Assembly (NCBI GenBank): GCA_963669155.1
Contig: OZ022597.1
Span: forward strand, 8,941,250 to 9,005,249
Reading direction: 5' to 3'
DNA length: 64,000 nucleotides
Source of the DNA: Arbacia lixula
Taxonomy: Eukaryota > Echinodermata > Echinoidea > Arbacioida > Arbaciidae
Every line of letters starts with the position of its first letter. The first letter of the stretch is position 1. Below are positions 1 through 64,000 of this stretch, one piece after another. Under the pieces are notes generated by a model that saw only the letters and a list, made by a program, of their open reading frames with translations, did no database searches and was not told the origin of the DNA. The position numbers were made by a program, and so were the translations under genes.

Positions 1-907
1 GTCGTCTTGAGTTCGCCTCTTCTTATTACAGCATGGCGACATAAATAGGCCGCCATCAAGCGCTCAAGCGCGAAGGAGATACTGTTCCGTATGGCGGCGA
101 GGTAGTCTGATCATGCTGATGGTAGGGAGGGATAGCGTCACCATGGGAACATCACTCATAACCGTTTTTCTTTATGTGTATCAGCTTTCTTAACTCATGA
201 GCTATTGACGAATTCGTACCAAGCAATACACACGAACCTTTCATAGAGCAGCAGGTAATCTAGCACACAGAGAGTTAAATTTGATTTGTCTTTTGACAGA
301 CAACTTTCGCACAAATTATATAATTCTTGTTTTTCTCCTTCCGTTGTATATATTTCCTGACAATAGCTATGATAACACTTTCACATTCTACTTTACAATG
401 TGTTTCAAGGTGAAAATTGAACTTTGAATGATCAGCTCACAAAAAAGTGTTTTTTTTTTCTATTATATAATATCACGTCATATCATGTTTTGTTCTGGAA
501 AGTATATCGTAAATATGCATTAAATATCAACCGGTTTCACCTCCCCACTACTCGCGTGAATTTTAGTCGTAACCATGGTTACTGCCATAACGAACTTCTC
601 ACCCAGAAGTTGACCGTCCCAGAGCGGCAATTATTTCATAAGAGCCAAACCATACTTGATCAATGGCACAACGAGCTCGCTAGAGGGAGTGGAGATCGCA
701 ATGGCCTACCTACCGACGCAAGGTAAATGTCATGTGGATCGAATTCAGGGGGCCGAATTGTGATTGAAGCTTGCAGCCGTCCTCAGATTGTACCAATAAT
801 TACATCGCAACAGTAAACGAAGGGATCGTCTTTCCAGAATTGTCGGACAATACGCTCTCCAGAGACTAACGGTATGTCGAAAAGGTTAAGTGATGGAGCG
901 GGAAAGA

Positions 908-924
908 GGGGGGGGGGGGGGGGG
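908..924. repeat. G17 homopolymer
   Basis: Uninterrupted G-run. Confidence 0.9.
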
Positions 925-1120
925 TCTGATACACCCTCTCATCGAGATATGGAGCTTATTACTTTGGTGAAGGTGGTGGAGGTACTAATACGCACTTTTC
1001 CAGAAATATGAAACACACCATTTCTTTGGCACAGCTTATTTCCGATGGATTTGTTATGGACAAATTATTGTTGTCTTATCCCCGGTAATAAGGGTCGGAT
1101 TAATGAGCGGAAAAGCAAAT

Positions 1121-1190
1121 CTTGTGACCAGAGTGATTCGAACCGGCACTCTTCGCTTGTCAGGCAGTGGCGACACCACGAAGCCTTTTT
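1121..1190 (-). mobile_element. Possible tRNA-like SINE fragment
   Basis: Minus-strand box B GGTTCGAATC and a weak box A (GGCTTCGTGGTG) about 30 nt before it. No cloverleaf is evident. Confidence 0.3.
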
Positions 1191-1750
1191 TTGTGAACGG
1201 CCACGATGTACTGAAAACAAGCGCAGGAGAGTCTCTTAATTCTCATTCATTAGTCTTCATTATTCTGATTGACATTTTTCCCGAAAACTGTCTTTTCGAA
1301 GCAAAACCATTATTTTACAGGAAGACCTTTCACAGCTTAAAACAAGCTGCCTGCATTAAAGTGAATAGGAATTAAACTCTAGCTGCAAGTGGTAGAACAT
1401 TTTTCATGATATTAATGCTATAACGGCGTTAGACCTGTCCAATTTTCCAAAATATTTTAATCATGGTATAGGATAGCAAGGGATTAAATACATATTCAAC
1501 GTAACAACTTTTCAGAGCGCGTGCAATCAAACTTTACCTTTAATAAAGCAATGTGTGTACACAGTTTCAAGTTTTCAACCTATTAGGCAGGAATACAAAT
1601 TTCCAGTTCGTGAGTGATGACGAGCACATAGCATGTAAACAGTTCATCGTCCACTTCATTTTAACACGCTTCGCAAGATATACCGCAATAAAGTTTATAA
1701 GCAAAATAAGATGTGATGAATATACGTTCAGAGGGTAGCTACAGATACTT

Positions 1751-1819
1751 GTCTTTGTTGGGACTCGAACCCGGTGCCTGTCTGAGAGCGCCAAAGCCTT
1801 GACCAATGAGGCCACAGAT
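1751..1819 (-). mobile_element. tRNA-like SINE head
   Basis: The minus strand reads TGGCCTCATTGG (box A-like), about 25 nt, then GGTTCGAGTCC (perfect box B). The acceptor stem does not close and the element abuts a fold-back, so a SINE head is likelier than a working tRNA gene. Confidence 0.5.
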
Positions 1820-2060
1820 ACGTACACTACAGCTCAAAGGTGATGGCATAGGGAAAGGGAAAGGGAAGAAAGGGAAGGAGCAGCAGTTTTAAATTGTGGT
1901 ATATTTTGTCCAGTTCAGCATGAAACATGATGCTTTTTAGGCTAAAGCATCGTGTTTCATGCTGAACTAAACAAAATATACGGCGGTTTAAAACTGCGAC
2001 TCATTACCTTTCTTCCCTTTCCCTTTCCCTATGCCAATTCCTTTGAGCTGTTGTGTATGT
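1820..2060. mobile_element. Fold-back element, about 240 bp
   Basis: Two long arms with a short loop near 1940-1945: CATAGGGAAAGGGAAAGGGA on the left against TCCCTTTCCCTTTCCCTATG on the right, CAGTTCAGCATGAAACATGA against the TTTCATGCTGAACT block, and AGCTCAAAGG / CCTTTGAGCT at the ends. It borders the tRNA-like block at 1751-1819. Confidence 0.65.
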
Positions 2061-2185
2061 TAGTTTATAGCAACGATACCAACATGTAATTGGTCAACAT
2101 ACGTCCATACTGTGCACACGTGTAATAAAGCTATTGCGTTTCAATATGAAATATCAATAGTATGGTACATATGTATATGTGAATA

Positions 2186-2314
2186 CAGAAAGAGACAGCG
2201 GGAGAGGGAGAGAGAAAGAGAGAGAGAGAGAGAAATATATATAGAGAGAGAGAGGGAGAGAGAGGGAGAGAGGGAGGGAGAGAGAGAGGGAGTAAAGGGA
2301 AGAGGGAGAGAGAT
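2186..2314. repeat. (GA)n-rich microsatellite
   Basis: Interrupted GAGA / GGGAGA tract; both strands give spurious long frames. Confidence 0.9.
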
Positions 2315-2956
2315 AAAAGAGTTAAGAATAAGGGAAATGCAGGGTATAGATGGGGTATTTTGAATCACACAAATAATTTTATACTTAAAAAATACGTACA
2401 ATAGCTGTTCAAAGGGCGGACGTAGAAAGCCCTGATTGCATTCTAGCGAAGCATTCCAAAATAAAACATTAAAAAAAATTATCACATTTATATACATAGA
2501 TTCATATCGCATTATGAATAGTTTTTAAAACACACAAGTATTATCATATATGATACTAATGTACCACCTTGTAATCGCAAATCAATAGACGCCCACCTGT
2601 TTTCTGTACTTGACGACAATATCGCAGGATTTTCCAGGAATCTGGTCAAAGAGCGCTATCTACAGAATCCACGTAAAACAAGAATAGGATCGAGCATGCG
2701 ACGTTGCCCCGTAGTGGAGAATGCTGCCAATACGACCTTGCCACAACGAATAGATATCGACGACGCACAAAGTAAAATCCACAGTGTGTTGTTATACCGT
2801 AGATGCGATAGACTCGCTACGGTAGATCTGAAAACAGGCGAAATCTCCGTGGTCCTCGCTGTGAGTAACTGAATTTTCGCCGCATTAACATCGAAATCAG
2901 TGAAAATCAGCGAGCGCGCTCCCGCTCACTCGGCGTCTTCCCGGGTACGCAGGATG

Positions 2957-2957
<1 letters not shown>

Positions 2958-3016
<59 letters not shown>

Positions 3017-3041
3017 ATACACACACACTCACACACACACA
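2958..3041. repeat. (CA)n microsatellite
   Basis: About 40 CA units with few interruptions. Confidence 0.95.
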
Positions 3042-3302
3042 GCCGAACTACAGATGTCATTAGCACATAGCTTATACTCCTACCATGCGCACATCGCGAC
3101 ACACACATTTGATTATGTGCGACGAGTAGAGATGCATCCTTTACGCGCCCGCACACTTCAAAAAGCACCTGGTGCAAACGACAGCCTGTCAAAATTTTGC
3201 TCGATATTTTTCCCGCTCAAACGATACACAGAATCAACGGGGGTATTTTAGTGCGTACCTTGAAAGCGATAGCAGTTTTGGGGTGGATGAGTGATAATTC
3301 TT

Positions 3303-3327
3303 ATTACCGGGAATTGCACCCGGTAAT
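3303..3327. repeat. Short perfect hairpin
   Basis: ATTACCGGG / CCCGGTAAT, 9-bp arms, 7-nt loop. No T-run follows and no role is known. Confidence 0.5.
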
Positions 3328-3685
3328 TTGCACGTCATGCATGCCATATGCTAGTAACCTCGCCCTAGATTATCGACGTTAACGTGTGATCACTGATAGA
3401 ATTTGGGTTAAGAAGGTATTATACCAAACTGAGCGAGAGAAACATACAGCACGTTAACAGGAACTGTCGTTTTCCGAGGGACCTACATTGCCATGCTTTT
3501 TATTAAAACCAAATGTTAGGTGAAATTCCCCCTTTTTATATTCAATGCAATATATTATAGCAAAAGCTTAAACAACACTTCCAATGCATCAAAGCTATCT
3601 TTAGGTTTGACAAGGTCGGAAACACTGCTTGTTGTACATTGGTAGAAACAATAACAGCGTGAGCGGTAAAATACAGGTACATAAA

Positions 3686-3692
3686 CCACACA

Positions 3693-3743
<51 letters not shown>

Positions 3744-3744
3744 A
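3686..3744. repeat. (CA)n microsatellite
   Basis: CA repeat with two TA interruptions, followed at 3830-3880 by a GA/G tract. Confidence 0.95.
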
Positions 3745-4037
3745 AATTAAGGGGAGAGATGGCTAGAGACAAAGATAAAGAAGTAGGGGCAAGAATAATG
3801 AAAGACAGAGAAACAAGGCGACACACTGAAGAGAGAGAGAGAGGGAGAGATAGAGAGGGAGAGAGAGAGGGGGGGGGGGGCTGATTTAAAACATGACGTG
3901 TTAAAAAAGGAAAACATTATATACTTAAACAAAGAAAAAACAATCCTTAGTTTGCATTGATCAACTTTGTCCATAGCCAATATAGTTGACAGAAGCCTTG
4001 ATAGGTAGCGAGTTTCTCATGTTGTCGTGAGAATAAC

Positions 4038-4087
4038 ACACAATACACATGACACAGTTTGAAGTACGTGTATCATGTGTATTGTGT
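4038..4087. repeat. Hairpin, 15-bp arms
   Basis: ACACAATACACATGA (4038-4052) is mirrored exactly at 4073-4087. Confidence 0.65.
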
Positions 4088-4887
4088 CAGATGGGGATAT
4101 AGAGGCCATCTATTACGTGCTATGGTAGTATGTTGTATGTCTTACAACGCGTTGTAATGGTGAGAAAAATGAGCCTGTGACTCAGGTGGCGTAGCAAAAA
4201 GCCTATATGGGTAAATACAGGCTTGTGTCAACTTGTTTAGCCCAGCGTTGAGATAATGAAGTATGTAGGGATATGCTACATGAAATAGATTGTATCAGAT
4301 ACTTCAATAGGTGACCGTGTTTGGGGGTGGGGTGGAAGGGGGAGGGATGGGGGACTAGCATATTCATGACAATATTATTATGTGAGCTTACCCAATTAAG
4401 GGGTAGGGTGTGTGTGTGGGGGGGGGGGGGGAGTGAAAGGAATGCTCAATCTGCTCACCACTTACACTGTATGGGGCATACTCGTACAAAGTTGTTCTGC
4501 AACAGACACCCGCCCCCCCCCCCCCCTTGCCCATCCCCAATTCATTTCAAAGAAGGAACCCGTGACACCTGTATACTGAATGAAGCGTTTGCCTGTGTGC
4601 TTTGACACGTGCATCCTTGAAAGGCAGAAGGTGGTAAATCCAGTTCGGTGAATTACCTTATTTAGTGCATGCTCAGCCCATGATAATGTTACGTATATGT
4701 AATCCATTTGTCTTACTCATTTCTCATTCCATCAAAAGTCATCAATATGAATGTTTTCTATGTATATCGCAAGGCATTTTGTGCATAGGCATAACGTAGT
4801 TGTTTCATGTAATGAAAAACATAGTGTTTCCCTCTTTCAAACTTTCTATTCATTTATTGTATTTATGCATTTAGCTATTGTTTATCT

Positions 4888-4973
4888 CCCCCTCTCTCCC
4901 CTATATTTTCTCCCCCTCTCTCTCTCTCCCCCCTCTCTCTGTCTGCCCGTCTCTCTCTCCCACTCTCTCTCTG

Positions 4974-5013
<40 letters not shown>

Positions 5014-5031
5014 CCCCTCTCTCTCTGTCTG

Positions 5032-5081
<50 letters not shown>
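4888..5081. repeat. (CT)n microsatellite
   Basis: Long CT/CCCT tract. The open frames across it (Ser/Leu on +, Arg/Glu on -) are compositional. Confidence 0.95.
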
Positions 5082-5082
<1 letters not shown>

Positions 5083-5596
5083 AATCTCCTTTTTCCTCTT
5101 AGTTCGAGAGGTGTTATCCATCCACGATGGCTCCCCACGCTCTACGGTCTTGCATCGCTATCATGATGCTGTCACCGCCCAGTCTTGTGCCTTAATACAT
5201 CTATATGCCAGGGCAGGTCCACCAGGTCTCCTTTCACCATGCTTTGGTATCCAGTGCACCAGTTCAGATACAGGTTCGCCACTTAGGAATGTAATCAATG
5301 TAAATGAAGAAGGTAATGAAGATGACGAGGCAAAGTTGATGCATTCGTGCACTATATATAAAACCACTTACAGTAGTCTGTTAAGTACACAACGGATTAA
5401 CATGAGCGGAAGTACTATAAAGGCACCATTATGCATGCATTATTTAATGAATAACCCTTACCCTAATACTGACCTTAACACAGCTGGCAGAGTGCTGAAT
5501 TGGGGTCAGGGACAGGGTCATTCCTTAAGAGCGGTGACGTCATGAATGGAGGATGGGTGGATGCATATTGCTTGCCTTACTCGTCTTTCCGGAGTC

Positions 5597-5819
5597 ACAA
5601 GCCTACATTCTAGGAAGTGGAGTGCGTGGACACTACCGAGTCTGTTAACAAAAACTTTGTCTGGTAACAAAGACTATTCCCTACCATAGGGCTATCAATA
5701 GCTTAATATAGCCCTTCGCCAACTTGCTAGCTACCAGCGGGTGGGAGTGGCGCCATAGTCTTTATTACCATACAACAGACTCGGTTGTGTCCATGTACAG
5801 TCTAGAATCTAGGCTAGTG
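5597..5819. mobile_element. Palindromic MITE-like fold-back, about 220 bp
   Basis: The left part (GCCTACATTCTAG, TGGACAC, ACCGAGTCTGTT at 5635-5646) is mirrored by the right part (AACAGACTCGGT at 5774-5785, GTGTCCA, CTAGAATCTAGGC) with a few mismatches. Non-coding centre. Confidence 0.65.
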
Positions 5820-6960
5820 CGTCTTTGTTAAGAAAGGAGACCTATGTCCTTTCAGGTTCCATCGCTGGTAATCATCGATGATTGTTGGATAGAGGCCGGT
5901 AAATCTACTCTACTCAAAATTTTACTCTATTAACTCAGCGTTTCACATAAAAACGAATGGGTTTATATTGAAATTTCGCCCTATTGCCCAGTTTAGCGAA
6001 CATGGTAAAGAATAAAGATTGATTTCATGCATGTCTTTTAGCTCAGTAGCATTGTGTTCCTCTTCCCCCTTATCTCTCTAATCCTTCTTTTCTCAGCCTA
6101 CTCAATATATTTTTTTTCTTTTCATGCGACTTATTTCCCCTTTGCCATTTTTGTTCTTCCCTTCTTCCCTCCCGCTCCCCTTTTATTTTATTTCCACGGG
6201 GGCTATCAAAAAACAATGTCATTTTGTGACCCGAAGGATTTCCTCCGCCCCAACAGTTTTGTACGAAATATAAGGACTTCGCAATTTATGTGTTCATGGA
6301 CGATAGAGGGCAGCAGATGTCTTTTGCCAGGAGAAACATTAAAACTGTGCTGTTTTGCCATGGCGTTCGGACATACTCAAAAACTATGTAAATAGAACTA
6401 ATTATTTAAACATTTATACCTTTTCTCCAACTTGAAAGATATATATATATATTTATATCTCTCTTTCTCTCTTTGAAACAAAAATTGCATGCAAATATTG
6501 CTTACCATATTGACCACAATTATCATTATGTACTGTATAAACCTCGTATTATGAGGTCAAGTGCATTCCTATTAACATGTGAAAGAATGATATGAATACG
6601 TAGTTTATACATAATCTTCGTAGAAATGATCATGATCCTGTAGTGTGGTCTCATGAAAATCTAAAAGACATACCTCAAAGCCAGTGGCAAAACTAATGTA
6701 AACATATTCGCCCCAAACTCGCTTGAAAACAAACAATGTTCAGCTTTTTCTCAGTCTATTTCCGCCCTCTCCATTTTTAGTGGTGGGACGCTGAACTATT
6801 TCAGATCAAATACAAATGCTTATCAACGATATCGCAACAAATATTCCGTGCCTCGTTATGGACAATTCAGGTATGCTCAGAAAAATGATGACTGCACGCA
6901 CGTAGACCTTGTGATCATTAGGGACGTATCGAATGCACGTTCTCTACTGTGAACCGGTAT

Positions 6961-7110
6961 TTGATTACGTCATTGCACGGCACTGCGCATGCTACGGCGT
7001 ACGTCCACGATCTAAGACGCGATTAAAATTGGTGGATTCTACGTTCTGGATGTGCGGACTGAACGTGTTGACGTGTGGTTGGGAACGCGGAGCATGCGCA
7101 GTGGTCCGTA
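6961..7110 (+). promoter_or_regulatory. Promoter-like CpG stretch upstream of the ANK-DD gene
   Basis: Unusually CpG-rich for this AT-rich window. It carries TTACGTCA (6965-6972, ATF/CREB-like) and two copies of the NRF1 core in opposite orientation: TGCGCATGC (6984-6992) and GCATGCGCA (7092-7100). It sits 165-310 nt before the start codon. No TATA box is obvious. The function is inferred from position and motifs only. Confidence 0.35.
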
Positions 7111-7273
7111 TCGTGCGGGCAGACATTTTCTCAACAGCGTCCTAGATGCGCGTTCACTGAAATCGAAAAGTCTCTATTGCTCGAAGAGTGTCTCCAGTTA
7201 ACCTTTGTTCATGCAACATATCTACATAATTATAGCGATCATTCCTCATGGCCATGCTGGTAATTAAGCATTC

Positions 7274-7407
7274 ATGATGGAACTGAATGAAGCAGTAAGA
7301 AAAGGAGACTTAGATCGGGTGCGAGAGGTGCTGGAACTTAAAACCACATCGGATATCAATGGGACAGATGAAGCTGGTTTCAACGCCTTGCATTACGCTA
7401 TCCAGGG
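7274..7407 (+). CDS. ANK-DD gene exon 1: start codon, first ankyrin helix pair
   Basis: Begins ATG ATG GAA, with an in-frame TAA at 7265-7267. It encodes an N-terminal capping ankyrin repeat and the first half of repeat 2 (GFNALHYAIQG), then donor GTAAGC. It ends with two bases of a glycine codon that exon 2 completes. Either ATG could be used. Confidence 0.85.
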
Positions 7408-10400
7408 GTAAGCTACAAACAATACAATTTTGATATTTACTGTCGTCATGACTAACATATAATTTGGTATCTCTGATATTGATTTTACAATGTACACAGA
7501 CCATGAAAAGTCTTATAACACCGCACAATAGAATATAGAGAAAGTTAAATTATACCACTATGATGGATCATAATATTTTTTCATTTTCCATGGTTGGTTG
7601 TTCACATTTTAATTTTTATTTCAAGAGTACACAGTTATGGATTAACAGATGCGCTTGAGAAATATACATACTTTGTGCATTCGGACGCATGGTGATTGTG
7701 TTTGTGCACATGTAGGGTAAGTGTAGGGAATTGGAAACCGTACGGATTTAGAGACCACCAAGCTCGAACCCAACCCTGTCTGTCCGTGTTGGATGCATTA
7801 TTGTTATGTATTGCCATCTGTGGACACTGACAACACTCCTGCATAATTGTATGCGATTCATTTCGAAGACTAGAATGCGTAGAAAAATGGCAAGTTTACC
7901 AAAAATCATAATTTTGTTCGTAAAAGTTGCTCTGTTATAAGAAACAAGGTTTCACTGAATCTTGTGGTGTATGTAAATAGTTAGGAGTGGCTGGTCCAGA
8001 AAAGTAATATTTGTAGGCAATGGAGGACATCACGATGGGGTTGTTTATAGAGAACGTATTGTGAAATTAAGATTTAAGCTAGTTTTAATGTTTAATGACG
8101 GTAGTGTTAAACATTATTTAGAAAAGAACTAAATTTTTGGTAACACCATATGGTTGTATTCTTTCAGGTTATTTGACTATTGGACAGTTTTCACCAGTGT
8201 TTAAGGTCGTACAGTGTACGGCAGGACAAGAGATGCTTGATCAGTAGGAGTCCTTCTTAACATATGACTGGTCTGTATTATAACTAGTGCTGTTAAAACT
8301 GTTGTCACTTTTGCAAAATAATGAAAAAAAAATCAATTTAAATCAAGCTGAAATTGATATATTATAAAGTAAAAAGATATCATTTTTTTCCAGGCTACGA
8401 GCGAAGTTTTGGGACTTTTAATTAATTATCATTCATAAAAGAGTCCTAATGAGATTGACGTTTTTGAATAAAGCTGGAAAACAATGTACGTGTATCTGAT
8501 AATCAATTCAGAATCCAACAATGACCATTATGTATCACACCATCAATCCACTACCAATTGCCATCACAGTGTCATGTTTGTAGGTTGATATGTGTGATGC
8601 AAAATCGACATTGTTTTATTATCAATTACCTAATTCACACACATTTTCAAGTCAAAATTTGTCACAAAATGAAAGTCTAATTAAATATTTTGAAGATTGT
8701 TAAAAGAAAGGAAACCAGTAAAATGTCACAAAACCCTTTCCAAAAAATATACATATCGTGACTTTATGATGTGGCAATTTCAGCTTGAATTGAGTTGTAT
8801 CTTCTTTTAGATCAATTTTCAAAGCGTCAAAATTTTTCTTTAAAACCTAGTGCCTACGTGCGGTGCTCAAATCCTCTTTTGATATTGTTTAATTATTAAT
8901 AAACAATACATCATAAGTTAGTAGTATGTTTTCTGTTGAAATGAAGTTAGGCGGTGTTGACTTTCTGATTGGTATTGAGAGGCCACGTTGAAATAGCGTG
9001 GTTGGGGGGTTTCTTCTACCGCTGTAGCTTATTTAAAAGTCATTGATATATGGCAATCACGTGTCGAAATTTACTCAAACCCTTTTCTAGGTCGTTGAAT
9101 TAACTTATATAGTCCTCGTTCGCTTTGACAGTTGGGGGTATTTACACTTTATTTAGTTGTATTCATTTATTAGTTGTATTTAACCAGGGTGGCCCCTTGA
9201 GTGGTTAAACATAGTACCAAGGGACCCTACTTTGGCATTTTGACACTCAAAACCACATGGTTTACATACACATGACGCATATATGTAAATAACATGTGCA
9301 GTCCAGTGAAAAATATACATCATTAAAATTATATCGGGTAGACTTATATGTGGATGAGGCCTTTTTCATTTCGGCACAAATCATAACTCTATAATTGTTT
9401 ATCATGAGTAATAAGAATAGCCATAACTTTTGATTGAAAGGGTTTTGAGCAAAATAATTTGGCAGAATTTTTTGTTTACTTATTGACTAACTTCTGTGTG
9501 AAAATTAATCCAATTGGTCATACTTGAGTGAGCACTCATTAAAAGCAAAATTGTCATTTTTCAAAAGTCACAAGGGTGATTGTTTATGCCGTTTTAACAG
9601 TATATTTTGGCATTTCTTGTGCAATTTTTAAAGTGTATTCGCTCAACCGTAACAAGAAAGTTACTTTTTATGTTCAAATAATAGCTAATGTTACATCTTT
9701 GTCAAAATATCTAGAGTTTTATATTCTTTTTCACAAAAATAAAGGGTTTTTAAAAGTTTCAAACTCAGGAGGGATGAGTATTTTTTAAACGGTGCTCACC
9801 CAACCAGAGCAATGGGTTAAGTGTCGGGATAAGTGCTAGTGCATCCAGAGATGGATGATAAAAAATAAAAGGACATAAATTATGCACCAGAAATGGAATT
9901 CATTAAAAATTCATATGACAGAATCGCAAAATTACCCTTATGACTTTTGAAAAGTGACAATTTTGCCTTTAATGTGTGCTCACTCAGGCATGACTGGGTG
10001 GATTAATGTGGTTTTCACACGGAAGTTAGTCAATATGTTAAGAAACATTCCTGCCATATTATTTTGCTCAAAACTTTCTCGATCAAAAGTTATGCCATTT
10101 TGCTTAGGGGGGACTTACTTTTTTGTTGTGTTTAGATCAACCGTCTGTTAGTATTGCGCGTGAACGAAAACACAAATAAATAAAATTAACATCGTGAAAT
10201 AATGTAAAGTTCATCTGTCGAAGTAACTTTGGTTTGATTATCTAAAAATCTTTGACCACCCCTCACCCGAAAATGTACCTTGCATGTACCTTATATGGCA
10301 TGTCACCTGATATGAAATAAATTAGGCGTAGATAATTAAGTAAGTGCTTATCCCATTATAGAGATGTTACGATGCACAACAGCCAAAAAAGATAAAAAAA

Positions 10401-13400
10401 GAGAAATAGACTGGAAAGTGTAAACCGAGACAGTCTGATGTGTTACATCAGCACAGTTGGCTGAGGGATGAGTGCAAAAATGACAAAAACTATATATTGG
10501 TCGAAAATAATGTTATGATTTAAGATGTTTTGAAGTACAGGACATGAATCTAATGTGTCAACGACATACTGGTGAACACAGGTGTGTTCACGTTAAAAAA
10601 ATGTACGTCAAAATGGATAAGAGGCACTATTAAAGATTGTCCGTCCCTTTTGCAAGCTTAAAATTTGAAATCGTCTATCACGATCGTGAATTGAAGAAAG
10701 TGTGATTCAAGACCATTTCTAAGAATATAGCATGTTGTAGCTTTCTGTATATGTAAAAAATTTCAGCCGTTAAATTTCAAACCGACTTTTTTCGTACTAC
10801 GAAAAAAGTATTAGTCTTTGTTACAGTATCTATGTGGTTATTATGCATGTGTGAAATCCTAATTTTATGAGTAATTACCAAACGTTGGAGATGATTCCTT
10901 CTATAGAACAATTTTTTCACAATGGGTTTTATAATTTGATAAACAGATTAATCAATAAAGCAGATATTTCAACACAAACTGCTAGGAGCCTGAGGTAAAG
11001 ACTATTAATCAGACGTTGTTTACGTGCATTATTTCAATTTTACACTACATATCAGGTTCAAATTCTGAATATACAGCTTGCTAACACTTCTCGATATGTT
11101 TTTGCAATGTTTCGATGGTTTTGTGGTGATCTGAAAAAGGGACGGGCTGTCTTTAACGCCTGAACCATTTCTTGAAGCCAGGTCTCAGCTAACGGTCGAC
11201 ACGAGCCTCGACATTAAGTTTGCTGGTGGAAGCAAAATGCAGTGAAAGGAAAGAGGCTCGATTGATTATGCATTATCCATATTTCTGCGGACGAAGTCAC
11301 TTCTGTAAATAGGGGGCTGGTTCTGATGTACATGTACAATTTTACAAGGTTTCTATGTTAATGGACGTAAACGTGCGGATGGTAAAAGTTGTTCAACCTG
11401 TGCGTAGACGATTTTATTTCAGTAGATGCAGTAATCTTTCACTCGTATTTGCAGTATAATTGTTTGTCAATCCTTTCTGCGAATCACACTAAAGGTATCT
11501 CGTAATAGTCGGTTAATGATTATTGATATGAGATAAACAAGATGTACACATCGCCAAACATGATAAGGCGAAGCTAAAGTTCATCACCGTTGCAGTCCAG
11601 CTGATAAAGTGTTTTAAGTATTTGCCAACCTTGTCATAACATGTTACCGTTGTTTGTAGACAATAGTTTTTTGAATCCGTAAACATGCTGAAAGGGCACA
11701 TGGGAAACTCCTGCCCTACTCTGACAACAGGAAGCAAGTGACAAATCACTAAAATCTGGGTTATTGGTTGTCTTAGATTGTACCCAGCATTCCATACATA
11801 CCGCCAAAATCTGGACAAGAAATATCCATCTTGCTGCGAGATATTCAATCTATCATGATGTGGTGTTTCACTGATGCCAATGCAAGTGACAGACACATTT
11901 TGCTCATTTACAAGAAAAGACTCTTCTGTTAGTTGCTTCCTTTTGTCCGAGTACATGGAGTAGGGCTGACGTGCCCCACATACTCAATGCCTTGTTTTCT
12001 TATGATATATCATAAATCATTTACCTATTATTTGCAGCGATAGTAGTCACAATGCAGTTCAAATTTGTCTTAACAATTATTGATCTTAAAGAGACACGTG
12101 GGCCAGCTTACACATGGGGCCACATGACATACAACATCTCCGCAATATACTTATTTCCAGTTTAGCTGCTCTTATGCGTTTCAGTGGAAATTCAGGTAGG
12201 GCGCCCGGGCATTGATATTTTTGTAAACCGATGTCGAGCAAATTTTGACATTTATTTTCAATGGATCATGCCGAATCTAATGATGATAATAGTACTAATC
12301 AGTTCTTGTACAGCGCATAACACATACAGTAGCTTCGCATGTCCCTATGCACTTAGATGAAATTAAGAAATGAAATTAGAAAATAAGTAAAGAGTGTTGG
12401 GCACTGAGTTCATTACGTGTTAAACAGATACTTTTGTAAGGAAGTCTTAAACTTAGCTAAATCATGCATATTTCTCATATAATTAGGAAGTGCATTCCAA
12501 AGACGGACATGACGGAAGAGGCATGCGCAAATGAGCGTTCACCATTACATATATACTGCAAGCTTGCGTGACAGGAAGTGTGTTTGTGTAATGCTAAACT
12601 TATCATTTTCTCCCCAGCGATGTGGAATAGATGGAATAGATGGTTTTCATTTAAGAAGTGATCGTCGACACCATTGTGGTGTATAATGTCAGATTATGGA
12701 TAAATAAAAACAACATAAAACTTTCTCTTTATCTAAAAAAGTTGCAGCAGCTCTGAATTCTCGTGTTAGGACATGTAGGAAGTGGTCACATTTCTCAAGT
12801 CACCTCACAACGGGGCAAACACTTTGACATTAGCCGGTTTTATCTTTTTTGTTTGTTTTAGCAAAAATGTCTAGGCTGTGTAACCACAAAAATACGTTCT
12901 CTTGGGCAAGTCCCATTGTGAATATATTGCAAGGCGCAACTTGAATTTCCGTTGGTTTGCTTAAGCCGCTGAAAATTATAACAAATGAATGGCTCCGTAT
13001 CAATATCGAACGTTAAAGAGCTTGGGCCATGGACACTACTACAGGGTTCATTGAAAAAGGGATATTGATTAAAGGATGACCAAATAATACGTAAATGGAG
13101 GATATAAAACAAACATCTCATTGTCTTATTCGGGATCATTGTGGAATCTATCGATCCGCTCTGTTAAATGGAGAGCGTGGAGTACTATTTTCTCTCGAAC
13201 TTCGGTCTCGGGGGAAACAAAATTGCCTACGCCCTCCCCTCACCTCGGGAGCGAATAAATTCAACAAGATCCCTCACTATCATGAAATGTTACGAATGTT
13301 TCTTTGATTTATCTTCAGTAACTTTCATATATTAAGATTTTTTTGAGGAAAACGGTATCTCTAAAAGGTATGTTGCTCTTCACCCTAGTGGTGACAAATA

Positions 13401-13468
13401 TGGCTTATTTGACATACATCATGTACATATTCCATGTATACAATTCTATACATGTATTATTATATTAT

Positions 13469-13506
<38 letters not shown>

Positions 13507-16500
13507 ACTTCGATTATGTTTTTCAGACGGATCAGCGAGAAGCATTTACTTTTAGGACCCCTCGCCTTTTATACTACTTGGATATACAATGTTTACGAGA
13601 AGTTTTTACAGGATATTAATTAAAATGAAATGATATTCAATTATGTCACGAATCTCTGATTTAATGTAGCTGTAGAACAAAAATGTCCGAATGAAATTAT
13701 ATGTTTTCCTCAAAAAGGAATACAACACAAATGAAACTTTCATTTCCGTGAAATATAAATTCAATCCGTAGTACATTTGTAAGTGTCATTTTAATTATCA
13801 ATCCTGTCGCTTGATTTTTAATACAATTTGCTAATGTTTGCAACGCTCTTTTAGTGCCATTCTAATGAAGTTAATAGTTCTGTTAGAAAAAAGTGGAGGT
13901 TAGACAATTGACTTTCATAAAAAAAATCTTTGTTATCTCATGTCTGTAATATCATGATCTTCACGACCGACGTGTCTGTTTCTCTTTCACAGCAAACACT
14001 TTCCCATCGTTGAAGTTTTGTGCGAACACGGGGCGGATGTAAACAAACAAACGTCGTTGCGCTTGTTTAAAACGCCGCTCTATCTAGCAGTCGAAGGGGG
14101 AAGCCTGGATATCATAAAGCTTCTGATGACGAAACGGGCAGATGTTGACAAGCAAACTGATAGCGACCGGTGGAGCAGGGACGGAGGACAGACTCCTCTT
14201 CACTGCGCAGCGTACAAAGGGCGTCTCGAAATTGTGAAGCATTTGGTTGATGGAGGAGCAAGCATCAACGCCAAGGATGGGGACGGGTGGACAGCACTCC
14301 ACAGCGCCACCTTCTTGGGTCGTCAGGAAATCGCCGACTTTCTCATCAGTAAGGGATCCAACGTCGAAGCAGAAGACACTGATGGGGTAACAGCAGTCAA
14401 CTACGCCTCGGAACGGGGTAATCTGGATATGGTTGCGTTCCTGGCCCGCAACGGAGCTAGCTTAGAGAAGAAGGATACCGACGGACTAACACCACTCCAC
14501 CAAGCCGCGAGGAGAGACAATCTCACCGTTGTCCAGTACCTTATTGAAGGAGGATCTAACGTTGACGAGGGAGATAGCTATGGAGGAACGCCGCTTCACT
14601 ACGCCGCCAGAGAGAACCACCGTCGCATTGTCACCTTCCTGGTCAACAACGGGGCCAGCATTGATCAAGGTGATGCGGACGGCGAAACCGCAGTCCACCA
14701 CGCCACAGATAGAGGCAATCTCAATGTTCTTCGAATTCTTCTCGAAAATGGAGCCGACGTGAACAAGAAGACGGGTGATGGGTTGACAGCTCTGAAAATT
14801 GCATCAATGCGGGGCCACACCGATGTAGTCAGGTTCTTTTTACGGAAGGGCGCTCTCGTTGGGGAAGGTGACATCGACTACGCCTTCAACGACAGTGTCC
14901 GCAAGATCTTGTGGCGGTATGTAGACCAAATTGTCCACTAGATGAGGATGGCTTTCATTGTAACAAATTATAAAGGATGGAGAAAGTTACCTGTAAAGTT
15001 GTAAACTGAGATAAACTGGGGAAAGGCTGTGTGTTTAGTGTTAAGCGCGGTTCACTCTTGTTTGTGTGAGAACATTTAATTGATTTCCATACTTCACTTT
15101 GGAAATAAGACAGTAACCTTGAACGTTAGTAAAGTAGGTATCAACGTACTTGTGCCCTTGACATACATCAGAGTTACCATTTCCATAAGAAATATTGTAT
15201 TATGAAATAACATACGACAGCACACAAGACTGAATTTCTTCTTCATAGCTTAAGAAATTGGTGTCGACTCAAAGAATTAGAGAGACATCGAAGAAGTAAA
15301 TGCAAAATAGTGACAGAAACTGTCTGTGTCATGTTCGGATATTCTAAGTAAAATTATGTGTTTGCCTGTACCATAATGTTGCAGAAGATTAATCATGAGC
15401 CCCTTATCACTTTAAAAGAAGCATAACGACGAAATGTAACAATCAATCACGTATTCATTATGTTTTAAAACATATTTTATTCTTCTTAGATTTCAGAAAG
15501 ACGGGGTCATCCTAGATGAAGATGATGAGACAGATGATGTGTTTGACGACGACGAATGTGGTGGCACACCGACAGAGGAAGAACTCATGCAGGTTGCAGA
15601 CACCATCCAGTCTGTCTTCGAGTGCTGGTCTTTCTGCAAAGAGCTTAAGATGGATGACGATATCATAGCCAATGCTCTCCCCATCTCAGACACGGCGCGA
15701 CCAGCGAGAGAAATTCTACGGAAGTGGGAGGGCGGTATCAAAAAGAAGTCGGAGAAGAAGAGGATACTAAAGACGCTAGACGAATACGATCTGATAGGAT
15801 CTACTCGAGGTGATTGTATGAATAGTGCTAATTCAGTACAATTCGAAAGAAATGTTCACCCGAACGAGATTTTTTCTTCCTCTTTTTTTAACTACCGTTA
15901 ATGGATTATTTTTTAACATTCAATAGTTAGATCATTCCTAAACAAAATGACACATAACATAAACCTAATCAATTTCATACTATTTACTTGTTGGTAATTT
16001 ATATTTCATACTAAGTTCTAGCCAGACGTAAGCACATCGTTAGAATTAAGAAGCAAACGCATAAGCTAACATGAATGTTTGCCAATTTTCTTAGGACTTT
16101 CATTTGAAGACATCATCGGTCAAGTTGCACGGACGGTCGCATCTGTGTCACAGCTGATGAAAATGTGCGCCACGCTAGGTATTGAGGCAGAAGAGGTGAT
16201 ACACGTCATCGAGAGTACAGCCTGCCCCCCTCAACAGAAGATCATTGACTGCTGCCTCGTCTTGTTGGCGCAATGGGTCAAGGATGGCGGTAAACGCGAC
16301 GATCTTCTGCAGGGACTACAAGCGCGACATTTGAATGAGTCAGCTGAAGTTGTTTCCTCCGGTAATAATCAAGACATATATTCTTAAATTCAGATATGTT
16401 TCCAACACGCACAATTAGATTATATATTATAACAACAAGAATAATACTATCTTTAAACAGATGTTTTTTCAACGTATAAGTAATTTGAGCTAATAGATTT

Positions 16501-19500
16501 ATCATCATTTGTGTTAACTGATAACATCTCGTGTTTCTGCTGAGAAAGGAAGTATACGAGACGTTGGAATCGAAAAAAAAACCCACGAAAATTGCCGTAT
16601 TCTAATGTGCTTTAAAAACTAAGGTTTTTTTCGTGAATTTATTCCTGACCTTGTTTCAACCCAACCTACATATGTCTGTTTTATTGTTTGTTTTAATCTC
16701 AGCCATCCAGCAGCTGCCTGACTCGGTGGAGACCTTCTCATTCTCCTCGGTAGGACACGAAGGAGGGAAGATCGAAGTAGGCGACGGAGATGTCCAAATG
16801 ATCGTCCCTCAAGGTGCCTTGCCTCAAGAAGTATGCGAGGTTCTTACCATCAAAGTACCCGACCACATTTCAGAAATTCCAGAAGACCTAGTGACAGAGG
16901 GTGAATTCCAGCCCTCGCCGTCAGTGCAGTGTTCTCCATCTGGTCTTCACTTTACAGAACCGGTCAAGATTATCATCCCTCACTGCATGAACTTGAGCAA
17001 GGTTACGGACAAATCTGAGATCATACTGTACACCAGCGATGAATCAGGTAACAGCAATGTACATATATATTCATTATATAGGGTACAAGTTATCACTGAA
17101 TACCTCTTGAAGCTCCAATCGAATATTGTTATGTGATAGTTGAAATTGGGAGAAGTCATATATTTATGTAATTCATTTTTTTGTACATACAACATAAATG
17201 CAAATGTACAGTCCAAATAAATTCCAAATAACCATTTTGATGAATATCGTTTATAAAAAACTAGAATGAGGACAGAACCAAAAGGTTGAAAAAAATGTCC
17301 CGTAACATATTGAGAAGATCATAGGAAATTATTTAAGGACAAATATATTAAAAAGTACAAGATACACAAACAAATATGTAAAATAAAAAAGCATGACATC
17401 CCGTATGTTCTGTAATATCGTAAACTGAAAAAAGCGATCCATTCAGCTTTAAATATGCTTATTTTGGCTTTCTCGGTAATCCTAAAAATCAGCTAGACAT
17501 GGAAGCAGCACAAATTGACACTTAATACATTTCGAGTATTTGATTTCCTTTCCTCCGTCTACGTTCTGATACAGGAACCTATACTAGAGAAGTGCTAAAA
17601 CCTGAAGATTACAACTTGTCTGAAAACGAAATTGAAGTAAACGTCCGCCATTTTTCCAACATCGGAGTAAGCCTATCAAACATAGGTAGCAAGCTAGAAG
17701 TCCTCAACGCCATCAAGTTCGGCTTGCTTCCATATCACCCCGTCTACATGCCCGAGACGCGGAGACCGATACTTCAGCTTTACGTCTACCACATGATGAA
17801 GCGGAATGAAAAGGTACGTTGAATAATTGTCAACTTGGTTAAACACATTTTGCGACGACTTGCATTTAACCAGCAGTAGAGCGTATAAGTTTACTTTGGT
17901 GATAATTCAACTTCACAGTGACGTATTCATTAAATACAGCATGACATTTAGCTGGCTTCTCAAGCTCGCCATTCTTAAATGCAAAGTTGATTTTTTTATT
18001 TCAAAGCTGGCAAGATTTATGACGGATATCCCTCATAACAGCAATGATCCGATTGAATAGCATAGAGTTTGATGTAAAAAAATAAAGATGTTAGGCAACC
18101 CCAATAAAAATCCAAAACATAACGTAAAGGTTAATATACAACTTTTCAACGAAACTCTTTCCCGAATAAATAATCTATATGCAAAGGGGCTTTCACAGGG
18201 AACTGTAATTTACCTTTAATCCAATTACAATTAGTAATTTAGGTGTTTGAAAATGTTTTTGTTGTTCCGGGCAAATTCAATATATGCAACTTGAAATGAA
18301 TATAAACAGATATCGTCATTAGGTGGGGTTTTGTATAAAGCCTGTATAATTTCGTGAGGATACTCCTTCTTCAACTTCATGGTGAAACGCCAAGCGTTAA
18401 AATCTGTTTTTTTTTCATCAAAAAAGAAAATCGTTCGACAGCTTAAAAAGCTGGGACAGAAATATCGAAAGGCTACCGCTGCAATGCAGTTGATCATGGA
18501 ATCAGATGACGACCTCACCATTTCATGTTTCGATGGAACTAACGAAATAGAAGAAAAGGTAAGCCATGATTTTCTTTTATTCAAGTATTTCAACGGATAA
18601 CACTCAACGGATAATGTCATCACCCAATTGAACCAACTAGTAGCAAGTATACATGAAAGCTAAATTCACACGTGTCTATAAGTATTAGGTGATGTCACTC
18701 ACATGAAGCGTTATCAATTATCGTGTTGAAAGCCCGCTCATCGATTCATCAGTATGCATCTGGTCACACATTTCACAGTTAGAGGGCCTTTGTTGGAAGA
18801 ACAAAGAGCTCACTTCGCCTAGTTGTGCATTTGGATACAAATGTGTAATCATCAATCAATAGGCCTTCATGTTATGCGAAATAAGGGGTGATAAAGTACT
18901 TCATCCATGAAGGTGTTAGAAAGAAGAAGAAACTCAGACATAATATTCAAACATATTTATGAGTATCACAGCGTTGTAAAGAATTTCAGAAGCATTCCAC
19001 ATTCATGACAATGCTTTAATGTCCCATGCTAAGCACTGACATTTAGCGGATGTCATCCTGAAAAGAAATATTTTTAAACGCCCATTTTATCTCTAGAAGC
19101 TTTGTTGTTTATATTTTGTTTTTGAAAAATTCAAGGAAGTTAAGGGCAACACTATAAAAATCCTGTACTCTGCATTTTTTCAATTTAAAAAAGTGATAAG
19201 GAATACTTAAAATCTGATTGATAACATTGTTTTATTACTTACAAAATTGACTACTTCCTTACTATTCGACATGTTGTTTATTTGTGGCATTGAATCATCG
19301 TAAAAAAATGAAATTTTGAGCTTTGTACTTTCATTAACAGTGCTTTTGCGTGCAACTGAGATATTTCACCTGAAAAAACATGTTTATTTTTGCTTGCTGA
19401 TATGTGGTATACTCATTTAGATATTGATGCGGTTAGCAGAAGTGGACAAGCGAAATGAGACCATACATCTTTTTGTTTTCTCTGACAAGCCGTTGCCACA

Positions 19501-22500
19501 CAGTCATGTTCGTAATTGTTAAAACAACTTACAAGCACATGTGAAGAACACATAACTATTCAGCGGCGTGGAGTAAATATGGAGCATAGGTTCAATGAAA
19601 GAAAGTTGAGTTATAGCATTCCATATCCCTGCCTACTTTATGTATGGGATGTATGCCTCACTTCGATTAGCTTGTCGTTATCCTTAATGAATGAAAATTG
19701 AATGCAATTATAGAGAGTTTATTGGAAAATTCATATCAATATCTCATTTTCCTCATATTCTAGCTATCTTGTTCAAAGCTGATTCAGCGAAAGCAGAACA
19801 GACTAACGTTTGAGTTGGACTTCTCCGACCAGGAAGCTGGCACTAAGAACATTGCCTTGAAGTTATTTCAAGGTGATAAGGAGATCGAGTCCCAAGTGAT
19901 TACTACTGAACTGAAAGGTATTCATTTAGAAACTGGTTTGTTTGTTAATGAGTTAACTCAATTTTATTGCTTTTAAGAGAGAGGATTGTGTTTTTACCAC
20001 ACGTTTCTAGGTTAAGGTCTAATGTTGGTGGGCACAATCCAAACGTATTTACTGATTATTGGAAGGGAGAGCTTTTAAACTTTCCCATGGAAAGACAACA
20101 CTGATATGTATTAATAGCCACGCACCATTTGATTGTTATTGAATGATTAACGTGTAAGTGCTCGGTTTATATAACATGAACCTTGATACTGTAGTGCTCA
20201 CAATTGGTAGTACTTGTATTCTCATTGTTTTTGCTTACGTAAAAGAGTACCTGGGAATGGGCTGCTTATCATAAGTGTTATCTTTATGTTCAAAGACCGG
20301 CGATGGGTCTGGGAGAAGTTAACAAATGATGTACCTCACACCGTGTGATAAAGGATTTGTAAAAATATATCACTTATGTATCAAAGGCAAATGCAGTAGT
20401 TTTGGGAAATAATTATGGTTTTATTACGGGCCGATTACTATAACAAAAATGGTATTAGCCATCCTTATTTGTTCATAATTAACAAGCAAAAAAAAAAAAA
20501 AAAAAAGGGTGGGGGGGGGGGGGGGCTTGGTAGAGAATCCTGTAAACATTTCATTCTCTGACACCGAAACACGGATGACCAATATAGCTCAATAAGGATA
20601 TGAATATTCCATGGAAATGGAAGTTATTTGCGTTTCATCATGTTGTTACCTTAAATCCACTTTGAGACATATCAAGCAGGCAACAACTGTGTAGATAAAA
20701 AATTATTCGAGTTTTCTGTCTAAATAGATTTTGAATTAGATTCCGAAGTATCAATAGTTATGATAAAGCGGTGATCAGCCTCTAGGCTCCATGTTAGCCC
20801 GAGGCATTAAAGATTTACCACCACTGAAAATTTTCTTTTTACAAATTTTATACACACGCCTCTCTCCCAAAAGTATCATCTAAGATAATGATCACGCACT
20901 CTGACCACACCCATGGCTCATGGCAAAATACCTGCAATGTCGAGTAAGATTAATAGATTTCACTTTATTACACTGCAGAATCCAAAGCGGCATTGAAAAA
21001 AAGGCGGTAAGTATTTGCTCATTTTACTTCATTTCATAAATTACCATATTCATACTTTACGTCAGAACGAGCTTTCTAGGGCAACTTTAATTTACAGAGC
21101 CGAATTGTCCCTACTGCAGACTACTCATGAATATTAATGAGTCAGATTAAATGAAACTCTTCGGTTTTTGTTCCCATGTTGTCGTGTCTTAATCCGTGAA
21201 CTAGAAATAGCTTGCGTGGTTAAGTCGCTGCCCGGTAAGCAATAGATTGCTGGTTCAAATCCCATATGGTTCCAAGACTTTTTCTGACTTGTTTTTTCAT
21301 TCATTTACAGGATTGAGCACACCATCTTTATTACCTGGTGTATGTGTAACATTTCTTTGTTAATTCATCTTTGTCTTTATTTAGTTGAAAACTCCGCCTT
21401 TGCAATTTAGTGTTCAAAATTAAATAGGATATGATAATTGCTGCACTTTTCCAGTGAGATTGGTGACTGTTAGCAAAATGGAAACATTGTGATGGGTAAC
21501 CATGTACTCATTTTCAAAAAAGAAATAGATTATATGAAAAATAACACACAAGGATGTGTCAGTCTTACGTCAGTCCACATCTCACTGTTATTTTGACAAA
21601 TTAAATTATTTTTTTTTACATGAAAAGTGATCAATAATGTGGTGAAACGTCGATCAATAAACAAATAATTCATCAATTCACCATTGGGAGATATAGTTAT
21701 GTCTGGTAATCTAAATGCTAATAGTATGTTCAAGAATACTTAAATTTCGGTCACATGCCGGTTATTCAGGAAGGCTCTAAATGTTTATTTATCTTCAGTG
21801 TTTATTTTTCACAGTGAAATCAGTGTTCGATCTATTTCAAAGCTTAAACATGTAGTGTCGTGAATACTGTATATAGCAGTCAATGATATGAAGAAAAAAT
21901 CTTGCATTTTCACATGATTTTTTACGTTTACCATTCTTTCTTTGCATTTTGTAAAGCTTTATATAATTTATTAGGCGTACAGCGTACCCAGTGGTTCCAC
22001 GATTATCAGATTCTTAATGCGGATCAAGGATCAAATCCATTAATCTACACTCTTTTCTTGTCATTATAGTCGTTCCTCCGCCTCTGATCGGGGTAGACCT
22101 GCCAGCATAAACGAGACCAGCGTATCTAGCGAGACGCTTGACCCTTTCCACCAATACCTCCTCACCTTAGCAGAAGAAATTGATAACGACTTGATTATTC
22201 AATTAGGCGTAGCTTTGAAGTTCTCTATGGCGAAAATTAAGCGCTATATAGAGACAAACAAACTCGGGGCAACTGTTTCTGCGGACGGCACTTTTCATAT
22301 GTTGTGTGACTGGTACCGCAAACCAACACGTGACAAGATTGACGAGTTACGCTCGGCCCTCATCCAAGTCGGATTAGTAGAGCTCGCTGAGTCATATTTT
22401 CCGAACGCAGCAGAATCTCAAGAGGCGAGTGAAGGTACCACAGAGAGTACAGATGTTAAGCGAGTTCCGTTTGTCAGGAGTGACAGTATGGTAAATGAGC

Positions 22501-22595
22501 TCGCAAACCGGCCAATGTGGGCGGCTATGGCGGGAACGGTCAACAAGAAATATCGCGGTGTGTACAGTTTAACGCGTGCATCCTCCAAGAAATAA
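7274..22595 (+). CDS. Ankyrin-repeat / death-fold / ZU5-UPA-death domain protein (whole gene, 10 exons)
   Basis: Exons: 7274-7407, 13993-14916, 15490-15809, 16095-16361, 16703-17047, 17575-17813, 18427-18558, 19764-19917, 20979-21006, 22070-22595. All junctions are GT-AG with matching phases, and the sum (3069 nt) is an open frame of 1022 residues plus stop. An in-frame TAA lies three codons before the ATG. Domains by residue: ankyrin repeats about 1-345, acidic linker 355-375, death-fold-like 1 about 378-458, death-fold-like 2 about 461-535, ZU5 about 560-660, UPA about 665-837, death domain about 870-955. No signal peptide or membrane segment, so it should be cytosolic. ZU5-UPA-death is known from UNC5, PIDD and ankyrins, where it controls death-domain assembly; the role here is inferred from that. 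The domain order is not that of any of the three. An unspotted extra exon in the 6.6 kb first intron is possible, but the exon 1/2 join already completes an ankyrin repeat. Confidence 0.9.
9421..10131 (-). mobile_element. Long-TIR MITE family 1, copy A (one end truncated)
   Basis: About 710 bp, reverse-complement relative of the element at 58422-59186 over its length. Both arms contain CAAGGGT-AATTTT- and GTGAGCAC-type blocks in inverted order. The right end is GGGGGGACTTACTTTTTTGT plus TGTGT; the matching left 30-40 bp are absent. Non-coding; inside intron 1 of the ANK-DD gene. Confidence 0.75.
10630..11156 (+). mobile_element. MITE family 2, copy A
   Basis: 527 bp with inverted ends TTAAAGAttgtCCGTCCCTT / AAGGGACGGGctgtCTTTAA. 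Internal perfect hairpin at 10785-10809 (12-bp arms ACTTTTTTCGTA, one-base loop). Reverse-complement relative of 55765-56292. Non-coding. Confidence 0.8.
12413..12640 (-). mobile_element. LINE fragment: C-terminal end of an ORF2
   Basis: Minus-strand translation reads RHVRLWNALPNYMRNMHDLA, then KFKTSLQKYLFNT and stop, preceded one frame over by CNGERSFAHAS. This is the conserved end of CR1/L2-type reverse transcriptase ORFs, of a different family from the LINE at 46990. Frameshifted and 5'-truncated; it lies in intron 1 of the ANK-DD gene. Confidence 0.75.
13472..13504. repeat. (TA)n microsatellite
   Basis: About 16 AT units in intron 1 of the ANK-DD gene. Confidence 0.95.
13993..14916 (+). 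CDS. ANK-DD gene exon 2: ankyrin repeat block
   Basis: A single large exon holds the rest of repeat 2 and repeats 3 to 10, each with the G-x-TPLH-x-A and ADVN/ASIN consensus at about 33-residue spacing. The acceptor is TTTCACAG. The donor at 14917 (GTATGT) was chosen because it joins in frame to the next exon. Without splicing the frame runs 24 nt further to a stop at 14939-14941, which would give an ankyrin-only product. Repeat 3 has an atypical start and repeat 4 follows a small Ser/Arg/Asp insertion. Confidence 0.92.
15490..15809 (+). CDS. ANK-DD gene exon 3: acidic linker and death-fold-like domain 1
   Basis: Starts in phase after TTCTTAG. The first 30 residues are very acidic (runs of D/E), followed by about 80 residues with the spacing of a six-helix death-fold domain: EELMQVADTIQSVF, WSFCKELKMDDDII, then REILRKWEGG and KKRILKTLDEYDLIG. 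The tryptophan in the ILRKW segment matches the conserved position before helix 5 of death domains. The exact subclass (death, DED or CARD) is not clear by eye. The donor is GTGATT. Confidence 0.8.
16095..16361 (+). CDS. ANK-DD gene exon 4: death-fold-like domain 2
   Basis: Follows acceptor TTCTTAG and keeps frame. It encodes a second helical module: FEDIIGQVARTVASV, LMKMCATLGIEAEEVIHVIE, then LVLLAQWVKDGGKRDDLLQGL. The LAQWVKDGG segment parallels the death-domain helix 4-5 region and LRKWEGG of exon 3, so this looks like a tandem copy or relative. It ends phase 1 at donor GTAATA. Confidence 0.78.
16703..17047 (+). CDS. ANK-DD gene exon 5: ZU5 domain
   Basis: Acceptor AATCTCAG. The encoded stretch GHEGGKIEVGDGDVQMIVP, followed by QGALPQE and later GLHFTEPVKIIIPHC, is a textbook ZU5 beta-sandwich: a G-G-x-x-x start, then IPxGAL, then F-x-x-PV-x-x-x-xPHC. 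Only one ZU5 is present; ankyrins and PIDD carry two, UNC5 carries one. It ends phase 1 at donor GTAACA. Confidence 0.9.
17575..17813 (+). CDS. ANK-DD gene exon 6: start of UPA domain with HFS tripeptide
   Basis: Acceptor CTGATACAG. It encodes the first beta strands of a UPA (UNC5-PIDD-Ankyrin) domain: EIEVNVRHFSNIGVSL, then PILQLYVYHMMKRNEK. The HFS tripeptide is at 17649-17657 (residues 689-691). In PIDD, HF|S sites in the ZU5/UPA region are autoproteolytic; whether this one cuts is unknown. It ends phase 0 at donor GTACGT. Confidence 0.88.
18427..18558 (+). CDS. ANK-DD gene exon 7: UPA domain, middle
   Basis: Encodes KKLGQKYRKATAAMQLIM, then DDDLTISCFDGTNEIEEK, matching the middle of UPA domains. 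The acceptor chosen is the first AG after the T-rich tract (ATCAAAAAAG). An AG at 18440-18441 would also keep frame and drop five residues (KIVRQ). Donor GTAAGC. Confidence 0.8.
19764..19917 (+). CDS. ANK-DD gene exon 8: end of UPA domain
   Basis: Acceptor CATATTCTAG, no internal ATG. In frame from exon 7 it reads KQNRLTFELDFSDQ, then KNIALKLFQGDKEIESQ: the last UPA strands. The phase 1 end joins the 28-nt microexon. Confidence 0.85.
20488..20525. repeat. A19-G-rich homopolymer pair
   Basis: A-run directly followed by a G-run broken by one T, in an intron of the ANK-DD gene. Confidence 0.9.
20979..21006 (+). CDS. ANK-DD gene exon 9: 28-nt microexon
   Basis: Bounded by CACTGCAG and GTAAGT. 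It encodes ESKAALKKRR across the junctions, a basic linker between UPA and death domain. Its length is not a multiple of three. Exon 8 ends in phase 1 and exon 10 enters in phase 2, so skipping it would break the frame, which supports it as real and constitutive. Confidence 0.8.
21171..21362 (+). mobile_element. tRNA-derived SINE, copy 1
   Basis: TAGCTTGCGTGG (box A) and GGTTCAAATCC (box B, one change), followed by a shared body (TTTTTCATTCATTTACAGGA, then CCTGGTGTATG). Same family as the copies near 59.6-60.0 kb. In the last intron of the ANK-DD gene. Confidence 0.72.
22070..22595 (+). CDS. ANK-DD gene exon 10: C-terminal death domain and stop
   Basis: Acceptor GTCATTATAG. After a Ser/Arg-rich linker it encodes a death domain: FHQYLLTLAEEIDNDLIIQL, then LKFSMAKIKRYIETN, LCDWYRKPTRDKIDELRSAL and VGLVELAESYF. 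The W in LCDWYRKP is the conserved helix 5 tryptophan. A 70-residue basic/Ser tail follows, ending at TAA. Confidence 0.9.
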
Positions 22596-22661
22596 ATCCG
22601 TCACATAAAATGCATTCCAGTACCCAAAAAGGCAAAAGTAAATATCCCAGCAATACAATCA

Positions 22662-22667
22662 AATAAA
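22662..22667 (+). promoter_or_regulatory. Poly(A) signal candidate, ANK-DD gene
   Basis: AATAAA 67 nt past the stop codon, followed by a T-rich stretch; the nearest canonical signal. Confidence 0.55.
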
Positions 22668-24176
22668 TTCTTTATATTTTGATTTCCTTTATTTCAAATG
22701 TTGGTATCACAAAAGTGACCCATTCACCTTGTAAATACATGTAAATGTTTCTGAGACTTTAAGGATTACTGCCACTTATCTACAGTAATCAACTTGTAAT
22801 AATTGCCTTTCTGGCACGCGGTAATGCCACATGGAAGAAGGTATTGAAGATATCTTTTTAGTCTTAAATATTTCGGTTTAGAAATGTATTGTTCCATTCA
22901 TAGGTTGCAGACAGTAATGTTTTACCACCCAGTGTATAAACATAAGGATGGGGCTCGATATGAAGTTTAAATTGTAACGCTTTGTTCTTGTTTTATAGTA
23001 GAGAAATTGTTTTATTCTCAATTGATTTATTTCTTGTTTGTTTTTATCTCATACTGTAACTATTTTATTTGGTAGATTATCACTGCACACGTATACATAT
23101 TGCGTCTCAAGCATTTTAAGAATTAATCGTAGGCCTACTTACATTAAAATAGTTCCATCACCACCTGCATGAACAAATTATTGAGATTCATGCGCGGGTG
23201 TGTGTGCATGTCAAAGATATGTACACACTGGATATTACAGGCACGCGCCGCGCGCATGTACATTGATGTAAGGGGCGGTTGTGCGTCTGCACAACGACAG
23301 AAGCCGTCATTTTTTCGCAGTGCAGATTTGTCGGTAATGCACAATACCAAATAAACATTACGAAATATTCTTAGTTTAAAACATAGAGTGATCAAAACCT
23401 CACGAATTGTCAATGTCTTCGTCGTACTATACTTTAAAGTTCACGCTTTTCTTTTTTCTAATCACTGACACAATCAAATCAACGAAATTATCACGTGACT
23501 GGTCACAAACAATGTACATCTATGATCAAAGTCCAAGCCTATCATGGCTTTAGAAAACATTCCTCTGTGTCATTGAGAGCACGTACTCAGCATCGTAAAC
23601 AACACATGAAGAGTCACACTGTAACTCATATTCACGAACTGGAGTGCTTTTCTTAATTAAATTAAGTTGTCGTCTTAATTGAATTCCTATCGAATTAGCC
23701 TGAAATATAAGGCAAGTTGGTGTAATAAGCAATCTACATGGTTCATCGGATGAAATTCAGTAGGTAATGTTTAAAATTGTGTTTACAATATTTGTCTTGC
23801 CCATTTCTTTTATTTATATTTGACTCTTTTGGACTCTGTGAAGGTTACATTAGCGATGAAGTGCGGCAAATGGCATTATACTAACATTAGAATCAGAAGG
23901 TACACAAATCAATGGTACTTGCTTCTGTGTGATAGGATGGGCTGTGAGGACTAGTATGCTCGAATTTGCACCCAGAAAAAAAGGAATCTTTTCCACATGA
24001 TGCGACTAAGTGCTAGGCACAAAGTTCGACTTTTAACTCTTCATTTTCATCAACTAGAACCAGTTAATAGACCTTTGTCATACAAATATTATGATATCAC
24101 ACGTACAACATACAACAATATCAATTCTTTGATGTAGGCAGAAACAAAAAGGGGAAAAACATATTTAATACATGTT

Positions 24177-25060
24177 TTCAATATTGCTTATGTATATTTC
24201 CAGAAAATCCAGATAAGACTGATTTTATGATCATCACATATCTAATTTCTTTACGTCATTGATCAGTGATAGAAATGTAAATAGATGCTAGTGTTTCAAC
24301 TTAATGCTCATTATTGTTTTCTTTGCTTTTGTTGCAATGTTTTAATATAAATATTTTAATACACTCTTCACCAAACATACTATATTGTTCAATATTACTC
24401 TTATGTATTTCCAGATAATCCAGATTATACAAGTTTCATGATCATTGAACAAATATCACAACTCGTTTGAATTGTCTCTGTTATTTGAATAAGTGATATA
24501 ACTGTAAATGTATGCTAGCGTTTAAACTTCATGCTCACTATTGCTTTCTTTGCTTTTGTTGCATTGTTTTAATGTTAACATTTTAGTACACTCTTCATCA
24601 TACATACTATATCATTCAATATCATTGATATATATTTCTAGATAAATCCACATTGGACAGATTTCATGACCATTTAACACATATCACCTTTTTGATATGT
24701 TCACGTCATTTGATCAGTGATATAACTGTAAATGTATACTAGCGTTTAAACTTGATGCTCACTATTGCTTTCTTTGCTTTTGTTGCATTGTTTTAATGTT
24801 AACATTTTAGTACACTCTTCACCATACATACTATATTATTCAATATCATTAATATATATTTCTAGATAAATCGAGATTGGACAGATTTCATGACCATTTA
24901 ACGCATATCACCTTTTTGATATGTTCACGTCATTTGATCAGTGATATAACTGTAAATATATGCTACCATTTGAATTTTATGCTCACTATTGTTCTTTATG
25001 CTTTTGTTGCATTGTTTCAATGTTAACACTTTAGTACGCCCTTCACCATACATACTAGTG
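24177..25060. repeat. Tandem repeat, four copies of about 225 bp
   Basis: Units begin near 24177, 24387, 24614 and 24838 with TTCAATAT..TATATTTC-AGATAA. Each has GATCAGTGATA, GCTCACTATTG and TTTGCTTTTGTTGCATTGTT in the same order. The two middle-to-last units are most alike. Confidence 0.8.
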
Positions 25061-25864
25061 TTCTGTAATATGTGTGCAAAAATATCATACGAATTTGAAT
25101 ATCATGCAGTTTCCATAGAAGACTTTGGAGCGGTAGGTATGGTGAAGTATGCTCCAATTGTACATGTATATCCAACCAGAAGTATTTGTATTCATACTTT
25201 TTACACCTACTTAATGATTTGGATTTAGATGGCACATGGATTGATTCGTTCAGGTGTGTATCAATAAACCCATCTTCCCTCCATACCAAAATTGTCTAGG
25301 GCTTGCTGTACTTTGCTCACATTAAAGATAATGCAAATATTTCACGTTAATGTGGGATAAACAGAGAGAGAGAAAACAGAGAGAGCGGGAAGAGGGAGCG
25401 AGGGAATAGTAGGGGTAGGAGACAGACGCGTGCATAGCAACGAATCTTTCATCCCTTTCAAGTCAACACCTAATAATGATTTGGATATAATTGGCACACG
25501 GGTTGATTCGGTCAGGCGTGTAGGTAGTTGGATGCAATATTTGATAATAACCTTTCTACGGACTGCATTTCAAAGAAATACAGCTCTTGCACTTCACATA
25601 AATGGAAATTAGTCGTAATGTGATAGATAAACAACTACTAAGCACTTAATTCATGCATTTGTCACTTTTCTGGGATTCTAGTTCGTCAAGTGCATAAAAG
25701 GCACGTAATGCAGAGCTCTGCAGCCGATCTTACTGTTTTATAAAACTAGACTATGCGTGTCTCCTTCGAAAAGACAAGCAGTGGCTACCCTTTAATTCTC
25801 AGAACACCTAAAAACACCTAAAAGCATTGACTCAATTGATAAATTTAAGGTCGCTTTAATAACG

Positions 25865-26740
25865 CACGGATCTAAGATCATATGTATGCATTATCCTTGA
25901 GACCCATCACATCTTATATCCTGAGTCTTGCACTTGCGCATAAATTACCGTATTACCGTATGTTTATGTTTCCCTTACCCATATATGGCAATTGTGGCAA
26001 TTTATTTGACTGTTTCATGTTTACCCTTTAATCTTGAAATAATAATCTCCGTCCTCAATCATGTGTAAAGGTTTTCTTGGTATATTTCTTAGGTTAGTGA
26101 CGGAGTGATGAATGCAGATTCAATTACATTTATATCACCCCTAGGAAATAGTAAATCACATTTTAATGCTTAAAGATAATTATTTCCACGGATCTAAGAT
26201 CATATGTATGCATTCTCCTTGAGATCCATCACATCTTATATCCAGAGTCGTGTATTTACGGATGAATTACCGTACTGCCGTATAACCGTATGCTTATGTT
26301 TCGCTTACCCATTTATGGCAATTCTGGCAATTTATTTGATTGTCTCATGTTTACCCTTTAAATATATGTTTATGTTTACCCTTTAATGTTGAAATAATGA
26401 TCTCCGTCCTCAATCATGTGCATAATTTGTAAAGGTTTTCTTGGTATATTTCTTAGTTTAGTAATAGTGTGATGAATGCAGATTCAATTACATTCATATC
26501 ACCCATAGGAAATAGTAAATCACATTGTAATGTTATAGATAATTATGTACAGTGTATCCGTTACCCATAAATGCCAATTATGGCAATTTATTTGATTTTT
26601 TTATGTTTACCCTTTAATATATGTTTATGTTTACCCTTTAATCTTGAAATAATGATCTCCGTCCATCATCATGTGTATAATTTGTTAAGTTTTTTCTTGA
26701 AATAATGATCTGCGTCCATTATGTACAGAATCTCCGTTAC
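25865..26740. repeat. Tandem repeat, about 323-bp unit (two full copies and a part)
   Basis: ACGGATCTAAGATCATATGT occurs at 25865 and 26188, followed by matching sequence with ATGGCAATT-TGGCAATTTA and CTTGAAATAATGATCTCCGT. A third, shortened unit starts near 26545. Confidence 0.75.
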
Positions 26741-26784
26741 CCATTCCAATGTTTATACAGGTTTATATATAATTATGCATAGTG

Positions 26785-26911
26785 TAAAGTCACACGTAAT
26801 TCGGCCTACGGGCCGCGAAGTGTTTCTGTTTTGCATTGTTGTTGTTGTTTTATCCCAATAAACCATTATCTATCTATCCATCTATCTATCTATCTACCTA
26901 TCTATCTATAA
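26785..26911 (+). mobile_element. Probable LINE/SINE 3' tail ending in (TCTA)n
   Basis: A short GC-richer stretch (CGGCCTACGGGCCG palindrome), then a TTG-repeat, TTTTATCCCAATAAACC and a TCTA microsatellite from about 26867. Non-LTR elements often end in such tails; no coding part is visible. Confidence 0.35.
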
Positions 26912-27429
26912 ATTAATATGACGTAATCTGTGTGAAAAAAGCCTGGTGTACAAAGATTTTCTGTACATAATAAGAAAAAACACATCATCAATGCATGGTT
27001 GTAGAAAGTCCCCCTACCCACCACAAAATACATATGAACAGAATAGTATCTCGAAATGTTTTAATTCTTCCTTTGCTTTTTGCTTTTTTCCCCCACGTTT
27101 CTTGATTATTATTGTCACTCAGCCAGTAAGGTTCCAATATCATGTATTGCGACTACTTTCAAATGTATATTTTGATTGAATCCAAAAGATGATGTAATTC
27201 GAAGTAATTCGCCCAATTGTTTTCGATAGTTGATCAATTGTAATGTTTCATCAAAAACGACTTTGTGTCCTGGTCAAAAGTTTAAGTGGTGCCAGGCGCC
27301 TTTTTTGTATTTTCCCCAGGTATCGTCGTAACATTGTTTATCGTTTAATATCAATAAACCAATCTGCAATCCATATCAATATTGTCTATCGCTTGCTGTA
27401 CTTTGGTCACGTTGATAGGTGATGAACAG

Positions 27430-27482
27430 AGAGAGGAAAGAAAGAGAGAGGGAGAGAGAGAGAGAGAGGGGGGGGGGGGAGG
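27430..27482. repeat. (GA)n plus G-run
   Basis: GA tract ending in about ten G. A shorter GA/G tract occurs at 25365-25400 next to matching flanking sequence (CAATAAACC...TTGTCTA..GCTTGCTGTACTTTG), so the two are old duplicates. Confidence 0.85.
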
Positions 27483-30224
27483 GAAGGCTGAAAGTGTGTG
27501 ACAGACGCAAGCATAGCAGCAATTCTTTTATCTAAGGAAAAAGGATTCCACAACACTGGACAATCATATTTACTACATTCTTGCGAATATATACAGTTAT
27601 TAAATTTATTACATGTAAGAAAAACATGTTTACGACTAGTATTGTGGGGGTGCATATCATTGTTAACTGTATTACCTGGTCAATGATTGGAGGAACAAAC
27701 AGCAGTTGATACAGACGGAAAATGTGCAATATACAAGTTAATGTGCATTAAGAAGAGATAGATAAGACACAGACCACCCACCGAATGGGAGGATATATAA
27801 ACAAAATAGTAGTCATGAACTTTCATGATCATAGTAGTCATGTTGTTTTTTAAACTTTAATTTTCTTTAAAAAAAATTGTTTTTCTGAAGGCCAGATAAT
27901 TGCTTCCATAATCTATACCTAAAAAATATTCTTTTACTTAAAGTGTTCAGTACAACTGAAATAATTCGTGGCGAGTCACATAACTAGTCCTTGGCATTCA
28001 TAACATTTTTGATATGTTAATCCGTCCATATTAGGCGACTTTCATCAACCTACGTGGATGAGCTTTAATACACTTGCCTTGTTTTATATGCTCTAATCAA
28101 GCATATGCATATAGTCACTACTGTTTTATGGCTTATCTCGCATTATATGGTATGATGCAATAATCAATATGGTACTAAATAAGGGTAAAAATGCATGTTT
28201 GCACTCCAAGGGCTTATCACACTTAGTTACCCAAGTCAGCAAAGATTGGAGATATATTAATCATGTTTGGGATTATTACAATATAAAAAGGATACGTGCT
28301 TGTGATTTTAAGTATTTTTATGTGCGCTGTGGAAGTAGAGAGAACGAAAGAGAAAGACAGAGTTTATGGAGAGAACGTACTGTCTGACACCATTGTTCTT
28401 CTTGCTCACATGCGACATAACTACGAAAAAACATTGAATAAATGACAAGCATAAACATGACTGTTGATTGCAATTCCGAATATATTTTCCTCAATAAGCA
28501 GAGCAAGCAATAAAAACATGGTAAAAGTTTTAGATAGTCTTTGATTCAAGCTTATCAAGATTGATAAAATACAGAAACAGAAATGACATCCCATCAAAGT
28601 TGTTAAGCGATTATGCAAAATCGTAAATAACTCATCAAACCCAAATGACTATTCATGTTTACTTTTGCAAATGAAAATATATTCCAAGTCGTCTAAAGAG
28701 AGGGGTATAAGCGCGAACTTTCAGATAGTGTACGTTTACAAGCTTTATTATCATCGAATTCCTTTGAGTGTCTTAAAGTTGGCAAAATAAATGTTGATAA
28801 AGGCATATGAAAGTGAAATTACGAAGTACAACAAAACGCAATAGTAAACAACATATAAATGTGATGTTTAAAACGGGCAAACCAAGCGAATATTAATGAT
28901 TGCTTATATTATAACCAGCTGTTTCCTTCCCCTCCCGGTGGTTCTGAAATTCGAAAAATGGAGTAAGGCTGTGATACATCAGTTTTCAAGGCATATATAC
29001 TATGGTTAGATCATATTGCAGAAGATAAAGAAGTATTTAACGTTGCATACATGACAATACATGCGCTTTGATATTGTTTATACATAAAGCTATATAGGCG
29101 CTTGTAAACTTGATCAACTTTGCATATCAAAAGTGGACATTATCAAACGTATTATAAACTCCTTAGGGTTAACCTCACACCTACAGTCAACTTATATTTC
29201 TCTTCTTATCTGTAATCAACATCTGTTCTTCATTTTCACAAAATAATATTGAGTGCAAGAGAGTGGAATCAACGCACTCACAATATCTTACCATGTACTG
29301 GCGAATTTGTCCAAATAATTTTCTTACAGTAGAGAATCATTCTTAGTGTGTAATACAGTTTCGCTCATTCTTCGTGCATTTACATAACTACACACAGTCT
29401 AAAGTTTATTTAGCATTTATCCACCAACCAATTACTTTACATATGAATTTCACGAGATTCCATGTTGTTGAAGCATTTAACGTAAACTATTATGCTTTGT
29501 ATTTGTTCATATGCAACTTCAAATCTTGATGAACACTAGTGCATTTTACCATAAATGGATGAAGTTTGTGATATGTTTACCTATTTTTTTTAAGAACCTA
29601 CATCACAATCTATCAGCGCTAAGTAATGGGCATTAAACATTGATATAAATTGATATATGCAGTGCAATAATTTTAAATAAGAAATAAAGGTAAATTAGTA
29701 ATAATGGAATAAAGAGAAGCAGGAAATAGATGCGAAGTGCAAAATACTTACAAATCATGAGAATTTAGGAATGTTAAGTAGTACAAATGGTTCGAGCTTC
29801 TAATGTGTTTGGGCTGTGATCAATAAATTTCTACTGTTACTCATTGATTAAAAGTATGTAAATTTTACGACGATTCAAAAGTTAACTTTGAGTTGTGAAG
29901 ACCCAAAGTCTGTTAACGTGAAACTGAATCATGGATTTGAATACTCTGAATAAATATATGAAATGTTAGAATCATCATTGAAATGATAGGTGAGCGAAAA
30001 CTACCAGTCGTGGGTGGTTCACAAATGTTGTTTGGTGCCGTCAAAACATTTCACTGGGAGTAAAATAATGAACTCCATTCAATGTACACACACAACCACA
30101 CACGATCTAGGATTGAATAACAAATATTTTCATAAGCGTTCATTGTGATTAATTTGTTTACAACACTTTCGTTTATGAAACGAGTAAACTTCAATATTTG
30201 TTCACATTGACTAATTTCATATAT

Positions 30225-30297
30225 AAAGGGATTAGTGTTCAGCTGTTTTATAACTTGCATGATGCAAGTTATAAAACAGCTGAACACTAATCCCTTT
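30225..30297. repeat. Perfect palindrome, 36-bp arms
   Basis: 30225-30260 and 30262-30297 are exact reverse complements around one G at 30261 (arms start AAAGGGATTAGTGTTCAGCT). The left arm lies where sister repeat units have a related single-copy sequence. Confidence 0.92.
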
Positions 30298-31443
30298 TCC
30301 ATCTGCATTCTACCATATATAGACAATCTTGTTTGTGATATGATTACCTTGGAAGCCAATAAGCTGACCGAACCTACATCGTTTTATATACATCTATCCG
30401 AACAAAACACACGTGAACGATATAAAATATTAAGTACGATGAATGGATATATGGAGTACAATGATCTTAAAAGGACTTAGAAATGGGTGATACTGGAATA
30501 TAACAAAGCAGGATAAAAATATGAAGTCAGAATAGGGTTACAAACTAGAGGTGAAATGAGGTGTTAAACCTCGATTGATGTTATGGTTTTAGCTCGTAGT
30601 TTGGTGCCGTAAGCCATTAATCGGGGATACAATTGTACTTCACTACATGTTTGTTTGTATTTACACAGGAACAAAATACATCATATTTGATTTTAATGAG
30701 CGTTCATTGTGACTTCTGATTATTAAACTAGTAATGTGCAATATTTGTTCATAAACGATTTATAATCTAGCTGAACACCCAGTTCTATTTCCATCTGCAT
30801 TCTACCATACATGGACAATTTTGTTTGTAATATGACTATCTTGGAAACCAATGAGTTGAAAGAACTTACATAATTTTATGTACAACATATATTAGAACTA
30901 AACACGTGAACGATAAGGATTGAGTAAGAAAATGAATTTGAATGACTTAAAAGTAAATGAGTAATACGGGAATATAGAAAAGCTGGAGACATGAAGTGCA
31001 AAATATGAACAAATTTGTAGTACAGTTGGTACAGGCATACAAGTGTTTGGGCTGTGATCAAGTAAACCCCCACTGTTACTTATTGAAATCACAATGTCAC
31101 AATTACCATAAATCAAAAGTTAACTTGAGTTGTGAAAACTCAAAGTTTGTTAAGGTGAAAACAATTCGTGGCTTTAAATACTTAACGTGAATTTGAAATG
31201 TTAGAATCACCATCGAAATTATAGTTTAGCGAAAACTACGAGTCGTGGGTAGTTCGCACTTGTAGTTTGGTGGCGTAAAGACATTTAATCGGGAGTAAAA
31301 TAATGAATTCGATTTCATGTATATACATAACCACACACGATCTAGGATTGAATAACCAACATTAAACGAATTCCATGAGCATCCATTGTGATTTCTTTTG
31401 TTAAAGCATTTGAATTTATTAAAATGGTATGCTATAATATTTG

Positions 31444-31449
31444 TTTATT
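31444..31449 (-). promoter_or_regulatory. Poly(A) signal candidate, RPTP gene
   Basis: AATAAA on the minus strand 168 nt past the stop codon; another lies at 31415-31420. Confidence 0.4.
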
Positions 31450-31616
31450 TCTTACTTAAAATCTTGCCGAACACCAAATACATTTACACCTGCAGTCTAT
31501 CATAAATGGACGATTGTTTTGCGTTATGATCACCTTAGTTCAATTGAAGTTGTAAGAACACCATTATTTAGGGGTGGGGTGGTGACTGCGGACAAGCACC
31601 TCGACAAGGTCAACGA

Positions 31617-31736
31617 TTACATCGTACACTCGAGGAGCTTGTTATCAACATCCGTGTCGTTGGCTGAGTTGTCCAATGTCTCGTTGTTCAGCGTCACTAG
31701 CTCCATCACACAGTCATGAATGAAGATGTATTGTTT
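31617..31736 (-). CDS. RPTP terminal exon: end of PTP domain and short tail
   Basis: Acceptor [27 protein letters not shown], then a short Asn/Asp-rich tail ending LLECTM and TAA (31617-31619). Past the domain there are only about 27 residues and no tyrosine, unlike vertebrate R3 receptors, whose tails carry a phosphorylated Tyr. Confidence 0.88.
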   Translation of the reverse strand, partial: KQYIFIHDCVMELVTLNNETLDNSANDTDVDNKLLECTM

Positions 31737-34700
31737 CTAAACACAGATACAATGGTTAAGGGGGAAGGAGTTAGTCATCTTAATCATAACCTTTAAAGCA
31801 CGTTAAATTACAATACATAATACATATATTTCTAGATAATTGAACTTGCACAAAAGAATGTATGGCAATATTTCAACATCGTAGATTATAAAGGCGAGTG
31901 AACCATGACTGCACCCATTACGATTAACCAATCAGAGGTGTAACACGCGATCTGTTACCTTGGCTACAGCATTCAAATCCCCCAAAAATATTTCTTTAAA
32001 CTTCTATATGCCAGATAACCTGTTGCTTTATGGGATGTCTGTATAGTCCTTATGAATAAATACATGTGGCACATTAAAAGCACTAATCCGTTCATATGTC
32101 AATGTAGCCTAACTACAATGATCGACTTTTTTCGCAGTTTATAAACCCGCCCTAAAACATAAGTGGTACATGAGGGCGATGAGAGAGTACAACTGAAATA
32201 CCTCTGTCTGGACCATGTAGTTCCTCTGCATTCTCATCTCACACACCATACTGAAGATATCGATGAAATCGTTGTCTTTGATGTGCTGGATGAATCGATC
32301 GAGAACAATGAAGACACCAGTTCTCCCAACGCCAGCACTGTATAAACAACATACATTTTTTAAACCCCCATCTTAATGGTCATCAAAATAATGATGAACA
32401 AATTGGAAGTACTACAGATTATTTTACAAATTTTTTTTACAAAAGCCTACCGTCGATACAGTATGACACGGAAACCCTAAAAGGTCAAATACAAACCCAA
32501 TGCAAAGTAATCAGCAAGGAGATAAAATCAGTTATTAAAAACATGACAATAAAATATACCTCAATACTAAAAAGGACGAGAGGCAGCCGCAGACAGGGGT
32601 GTCACAACCCGATAGTAATTACGTACACCCTGATTTTGTTTTTGTTGAATTTGTTTAAGCCTGGAGGGCACTTCTTTACATACTTAAAGATTCTTTTTAC
32701 AAGGAAAGGGTAGTAGTTGAAGGGGGGGGGGGTAGTAGTGTCCTACCTGCAGTGCACAACAACGGGTGTAGTAGTGGATTCCATCTTGATGTGTCGCCTC
32801 ACTGACTTGACAAAATCAATGAATGACCAGCAGGAATCAGGGACGCCATGGTCGGGCCAAGCCGTGAATTGGTACTGAGTCACCCTGCGTTTCATGTCAT
32901 CCTGTATATTGTTTAAAGAAAAGTATTAGTATGCATGTAGTCTGAAAATTATATGGAAAAACTTTCTCGAGTTACTTCATATAACTGTTGCACACGCAAG
33001 AGGTGATGGGCATTGGATCGGCGCTTCGTAAAATGGCACACGAAATCACCACAGCCCCCCTCCCCGTGCTGTTACGGAGCCTGTACTGGAGGACAAGCTT
33101 TTTTGTACCCATAATCGTACAGATCTTAAAGGTATATACCCAACAAACCTCACCCAATATACATAATCGACATGACGTACCATTACATCGTAAATCTTTT
33201 TAACATCGATGAAAGAATAGGCATACAATTTATCGTCAATTTATAAAGGGAACATTTTAAAATAGAATGTCATAATTACCTTGATGAGTACGAAGTCCCT
33301 GGTAATGTAATCCCCATGATTTTGAACAGAGTGAACAGAAACCTGTATGGAGCCGTAGGGTTGAGTGGAATATGTCTCTTCCGGCCAATACTGGTGGCAC
33401 TTTTCCTGCAAAAAAATATAACATATGATTTTTAGTAGGACGCTTCCATTCAGTCATAACCAGTATCGTCAAGAGGTCTTCATTTGAAATATTGTACAAT
33501 TTTATAATGAAATTTCTTCATGAGACTTCATGATCAAATTTTGTCAACATTGCAAATTTATAGCGATAGGGGAATGTAAAATGTGTTTGGTGCAAAAAAG
33601 GGTGATCAAGTTCTTATTGTTTTAATTCTTTTCCACAAAGTATTGGAAATAGACAGTGTTGATATCCTTATAAGAAGCAAAGCAACACATTAAACAGTTC
33701 ATTGGAGCATAGCGATTTTGAAATTTACAACGTGTCTGGATAATCAAAATTTCATGTTTTAATTTGTCAAAACTTGCAGCTAAATCATAGCTAAAAATAT
33801 TTCCTTTTGAACATAAATAACTATCAACCTTATGTCCTTCAACGAGTTTTGTGAGCATGACAATTGTTGTAGATTTTCGTTCCCATATCATCCTCCACAT
33901 ATCGGCGACCGTGTTTGGTAGAGGTCCTTGGCACGAGATAAACTCTCTCGGAGAGTTATATCCAGGAATGTAGCTTGCATTGATGTAGTCCGTATCTGGC
34001 TCATCGTTCAAGGCGCCAAGCTTCACGCGGCAGTGCTCATCTGGGTGACATAAAATTAAAACGATATCATTTTCCTGGCTTATAACTAAAGCTGCTCTCG
34101 TTGGATGAACCACGAACACTTTAGGAACCTCAACTGCATGAACAATGTCACCAAAAATTATTGAATATTTTGCGTATCATAACCAAGTACTGGGTAAAAT
34201 GTACGGAACAAAAGTTAAATGGTCTACATGTATTCACAATTCCTAGATTAACAAAAATAGGAGGACCATCTACTTGTCTAATTTAGTACATCCATATCAA
34301 CCTTCTTGATTCAAAATATTTTTTACACATATTTACATAAAGACAGCTTGGTATGCTTATATGAAACCAACAAGCCTTTGATGTTTCATAGTCCGGAATC
34401 TGAGTTCACAAGAGCCAGAACATTCATCAGAAAGGTAAACAATATAAACTGGAACTTACATGGTAAGATGTTGGTGAACCTGTTCTTTGCAACATTCAGT
34501 TCTAGCTTGCCAGATATTATATCCTGATCTTTTCCAACATGAAGCACCTCCTGCAAAAGATAAAACAAATATTATAATGAGGATACTCCAATATTGCATT
34601 ACCAGAGTCAAAATGTAGCATTATATTACAAAATTCTTTGAGTGGGGATTTAAACAGAAAACAATAATACAGACAAGTCAAAGAAGGGTGCAAATGCAAC

Positions 34701-37700
34701 ATTGTTATTTTCTAAATATTATACTGTGTACAGTTCATGTTAATGTACCATTGTACCATTTATGTACCATTAATGTTAACTCTTTGTTACGGACATACCT
34801 CATATTCCTCGGCGAATTTGTATTCTGAGTCAGCCTTGAGCCGCTGATAATGCGCCTCGAAATCTTGTAGCAGAACGGGCCTGAAAAAAAATCAAATTAC
34901 ATTACATGTGTATTCATACTTATCAATTCCCACAATCCCTTATTCGCTCCAGTGTTAAAGCAAAACCCTATTAGTTAGAGAGTCACGTGTGTGCTGCAAC
35001 ACACAAGAATTAATAACACATAATATCGTGTGTGTTATTCTACGGCTTCGCCAATGTGAACCAGTGATGAGAAATACGTTGATTAAAGATCACAAAGGTT
35101 CCCAAGAGAAAAAATCTTATACGATGTATTCATTACTGCCTTACTTTGAAAAATTCTTCTTGTGCATCCCGGTGCTCCGTGCCCGGGTGATTGGTTTTGG
35201 TATAACAGGCATTTCATGCAGGTCTTCCACATATGCCACATTCTCATGACCACCATATCTGTAAAAACAGAAAAAAATACGACTTCTCGTTTCACAGTAC
35301 TAACATACATATGATAGAAGCAATTAACGCCACTCGAAAGAAAGAAAATGATCGAAAGTGAACTTATCAAGTTAACTTATAAAGAATAACATACAGCAAT
35401 GCATTGGATAAATGAATTTCGTATCGTGGTATAGAGTCTAGTACTCTAAGACTCTCTCATTTCTCAAAGGAAGCTTAAGAAGAAATCGCGAATGATAACA
35501 CTACTGCAGCTAGATTCGTTTAAAGAATAGTTTGGTTTTGGAATTTTCCTTACAGCCTGACAGCTAGGCTAGTATGCGTCGTTCGCAAAACAGCACAGGG
35601 TCGACATTACAGTCTTTCTGATTGGTCAACGCGAGTTTGACATTAGAGACACCACCAGTGGTGCCGATATCCTCTCTCTTTTGAATATTTCCCATAGGAA
35701 ATAGAATTAATTCATGTATACAGTTTAATGGCACTTTTTTTACGTATTTCCAAACTTGCCCTTGACTTGATCTTGTTCGTCGTCGCAAAAAGACAATTCC
35801 TACACAAGCGAAGATAATGAATGCAGCTGACACCGACACCGCTATGATGATTATAGTCGTGGAATGTGATTCATCTGTTCATAAAAGGAGAATGATTAGT
35901 GTTAAACGTGGTTATGCATCAACATCTGCAAAATTTGCTTATCACAACATCTAGCGCTATAATTACTTACAAAAACATATCATTGGGTTTAATCAATATA
36001 CTTCGTGGCATCGTTTTTGTGTGTAAATAATCAGGTCACTAGATGATATCACTTAAGATCATGTTGCATCATTTAAATGTCATAATCATAGTCATCGATC
36101 CTTAACCGATCGTTAATCGATAATCACTACATCCTCCATAATGTCCGACACCAATCTACATGAACTTTTGAAGATATGATTTAGATAGTCTCGTGAATGT
36201 AATGCACACAAAAATGTGCTTATCACAACATCTAACGCTATAATTACTTACAAAACATATCATTGGGTTTAATCAATATACTTGGTGGCATCGTTTTTGT
36301 GTGTAAATAATCAGGTCACTAGATGATATCACTTAAGATCATGTTGCATCATTTAAATGTCATAATCATAGTCATCGATCCTTAACCGATCGTTAATCGA
36401 TAATCACTACATCCTCCATAATGTCCGACACCAATCTACATGAACTTTTGAAGATATGATTTAGATAGTCTCGTGAATGTAATGCACACAAAAATGTGCT
36501 TATCACAACATCTAACGCTATAATTACTTACAAAACATATCATTGGGTTTAATCAATATACTTGGTGGCATCGTTTTTGTGTGTAAATAATCAGGTCACT
36601 AGATGATATCACTTAAGATCATGTTGCATCATTTAAATGTCATAATCATAGTCATCGATCCCCAACCGATCGATAATCGATAATCACTACATCCTCCATA
36701 ATGTCCGACACCAATCTGCATGAACTTTTGAAGATATGATTTAGATAATCTCGTGAATGTAATGCACACAAAAATGTGAGTAAAAATCTACTTAAAATGT
36801 TTACCTTTGTCTGTTTCGAGCGGTCCAAAGTTACCCGATACCACAGGTCCAATGTCGTTGTATGCTTTGAAAGAGTAACTAGAAATTTTAAAACAAGAAG
36901 AATCCAATTTATGTCAATGATAGCATAGATTATAGAGAAAGTAGGAATGATTCTATTAGGGATAATGATAACAAGTACATAACTCTGATTGTTAATGGTA
37001 GCAGTACAGCTAATTGATACATCTATCATGTCTATATGCCAACAAAGAAACCGACATATCAATTGAAATAAAATAAGTACAAGCTTCATATTAGCTCCAC
37101 ATGTAACGGAAAAACTACCATTCTATCATATTTCTGAAAGTCACAATGCACGAAATCACAATGACAGTGAAAGTGTTTTGCACTTTTACAATCAGTCGTG
37201 AAATGAGGATCCCTGCACAAAATGATATCTACATAACTATAGAGGTCCCATGAGCAACTTCTTATTTTTGATAGTCAGTCTTCTACAACTTTAACAGCTT
37301 TATTTATAACTATTTTCTAATGGAATGTGTTGATTGCCATTTAAACCAAATTGTGAGGTGGCGAATGAGAGAGAGAGAGAGAGATAGAGAGCAAGGAGAA
37401 ATATGAGAGGGCAAGAACTCACTAGTATTTCGTATTCTCTTTCAAATGCCCATTGCAGTAGTCGTTGATTTCGACATCGTAACATTCCTGAACGCCAATT
37501 TCGATGAGGAACGGAGCGGTGTTTGTCAAACCAGAGGCAGAAGGTTCGTCTTCATGTTTTGAATAAAAAAAGATGGTAACATTATTACTTAGGCGTTATT
37601 GATTCAATCAATACAAATCAGGCTTGGTAATTAGAGAATTTACAGGATATTTAGTTTTATCAGCATTTCGTTTTATATTTCTAGTACATACCGATGCTGA

Positions 37701-40700
37701 TGCTAATATTTATTTCAGAAAAAAAAATGCTGAGACAAAGTTATTTGTTGTCTAAATAAATGACGATTCATACAAAACTTTCATTGTGCACACAGAAACA
37801 CAAATACATGCAATGGCATGAGTAATCGGTATATGTGACTGCAAAGTATATGTAAGTCGGGTGTTGGAAGTGCTCTAAGTTACCTTACACTTCTTATCAT
37901 GTTAGCGCATTATCAAAACTATTTATGTTGTTCGTTAAAACACGAATTTATATCGAAAGTGATGGTAACATTTTGAAAGTGATAGAGTTACATGACATGT
38001 GTGACTTATTACCATATTGGAGAGGATACGGGTACGACATATTTGCGATTGCTATGTAGGGAGGCCACACGCTTCCATCGGCATTTTTGGCTTGTAAGTA
38101 TGTTCGTGTTGTCTCAGTAGTTGCGGATTCATTTCCTGAAAAAAAAGAATGTGAAACATAGCCCAAATAGATAAATGAATGCTCTATATTTGCTAAACTG
38201 AAGTATGATGATTCCAAAATATTAGAAATGAATATATCGAACGATTCATGTACATGTATATCTAAATGGGCTATTCATATATGTTTAAGACATATACAGA
38301 TAAGCATATCAATATCTCAATAGTTGTATACTACAAACAAATACAATTAGTGACACTCAATATAGAAATGATAGCAGATAAGAAAACAATGGATTTTTTT
38401 TTGTAATGTACGACTACATAGTTAATCATATTTGGACCTTGGACGCTTGCTTTAGCTTATTAAAAATGCTCGATAATGATTTGCACTGACCTGCCTCAGC
38501 AATGACAACTGACAGTACAGTGAGTTCGCCGTTGTCGTGACTAAACAGATCAGAAGGGAACTGAACTACGAACGAATTTGTCGTGATATCTGCGGACTTC
38601 GTATTCTCATCATAAGGATAATTTACAGGAACGGGATCTGGTGCTACATAAATAGAGAAAAGGAGATAAGGAATTAATCAATGAAGATACACATATTTGC
38701 ATTAAACGTTACACATAGCTATATTCTACATACTTAACAGAGAGTGCTTTAAGAATAAATATACAGTAAACATGATTCAGGAAAAGTACAGTACTATAAA
38801 TTTTCATATTGCAATCCTATATGTAACCAAAGTGGAGTTATTGTTCTTATATGTGTTGTATCATAATGGTAAAGATAGTGCAAGTTATGCCACTGTCAAT
38901 TTACAGCACGGGTTGTGAGTTAATCTTATTTATATTTGTTTACATCAAGCATTTGTATTCGTTAGTATCTTTCATTTGTGACAATGATACCTTCTTGTGG
39001 AGTTTCTTCCTCATTAGTCAATGCAGCATCACTCCAAAATCCCCCGTCGTTTAGTGCTGTCACCTGGTGGGTAAATGTCAAATAGTTTGACAAACATGAT
39101 ATGGTTCAAAATGTAACATGTTTAGTAATCTTGTTCCTGATATTGTGATTAGAAAACATAAATAGTTTTAATAATTACATTTCATCCATCTTATATGTCT
39201 TGTTAAGCCGTTGAATACTCTTTTTCTCAATAACACCCCAATGTTAAGCTATAAAATGAGATAATGTACAGTGCCTGAGGGTATAAAGGGTAAATATCAG
39301 AAGAACGAGGTCGCTAAATGCAATGTAAAAAGCAGAAGAAAAGGCTTTTCAGTAATATAAAATACAATCCATAAACAAAAAAATGTAATTGATCAAATCT
39401 TATTTGTCAATGTTTTATTCTCTCTGCATGTGATTCGGCATTTCATCATGTTCGTGGCTGACCTGAAAAAAATGGTATTCAGCTGTGCGTCTTTCCCATA
39501 GTCAGATGCATTACACTTTACATTCAATGAATGCAGAGTAACAACAAAACTGGAAACACACATGAAGAAGTTTTTTCAATTAATTGATGATATAAACGAC
39601 ATGTATAGAGATGGAAGGTTACAGCTCGATATTCCGAAGGTTCATTATTCCGAAGGTTCGTAATTCCGAAACATGTAAATTGCATATACCTCGATGCTCG
39701 TTAGTCCTAAAACGAAAAAGGGTTCGTCAATCCGAGCATTTGTCGCGTAACGTTCGGAATAACGGGTGCTTCCCAGATGGAATATACAAAAAGATTATAT
39801 GAACCGAAGTTGTGTTCCAAAGCAATTTTGAAAGGGTATGAATTTGTGTCTTTCTGTAATATTTCATATACGTTTTCATTGACCTGAGTAAACCACATCA
39901 GGCAAAGCCCCTTTCTCATAAATCTACGTTCTTCAGAAGTATTAGTCTCTTTGTACGCGGAAAAATATGGCGTCCTCCCTGAAGGACCATTTTTGTGCGT
40001 GTGATGCAAGGGAAATACAACCACGCACACACTAAGAACTGGATGTAATGCTCCGTGAATCTTTGGCCAGTTCCATACTCACCCCGAAGATATAAATGAA
40101 ACCAGGTAACAAATTTGTGAAAGTGTAATTCGTCCACAGTGCAACAGCAGTCCCTCTATGGATGTACGTTTCCTGTGAATATGAATTTAATACACGAATA
40201 TGAATTAAATACATGTTGTTATCTCCTTTATGTCCTATGAATGCCCCATGGAACCTCAAGCGTAAAAAAGTGTGTTACAAAGGAAATTCCCATTCTTATG
40301 ACGTCAGATTGTATCATAGGTATTAAGATTTATAAGATTTACATTGTGTTATTTAAGAATGTGACTAAAAAATATCCTGAAATAAATTTTGACCTCCACG
40401 TTATGAGATTGTAATATGATTTGATAAAAAAGTAATATGATACAGTATACAATATACAAGTTAAAAGTCGAAATAAGGACCTTATTTTAAGATATTTGTG
40501 CCAGTCTCAGGAACTTATATGCATTAAATTATTATAAACCTTACACAGCTTACATCTCTGGTGCCGTTGAATGTGATTTGGTATGTTTCAATGGTGCCTT
40601 CCGGTTCTTGGGGAGTTTTGTAAGACACCAACACGCTATTCTTGTTAACGGCACTAGCAGTTGCGTTTCGAACGGGGCTTGGTTCTATATGTGTTTGAGG

Positions 40701-43700
40701 GAAAAACAGATGACTTAATCAAAATAACCTAGCACTCAATGTGAATATGAACATGGTCACAATTTGATATCTTTAGATCGCATGATTTTCAATACGTTGA
40801 AGCTATTCAGCACATTCTCGTATTGCAGCTATATCAGTTCCTTTAAATGGATAACATCATAATAGCAACAAACAAGCTCATAGCAAATACTTCTATGCAG
40901 CTGACTTTGTAATGATGCACAGTACGACTGTAAATATCATCATTATAAGCCTATATGAAACAAAGAGTACTGTAAAATATAACCACCTGGGTCCCGTAAC
41001 ATAAAGGTTTCCGATCGATTGCAAATTTGAAAGACGAATTCTGATTGGTTACTGGTAAGTCTTTTGAAAAACGAGCGCATGCAACAATGATGTTGATTGG
41101 CCTAGCAATTTTTTGATTGAATGCAAACCTTTACGTTACGGGGACCAGGTCAGCAAAAAGTTCGAGAATAGATTATGACTATATCATAAAAACATTCAAT
41201 GACCATAACAGTGTCTGAGTTATGAAGAATCATTGACAGCTGTGCGTAATCCAGAACAATGCATGTTATTCAACAAAGAAAACTAGGTCAAAACTATGTA
41301 CACATATAAATGATTACATGACGTTCCTTTTCGAGTTGACCATTATCACAAAACAGTCTTTTCTAGAACAGCTATCAATCGTCTGTGATAGGTAAATTAG
41401 TATCAGTACTGCTAATTGCGAAGTTGTGATTAGCCGTCTTAAACTGACGAGTATTCTGTTGATCTAAAAGTTGCCAAGCGAGGAATCGTAATCGATGACT
41501 AATTCACAGGATTCAAAAATTACCCACACGTTAGTATAAATCATACTCACTGGCGTCATGTGTCCTTGCAGTTCCCACATATGGTTTGCTGATCTCGTCC
41601 CCACTCAGGGAAAAGACCAATACGTCGTACCAGGTCCCCGGATTAAGATTAGTGATTTCAGCAGCGGGTTGGTCGAGATCCCCAGAAAGCGTAACATTTC
41701 CATGGTCGGGGTTTGTCTCAAGCTTGTAGCCGTCGATCTCCCCGTCAGGCTTGTTCCACGTCGCAGTCAACGATCGTTTGTGTGCAACGCTGACGAGATC
41801 TGATGGGCTTTCAGGCTCTGTAAAAAACAAACAAGTTGTCATATTGTTAGGATGAAACGCCACTCCCAGCGTCCTTATATGTCGTAGAGAAATATATAAA
41901 ACATTTATGAATGGAATAGGACGACACATACTTAGTACTAGGGCTATGTTGTTCATAAAGAGCCTGCATGGTATACGAGCGTATTGTGTCAAATGAGTTT
42001 AATACTGCCGCCAGAGAGAAAAAGTACAAACAATAAGGGCACGTCCTGCTTAATATCTTAGGCATCTGTACCCGTCCTATTCATGCCATATTATACGTGA
42101 TGTAAACGAGTAACTAGACACGACAATTTTCCCGCCTCTTTTCTCCGAGCCCTTTCTATTAACCGAGGTACGATTTCGGTAATGAAATTAATTATAATCG
42201 AATTCAAGTGGTTGTTGTCGTAACACATTATCACAGTACAGAAAAGACGGATTACCAATACATTTTTTGGAATGTGTTTTCCTTGTTATTAATAACATAA
42301 AGAGAGAGAAAGAGAGAGAGAGAGAGGGAGAGAGAGAGAGAGGGGGGGGGGGGGGTTGTAAACTGAACATTGATCCGATACGGTTTTTTTACACTCACTC
42401 GTACGTTGGGAAGTCCACTCTGCTTCACTCGTCTCTGGTGTAAAACGGATGCCACTCATAGACGTGATACTAAAGTTGTAACTTCGCCCAGGCGTCAGTG
42501 AAGATATTGTGTAATTATAAGGTCCCTCATCTGAATAGGGTATGACCGTTGATCCATTGTCGTGGTGCTCATGTGGGGTGTATTGTAGAACGAATACCTC
42601 ATAAATACACAATGGACATTCTTTTAGCGTCCACTGCAGAGTGATGCTGTTTGTCGTGTAGGCAGTGGTGTTGATGCTTTCCACGGACTCAGGAACTATG
42701 ACAGATTAAAGAAGCAAATGCAAATGTGACAAAACAACATGTTATATCCCACGACAAGGTACAAACATCTTTTAAGAGGTAACAATATTGAACTAATGTC
42801 GATTGAAAAAATTCATGCGACGTCACAGCTAGCAACGCAGGCTTCTAAATGCTGTGCCAATTATAGCGGTTATAAGTATCTTGCTTTATGTCTGTAATTG
42901 GTAATTGAAATTAGTCTGAACCTTTCTCTTTCAAAGTACGTATTAAACAACATACCTGTCGCGAGATGAATCAAAGAAGAGGTGTTTACGTTCCCTCCCA
43001 CCACAGTGTATACAGTCATCATATAGGTATCCCCAGGTCCATCCAGGTAGGTGCAGGATGCTTGGTACCGGTCCCGAGTGGTGTCCTCGATGATCGATGG
43101 AGTGGCCACACCATCACTGCAGGAGATGCTGTATACCTCTACGCCTCCTCTAACCTTTTGCCAAGTAGCACTAACCACAGTCATGTTAGACTCTTCTGCT
43201 GACAATTCTACACCATTTGGTACTGTTCAGTTCAAGCAAAAGAAACGTGCAAAATAATTTTCAAGTTTTACGTGATACATAGTAACTAGGTGGAGCGAAT
43301 TTAAGTGATATTTTTTATACTATTTCCATTAGAAGAAAAGTCACGAATTACACACGTACTCACTAAATCAATTAAGTGATGACATATTTGAAGAGCTTAC
43401 AACCAAAAGGAGCTAAATCCATTAGTGTGACTTTGGAGTAAATTGACGTGTTAGCGATTACATCCGTTTGCCTGTCATTATTCATCAAGTCCATATTTCA
43501 AGTGGTAAACATGGTAAAGGTGTCACTATAGGCTACACAAGTGCTAACAAAACAGTTCCTGCACCCTTTACATTTGTGTATTTCTTATGCTGTCACGAAC
43601 ACCAATTTTCACATGTGAACTTTTAATTTAATCACTGACTTGAATATACAGAATTGGTTGTTGAAGGTAACGATAGAGTGACTCAAATATGCACAGAAGA

Positions 43701-45729
43701 AACGTCCTTCTAAATTAATGTACCGAAGAATATCACGCATACGTACAGGTATACATCTCAACGTAGCTGGCTTCGCTGTACTTCTCGTTGCTTCTAGCTT
43801 CGATGGACAATATATACTGTGTTCCGGGCATCAGGTAAAGGCAGTATGCAGTTAATCGCCTTGGATCGTCATAAAAATCAACGTCTGTGTTAAAAGGATA
43901 TTCCATGCCGTCCGAGCACGTGATACGGAATGATTCCACCATGTTTGGAATATTGCTCGGGTAAACCCACGATGCATACATAGTGGTTGTGTTGGATCCC
44001 TCGTCCAGTAAGACGACAGCTTTGGGGACTGCGGTATTTAAAAAAATATCATGTAATACGTAATGGGGGGTAGTGATATAGAATTGAACAGCACCCCAGA
44101 TCGTCTAATATAAGCCTAATGTACTAAATACATCTAATTACATGGTTTAAGGACTGTAGAGCAGTCATTGTAATCGTGATGTGATTTTTTTTTAAAACAC
44201 AGAAGAAATGCCGAAAGGCAGAAGTATATTAAACTCAGTGTTCATATGAAAGGAGTAGGGAGCTAGATTCGTAAGTATTTACTATATTGTGTATATACAC
44301 GATGTACTATTATATACTCCCACCCCTTCCTCTCCTCTCCCTCTCTTTTGTCATAAGTTATGTACAACTGAGATCTGGCAAAAATACAAATAGGGAGCAT
44401 GTGAATGTCTGTCTTTACAATATGAATGAACATGTGAGGTTCTTAATTACGCGAAGTAATGCCCAACGTCGCAGTGACACTTTGCTGATCAGCATGGATG
44501 GTTGTGACTGATATCTCGCAGGTGTCACCCGGGATGGTGAGGTTCTCGCAGGTAGCGTGCAGGGTATCATTAAGCTCGATGACTGGTGAAGTGGGTGCTC
44601 CATCTGAGCATGTGACCTCGAAATATTCCACCAGCCCTTTCGGAAGCCACCAAGACACCGATACAGAATTGGTCGTTGCCCCAGCTTCAAACAGCCTGAC
44701 GGTTTCTGGCACTGTGTATAGTCATATTTATTGAAAATAAACAGATTGTAAACATGCATTGTTCAATAAATAATAGCTATTTTGCGAACTTGATACAGTT
44801 GAACATCCATCTTTTCAAAAAAGTACAAGGGTTGAGTTTTACAATAACTGAATATTTATAAAAACAAATTAATACATAGATATGAAAGCTTGATCCCATA
44901 ATTTAGGAACCTCTAAACTACCCGATCTTTACCCGCATATCATAAAATGAGATGGGAACAATGCGTGCTTTAATATCATTATGTCAGTCCCGTGATTTCC
45001 CGTAGTTCCATTTATATCTAATATGATTTAAACTATAGTTGTTAACGTACGTGCCCTGATGGTGATTGAGGACGGGGAGCTGCGTTCGTCGCCGCTGACA
45101 CTTGTTACAGTGATGTCGTACTCCTCCCCAGGTATACTTAGATCTTCGCATATCGCCATGTACGGCGCAGTATCGGTGCCTTCCACCAACCTGCCACTGC
45201 CGTCGCTACAGTTGACATCAAACCGGTCCACTATGCCACCCGGATGCTGCCATGTAGTGCTAACAGATGATGATGTTGAATTATGTGCACATAGTTCGAC
45301 GCTGTAAGGAACTGTATGATATGAGAGAAGACATTGGAAGTTGGTAAAAAAGGCATACATTTAACCAACCAAACTCACGTCCATGAATCTACATTCAAAT
45401 TGCTTAGGTTCAACGTGCGATAGAACTGAAAAACAAGCATCAAAAGAGCTAAACATTACGTTTTAACCCCCCCCCCAAGACAAACAAACAAACAAACAAA
45501 CAAACAAACAGACAAAAACACATTAGGCCAAGAAGTGGTGAAAGAGGAACCCAGCTAATGCCAAATTAGTACAATGTGGCATTTGATGTTACACATTTTT
45601 AGAAATGCGCATCAGTAATCCCCCAAAACAACAATTCACATTGCATCATGCGTGTCAATCTACAAGAAACGCTTAAAAGATTGTAAAACTATAATTGACA
45701 AAAAATGTCACAACACATGCCCCCCCCCC

Positions 45730-45778
<49 letters not shown>

Positions 45779-48700
45779 CATACTTCTACTTCATGATGTA
45801 AAAATTTCAGCTTGATTATATTTATTCGAGTTTATTTCTCTAAAGTGTGAAACAAGTATAAATAATAAAGTATTAACCGAGTATGGCCACTTGTTTGATT
45901 TAAACTATAGATTCACTAATAATTTGATTACTGTACTTTTATGTGTGTAAGAGCAAACAAGATCCCTTATCCACCACATGCTAGTTGAGTTAAGAGTTTC
46001 CAAAATAATGTTTACCAATTCATTTTGTGCCCGATTTTACGCCATTGTTGCTGGTAGCAGCTTGAACTTATGGCAAAGGCCTACCAGCTTTTATTTATTG
46101 GGAAACATGCAATTGCACGCCTTCCAATTTCTATTTATAAACTATTAAGATTTACCATTAATTTTGTTAATTATAAACCCTTCTTTGAATAACAGCATCT
46201 CTTTAATTCGACTTAAAGAATAGCTGATAGAAAAGTTATAATCAATGTCCAAACATTGTTATCTTTTATTTGTGAATCACATACCCGCCTCTCATTTTAC
46301 GTGAAAAGAATTCAAATAATTGATGACAAAAGGCCGTGATGAATAATCATAATATAATCATAGGAAACAAGGAAAATAATTGACTCGTGAATGACAAACC
46401 CGATGTCAGGAAAATCGCCGCGCTGTTCTCTTTAAGACCACTGATGCTTGTTACGACCATGCCGTAACGTTCACCAGCGACTTGGACATTCAGACAGAAG
46501 GCGATGTACGGCTGGCCAGCATAATCCTCGGTTGAGTTGATTAAAGAAGGACTCGCTGTTCCATTGCTGCAGGTAACCGCAAACATTGACACAATGCCCG
46601 TTGGCTTCAACCATTGTGATGAAATAGATGTGGTATTAGCTTCTCCCACCCGAAGGGACGCACGCTTCGGAACTATAAATATATCAAAAAAGCAAAACAA
46701 ACAGCGTAAGTACTTTCTTTTTAATAGTATTATACCCACATTTATGACGGAGATATTCCTATGAAATGTGCATGATGTTGATAATAGCTAATGTAATTTA
46801 GGAGTACAAAACAGGTGTATCCGTACACGATGTGTATGGGTGAGTTCGGGCCGACAAAAAAGGCCCCAAAAGAAAGATCTAGTGTTGCAAATTTAAGTTT
46901 AGCTTCATTAAGCAAGTACACGGACTGGTGCAATCCGCATAAAATTTAAATTTGTTGATACATAAATTTTTACTAGTGTTTAGATGAACCCAAAATGGTA
47001 AAAATTTTATCATTTGGACACTGTGTCATCAGCCATTCATGGAAAACACGCATATACTGCCCAGAAGAATTCAATCCTACTAGTGCACAAGGTTCTCATC
47101 AAACACAATGCTTAAGTTTTTTGCATTGTAATGCTAGGAGTCTCTCCAAAAACTATGAAAATGTGAATGTCTTGTTATCTTCTTTGACATTCAGTTGCTC
47201 AATTCTGGGCATCACTGAAACATGGTTAAATGCAAATTCTCCTCCACTTTTTACACTTGAGGGTTACAAGGCAGTTCGTAAAGACAGGGGAAAAGGTCGT
47301 GGCGGTGGTGTTCTCATGTATATTTCAGAATCATTATCATTCAAAATCAGACATGATCTCTCACTTCCTAGCGAAAGTGCAGAGCTGTTATGTGTTGAGG
47401 TTGATCTTCCGAAAGAAAAGAATTTTATTGTCTGTATAGTATATAGGCCTCCACATACAGATATTGATAGTTTTTTAGGTGATCTTGAATCGCTTATGGC
47501 AACCATCAATTCTTTGAATAAGTCTGCTTGTGTAATGGGTGACTTTAATATAGATTTATTGAGCAGGACTCCTAAATGCTCTTCGATTTCAAAATATCTA
47601 AGATTCCAATGCGTTTAATGTAATGATTGATAAACCAACTAGAATAAGTGAACAGTCATCAACACTTTTAGATAATATCTTCGTGAAAACTGACAAAGGT
47701 TATTCTCAATCTGGTTTATTTTACTGTGAGATATCTGATCATCTCCCTGTGTTCTGCATGTTATATGACGTACATACGATTGGAACTAAGAAAAAGGAAA
47801 TTGCCAAAAAAAAGATATATTACCGAAGAAAACATTTCGTGCTTAAATGATGACCTAAAGTCGGAAGATTGGAGTAGTGTGCTAGCATGTAATGATGCTG
47901 AGATGGCTTATGAACTATTTTGGAAAAAAATCTATCTCTATTTTGATAGGCACATTCCAGTTTTAAAGCAATCCAATAGTAAGAGTACAGGAAAACATCC
48001 ATGGATTTCTAAAGGTATTCTACGGTCTATTAAAAGGAGAAATGTCTTATACAAGAGAAGCAAAAAGAAACCTTCACCGGACCATGTTCATGAATACAAG
48101 AAATATCGAAATAAATTGACGTCAATTATCAGATCCTCACGAGAAATGTTTTACTCCAAACGGTTTGAGAATGCAAGTGGCAATATGTCTTCTACCTGGA
48201 GAATTTTTAAGGATATTTTGTGTAAGCGCAGCACGACTGAGGCCCCACAGAAAATGTGTCATGAAGATAAAGAAATCACTTCCGCAGATGATATTGCTGA
48301 TGCCTTCAATGTCTATTTCACTAATATAGGTCCAGTCCAGGCAAATAAAATAAATACAGAGGGAACTAATTATAGGCAATATCTTAGTGAGCCATCTGAA
48401 CACTCTCTTTTCCTTATGCCAACTGATTGCATAGAAGTACTTAATATAGTGAAGTCACTGAAAAACAGTCATTCTTGTGGTCATGACGAAATGAGTACAT
48501 CATTGCTGAAACAAATCATTGGTTCTATTGTTAGGCCGTTAGTTCATATTTGTAATGTTTCGTTGTCGACTGGTGTATTCCCATCACCCCTAAAATTGGC
48601 CAGGGTTATACCTGTTCATAAAAAAGATAATGTCATGAGTATCGCTAATTATAGACCAATCTCAATATTACCTAGTTTTTCTAAGATACTAGAGAGAGTT

Positions 48701-51700
48701 GTATACAATAGGCTGTATAACTTCCTTGACAAAAATAGATGTCTTAATCCTGACCAGTTTGGATTTAGGAAGTCTCATTCAACCGACCATGCGTTGCTGA
48801 AATTTTATGACCATGTATCTCGAGCTCTGGCCGCCCGTGAGCATGCCGTTTGTGTATTTATGGACCTCAGCAAGGCTTTTGACACGCTTGACCACTCAAT
48901 TCTGTTAGGCAAACTAGAGAACTATGGAGTGCGGGGCATTGCCTTACAATGGTTTACTAGTTATCTGTCCCAGAGAAGGCAGTACACATGTTTCAATTCT
49001 GTGAATTGCAACGTATTAACGTTAAAGTGCGGTGTCCCGCAGGGTTCCATATTAGGTCCGCTGTTATTTCTCATTCATGTCAATGATATTTGTAATGTAT
49101 CTCCCACCTTGAATTTCATATTATTTGCTGATGATACAAGTGTTTTCTTATCTCATCGTGAAATCCACACACTTGAGAATATGATTAATAAGGAGCTTCC
49201 TAAATTAACTCTTTGGTTTAGAAGCAATGTACTTTCTCTCAATGTACTAAAAACTAATTATATTCACTTTAAAGGTCGAAAGTCTTGTGATCAACACCAG
49301 CTCAATGTATTACTCGATGGTGTCCTATTAGAGAAAAAGCCTTGTACAAAGTTCCTTGGGGTACATATCAATGAGACTCTTGACTGGAGTGATCATGTGA
49401 AGAGCATTATAACGCCAATTTCTCGCAATATTGGCATATTGTACAGAGTAAAATATTTTGTGCCAATCAGAATACTTCTTGTGTTGTACAACACTCTTGT
49501 TTTACCTTATATATCTTATTGTAATATTGTGTGGGCAACATCCAGGAATATTACTGAAAATATCATACTGTTGCAAAAGAAAGCTATTCGCATATGTGCT
49601 GGAGCTGGGTTTCGTGACCACACTAATCCCTTATTCATCAAACTAAAGACCTTGAAGGTCGATGACATAAATTTCCTCCAAACCTCCATCTTTATGTATC
49701 GTCATAAATCCAACCTCTTGCCCGTTTCATTTTCTACCATGTTTCAGCCTAACAGCGCTGTACATTCCTATCCAACAAGACAAGCGACTAAGTTGCATGT
49801 ATCCAATCCACACACCATGTTAGCACATAAATCAATTAGGCATAGGGGTCCAGATGTGTGGAATTTTTTACCAAATAAACTTTGCAATATGTTGACGGAA
49901 CATTTGTTTAAACGTACTGTCAAGCACATGCTCCTCTCTAACATGTAAACAATTGTTCATAACCTTGTTTTGATGATAAGCAATCAATTTGTTTTGTTAA
50001 CCTGATGTGAGATTATCTTACATTATGTGGGCCATAGTTTCTATGACTACTTAATGTTCTTAGTGTATTTGTTTTGTCTGTTTGTTTGTTTTTTGGTCTA
50101 TTAGTCGACACCGACCTGACATTTTTGTTCTTGTTTTGCATCTGTTTCTTGTACTATTCATATCATTGGCGTTTATATTTTGATATGAATGTGACAACTC
50201 CATATTAAAGTGGTTCATTGGGCAACCTCTACTCCCCCCATCTCTTCTCATTTTCGCTTGTATTTTCTTTATAATATTTTTGTATAAAGTGTAGGTAAGG
50301 GTTATATATCAAAACAAGCAAGTATTACTTTGAATGCATGTTATATTGAGTGTTATCTTATCTGCATTTGTTATGTTTTTTGATAAGAAAGGTGTGGCAA
50401 CCCTTCAAGCTGTAAGCTTATATTGTTAGACCTCTGTATGTTCAACTGTGTACAAGAAGCTAGATTCTGTTTTTGAGAAGCATAGATTTGATCACACGTA
50501 TATTACTTTTGATATGTTCTTAACGTTTGTCATGCGGTAAGACTGATCCCCAGAACTTTCTCACTACTTGTCCGATGTCGTTGTTAACCGATGTCCGTCA
50601 CTGATTTTGTTGTTTTGAAAAGATGATACGTACGTGCTCTGAGGTCAATGGTAGCTGGACTCATCAATTCGTTGCTATAGGAGCTGACCGTCATCTCGTA
50701 CATATCTCCAGGGGATTGCAATTCGGTGCAATTCGAGCTATACTCATTTTGACTTAGGGACGCTTCGATCAATGGAGGATCCGCCATCCCACTATTGCAG
50801 AACACTTCGAAGTGAGACACTTCGCCGTCGGGGAGAAACCAGGATGCCAACACGCTGGTGGTTGTCGCCTGACCTTCTACTAAGCTGACACTGTTGGGAC
50901 CTACGCAAATACAAAACGTCATTTTATCCCTCACAGAGAGAAGTAACGATTATAATGTGCATTCGCCCCACTAAAGAAATAAAGATGTATGCAATGGCCA
51001 TGATTATGCAAGTGATCAAAGCTATATCAATGATATATACCACCCAAGTTCAGATGCAAGCATTTTCCACTAATGATTAACTAGAACTATGAGAGATATA
51101 ATTCTGTTACATGCTCTTATAATACGCATCCTTTTTCATAGAAGCTGACAATGTTAACTTCAAAACTTGGACGAGGTGTTAAAAAACACGTTAGCAAGCT
51201 GGGTGCATGTGGTCCATGTAAACCTATGTTGTGCAATGGAGGTATGAAACGATTTCATTTAATAAGATAACGGTCATTTGCACTACGCATATAATTTGAA
51301 TTTGTAAGTACAAATATACCAGTCTTACGATGAACCTACACGGACAAACCGTTGTATTTTTTATACTAATTCAACATTCATGGAAAACAACATAATATAT
51401 AGTCCCTGGAGGATGGATTCTTGACACACAGTCTTAAGAAGCAGAGCTCATGATAAGTACACAAAAAGTGGTTGAAACACAGGTATGGGCTTGCTTAAAG
51501 AATCGTAAAGATGGGCTTATATGAATGTCAACATACTGTATAGAAAATACATAAAATTTTATTATTTTGTATATGGTCACAAATACGAATAACTGTTAAT
51601 AAGATTTATAGGCCTATGTGTTTGTCTGTAAATCAGCACTTGATCCCATCAACACCATATCAACCAAGTTGACCATGTTGACTCACGTGTTTGAAGAGTA

Positions 51701-54700
51701 ATGTGTGCAGAATTAGAGACGTCATCAACTTCACTTGTTACTGTCATGTTGTAAAATGTTCCAGCTACAGGCAGGTTTTCGCAGGTGGCATTGAGTGCAC
51801 CGTACTGGGAGTACCATTCAGGAATGATCGGTGGAACAGCACTACCCTCACTGCAGATAACGGAGAAGAATTCTACGTAGCCGTCAGGGACCATCCAAGA
51901 TGCTGACACGGTGTCATTTGAAGATGTTGTCTCGGTTAGGTTGGCACTTGCTGGTACTGTATGGATTGAACAAGAATACACAAAATATCATTTATATATA
52001 TATATATGAGCATCGGAGTGTGAATTAATTTGTGTTATCTATAGGGGAGTGTGCATTGACACCACTGCGGTGCATGCAATGTCAAAATCTTGTGATATGG
52101 TCACCAATGCCCTCATACGTGCGTTGTGTATGCGGGACGGATGCTGCCGTGTAAATTTCTTGCGCGGTTTGGGATGGATGAATCATCGGAAATGTCTACA
52201 GTCTGAATTATTGACTGCTCTCTTAACTTGGTGCACGAAACATGACTAGTGCACACTGAATGTGCAACCTAAGAATCTCCTCTTAGGAAAACCACGACCA
52301 CAGTAGAATGTAAAAAAAAAAATACTTCTTGGAGAAACTGCAGTGTTGTCTCTTATGTCAAAAGTATGTCGCCTGAGATGCCGCAGTGGTGCCGATATCA
52401 AACATGTAATTATTTTGGCTGAGTTTGATGGTTCTTTTTTCCTTTTTGATTTGCATTGATAATATTCTTCCAATTTCCCTTAAACGGCCATACAAGTAAC
52501 ATCATATGATAATCTACATATTGACATATTGACACATATACAGTTGACATATTACTATACATTGACTTACACTGTCCCGTACACATGAACAGTAATGGTG
52601 ACATAATAACACATATAAGGACACGATGAGGTAAGATATTAACCACTTCGACGTTATTTGTGAATAAAATGACAGTTTGCAATTGTAATAATTGTTTCAG
52701 AGGAAGGGAGACTAGTCGATATCAACAATTGATTTTCTTCGTGGTACCACCACGGAATTGAAGCAGTTCAAAATAAGAACATTTTTAGAGCAATTAAAAG
52801 ATTTACCAAAATGTTTGACAATGTACAAGTTTCACCATATATGTCAAATGCATATTTGAAAATGGACAAATATTCTTTTTGAAATCTGTTTTCTACTTAC
52901 ATGTTTGACTTTGAATGCTCTGTATGTCGAACTTTTCCCCACTGATGCTCGTAACATTCATAACGTATGTATCACCAGGTGTTGGCAGATTAGTGCACTC
53001 TGCTGAGTAGGAGCTACCGTAATATACATCTATACTTGATGGTTGAGGGACACCGGTGTCGCTGCAGCTGATGTCATAGCTCTCTAAATACCCGCTTTGC
53101 TTGTCCCACGTAGCACGAATTGAATATGGTGTCACTGCTTCTACCACGACCTCTGGTTTGTTCGGGACTTTAGTAATGCAAAGACATGGGAAGGAAATGT
53201 ATATGAATGTACGTCATGGTCATTAAAATATTGTAATCTGCACTATTCAAAGGAAGGTGTTAGTGGGTTTCACTGAACAGTGTCGTTTGACAATATCACA
53301 CATACGAAGAGGTCGATGTACATCTGTTCATATTAGCGCACCCCTTCTTTTTCAAGTCTGATATGTGTTATGTCGGAGCTTGCAACGGTAAAAACATTAA
53401 GATGAGTGTATTTCTTTCAGATAAGTCATTATCCTCCTTTATCAGATTGCTCAAAGTGTACGACTTGATTTAGGGGTACTGGTTCAAAACTAAATGTTGG
53501 TACATAGTACATTACTTGAATGTGGTATCATACTTCATTTGTGTACTATGTTTTTAAAACAAATAATGTCCTTGACGCCGTTGATACAGGGGTATAACAT
53601 ACAAACTACTCACGTAGTTGCATGGAAAGAGAAGTCTGTACTGTCTTCCACACAGGTGATGCATCCATGTAAGAGGATGTGTACGTTGTTATGTACATAG
53701 GGATTTTTCGACCTGCCTCCCATGCGTTAGTGCATGTTGCGTTGAATTCGTTGTCCTCATCTGAAGGATAAATCTGGTAAGGAATAGCCATACTATTGCC
53801 ACAGGCTATCCAAAAGTAGCTGAATTCTCCTGTAGGACGACCCCAACTTGCCGATGCCGTGTCATTGGTTGTTTCCCTCTCCACTGGTATGACATTGTTC
53901 GGGTCTGAAATAACCGGAGAGAGCAGTGCACAATAATGTGTCAGAAGGACCTCATACCAAGTACAAGATTGCACGTCTGAGCCATATGGGATTTCTTCAA
54001 TTTGTGCCGATGATTATAAATTGTTAATAAAGTAAATTTATGTCACACAGTACCACTATGTGATAGGTGAGCAAATATTGAAGAATATATATATATATAT
54101 ATTTGCGAATGATTTACATATACCAGTGATGTTTTTTTAATTTCCTAAGTGCTTCAACAAGAAAGAAATGTTATTTCCATGAAGCTTTAACTTTGACGTT
54201 ATGTAAATCAGTGTTCTCATTTTTATATCTAATTCAGGCTCGATTTAATCATAGATTTACAATTATATAAAAATGAATTTATTCCATATATAAACGGAAA
54301 TAAAATAGATATAGTGATTGAACAAAATATATTGGATCTCATTTTTAATTTGACAATTTGGGAGCTGGCTCTCTTTGGGAATTTTCATTTCTGTTACTTA
54401 AATCTTGTCGTGTCGCTTTGTGTCTAGTCATCATGTGTTCCGAATCCGAGAAATTTAAAGTATGATTTGTATATAAGCCCTCCAAAAACAAAACGGTTGT
54501 TTGATATCCAGGCTTTACATTATTGATAGTAGTATCCCTTGTTACTTGTTAATTTCAGATGGTATGAATGGAGTCACTAGTCCCGAATTATCATTGATAA
54601 TTATGTAATCATGGAATATTAAGAACAACATATTGTGTAATATAGGAAGCAAAGATCGAAACAATGGTATGGTTAGTGGCCCTTTCTCAACGCAGTCTTT

Positions 54701-57700
54701 ATCTGACAAAACTTGTCCTTCCAAAATCTTCTTAGGAGTGAACGTATATATAGTGAGTTACGGTGCAATCATACGAAACATATAATGTTCAGATATCAAC
54801 TCACAAGCTAGTATCGAGATATCCTCTGCGTTCATCCAGATACCGCTGACTGATGCAACATTCATATGGTAAACATATCCAGCATGCGGCAAATTAATGC
54901 AAGAAGCATTGAACACGGAATCCTCTGGCGATGCATCGATGTAGCTGGGGAAGGCATCGCCGTCCGTGCAGTTTACCAGGAAGAAATCTACAACTCCTAC
55001 GGGCATCGGCCAGATAGCTGTTATGGTTCCGTTTGTTGCCCCGTATTCCGTCAGGTTTGCCTTGTTTGGAACTGCAGTTAACAAGGAAGTTTGTATGGAC
55101 AAGCTTGTTTAAACAAAATTCCACTTTGTGCATATGCTACCCATGCATGAATACACACTGCAACGTTGTTCATTAAGAATTGGAGACATATCATCAGCTG
55201 AACATAATGATGAGGGCGATTCTGTTTTAAAGAATTGAGAAGCATTCGCCTACTTCACCACGCACGACCTGCTTAATTAGTGCGATGCAAAAAAGTGTCA
55301 GCAGCTCTTATGGACATAACGTAAGTGCATTTGCCTTTTGATTTATTGTTATGGTACCGTTACTAATATCGAGATAAAGCTGGAATATTAAAATGCGTAT
55401 ACAGCTCCGATATAAGTGATTTTCTTGACACGCAATATTATGTGCATGCTATCAGATAATTTGACAGAAGTAATAGAAAGACACCCAATAGGTAATTTGT
55501 TGAATACGTTCAGCTTCCAAAATCACAGATCGATCTAATATGGCTCTCCACTTCAGATATCTTCTTGCAACGATCATTTAATACTTAATAATAAAGAACT
55601 TCAATGGATCCATATAATCACATTTCTTTTCTTTTTTCGTGCAGAAAGTGCATCTGTTGTGCAAAAATTACATTGCTAGAAAAGAAAAACAGTACCCAGC
55701 TTTGAAGAAAAGCTGTGGCTCAAAACGCTTCTCTAAGTACTAAAATTACGTGTTTTTTTTTTCTTTAAAGACAGCCCGTCCCTTTTTCAGATCACCACAA
55801 AACCATCGAAACATTGGCAAAACATATAGAGAAGTGTTAGCAAGCTGTATATTCATAATTTGAAACCGATACGGAGTGTAAAATTCAAATAATGCACGTA
55901 AAAAACCTCTGATTAATAGTCTTTACCTCAGGCTCTTAGCAGTTTGTGTTGAATTATCTGCTATATTAATTAATCTGTTTATTAAATTATAAAACGCATT
56001 ATGAAAAAAAAATGTTCTTTAGAAGGAATCATCTCCAAAGTTTGGTAATTACTCATAAAATTAGGAATTCACACATGCAAAATAACCACATAGATGCTGT
56101 AACAAAGACTAATACTTTTTTCGTAGTACGAAAAAAGTCGGTTTGAAATCTAACGGCTGAAATTTTTACATATACAGAAAGCTTCAACATGCTATATTCT
56201 TAGAAATGGTCTTGAATCACACTTTCTTCAATTTACGATCGTGATAGACGATTTCAAATTTCAAGCTTGCAAAAGGGACCGACAATCTTTAAAGGATTCA
56301 AAGTTTTTAAAGGTATTTTCTGATTTCATACAGCTTGAATAAATACATACATACATACATAAGTACATAAATACATAATTAGTAACAGTTCATTGTTGAT
56401 TTCTTGACCAATTTTACCGTTATCGTTATCACATATTGTGATAGTAAGTGTCACTTGCTGAGGGGCTATTTCTAGAAAATATTTCTAGACGGACTTAACT
56501 TCGTATTTTGGCGAGACATCATTGTTCCATAAGGTGTTCATCGATCAAGGCAGCTGGTATCACAGGTAAGAATTTGTCACATATGATATAGGTACGGGTA
56601 CACTGAATACTAACCAGCTCGAAGAAAGATGCTACTGGGATTCTCCTGTTCCTTCTGTAGACTGGTAACATTCATTTGGTATTCTCCCCCGGTGGTCGTG
56701 AAATTCTGACAAGATGCGACGAAGCTGGTCTGATTTTCTCCTTGTTCAAAGAAGGATGGATATGGAGTACCGTCGTGGCTGCACGTGACTTCGTAGCCAG
56801 ATACCTTTCCTAAGGGAGTAGTCCAGGATACGCTGACAGAGTCTATCGTCGCCATGCCTTCTTGGAGTTCGACCCTGTTAGGTACTGTTGCAAAGAATAT
56901 GTAACACCGCGTAGACATAAAAGACAGAATATGTGTACTCCAAACTATTATGAATTATCCTTTAGTAAATGTACGCATCGTGTACATTGGACGGTAAGAA
57001 ATGTTTGTTTATTTTATTCATCTTACGTCACAACAGGAGAGAGTTGGGAAATTATCTCATCGATTTGGCAATTCTTCATATTCTTTTTTAATATAAGCTT
57101 CATTAGCTCCTCAAGACTTTAGAATGTCATCAAGAACTAGTGGTGATGTTTTTGCGAGCGATCCGTTAGCGCAAAACATTGCTGGAGAGGTAATTTCTAG
57201 AGAGGAGGTTATTTACAAACTTCACTTATTCACGTCTGTTATCCACTTATGTGATAATGTGTTGTTTTGAAGGCACCTTTGCCCTTGTTCATGTATGTGT
57301 GTGTTTGTGTGTGTGTGTGTGTGTGTGTATGTGTGTGTGTGTGTGTGAAGAGTATGTTGATTAGGATGAAGAGGGTTGCCTACGCCTGTTTGCCCAGATC
57401 GTTCCTTGCACCTCATCTCTTCCTCAACTACAATATAAATTGTATGTACGTTAATCATTATCAACAAGAGGTTGGATACAGATAACACATGATCATCAAT
57501 ATGTGATCCATTTAGAGCCCACGCATACTTACACGCAGTCATGTTAAACGTTGTGACGTCACTGAGTTCACTCCCACTCTGACAAGTGATTGACATCGTG
57601 TAGTCGGCTCCTGCTTCTGGAAGATCCACACACGAAGCCTGGTTGAGGTTACCACTGTAGTCTTCCTGAACCGGATCGAGCGGGTAGACCGTACCGTCGG

Positions 57701-59378
57701 AACAGTTAACAATATACTTATCAACAATGGCTTGTTCATATCCGAACATGTAGAATGTTGGTTTTGGCCAAGCAATTGTTATCGAGTCATTTGAAGCCCC
57801 TGATTCGGTCATGTTGACAACTGGAAGTGGACCTATCCAAGCAACAATAGTTATCTTTTATATATTTGCATATTATACAATGTGTAGTCAAATAAGTATC
57901 CGTAGCAGATAAGTGCATCTAGGAAGGTAAATTCGGCAGGCCCGGTGGAAAATATTGGGCATACCCTGAAGATACCCAATTGACCAGTAAATTTTCTTTT
58001 GAGTGGTCAAGGCGCAAATTGTTAAGATACGTGTAAATAACATTTCTTGCATTAATCTGAGGGACTGATATTTCAAACGTTTATCATACAAATTATTTGA
58101 CAGTTCATGAATCACAAATGCAACGATGTTTCTTAAAGACAGAGTTATTCCAAAGATTCGAATACTCCGAAGGTTCATTATTCCGAAGAATTGCTATTCC
58201 GGAGGTTCGCTATTCCGAAGGTTCAATAGTCCGAAAACGTAAAAAGATTCATTAGTCCGATAATAAAATAAGGTTTCTTTTTCCGAAAATAAAATTATCA
58301 AATTATTTTACGTGGATCAGCTTTGAGCGGCTATTCGGCCAACCACCATATTGACGGAAGCTCGATCTTCCCGTATATATGTATATATAAATAAATGAAT
58401 ATATATATATATACATTATATACACAACAAAAAAAGTAAGTCCCCCTGCCCCTATAAACCAAAATAGCATAACTTTTTATTCAAGAGCCTTCGGGCAACA
58501 TAATTTAGCAGGAATGTTTCTGAACTTATTGACTAACTTATGTGTGAAAATCACATTAATCTAATTTGTCATGCATAAGTGGGCACATTTTAAAGGCAAA
58601 AATGTCACTTTTCAAAAGACACAAGGGTAATTTTGAGATTCTGTCACATGAATTTTTGATGAATTCCATTTCTGGTGCATAATTTACGTCCTTTCATTGT
58701 TTATCATCCTTCTCTTGATGCACTAACATCAATTTCGACATTTTACCAATTGTTCTGATTGAGTGAGCACCGTTTAACAAATACTCATCCCTCTTGAGTT
58801 TGAAACTATTAAAAACCCGTTACTTTCGTGAAAAAATAAAACTATTAAAACTGCATATTTTGACAAAGATGTGACATGACATGCTATGTAAACATAAGAA
58901 GTCATTTACGTGTCATGGTTGAGTAAAAACACTTTAAAAATCGCGCAAGAAATGCCAAAATGTATTGTTAAAATGGCATAAACAATTACCCTTGTGACTT
59001 TTGAAAAGTGACATTTTTGCCTTTAACATGTGCTCACGCATGCATGACTAATCAGACTAATGTGATTTTCCACACAGAATTTAGTCAATAAAGTTAGGAA
59101 ACATCCTGCCAAATTATTTTGCCCAAAACCTCTCCGATAAAAAAGTTATACTATTTTGCTTAGGGAGGGACTAACTTTTGTTGTGTTTATATAGAAATAT
59201 ATATATAATACTTGAAGAATACTATCCTTGTATATATAGAGTGCTCGCAACCCTTCTCAGGAAGAGCTTTGAAATAATAATACACAAGTTTAAACGGATG
59301 ACTGTTGATTCATCATGTTTATTCATCATTGTTTATTACTATTAAACATAATGAATCAACAGTCATCCGTTTAAACTG

Positions 59379-59415
<37 letters not shown>

Positions 59416-62159
59416 ATATATATACACACACACACATAAGTTTAGGGAAGCACTCGTCATTCCGAAGGTTCACTATTTCGGAGGCTCGTTATTCCAAAGG
59501 CTTGTTAGTCCGAAAAAAATAAGGTTCTAATGAGAGGGCTTTCTGGGGTAATTTCAATTTACAAAGAAATTTTAGGCATACACCCAATAGTAAGGATAGC
59601 GTGCTCCATCCTGTAAATGAACAAAAAAGAAGTCAGACAAAAATCTTGGAACCAGACGGGATTTGAACCTGCAGTCTACTGCTTACTGGGCAGCGACTTA
59701 ACCACGCAAGCTATTTCTAGTTCACGGGTCAACAAAGAAATTTTAGGCATACACCCAAATAGTAAGGATAGCGTGCTCCATCCTGTAAATGAACGAAAAA
59801 CAAGTCAGACAAAAATCTTGGAACCAGACCTGTTTGTTTGTTTCCATGTTGTCGTGTCTTGACCCGTGAACTAGAAATAGCTTGCGTGGTTAAGTCGCTG
59901 CCCGGTAAGCAGTAGACTGCAGGTCAAATCCCGTCTGGTTCCAAGATTTTTGTCTGACTTGTTTTTCGTTCATTTACAGGATGGAGCACGCTATTCTTAC
60001 TACCGGGTGTATGCCTAAAATTTCATGTAAAAATAAGGTTCGTTATTCCAAAGGTTCGTTAGACCGAGAAAGAATTGAGGTTCGTTTTTCCGAAGGTTCG
60101 TTAATACGAAATCGCTCCCCGAAGGTGGGGGGGGGGGGGGGACATGTTTTTCATCAAGAAGTCGCTGAGCGGGGGGGGGGGGGGGGGTGGGGGTGGGGGG
60201 GGGGGGGTGATGGTGATATTTTAGGGGTACAGGACCGAAAATAGTGGGGGGGGGACATTTGATATTGTGTCCCCCCCCTTCGAAATGGTGGGGGGGGGGG
60301 GGACGCGTCCCCCCGCCCCCACCCCACCCCCCCGGATTTCCGCCCATGACGTACCCTATTTCACTTTCGTTTTAACGAACTTTTGGAATAACAAACCTTC
60401 GGAATAACGCCATAAATGCCCGGATTAACGAACCCCTTTTCGTTTTCGGACTAACGAGCATCAAGGTATAGGCAATTTACGTGTTTAGGAATTACGAATC
60501 TTCGGAATCACGAACCTTCGGACTAACGAACTTTTTGAATATCGAGCTGGGTTACAGTTCGATATTCCGTGCGTTACTCCGAAGGTTCGTTTTCCGAACG
60601 TTCGTAATTCTGAAGGCTCGTCAATCTAAAAATAAAATAGGGCTCGTTATTCCGAAGGTTCGTTATAATGAGTGCTTCCCTCGAACTGTAATCTAAATGT
60701 ATTGCAAAATAAGTGTGGTTTGCCCCCCCCCCCCCTCCAGCCATAAAAAGGGGGATCGACGCGCTTGTTTGAGGTCTTAATCGCTCCTATTCTGGTCCAA
60801 CCCCCCCCCCCCCCCCTTCCATCCACCCCGCGCAGAGCGAAATTGCTTTTTGGTTTGTTAGTTGTAAACATTTCTTAGAGAATGGATCTTTTAATATAAA
60901 GTTTGAACTTGAACCCAACAATTTAAAAATGCACCAATACTCCTCCAACGAATTTTACACGTCTGTCAAATGATAGATAAACATGATATCGATTTTTGCA
61001 TGAAAATGAACTGGCCCTATAAGTCTATGATAACCCCTTTGAAAGGATTCTGCGTATCTAATCGCCCCTGCTAATGATAGATCACCCCCTTCCCACCCCC
61101 ACAACAATTGAACAGGACGGTGATTCTACCCCCACCCCGTTCCCCTCCACAACGCCTGCCTTTCTGGTTTTCCCGGCTTTGCCACATATTATTTCATTTT
61201 CGGATAAACGAACCTGATTTCGTTTTTGGATTAACGAGCCTTCGGAAAAACGAATCATATTTTGTTTTCGGATTACCGAGCCTTCGAAATAAGGAACCCT
61301 ATTTTATTTGCGGATAAATGAACCTCCGGAATAACGCAACAAAATGTTCGGATTAACAAACCCGTTTTCGTTTTCGGCCTAACGAACATCGAGGTATAGG
61401 CAATTTATGTGTTTCGAAATTACCAACCTTTGGGATAAGAAACCTTCGGATTATCGAAATGTAACCGTATGAACGCACTTCAATAATCCCCTTCCCGAAA
61501 TTTTAACCAAAATGACAACGTATACCACCTCATTGTCATCATTGGCATTGTTTTTCTTTGAAAACAACTTCATACCATACTGCCATAAAATGGATAATTT
61601 AAACATTAATTTGCTAAACAATGGTTTAACTTCAATGACGTGTATACATGGTATATATTATGAGGAGGATAATTCATTTCTCCCTGATTTGAAATATTTG
61701 AACTCCTGTACATTCTTAGGAAATGCAATTATCCACAATAGAAATGGAAAGAAGTATATTTGCAATTTACATTTCCACCCACACCCAAGTAAAAGAATCA
61801 ATGCATGTTGAGTCTTCTTTACGTAAATCATGTTAAAAAATTATAAAAAAAAAGAGCATACAACGTGGTTTTCAATTTTTACTCACGTGTTCGGCCTTGT
61901 GCAATACCAGAGGGTGCATCGCCAACACAAGTTGCGTTGTATGACTGAATCGTGATGTTGTACACACGACCTGGATGAAGGGGATAGTAATCGTGTCCAA
62001 CACGAATGCTTGGCTGGGACGTACAACCACTACCACTGCTGATTTGGCGGTCACCATATGCAGCTTTATAATAATAGAGATACATTGTTGCACCGTCAAC
62101 AGGAGGCCAAGTTGCGAGAAGGGAATAACACGATCCTTCATTTTCCACCGTAATATTAG
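31617..62159 (-). CDS. Receptor-type protein tyrosine phosphatase, R3-like, 16 FN3 repeats (5' end not found)
   Basis: 31 minus-strand exons, listed individually, join with matching phases into one frame of 2010 residues plus stop. From the N-terminal side: 15 FN3 repeats each in one phase 1-1 exon, a 16th FN3 split over three exons, a four-exon membrane-proximal region, a transmembrane helix ([20 protein letters not shown]) followed by RRR, and a single PTP domain. Catalytic features are complete: [15 protein letters not shown] general-acid loop, [11 protein letters not shown]-loop, QTE Q-loop. The order and the LF[16 protein letters not shown] and CNGHLKENT motifs match R3 receptors (PTPRB, PTPRJ, PTPRO, PTPRQ, Drosophila Ptp10D), which dephosphorylate receptor tyrosine kinases and junction proteins at the plasma membrane. 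The ortholog cannot be chosen by eye. Upstream exons, including the signal peptide, should lie beyond 62159. Introns hold many repeats and a LINE. Confidence 0.93.
32202..32337 (-). CDS. RPTP exon: P-loop continuation and Q-loop
   Basis: Acceptor TTATACAG, donor GTATTT, phase 2 to 0. [16 protein letters not shown] completes [10 protein letters not shown] with the substrate-binding Arg; ends [12 protein letters not shown] with the Q-loop glutamine. Confidence 0.92.
32747..32901 (-). CDS. RPTP exon: WPD loop and catalytic cysteine
   Basis: Acceptor AATATACAG, donor GTAGGA, phase 0 to 2. Contains [13 protein letters not shown] (WPDHG at 32845-32859) and ends VVVHC plus two bases of the next Ser; the catalytic Cys codon is 32749-32751. 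No ATG start, so no simple ORF covers it well. Confidence 0.92.
33280..33405 (-). CDS. RPTP exon: PTP domain, YWP segment
   Basis: Acceptor TTTTTGCAG, donor GTAATT, phase 0-0, 42 codons. [20 protein letters not shown], then [10 protein letters not shown], the KCxxYWP and RxF-x-L motifs. Confidence 0.9.
33829..34040 (-). CDS. RPTP exon: PTP domain core
   Basis: Acceptor TCACCCAG, phase 1 to 0. EHCRVKLG, then [36 protein letters not shown] and [14 protein letters not shown]. The usual Asp after NILPY is Glu here. The donor GTTGAT is weak but gives the only frame into the next exon. Confidence 0.88.
34460..34550 (-). CDS. RPTP exon: PTP domain, pTyr loop
   Basis: Acceptor TTTTGCAG, donor GTAAGT, phase 0 to 1. 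Ends KNRFTNILP(Y), the phosphotyrosine recognition loop (KNRYxNILPYD in relatives). Confidence 0.9.
34799..34880 (-). CDS. RPTP exon: PTP domain start
   Basis: Acceptor TTTTTTCAG, donor GTATGT, phase 2 to 0. [20 protein letters not shown], then YE: the alpha1'/alpha2' region of receptor PTP domains. No ATG in the exon. Confidence 0.88.
35145..35258 (-). CDS. RPTP exon: cytoplasmic juxtamembrane segment
   Basis: Acceptor TTTTTACAG, donor GTAAGG, phase 2-2. [20 protein letters not shown], then [18 protein letters not shown]. It links the membrane to the catalytic domain and keeps frame on both sides. Confidence 0.78.
35760..35874 (-). CDS. RPTP exon: transmembrane helix
   Basis: Acceptor [27 protein letters not shown], continuing [20 protein letters not shown]: a hydrophobic helix with a basic stop-transfer. 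No GT donor gives the right phase; GCAAGT at 35754-35759 does (phase 2) and matches the GC-AG class. Reading on instead gives a stretch ending in intron-like sequence. Confidence 0.82.
35937..36778. repeat. Three-copy tandem repeat, 280-bp unit
   Basis: Units start at GCTTATCACAACATCTA (35937, 36218, 36498), periods 281 and 280 bp, differing at only a few bases. Lies wholly inside the RPTP intron before the transmembrane exon. Confidence 0.92.
36805..36878 (-). CDS. RPTP exon: membrane-proximal region 4
   Basis: Acceptor AATTTCTAG, donor GTAAAC, phase 2 to 1. [18 protein letters not shown], then PLETDK: the last extracellular strand (YRVRVRAFT-like) before the membrane. Confidence 0.83.
37423..37549 (-). 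CDS. RPTP exon: membrane-proximal region 3
   Basis: Phase 1 to 2, donor [26 protein letters not shown], then [12 protein letters not shown]; the Cys pair and CNGxLKxNTxY are R3 hallmarks. The acceptor (ACATGAAG) is not pyrimidine-rich directly before AG. Confidence 0.83.
38013..38135 (-). CDS. RPTP exon: membrane-proximal region 2
   Basis: Acceptor TTTTTTTTCAG, donor GTAATA, phase 1-1. [20 protein letters not shown], followed by MSYPYPLQY, parallel to the TY-x-x-(W/A)K and PYQT-x-PxxFxPF motifs of PTPRJ/PTPRB. Confidence 0.87.
38491..38643 (-). CDS. RPTP exon: membrane-proximal region 1
   Basis: Acceptor TTTATGTAG, donor GTCAGT, phase 1-1. Encodes [20 protein letters not shown], then SVVIAEAG, the conserved motif after the last FN3 of R3 receptor phosphatases. 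Confidence 0.87.
38991..39063 (-). CDS. RPTP exon: FN3 repeat 16, part c
   Basis: Acceptor CCCACCAG, donor GTATCA, phase 0 to 1. [20 protein letters not shown]: the G strand and the exit from the last FN3. Found by phase and by completing the domain. Confidence 0.8.
39617..39776 (+). repeat. TTCGGA-type palindromic repeat, copy in RPTP intron
   Basis: Starts GGTTACAGCTCGATATTCCG, then iterated ATTCCGAAGGTTCGT units, the core AAATTGCATATACCTCGATG, and ends CGGAATAACGGGTGCTTCCC. Lies between FN3-16 parts b and c. Confidence 0.7.
40083..40172 (-). CDS. RPTP exon: FN3 repeat 16, part b
   Basis: Exactly 30 codons, phase 0-0, acceptor ATTCACAG and donor GTGAGT. ETYIHRG, then [15 protein letters not shown], the E-F strands of the FN3 begun in the previous exon. 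Confidence 0.85.
40554..40684 (-). CDS. RPTP exon: FN3 repeat 16, part a
   Basis: Acceptor ACATATAG, donor GTAAGC, phase 1 to 0. [20 protein letters not shown], then [15 protein letters not shown]: strands A to C of an FN3. No ATG, so it is easily missed by ORF finders. Confidence 0.83.
40985..41150. mobile_element. Short MITE, 166 bp
   Basis: Ends ACCTGGGTCCCGTAACATAA and the inverse of ACCTGGTCCCCGTAACGTAA: 25-bp inverted repeats with three differences. In the RPTP intron between FN3 repeats 15 and 16. No clear target duplication. Confidence 0.75.
41551..41817 (-). CDS. RPTP exon: FN3 repeat 15
   Basis: Acceptor TTTTTTACAG, donor GTGAGT, phase 1-1. [19 protein letters not shown], then [19 protein letters not shown]; no cysteines. 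Confidence 0.9.
42299..42356. repeat. (GA)n plus G-run in RPTP intron
   Basis: GA tract then 13 G, 42 nt from the FN3-14 donor; on the RPTP strand it is CT-rich. Confidence 0.9.
42399..42695 (-). CDS. RPTP exon: FN3 repeat 14 (no cysteine pair)
   Basis: Acceptor TGTCATAG, donor GTGAGT, phase 1-1. [19 protein letters not shown], then [19 protein letters not shown]: a classic FN3 without the CSDG/ASC pair. It has two nearby cysteines (ECPLC) after the tryptophan instead. Confidence 0.9.
42956..43222 (-). CDS. RPTP exon: FN3 repeat 13 (last with the extra cysteine pair)
   Basis: Acceptor CTGAACAG, donor GTATGT, phase 1-1. [19 protein letters not shown], cysteine pair ISCSDG / ASCTYL, then [13 protein letters not shown]. 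Confidence 0.9.
43747..44028 (-). CDS. RPTP exon: FN3 repeat 12
   Basis: Acceptor ATACCGCAG, donor GTACGT, phase 1-1. [19 protein letters not shown], cysteine pair ITCSDG / AYCLYL, then [14 protein letters not shown]. Confidence 0.88.
44451..44711 (-). CDS. RPTP exon: FN3 repeat 11
   Basis: Acceptor TATACACAG, donor GTAATT (moderate), phase 1-1. [19 protein letters not shown], cysteine pair VTCSDG / ATCENL, and an extra Cys in PGDTCEISV where others have Tyr. Confidence 0.88.
45051..45311 (-). CDS. RPTP exon: FN3 repeat 10
   Basis: Acceptor ATCATACAG, donor GTACGT, phase 1-1. [19 protein letters not shown], cysteine pair VNCSDG / AICEDL, then [15 protein letters not shown]. One of the two shortest repeats. 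Confidence 0.9.
45721..45776. repeat. C-run, A-run and (TA)n
   Basis: Compound simple repeat in an RPTP intron; a (CAAA)n tract lies at 45480-45511. Confidence 0.9.
46400..46672 (-). CDS. RPTP exon: FN3 repeat 9
   Basis: Acceptor TTTATAG, phase 1-1. [19 protein letters not shown], cysteine pair VTCSNG / AFCLNV. The donor GTTTGT is weak, so this exon is a candidate for variable inclusion. Confidence 0.85.
46995..47618 (+). pseudogene. LINE ORF2, endonuclease part
   Basis: [18 protein letters not shown], then [21 protein letters not shown] and [11 protein letters not shown]: the N-AR-SL, TETWL, YRPP and GDFN motifs of an exonuclease-endonuclease-phosphatase domain. The frame breaks at its end. 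The next piece, 47623-47850, carries [17 protein letters not shown] and SDHLPVF (the catalytic SDH motif) one frame over. Confidence 0.88.
47726..49948 (+). pseudogene. LINE ORF2, reverse transcriptase part
   Basis: Meaningful sequence starts about 47812 ([19 protein letters not shown]). RT motifs in order: [82 protein letters not shown] (catalytic FADD box), then TKFLGVHI. The tail [14 protein letters not shown] is typical of the CR1/L2/Jockey group. About 700 residues open without a stop. Confidence 0.9.
50634..50900 (-). CDS. RPTP exon: FN3 repeat 8
   Basis: Acceptor TTTGCGTAG, donor GTACGT, phase 1-1. [19 protein letters not shown], cysteine pair VFCNSG / SNCTEL, then [12 protein letters not shown]. 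The intron before this exon is reached only after the long LINE-bearing intron on its C-terminal side. Confidence 0.9.
51687..51956 (-). CDS. RPTP exon: FN3 repeat 7
   Basis: Acceptor CCATACAG, donor GTGAGT, phase 1-1. [19 protein letters not shown], cysteine pair VICSEG / ATCENL. Confidence 0.9.
52901..53167 (-). CDS. RPTP exon: FN3 repeat 6
   Basis: Acceptor TACTAAAG, donor GTAAGT, phase 1-1. [19 protein letters not shown], cysteine pair ISCSDT / AECTNL, then [15 protein letters not shown]. Confidence 0.9.
53614..53904 (-). CDS. RPTP exon: FN3 repeat 5
   Basis: Acceptor TTATTTCAG, donor GTGAGT, phase 1-1. Divergent member: IACGNS / ATCTNA cysteine pair kept, but the usual NLPxPG turn is NAWEAG, and one threonine-rich strand replaces the VTSxSG consensus. 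Confidence 0.87.
54805..55071 (-). CDS. RPTP exon: FN3 repeat 4
   Basis: Acceptor AACTGCAG, donor GTGAGT, phase 1-1. Starts [20 protein letters not shown]; cysteine pair VNCTDG / [17 protein letters not shown]. Confidence 0.9.
55765..56292 (-). mobile_element. MITE family 2, copy B
   Basis: 528 bp, same length and ends as copy A (TTTAAAGA...CCGTCCC) in reverse orientation, with the ACTTTTTTCGTA hairpin preserved. Sits in the RPTP intron between FN3 repeats 3 and 4. Confidence 0.8.
56615..56884 (-). CDS. RPTP exon: FN3 repeat 3
   Basis: Acceptor TTGCAACAG, donor GTTAGT, phase 1-1. [19 protein letters not shown], then the cysteine pair VTCSHDG / ASCQNF and [10 protein letters not shown]. Confidence 0.9.
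57294..57348. repeat. (TG)n microsatellite
   Basis: TG repeat 185 nt downstream of the FN3-2 donor, in the intron. Confidence 0.93.
57533..57832 (-). CDS. RPTP exon: FN3 repeat 2
   Basis: Phase 1-1, donor GTAAGT. Cysteine pair in VNCSDG and ASCVDL, plus an additional Cys in SITCQSG. The longest of the repeats, with an insertion after the tryptophan strand ([11 protein letters not shown]). Confidence 0.9.
58148..58290 (+). repeat. TTCGGA-type palindromic repeat, fragment
   Basis: Six or so degenerate ATTCCGAAGGTTC / AGTCCGAAAA units at 13-17 nt spacing, just before MITE copy B. Confidence 0.65.
58422..59186 (+). mobile_element. Long-TIR MITE family 1, copy B (complete)
   Basis: 765 bp, ends ACACAACAAAA...AGTCCC / GGGACTAACTTTTGTTGTGT in inverted orientation, with arms of roughly 200 bp. 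It is flanked by TTATAT on both sides (58416-58421 and 59187-59192), a likely 6-bp target-site duplication. No transposase. Lies in the RPTP intron between FN3 repeats 1 and 2. Confidence 0.8.
59287..59377. repeat. Perfect inverted repeat, 27-bp arms
   Basis: Arms 59287-59313 and 59351-59377 are exact reverse complements (start AGTTTAAACGGATGACTGTT), loop 37 nt, between AT microsatellites. Confidence 0.8.
59380..59436. repeat. (TA)n / (CA)n microsatellite
   Basis: AT repeat passing into CA repeat, next to the 27-bp inverted repeat. Confidence 0.9.
59452..59520 (+). repeat. TTCGGA-type palindromic repeat, fragment
   Basis: ATTCCGAAGGTTCAC, TTTCGGAGGCTCG and AGTCCGAAAA units, cut off by SINE copy 2. 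Confidence 0.6.
59565..59732 (-). mobile_element. tRNA-derived SINE, copy 2
   Basis: Reverse orientation, box B intact as GGTTCAAATCCC on the minus strand, box A TAGCTTGCGTGG. The tail begins at GAAATTTTAGGCATACACCC. Confidence 0.75.
59737..59828 (-). mobile_element. tRNA-derived SINE, partial copy (3' body only)
   Basis: Repeats the body of copy 2 from GAAATTTTAGGC to GGAACCAGAC and lacks the tRNA-like head. It faces copy 3, forming an inverted pair of about 92 bp. Confidence 0.7.
59841..60024 (+). mobile_element. tRNA-derived SINE, copy 3
   Basis: Forward copy starting TTTCCATGTTGTCGTGTCTT and ending TATGCCTAAAATTTC. Box A is intact; box B has lost one T (GGTCAAATCC). Confidence 0.75.
60030..60115 (+). 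repeat. TTCGGA-type palindromic repeat, fragment
   Basis: Continues the unit pattern after SINE copy 3 (AAATAAGGTTCGTTATTCC), so the SINEs probably landed inside one repeat array. Confidence 0.6.
60127..60325. repeat. G-run / C-run block with hairpins
   Basis: Several G-runs of 9 to 18 nt, then C-runs. GGGGGGGGACA (60247-60257) pairs with TGTCCCCCCCC (60268-60278). 60297-60314 is an 18-bp perfect palindrome around ACGCGT. G-quadruplex or hairpin formation is plausible, and run lengths are error-prone. Confidence 0.7.
60366..60690. repeat. TTCGGA-type palindromic repeat, inverted pair
   Basis: 60366-60552 is in reverse orientation (CGGAATAACG, core CATCAAGGTATAGGCAATTT, ending TCGAGCTGGGTTAC). 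60553-60690 runs forward from GGTTACAGTTCGATATTCCG to the GTGCTTCCC end. The two share the central GGTTAC terminus head to head. Confidence 0.7.
61195..61468 (-). repeat. TTCGGA-type palindromic repeat, reverse copy
   Basis: The longest copy: repeated CGTTTTCGGATTAACGA / AGCCTTCGG units, the conserved CATCGAGGTATAGGCAATTT core, and the terminus CCTTCGGATTATCGAAATGT plus AACC. Confidence 0.7.
61887..62159 (-). CDS. RPTP exon: FN3 repeat 1 (most N-terminal seen)
   Basis: Acceptor TTTTCTTACAG, donor GTGAGT, phase 1-1. It has the FN3 tryptophan ([12 protein letters not shown]) and [15 protein letters not shown] in strands F/G. It lacks the CSDG-type cysteine pair and has three differently placed cysteines. 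The frame stays open upstream to an ATG at 62286 followed by a hydrophobic stretch, but the strong acceptor argues for splicing. Confidence 0.82.
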
Positions 62160-64000
62160 CTGTAAGAAAACAATATAAAGCCATATGATGCAAGTTAACA
62201 GATCTTAAAGTATCATACGATTCCCATTTTCTCATTTCATTGGGACCAAAGTGAACAAGGACGGAAAGTATCACAATTGTATTCAATTAGTAAATTGACA
62301 CCTACATGTAGTTGACATACATCTACAGCATTTGCAAGCTACGGGACCATTACGATTTCTAACTATCCGTCACTATTAACATGGTTGCATGGTTTGAGGC
62401 ATGAAGGATGAGATCAATATGGATATTGTGAATGATACAGACGAGTAGGGGAGGAGGGGGGGGGGGGGCACACGATTGAGTAAAAAAACACAAATCCACA
62501 ACGCAACGCGGGCATACCTCCGTTGAACGCATGCAATATGGTTTAGAAGACAGCGTACAGCGGTCTCGAGTCTTGAGGCTATAGGTTTTTGACGACCAGC
62601 CCCAAACCTCCTTGATATCTAGCGATTGCCATAATTTCGCTTAAAATCATTTTTTTAGTTTTATTATTGCAAGAAAATGTACGACTCCTTAAATACCTTA
62701 GTGTTTTTGTGTATCATTTATGGTCTTTTCCAAAACCGGATTTGTGTTCGATTTTTGGTGACTTACGTTTGACGTTGACTCTAATAGCATAATCATATTT
62801 TCTTTGAGGGTACCCTAAAATTTTAATGGAACTAGGTCCGAAAAAAGGGTCTGCCATGAACTTCAAGAATAAAAATGGCTGCATTTTAATCGTATTTTCG
62901 CGCAGCGCACAGGATTGAGTGACAAAGGCATGCACACCGCCAACTTACACCTTCAGTCAGCGGTAAACACAGTCACCAAGCGGGCGTCAGCAAGGATTTA
63001 GGAAAAGACGGACTTTTTAGTAAAAATACAAATTCGAAATTCATTGACAATGCGCTTTCTTGTAGCTTCAAATTTTAAAAGACGATAATTAGATAAAGCT
63101 TGCGTTCGCTTGACAAAAAATGTTGTGCCGTCGGGGATTATGTAGCCCGTGCACGCGTGCATGCGCTTTAATACCATTTCGTTCAAGTACGCATTTTTTC
63201 TAAAGCACGGAGTATGAGAAGACCGCGGTGAGAATGTTACACTAACCATACACAGTGTCATTCATGTAACTCATTTTCTTGTAAGAAACGTGTTGGAGAT
63301 ACGCTTAAGTTTTTAATCAGGGAGAATATAAGTTGGAGAATACGGGCATAAAAAGTAGTCTCCCTCTTACCCATTTACGGCATGTCTTTTCTCACAAGAT
63401 ACCGAATAAAAATATGCCATAGGCAAATATAAGCCAAAATGGCTTGATGTTTTCCCCTCTTTCTTTTTTCTGTGTTGGTGGTTGACTAAATAACACGGTC
63501 CTCGGTGCAAGCATCGGTATCCCCCACTGCATTTTTTAACTTTTTTAAACTGGTCCGGGTAGGAAGGTAACTTTCATCTTCCAAATAAATAAAAGTGTCA
63601 TAATCGCATTATATCCAGTTAAATATTTTTTGTCATTTACGGCGATTATTTTCATTTTCTTAATTCCTCTATAAGTATAAGAACAAACTGACGTGTGTTG
63701 CTCAAATACTGCCTCTCCTTCCGTTTCCCAAGAAACCTTGATGTAAAGTGTCATATACAAAAGATGGAATTACTATTATTACTAGTTGAAACTAATTCTA
63801 ATTTTTAAACGAAGTCGAAGCAGTAAGCCAACGAACCACAGACATAGACAGCCGCTCAATGACATACATTTGTGCACATGTCACAAAACATGCAAAGCAC
63901 TAAAATACATGCACAAATATATCAATATAGACGCAAGCACCAATATTCAACAGACGAAAGGTAATCACCAAATGGACTTTGTCATTCAAGATACAGCTCA
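62160..64000. other. Right end: no supported gene
   Basis: Should be intron or 5' region of the RPTP gene. A G-run lies at 62457-62469. No further FN3 exon or convincing signal-peptide exon is visible. Confidence 0.5.

Follow-up and report, generated by a model that had tools for sequence, protein, structure and literature searches.

The stretch of sea urchin DNA analyzed here (the window: 64,000 nucleotides from Arbacia lixula, located at C22:8941250-9005249 in an assembly of 590 contigs that totals 607 Mb) raises the question of whether a block of ankyrin repeats and a ZU5-UPA-death domain region lying downstream belong to one protein and, if so, where such a protein came from and how it might work.

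Gene structure and domain content

Ten exons with GT-AG borders on the plus strand, spanning positions 7274 to 22595, joined into a gap-free frame of 1023 codons with a single, terminal stop, as an earlier note that gave only the span and the exon number had proposed; the exon borders themselves were set in the present analysis. The resulting 1022-residue protein has, in order, about 10 ankyrin repeats (ANK), two death domains (DD; the first likely), ZU5, a likely UPA, and a further death domain, distributed over the following features.

7274..7407 (+), exon 1: start codon, one ankyrin repeat, and the beginning of the second; donor GGG/gtaagc
13993..14916 (+), exon 2: rest of the ankyrin repeats (Ank_2, E 1.4e-77); a phase-2 donor closes the ankyrin part
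15490..15809 (+), exon 3: acidic linker together with the first module resembling a death domain
16095..16361 (+), exon 4: second death domain (paralogue profile, 30.6 bits)
16703..17047 (+), exon 5: ZU5 domain (PF00791, E 1.8e-16)
17575..17813 (+), exon 6: ZU5 runs out and the likely UPA begins (aligned as a profile with UNC5B 3g5b, E 8.5e-17)
17649..17657 (+), codons of the HFS motif (His689-Phe690-Ser691), with autocleavage predicted after Phe690; aligned with QLG of UNC5B
18427..18558 (+), exon 7: UPA; the least certain exon, with a strong donor, a weak acceptor, and little or no homology support
19764..19917 (+), exon 8: end of UPA, matched by tblastn at E 2e-4 to 0.006 in four of the ten paralogous loci
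20979..21006 (+), exon 9: 28-base basic linker; frame kept, GT-AG sites
22070..22595 (+), exon 10: C-terminal death domain followed by a tail and the stop codon (paralogue profile, 34.9 bits)

The ankyrin repeat that is split by the border between exons 1 and 2 was intact across the junction. When splice sites were scored with rough weights of our own and ranked against all 954 GT and 910 AG sites between positions 7000 and 23000, the nine donors ranked between the 92.8th and the 100th percentile and all but one of the nine acceptors reached the 89th or higher, the exception being the weak acceptor of exon 7 (70th), so that part of UPA is uncertain. Exon 7 and the 28-base exon 9 are the least secure parts of the model. 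Two AATAAA poly-A signals accompany the last exon, one at 22591 that overlaps the stop codon and one at 22662. No membrane-spanning stretch was seen in the 1022-residue protein, for which the top 19-residue hydropathy mean was 1.09.

Pfam searches of the joined protein clearly identified Ank_2 (E 1.4e-77) and ZU5 (E 1.8e-16 at residues 564-660), with no LRR or NACHT match, and the Ank_2 result together with the single ZU5 match at the locus agrees with the roughly 10 repeats and one ZU5 described previously. An HMM check of the remaining domains was less clear: Death reached E 1.9e-4 and 21.9 bits against a cut-off of 22.6 on the joined protein, with no single stretch passing and no match in exons 3 and 4 alone, in the part from exon 6 onward, or in exon 10 alone, and UPA had no Pfam match on the joined protein. 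Five of seven paralogue death-domain exons passed the Death cut-off and two fell just below it, one of these being of the pre-ZU5 type (21.4 bits, E 2.8e-4; the sole pre-ZU5 exon scanned). Direct Pfam calling of the death domains was set aside as too weak, and a profile built from 13 death-domain exons of paralogous loci was used instead, with 1000 shuffles per test exon.

With this profile, exon 4 scored 30.6 bits (best shuffle 8.3) and exon 10 scored 34.9 bits (best shuffle 5.4), whereas exon 3 scored 8.2 bits, below its own best shuffle of 8.3. Removal of the three pre-ZU5 exons from the profile left exon 10 at 33.3 bits, with exon 4 at 6.1 bits (one shuffle as good) and exon 3 at 1.9 bits (15 shuffles as good). 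A profile of the three pre-ZU5 sequences gave 33.5 bits for exon 4 (best shuffle 8.7) and 13.9 bits for exon 3 (best shuffle 6.7). Exons 3 and 4 are thus linked to death domains only by way of the pre-ZU5 paralogue exons. The closest of these were located at C17:13.26 Mb for exon 4 (z 15.3) and at C17:13.69 Mb for exon 3 (z 14.2, 0 of 300 shuffles as good). Across the whole genome, the exon at C17:13.69 Mb was also the sole other match to exon 3 (weak, E 0.035), and exon 4 had five other matches (E 0.004 to 0.09), all of them on C17 and each 1-4 kb ahead of a ZU5 match. For exon 10, a plain tblastn search of ten paralogous loci returned no match. We regard the ankyrin repeats, ZU5, and the second and C-terminal death domains as firm. 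Of the two extra death-fold modules claimed previously, the one in exon 4 is therefore secured by its 30.6 bits, and the one in exon 3 is likely a death domain, as judged from its 13.9 bits with the pre-ZU5 profile.

The ZU5-UPA module and the predicted cut site

A single-sequence search of solved structures placed ZO-1 first (3.6e-9) and UNC5B third (9.7e-7), both over ZU5 only. When a nine-sequence family profile was used, the best solved match was UNC5B (3g5b), with an alignment over positions 13-187 that ran from ZU5 into the UPA region of UNC5B (E 8.5e-17). This continuation provides the support for UPA, which likely follows ZU5 in the protein. The same alignment set the HFS of the window on the QLG of UNC5B. 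According to the available text of PMC3210808, Phe-296 of the F/S cut in CARD8 corresponds to Leu-677 of UNC5B, and each ZU5 of PIDD is followed by an HF/S site of self-cleavage. With UNC5B as the link in the alignment, the HFS in exon 6 therefore lies at the autocleavage position of PIDD and CARD8. This site, which was absent from the earlier note, is a stronger reason to consider a PIDD-like mechanism than the analogy offered there. The motif alone is no proof of cleavage, as CARD8 needs further residues; its cutting also depends on His-252, His-270, and partly Glu-279 (PMC3210808, same text).

We consider it somewhat probable that the locus is one gene for a soluble sensor or scaffold that cuts itself between Phe690 and Ser691 and holds a releasable UPA-death domain fragment. 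The ankyrin repeats would serve to bind a ligand or to guard a protein of the host, and the ZU5-UPA region would fold and cut itself between the two residues, as predicted from the presence of HFS at a known position. The expected products, ANK-DD-DD-ZU5 (76 kDa, acidic) and UPA-DD (38 kDa, basic), would stay associated until the N-terminal part was displaced, remodelled, or degraded, and the UPA-DD fragment thus freed might oligomerize via UPA and recruit death-domain partners in the manner of PIDD, which recruits RAIDD and caspase-2, and of NLRP1/CARD8. The two death domains of the N-terminal part could restrain the C-terminal one or recruit partners of their own. Cleavage, release, ligand, and output are all inferred by analogy with these systems.

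The distribution of the motif among related genes bears on this proposal. The ZU5 model found 49 matches in the 607-Mb genome, two of which, on C1, resemble the two halves of a single domain. For the exon 6 region, a profile made from eight training sequences returned 28 rows that represent 26 distinct sites (two loci appeared twice, and eight of the 26 were the training sequences); these come from chosen, fetched loci that are a subset of the 49 ZU5 matches, and some of the fetched stretches lacked such an exon. At the cut position, the 26 sites carry HFS (11), HFC (1), QLH (5), YCA (3), QLQ (3), YCS (1), ELQ (1), and RLG (1). HFS was kept in only two of the 13 ANK-linked sites that were read, that of the window and that at C25:101399 (L043), the other 11 having QLH, QLQ, ELQ, YCA, or YCS. 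On C18, an UNC5-like gene read by eye has QLG at this position.

In a tree of ZU5-UPA sequences, the window was located beside a group of genes from the same genome that carry QLH or QLQ, and the two together were split from all others at a support of 100; L001, an UNC5-like gene of this genome, grouped with UNC5B (support 97). A ZU5-only tree, which was weak, placed L005 (ankyrin-like by eye) beside the ZU5N domain of ankyrin-2, and the ZU5 of the window did not group with ankyrin ZU5N. We rejected the latter tree as evidence of origin, since the domain is too short and the ankyrin ZU5C lies on a long branch. The phylogeny called for previously was in this way obtained against UNC5B and, in the weak tree, against ankyrins, with the window grouping among genes of its own genome in the ZU5-UPA tree. 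The earlier label of an ankyrin, PIDD, and UNC5 hybrid, if taken as an account of origin, fits poorly with this placement and with the separate positions of the UNC5-like L001 and the ankyrin-like L005. HFS occurs in three separate parts of the ZU5-UPA tree, namely in the window and in two others, for which the simplest account would be an ancient motif with several losses; repeated gain is an alternative that retains some probability.

With HFS lost from 11 of the 13 ANK-linked sites read, the family does not need self-cleavage. Because most of the ANK-linked paralogue sites that were read lack HFS, the main rival to a self-cutting sensor is a non-cleaving clamp, in which the same single gene encodes a ZU5-UPA region that closes off the C-terminal death domain until ligand binding to the ankyrin repeats opens it, with HFS being a leftover. 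This arrangement is in keeping with the QLH or QLQ found at the cut site throughout the sister group and with the QLG of UNC5B, which apparently does not cleave. We nevertheless consider it rather unlikely, as the HFS of the window is intact despite a sister group without it, and as the tree shows the motif three times over, in separate positions and among otherwise dissimilar neighbors.

Two HFS-bearing genes elsewhere in the genome stood out. L002 (C8:22550940-22554191) is an intronless open frame of 658 residues that includes a hydrophobic segment, a ZU5, and, as read by eye, HFS at the cut position; we take it to resemble UNC5CL. At L009 (C17:20.06 Mb), an HFS-bearing ZU5 gene with no nearby ankyrin block among the matches listed is preceded, at positions 6546-7990 of the locus, by a long tandem array with the 15-residue unit STHVSQDDPTAGVPG.

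Linkage of the ankyrin and ZU5-UPA exons

A genome search with the ankyrin exon 2 yielded at least 176 matches at E values up to 1e-10, with 129 of 554 candidates scored. The best matches other than the window showed about 40% identity and were located in very long open frames of up to 3684 residues, including three that lie upstream of ZU5 matches.

C17:13238583-13248968, ankyrin open frame, 3684 residues, upstream of a ZU5 match
C17:13337761-13346340, ankyrin open frame, 3113 residues, upstream of a ZU5 match
C25:112776-122339, ankyrin open frame, 3479 residues, upstream of a ZU5 match

The second of these frames contains two stretches 1.2 kb apart with the same score, which suggests a recent internal duplication.

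The listed ankyrin matches were merged by hand into 27 blocks. Among the matches listed, a related ankyrin block lies upstream of 24 of the 49 ZU5 matches (that of the window is one of them), less than 20 kb away and in all 24 cases on the same strand, and none of the 49 has such a block within 20 kb downstream; 14 of the 27 blocks, including that of the window, are paired with ZU5 matches in this way. The remaining 25 ZU5 matches, which include UNC5-like and ankyrin-like genes, have no nearby ankyrin block among the matches listed. Two ZU5 matches 8-14 kb apart accompany 10 of the 13 other ZU5-paired blocks and a single one accompanies three, so the window, with its one ZU5 match, is unlike most ANK-linked loci. 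In the loci fetched, the two ZU5 matches of a pair are separated by death-domain exons and are followed by others, and each pair may be one gene. No ankyrin repeats were seen within 9.0-9.8 kb upstream of the ZU5 match in ten paralogous loci; the ankyrin exon of the paired loci lies farther up.

Splice sites are also shared across these loci. The ankyrin part of the window ends in ...VRKILWR, the last codon of which is interrupted by a phase-2 donor, and three other loci, ending in ...VRQMVLLR, ...VRQIILSR, and ...VRQMLLWR, have the donor sequence at the same place and in the same phase; within this stretch L039, which is among the three, contains a stop slightly before that point and could be a defective copy. 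The place and phase of the acceptor at the start of ZU5 are common to the window and six paralogous loci, and the place of the ZU5/UPA acceptor is common to the window and five.

These comparisons speak to an alternative with two adjacent genes, an ankyrin gene that ends at an in-frame stop (14939-14941) located 22 bases past the exon 2 donor and a DD-DD-ZU5-UPA-DD gene that begins near 15490. Weaker poly-A variants do occur between exons 2 and 3 (TATAAA at 14969 and AGTAAA at 15128, 15295, and 15347), and the linkage of ankyrin to ZU5 in this genome is known from neighboring exons rather than from transcripts. However, AATAAA and ATTAAA are both absent between these exons, the phases of exons 2 and 3 are compatible, four loci (counting L039, perhaps broken) share the place and phase of the ankyrin-exit donor, and 24 of the 49 ZU5 matches have a listed ankyrin block upstream on the same strand, which makes a pair of genes improbable. 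Because the ankyrin-exit, ZU5-start, and ZU5/UPA splice sites are common to paralogues, the in-frame stop is most likely intronic. The ankyrin and ZU5-UPA-DD exons are probably one gene, far likelier than two, and one transcript likely covers them all. The soluble, single ANK-DD-DD-ZU5-UPA-DD protein envisaged earlier is thus favored by the shared splice sites, the repeated order of ANK then ZU5, and the lack of a membrane span, whereas the caspase or NF-kB output that was attached to it is an analogy. Instead of a one-off hybrid, the gene looks like a compact member of an expanded ANK-ZU5-UPA-death domain family in the same genome, in which the other members have giant ankyrin exons.

Relation to known ZU5 proteins

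A scaffold or cytoskeletal adaptor like the true ankyrins, with no cell-death or immune role, would be expected to show the order ANK, ZU5, UPA, DD that the protein does share with ankyrins (PMC5135030, available text), but we consider this very improbable given the one ZU5 before UPA in place of the tandem ZU5-ZU5-UPA, the two extra death domains ahead of ZU5, the presence of HFS, and, in the weak ZU5-only tree, a position outside the ankyrin ZU5N group.

Ankyrins possess 24 ankyrin repeats and a ZU5-ZU5-UPA cassette (PMC5135030, same text); here the domains, with UPA as a likely one, follow the same order with about 10 repeats, one ZU5, and extra death domains between ANK and ZU5. PIDD1 is described as an autoproteolytic LRR-ZU5-ZU5-UPA-DD protein in the accessible portions of PMC3210808 and PMC9573974. 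Compared with that published description, the present protein likewise combines a repeat sensor, ZU5 with a likely UPA, a C-terminal death domain, and HF/S at the end of ZU5, but it has ankyrin repeats rather than LRRs, one ZU5 rather than two, and two death domains before ZU5. With the FIIND of NLRP1 and CARD8 it shares the position of the F/S cut, as aligned by way of UNC5B; those proteins end in a CARD and carry SFS, whereas this one ends in a death domain, carries HFS, and has no NACHT match. The core of ZU5, likely UPA, and DD is that of UNC5B, but UNC5 proteins are transmembrane receptors with extracellular domains and have QLG, and neither a hydrophobic segment nor such domains are present here. 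The ANK-ZU5 loci of the same genome (on C17, C21, C25, and C92) resemble the window in the ankyrin-exit site (three checked), in the ZU5 and UPA splice sites, and in related death domains, and they differ in ankyrin frames of up to 3684 residues, mostly two ZU5 matches, and the loss of HFS at 11 of the 12 sites read.

Related combinations have been reported. The consulted part of PMC8195603 describes TRADD-N fused to FIIND and to UPA-ZU5, and reports that TRADD-N is greatly expanded in marine animals, starfish among them, which is a related idea with another domain. An amphioxus kinase with ZU5 appears in the available text of PMC9573974, and combinations of NACHT and ZU5, from cnidarians and early animals, in those of PMC8260672 and PMC12909245; the available part of PMC10855541 held nothing relevant to the gene. 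Within the accessible portions of a literature mostly outside subscription journals, which makes for weak evidence, no description was seen of ANK-DD-ZU5-UPA-DD proteins other than ankyrins. As judged from its sequence, the gene fails the defining features of ankyrins, PIDD, and UNC5 yet shares their core, and no description of the same-genome family to which it belongs was seen in the literature covered.

The best-known self-cleaving switches of the FIIND type are those of PIDD, NLRP1, and CARD8. We put forward, tentatively, that the family may comprise lineage-specific cytosolic sensors for immunity or cell death, in which very long ankyrin arrays take the place of the LRRs of PIDD and NLRP1, and in which ZU5-UPA is self-cleaving in some members and has lost the site in others. 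If so, one genome would hold primed and non-cleaving versions of the same switch. Such a family, with ankyrin sensors, several death domains, and HFS present in some members and lost in others, would show how self-cleaving switches arise and vanish and would supply natural pairs of cleaving and non-cleaving candidates.

Farther along the window, a run of minus-strand exons (33625-62286) resembles fibronectin-type repeats by eye (the one that was scanned had no Pfam match), and the exon at 33625-34176 (minus strand) encodes a protein-tyrosine phosphatase domain (PF00102, E 1.2e-26). These exons are probably a receptor-type phosphatase gene next door. A non-LTR-like retroelement with a long open frame and a reverse transcriptase (PF00078, E 8.4e-34) lies on the plus strand at 46977-49945, between those minus-strand exons.
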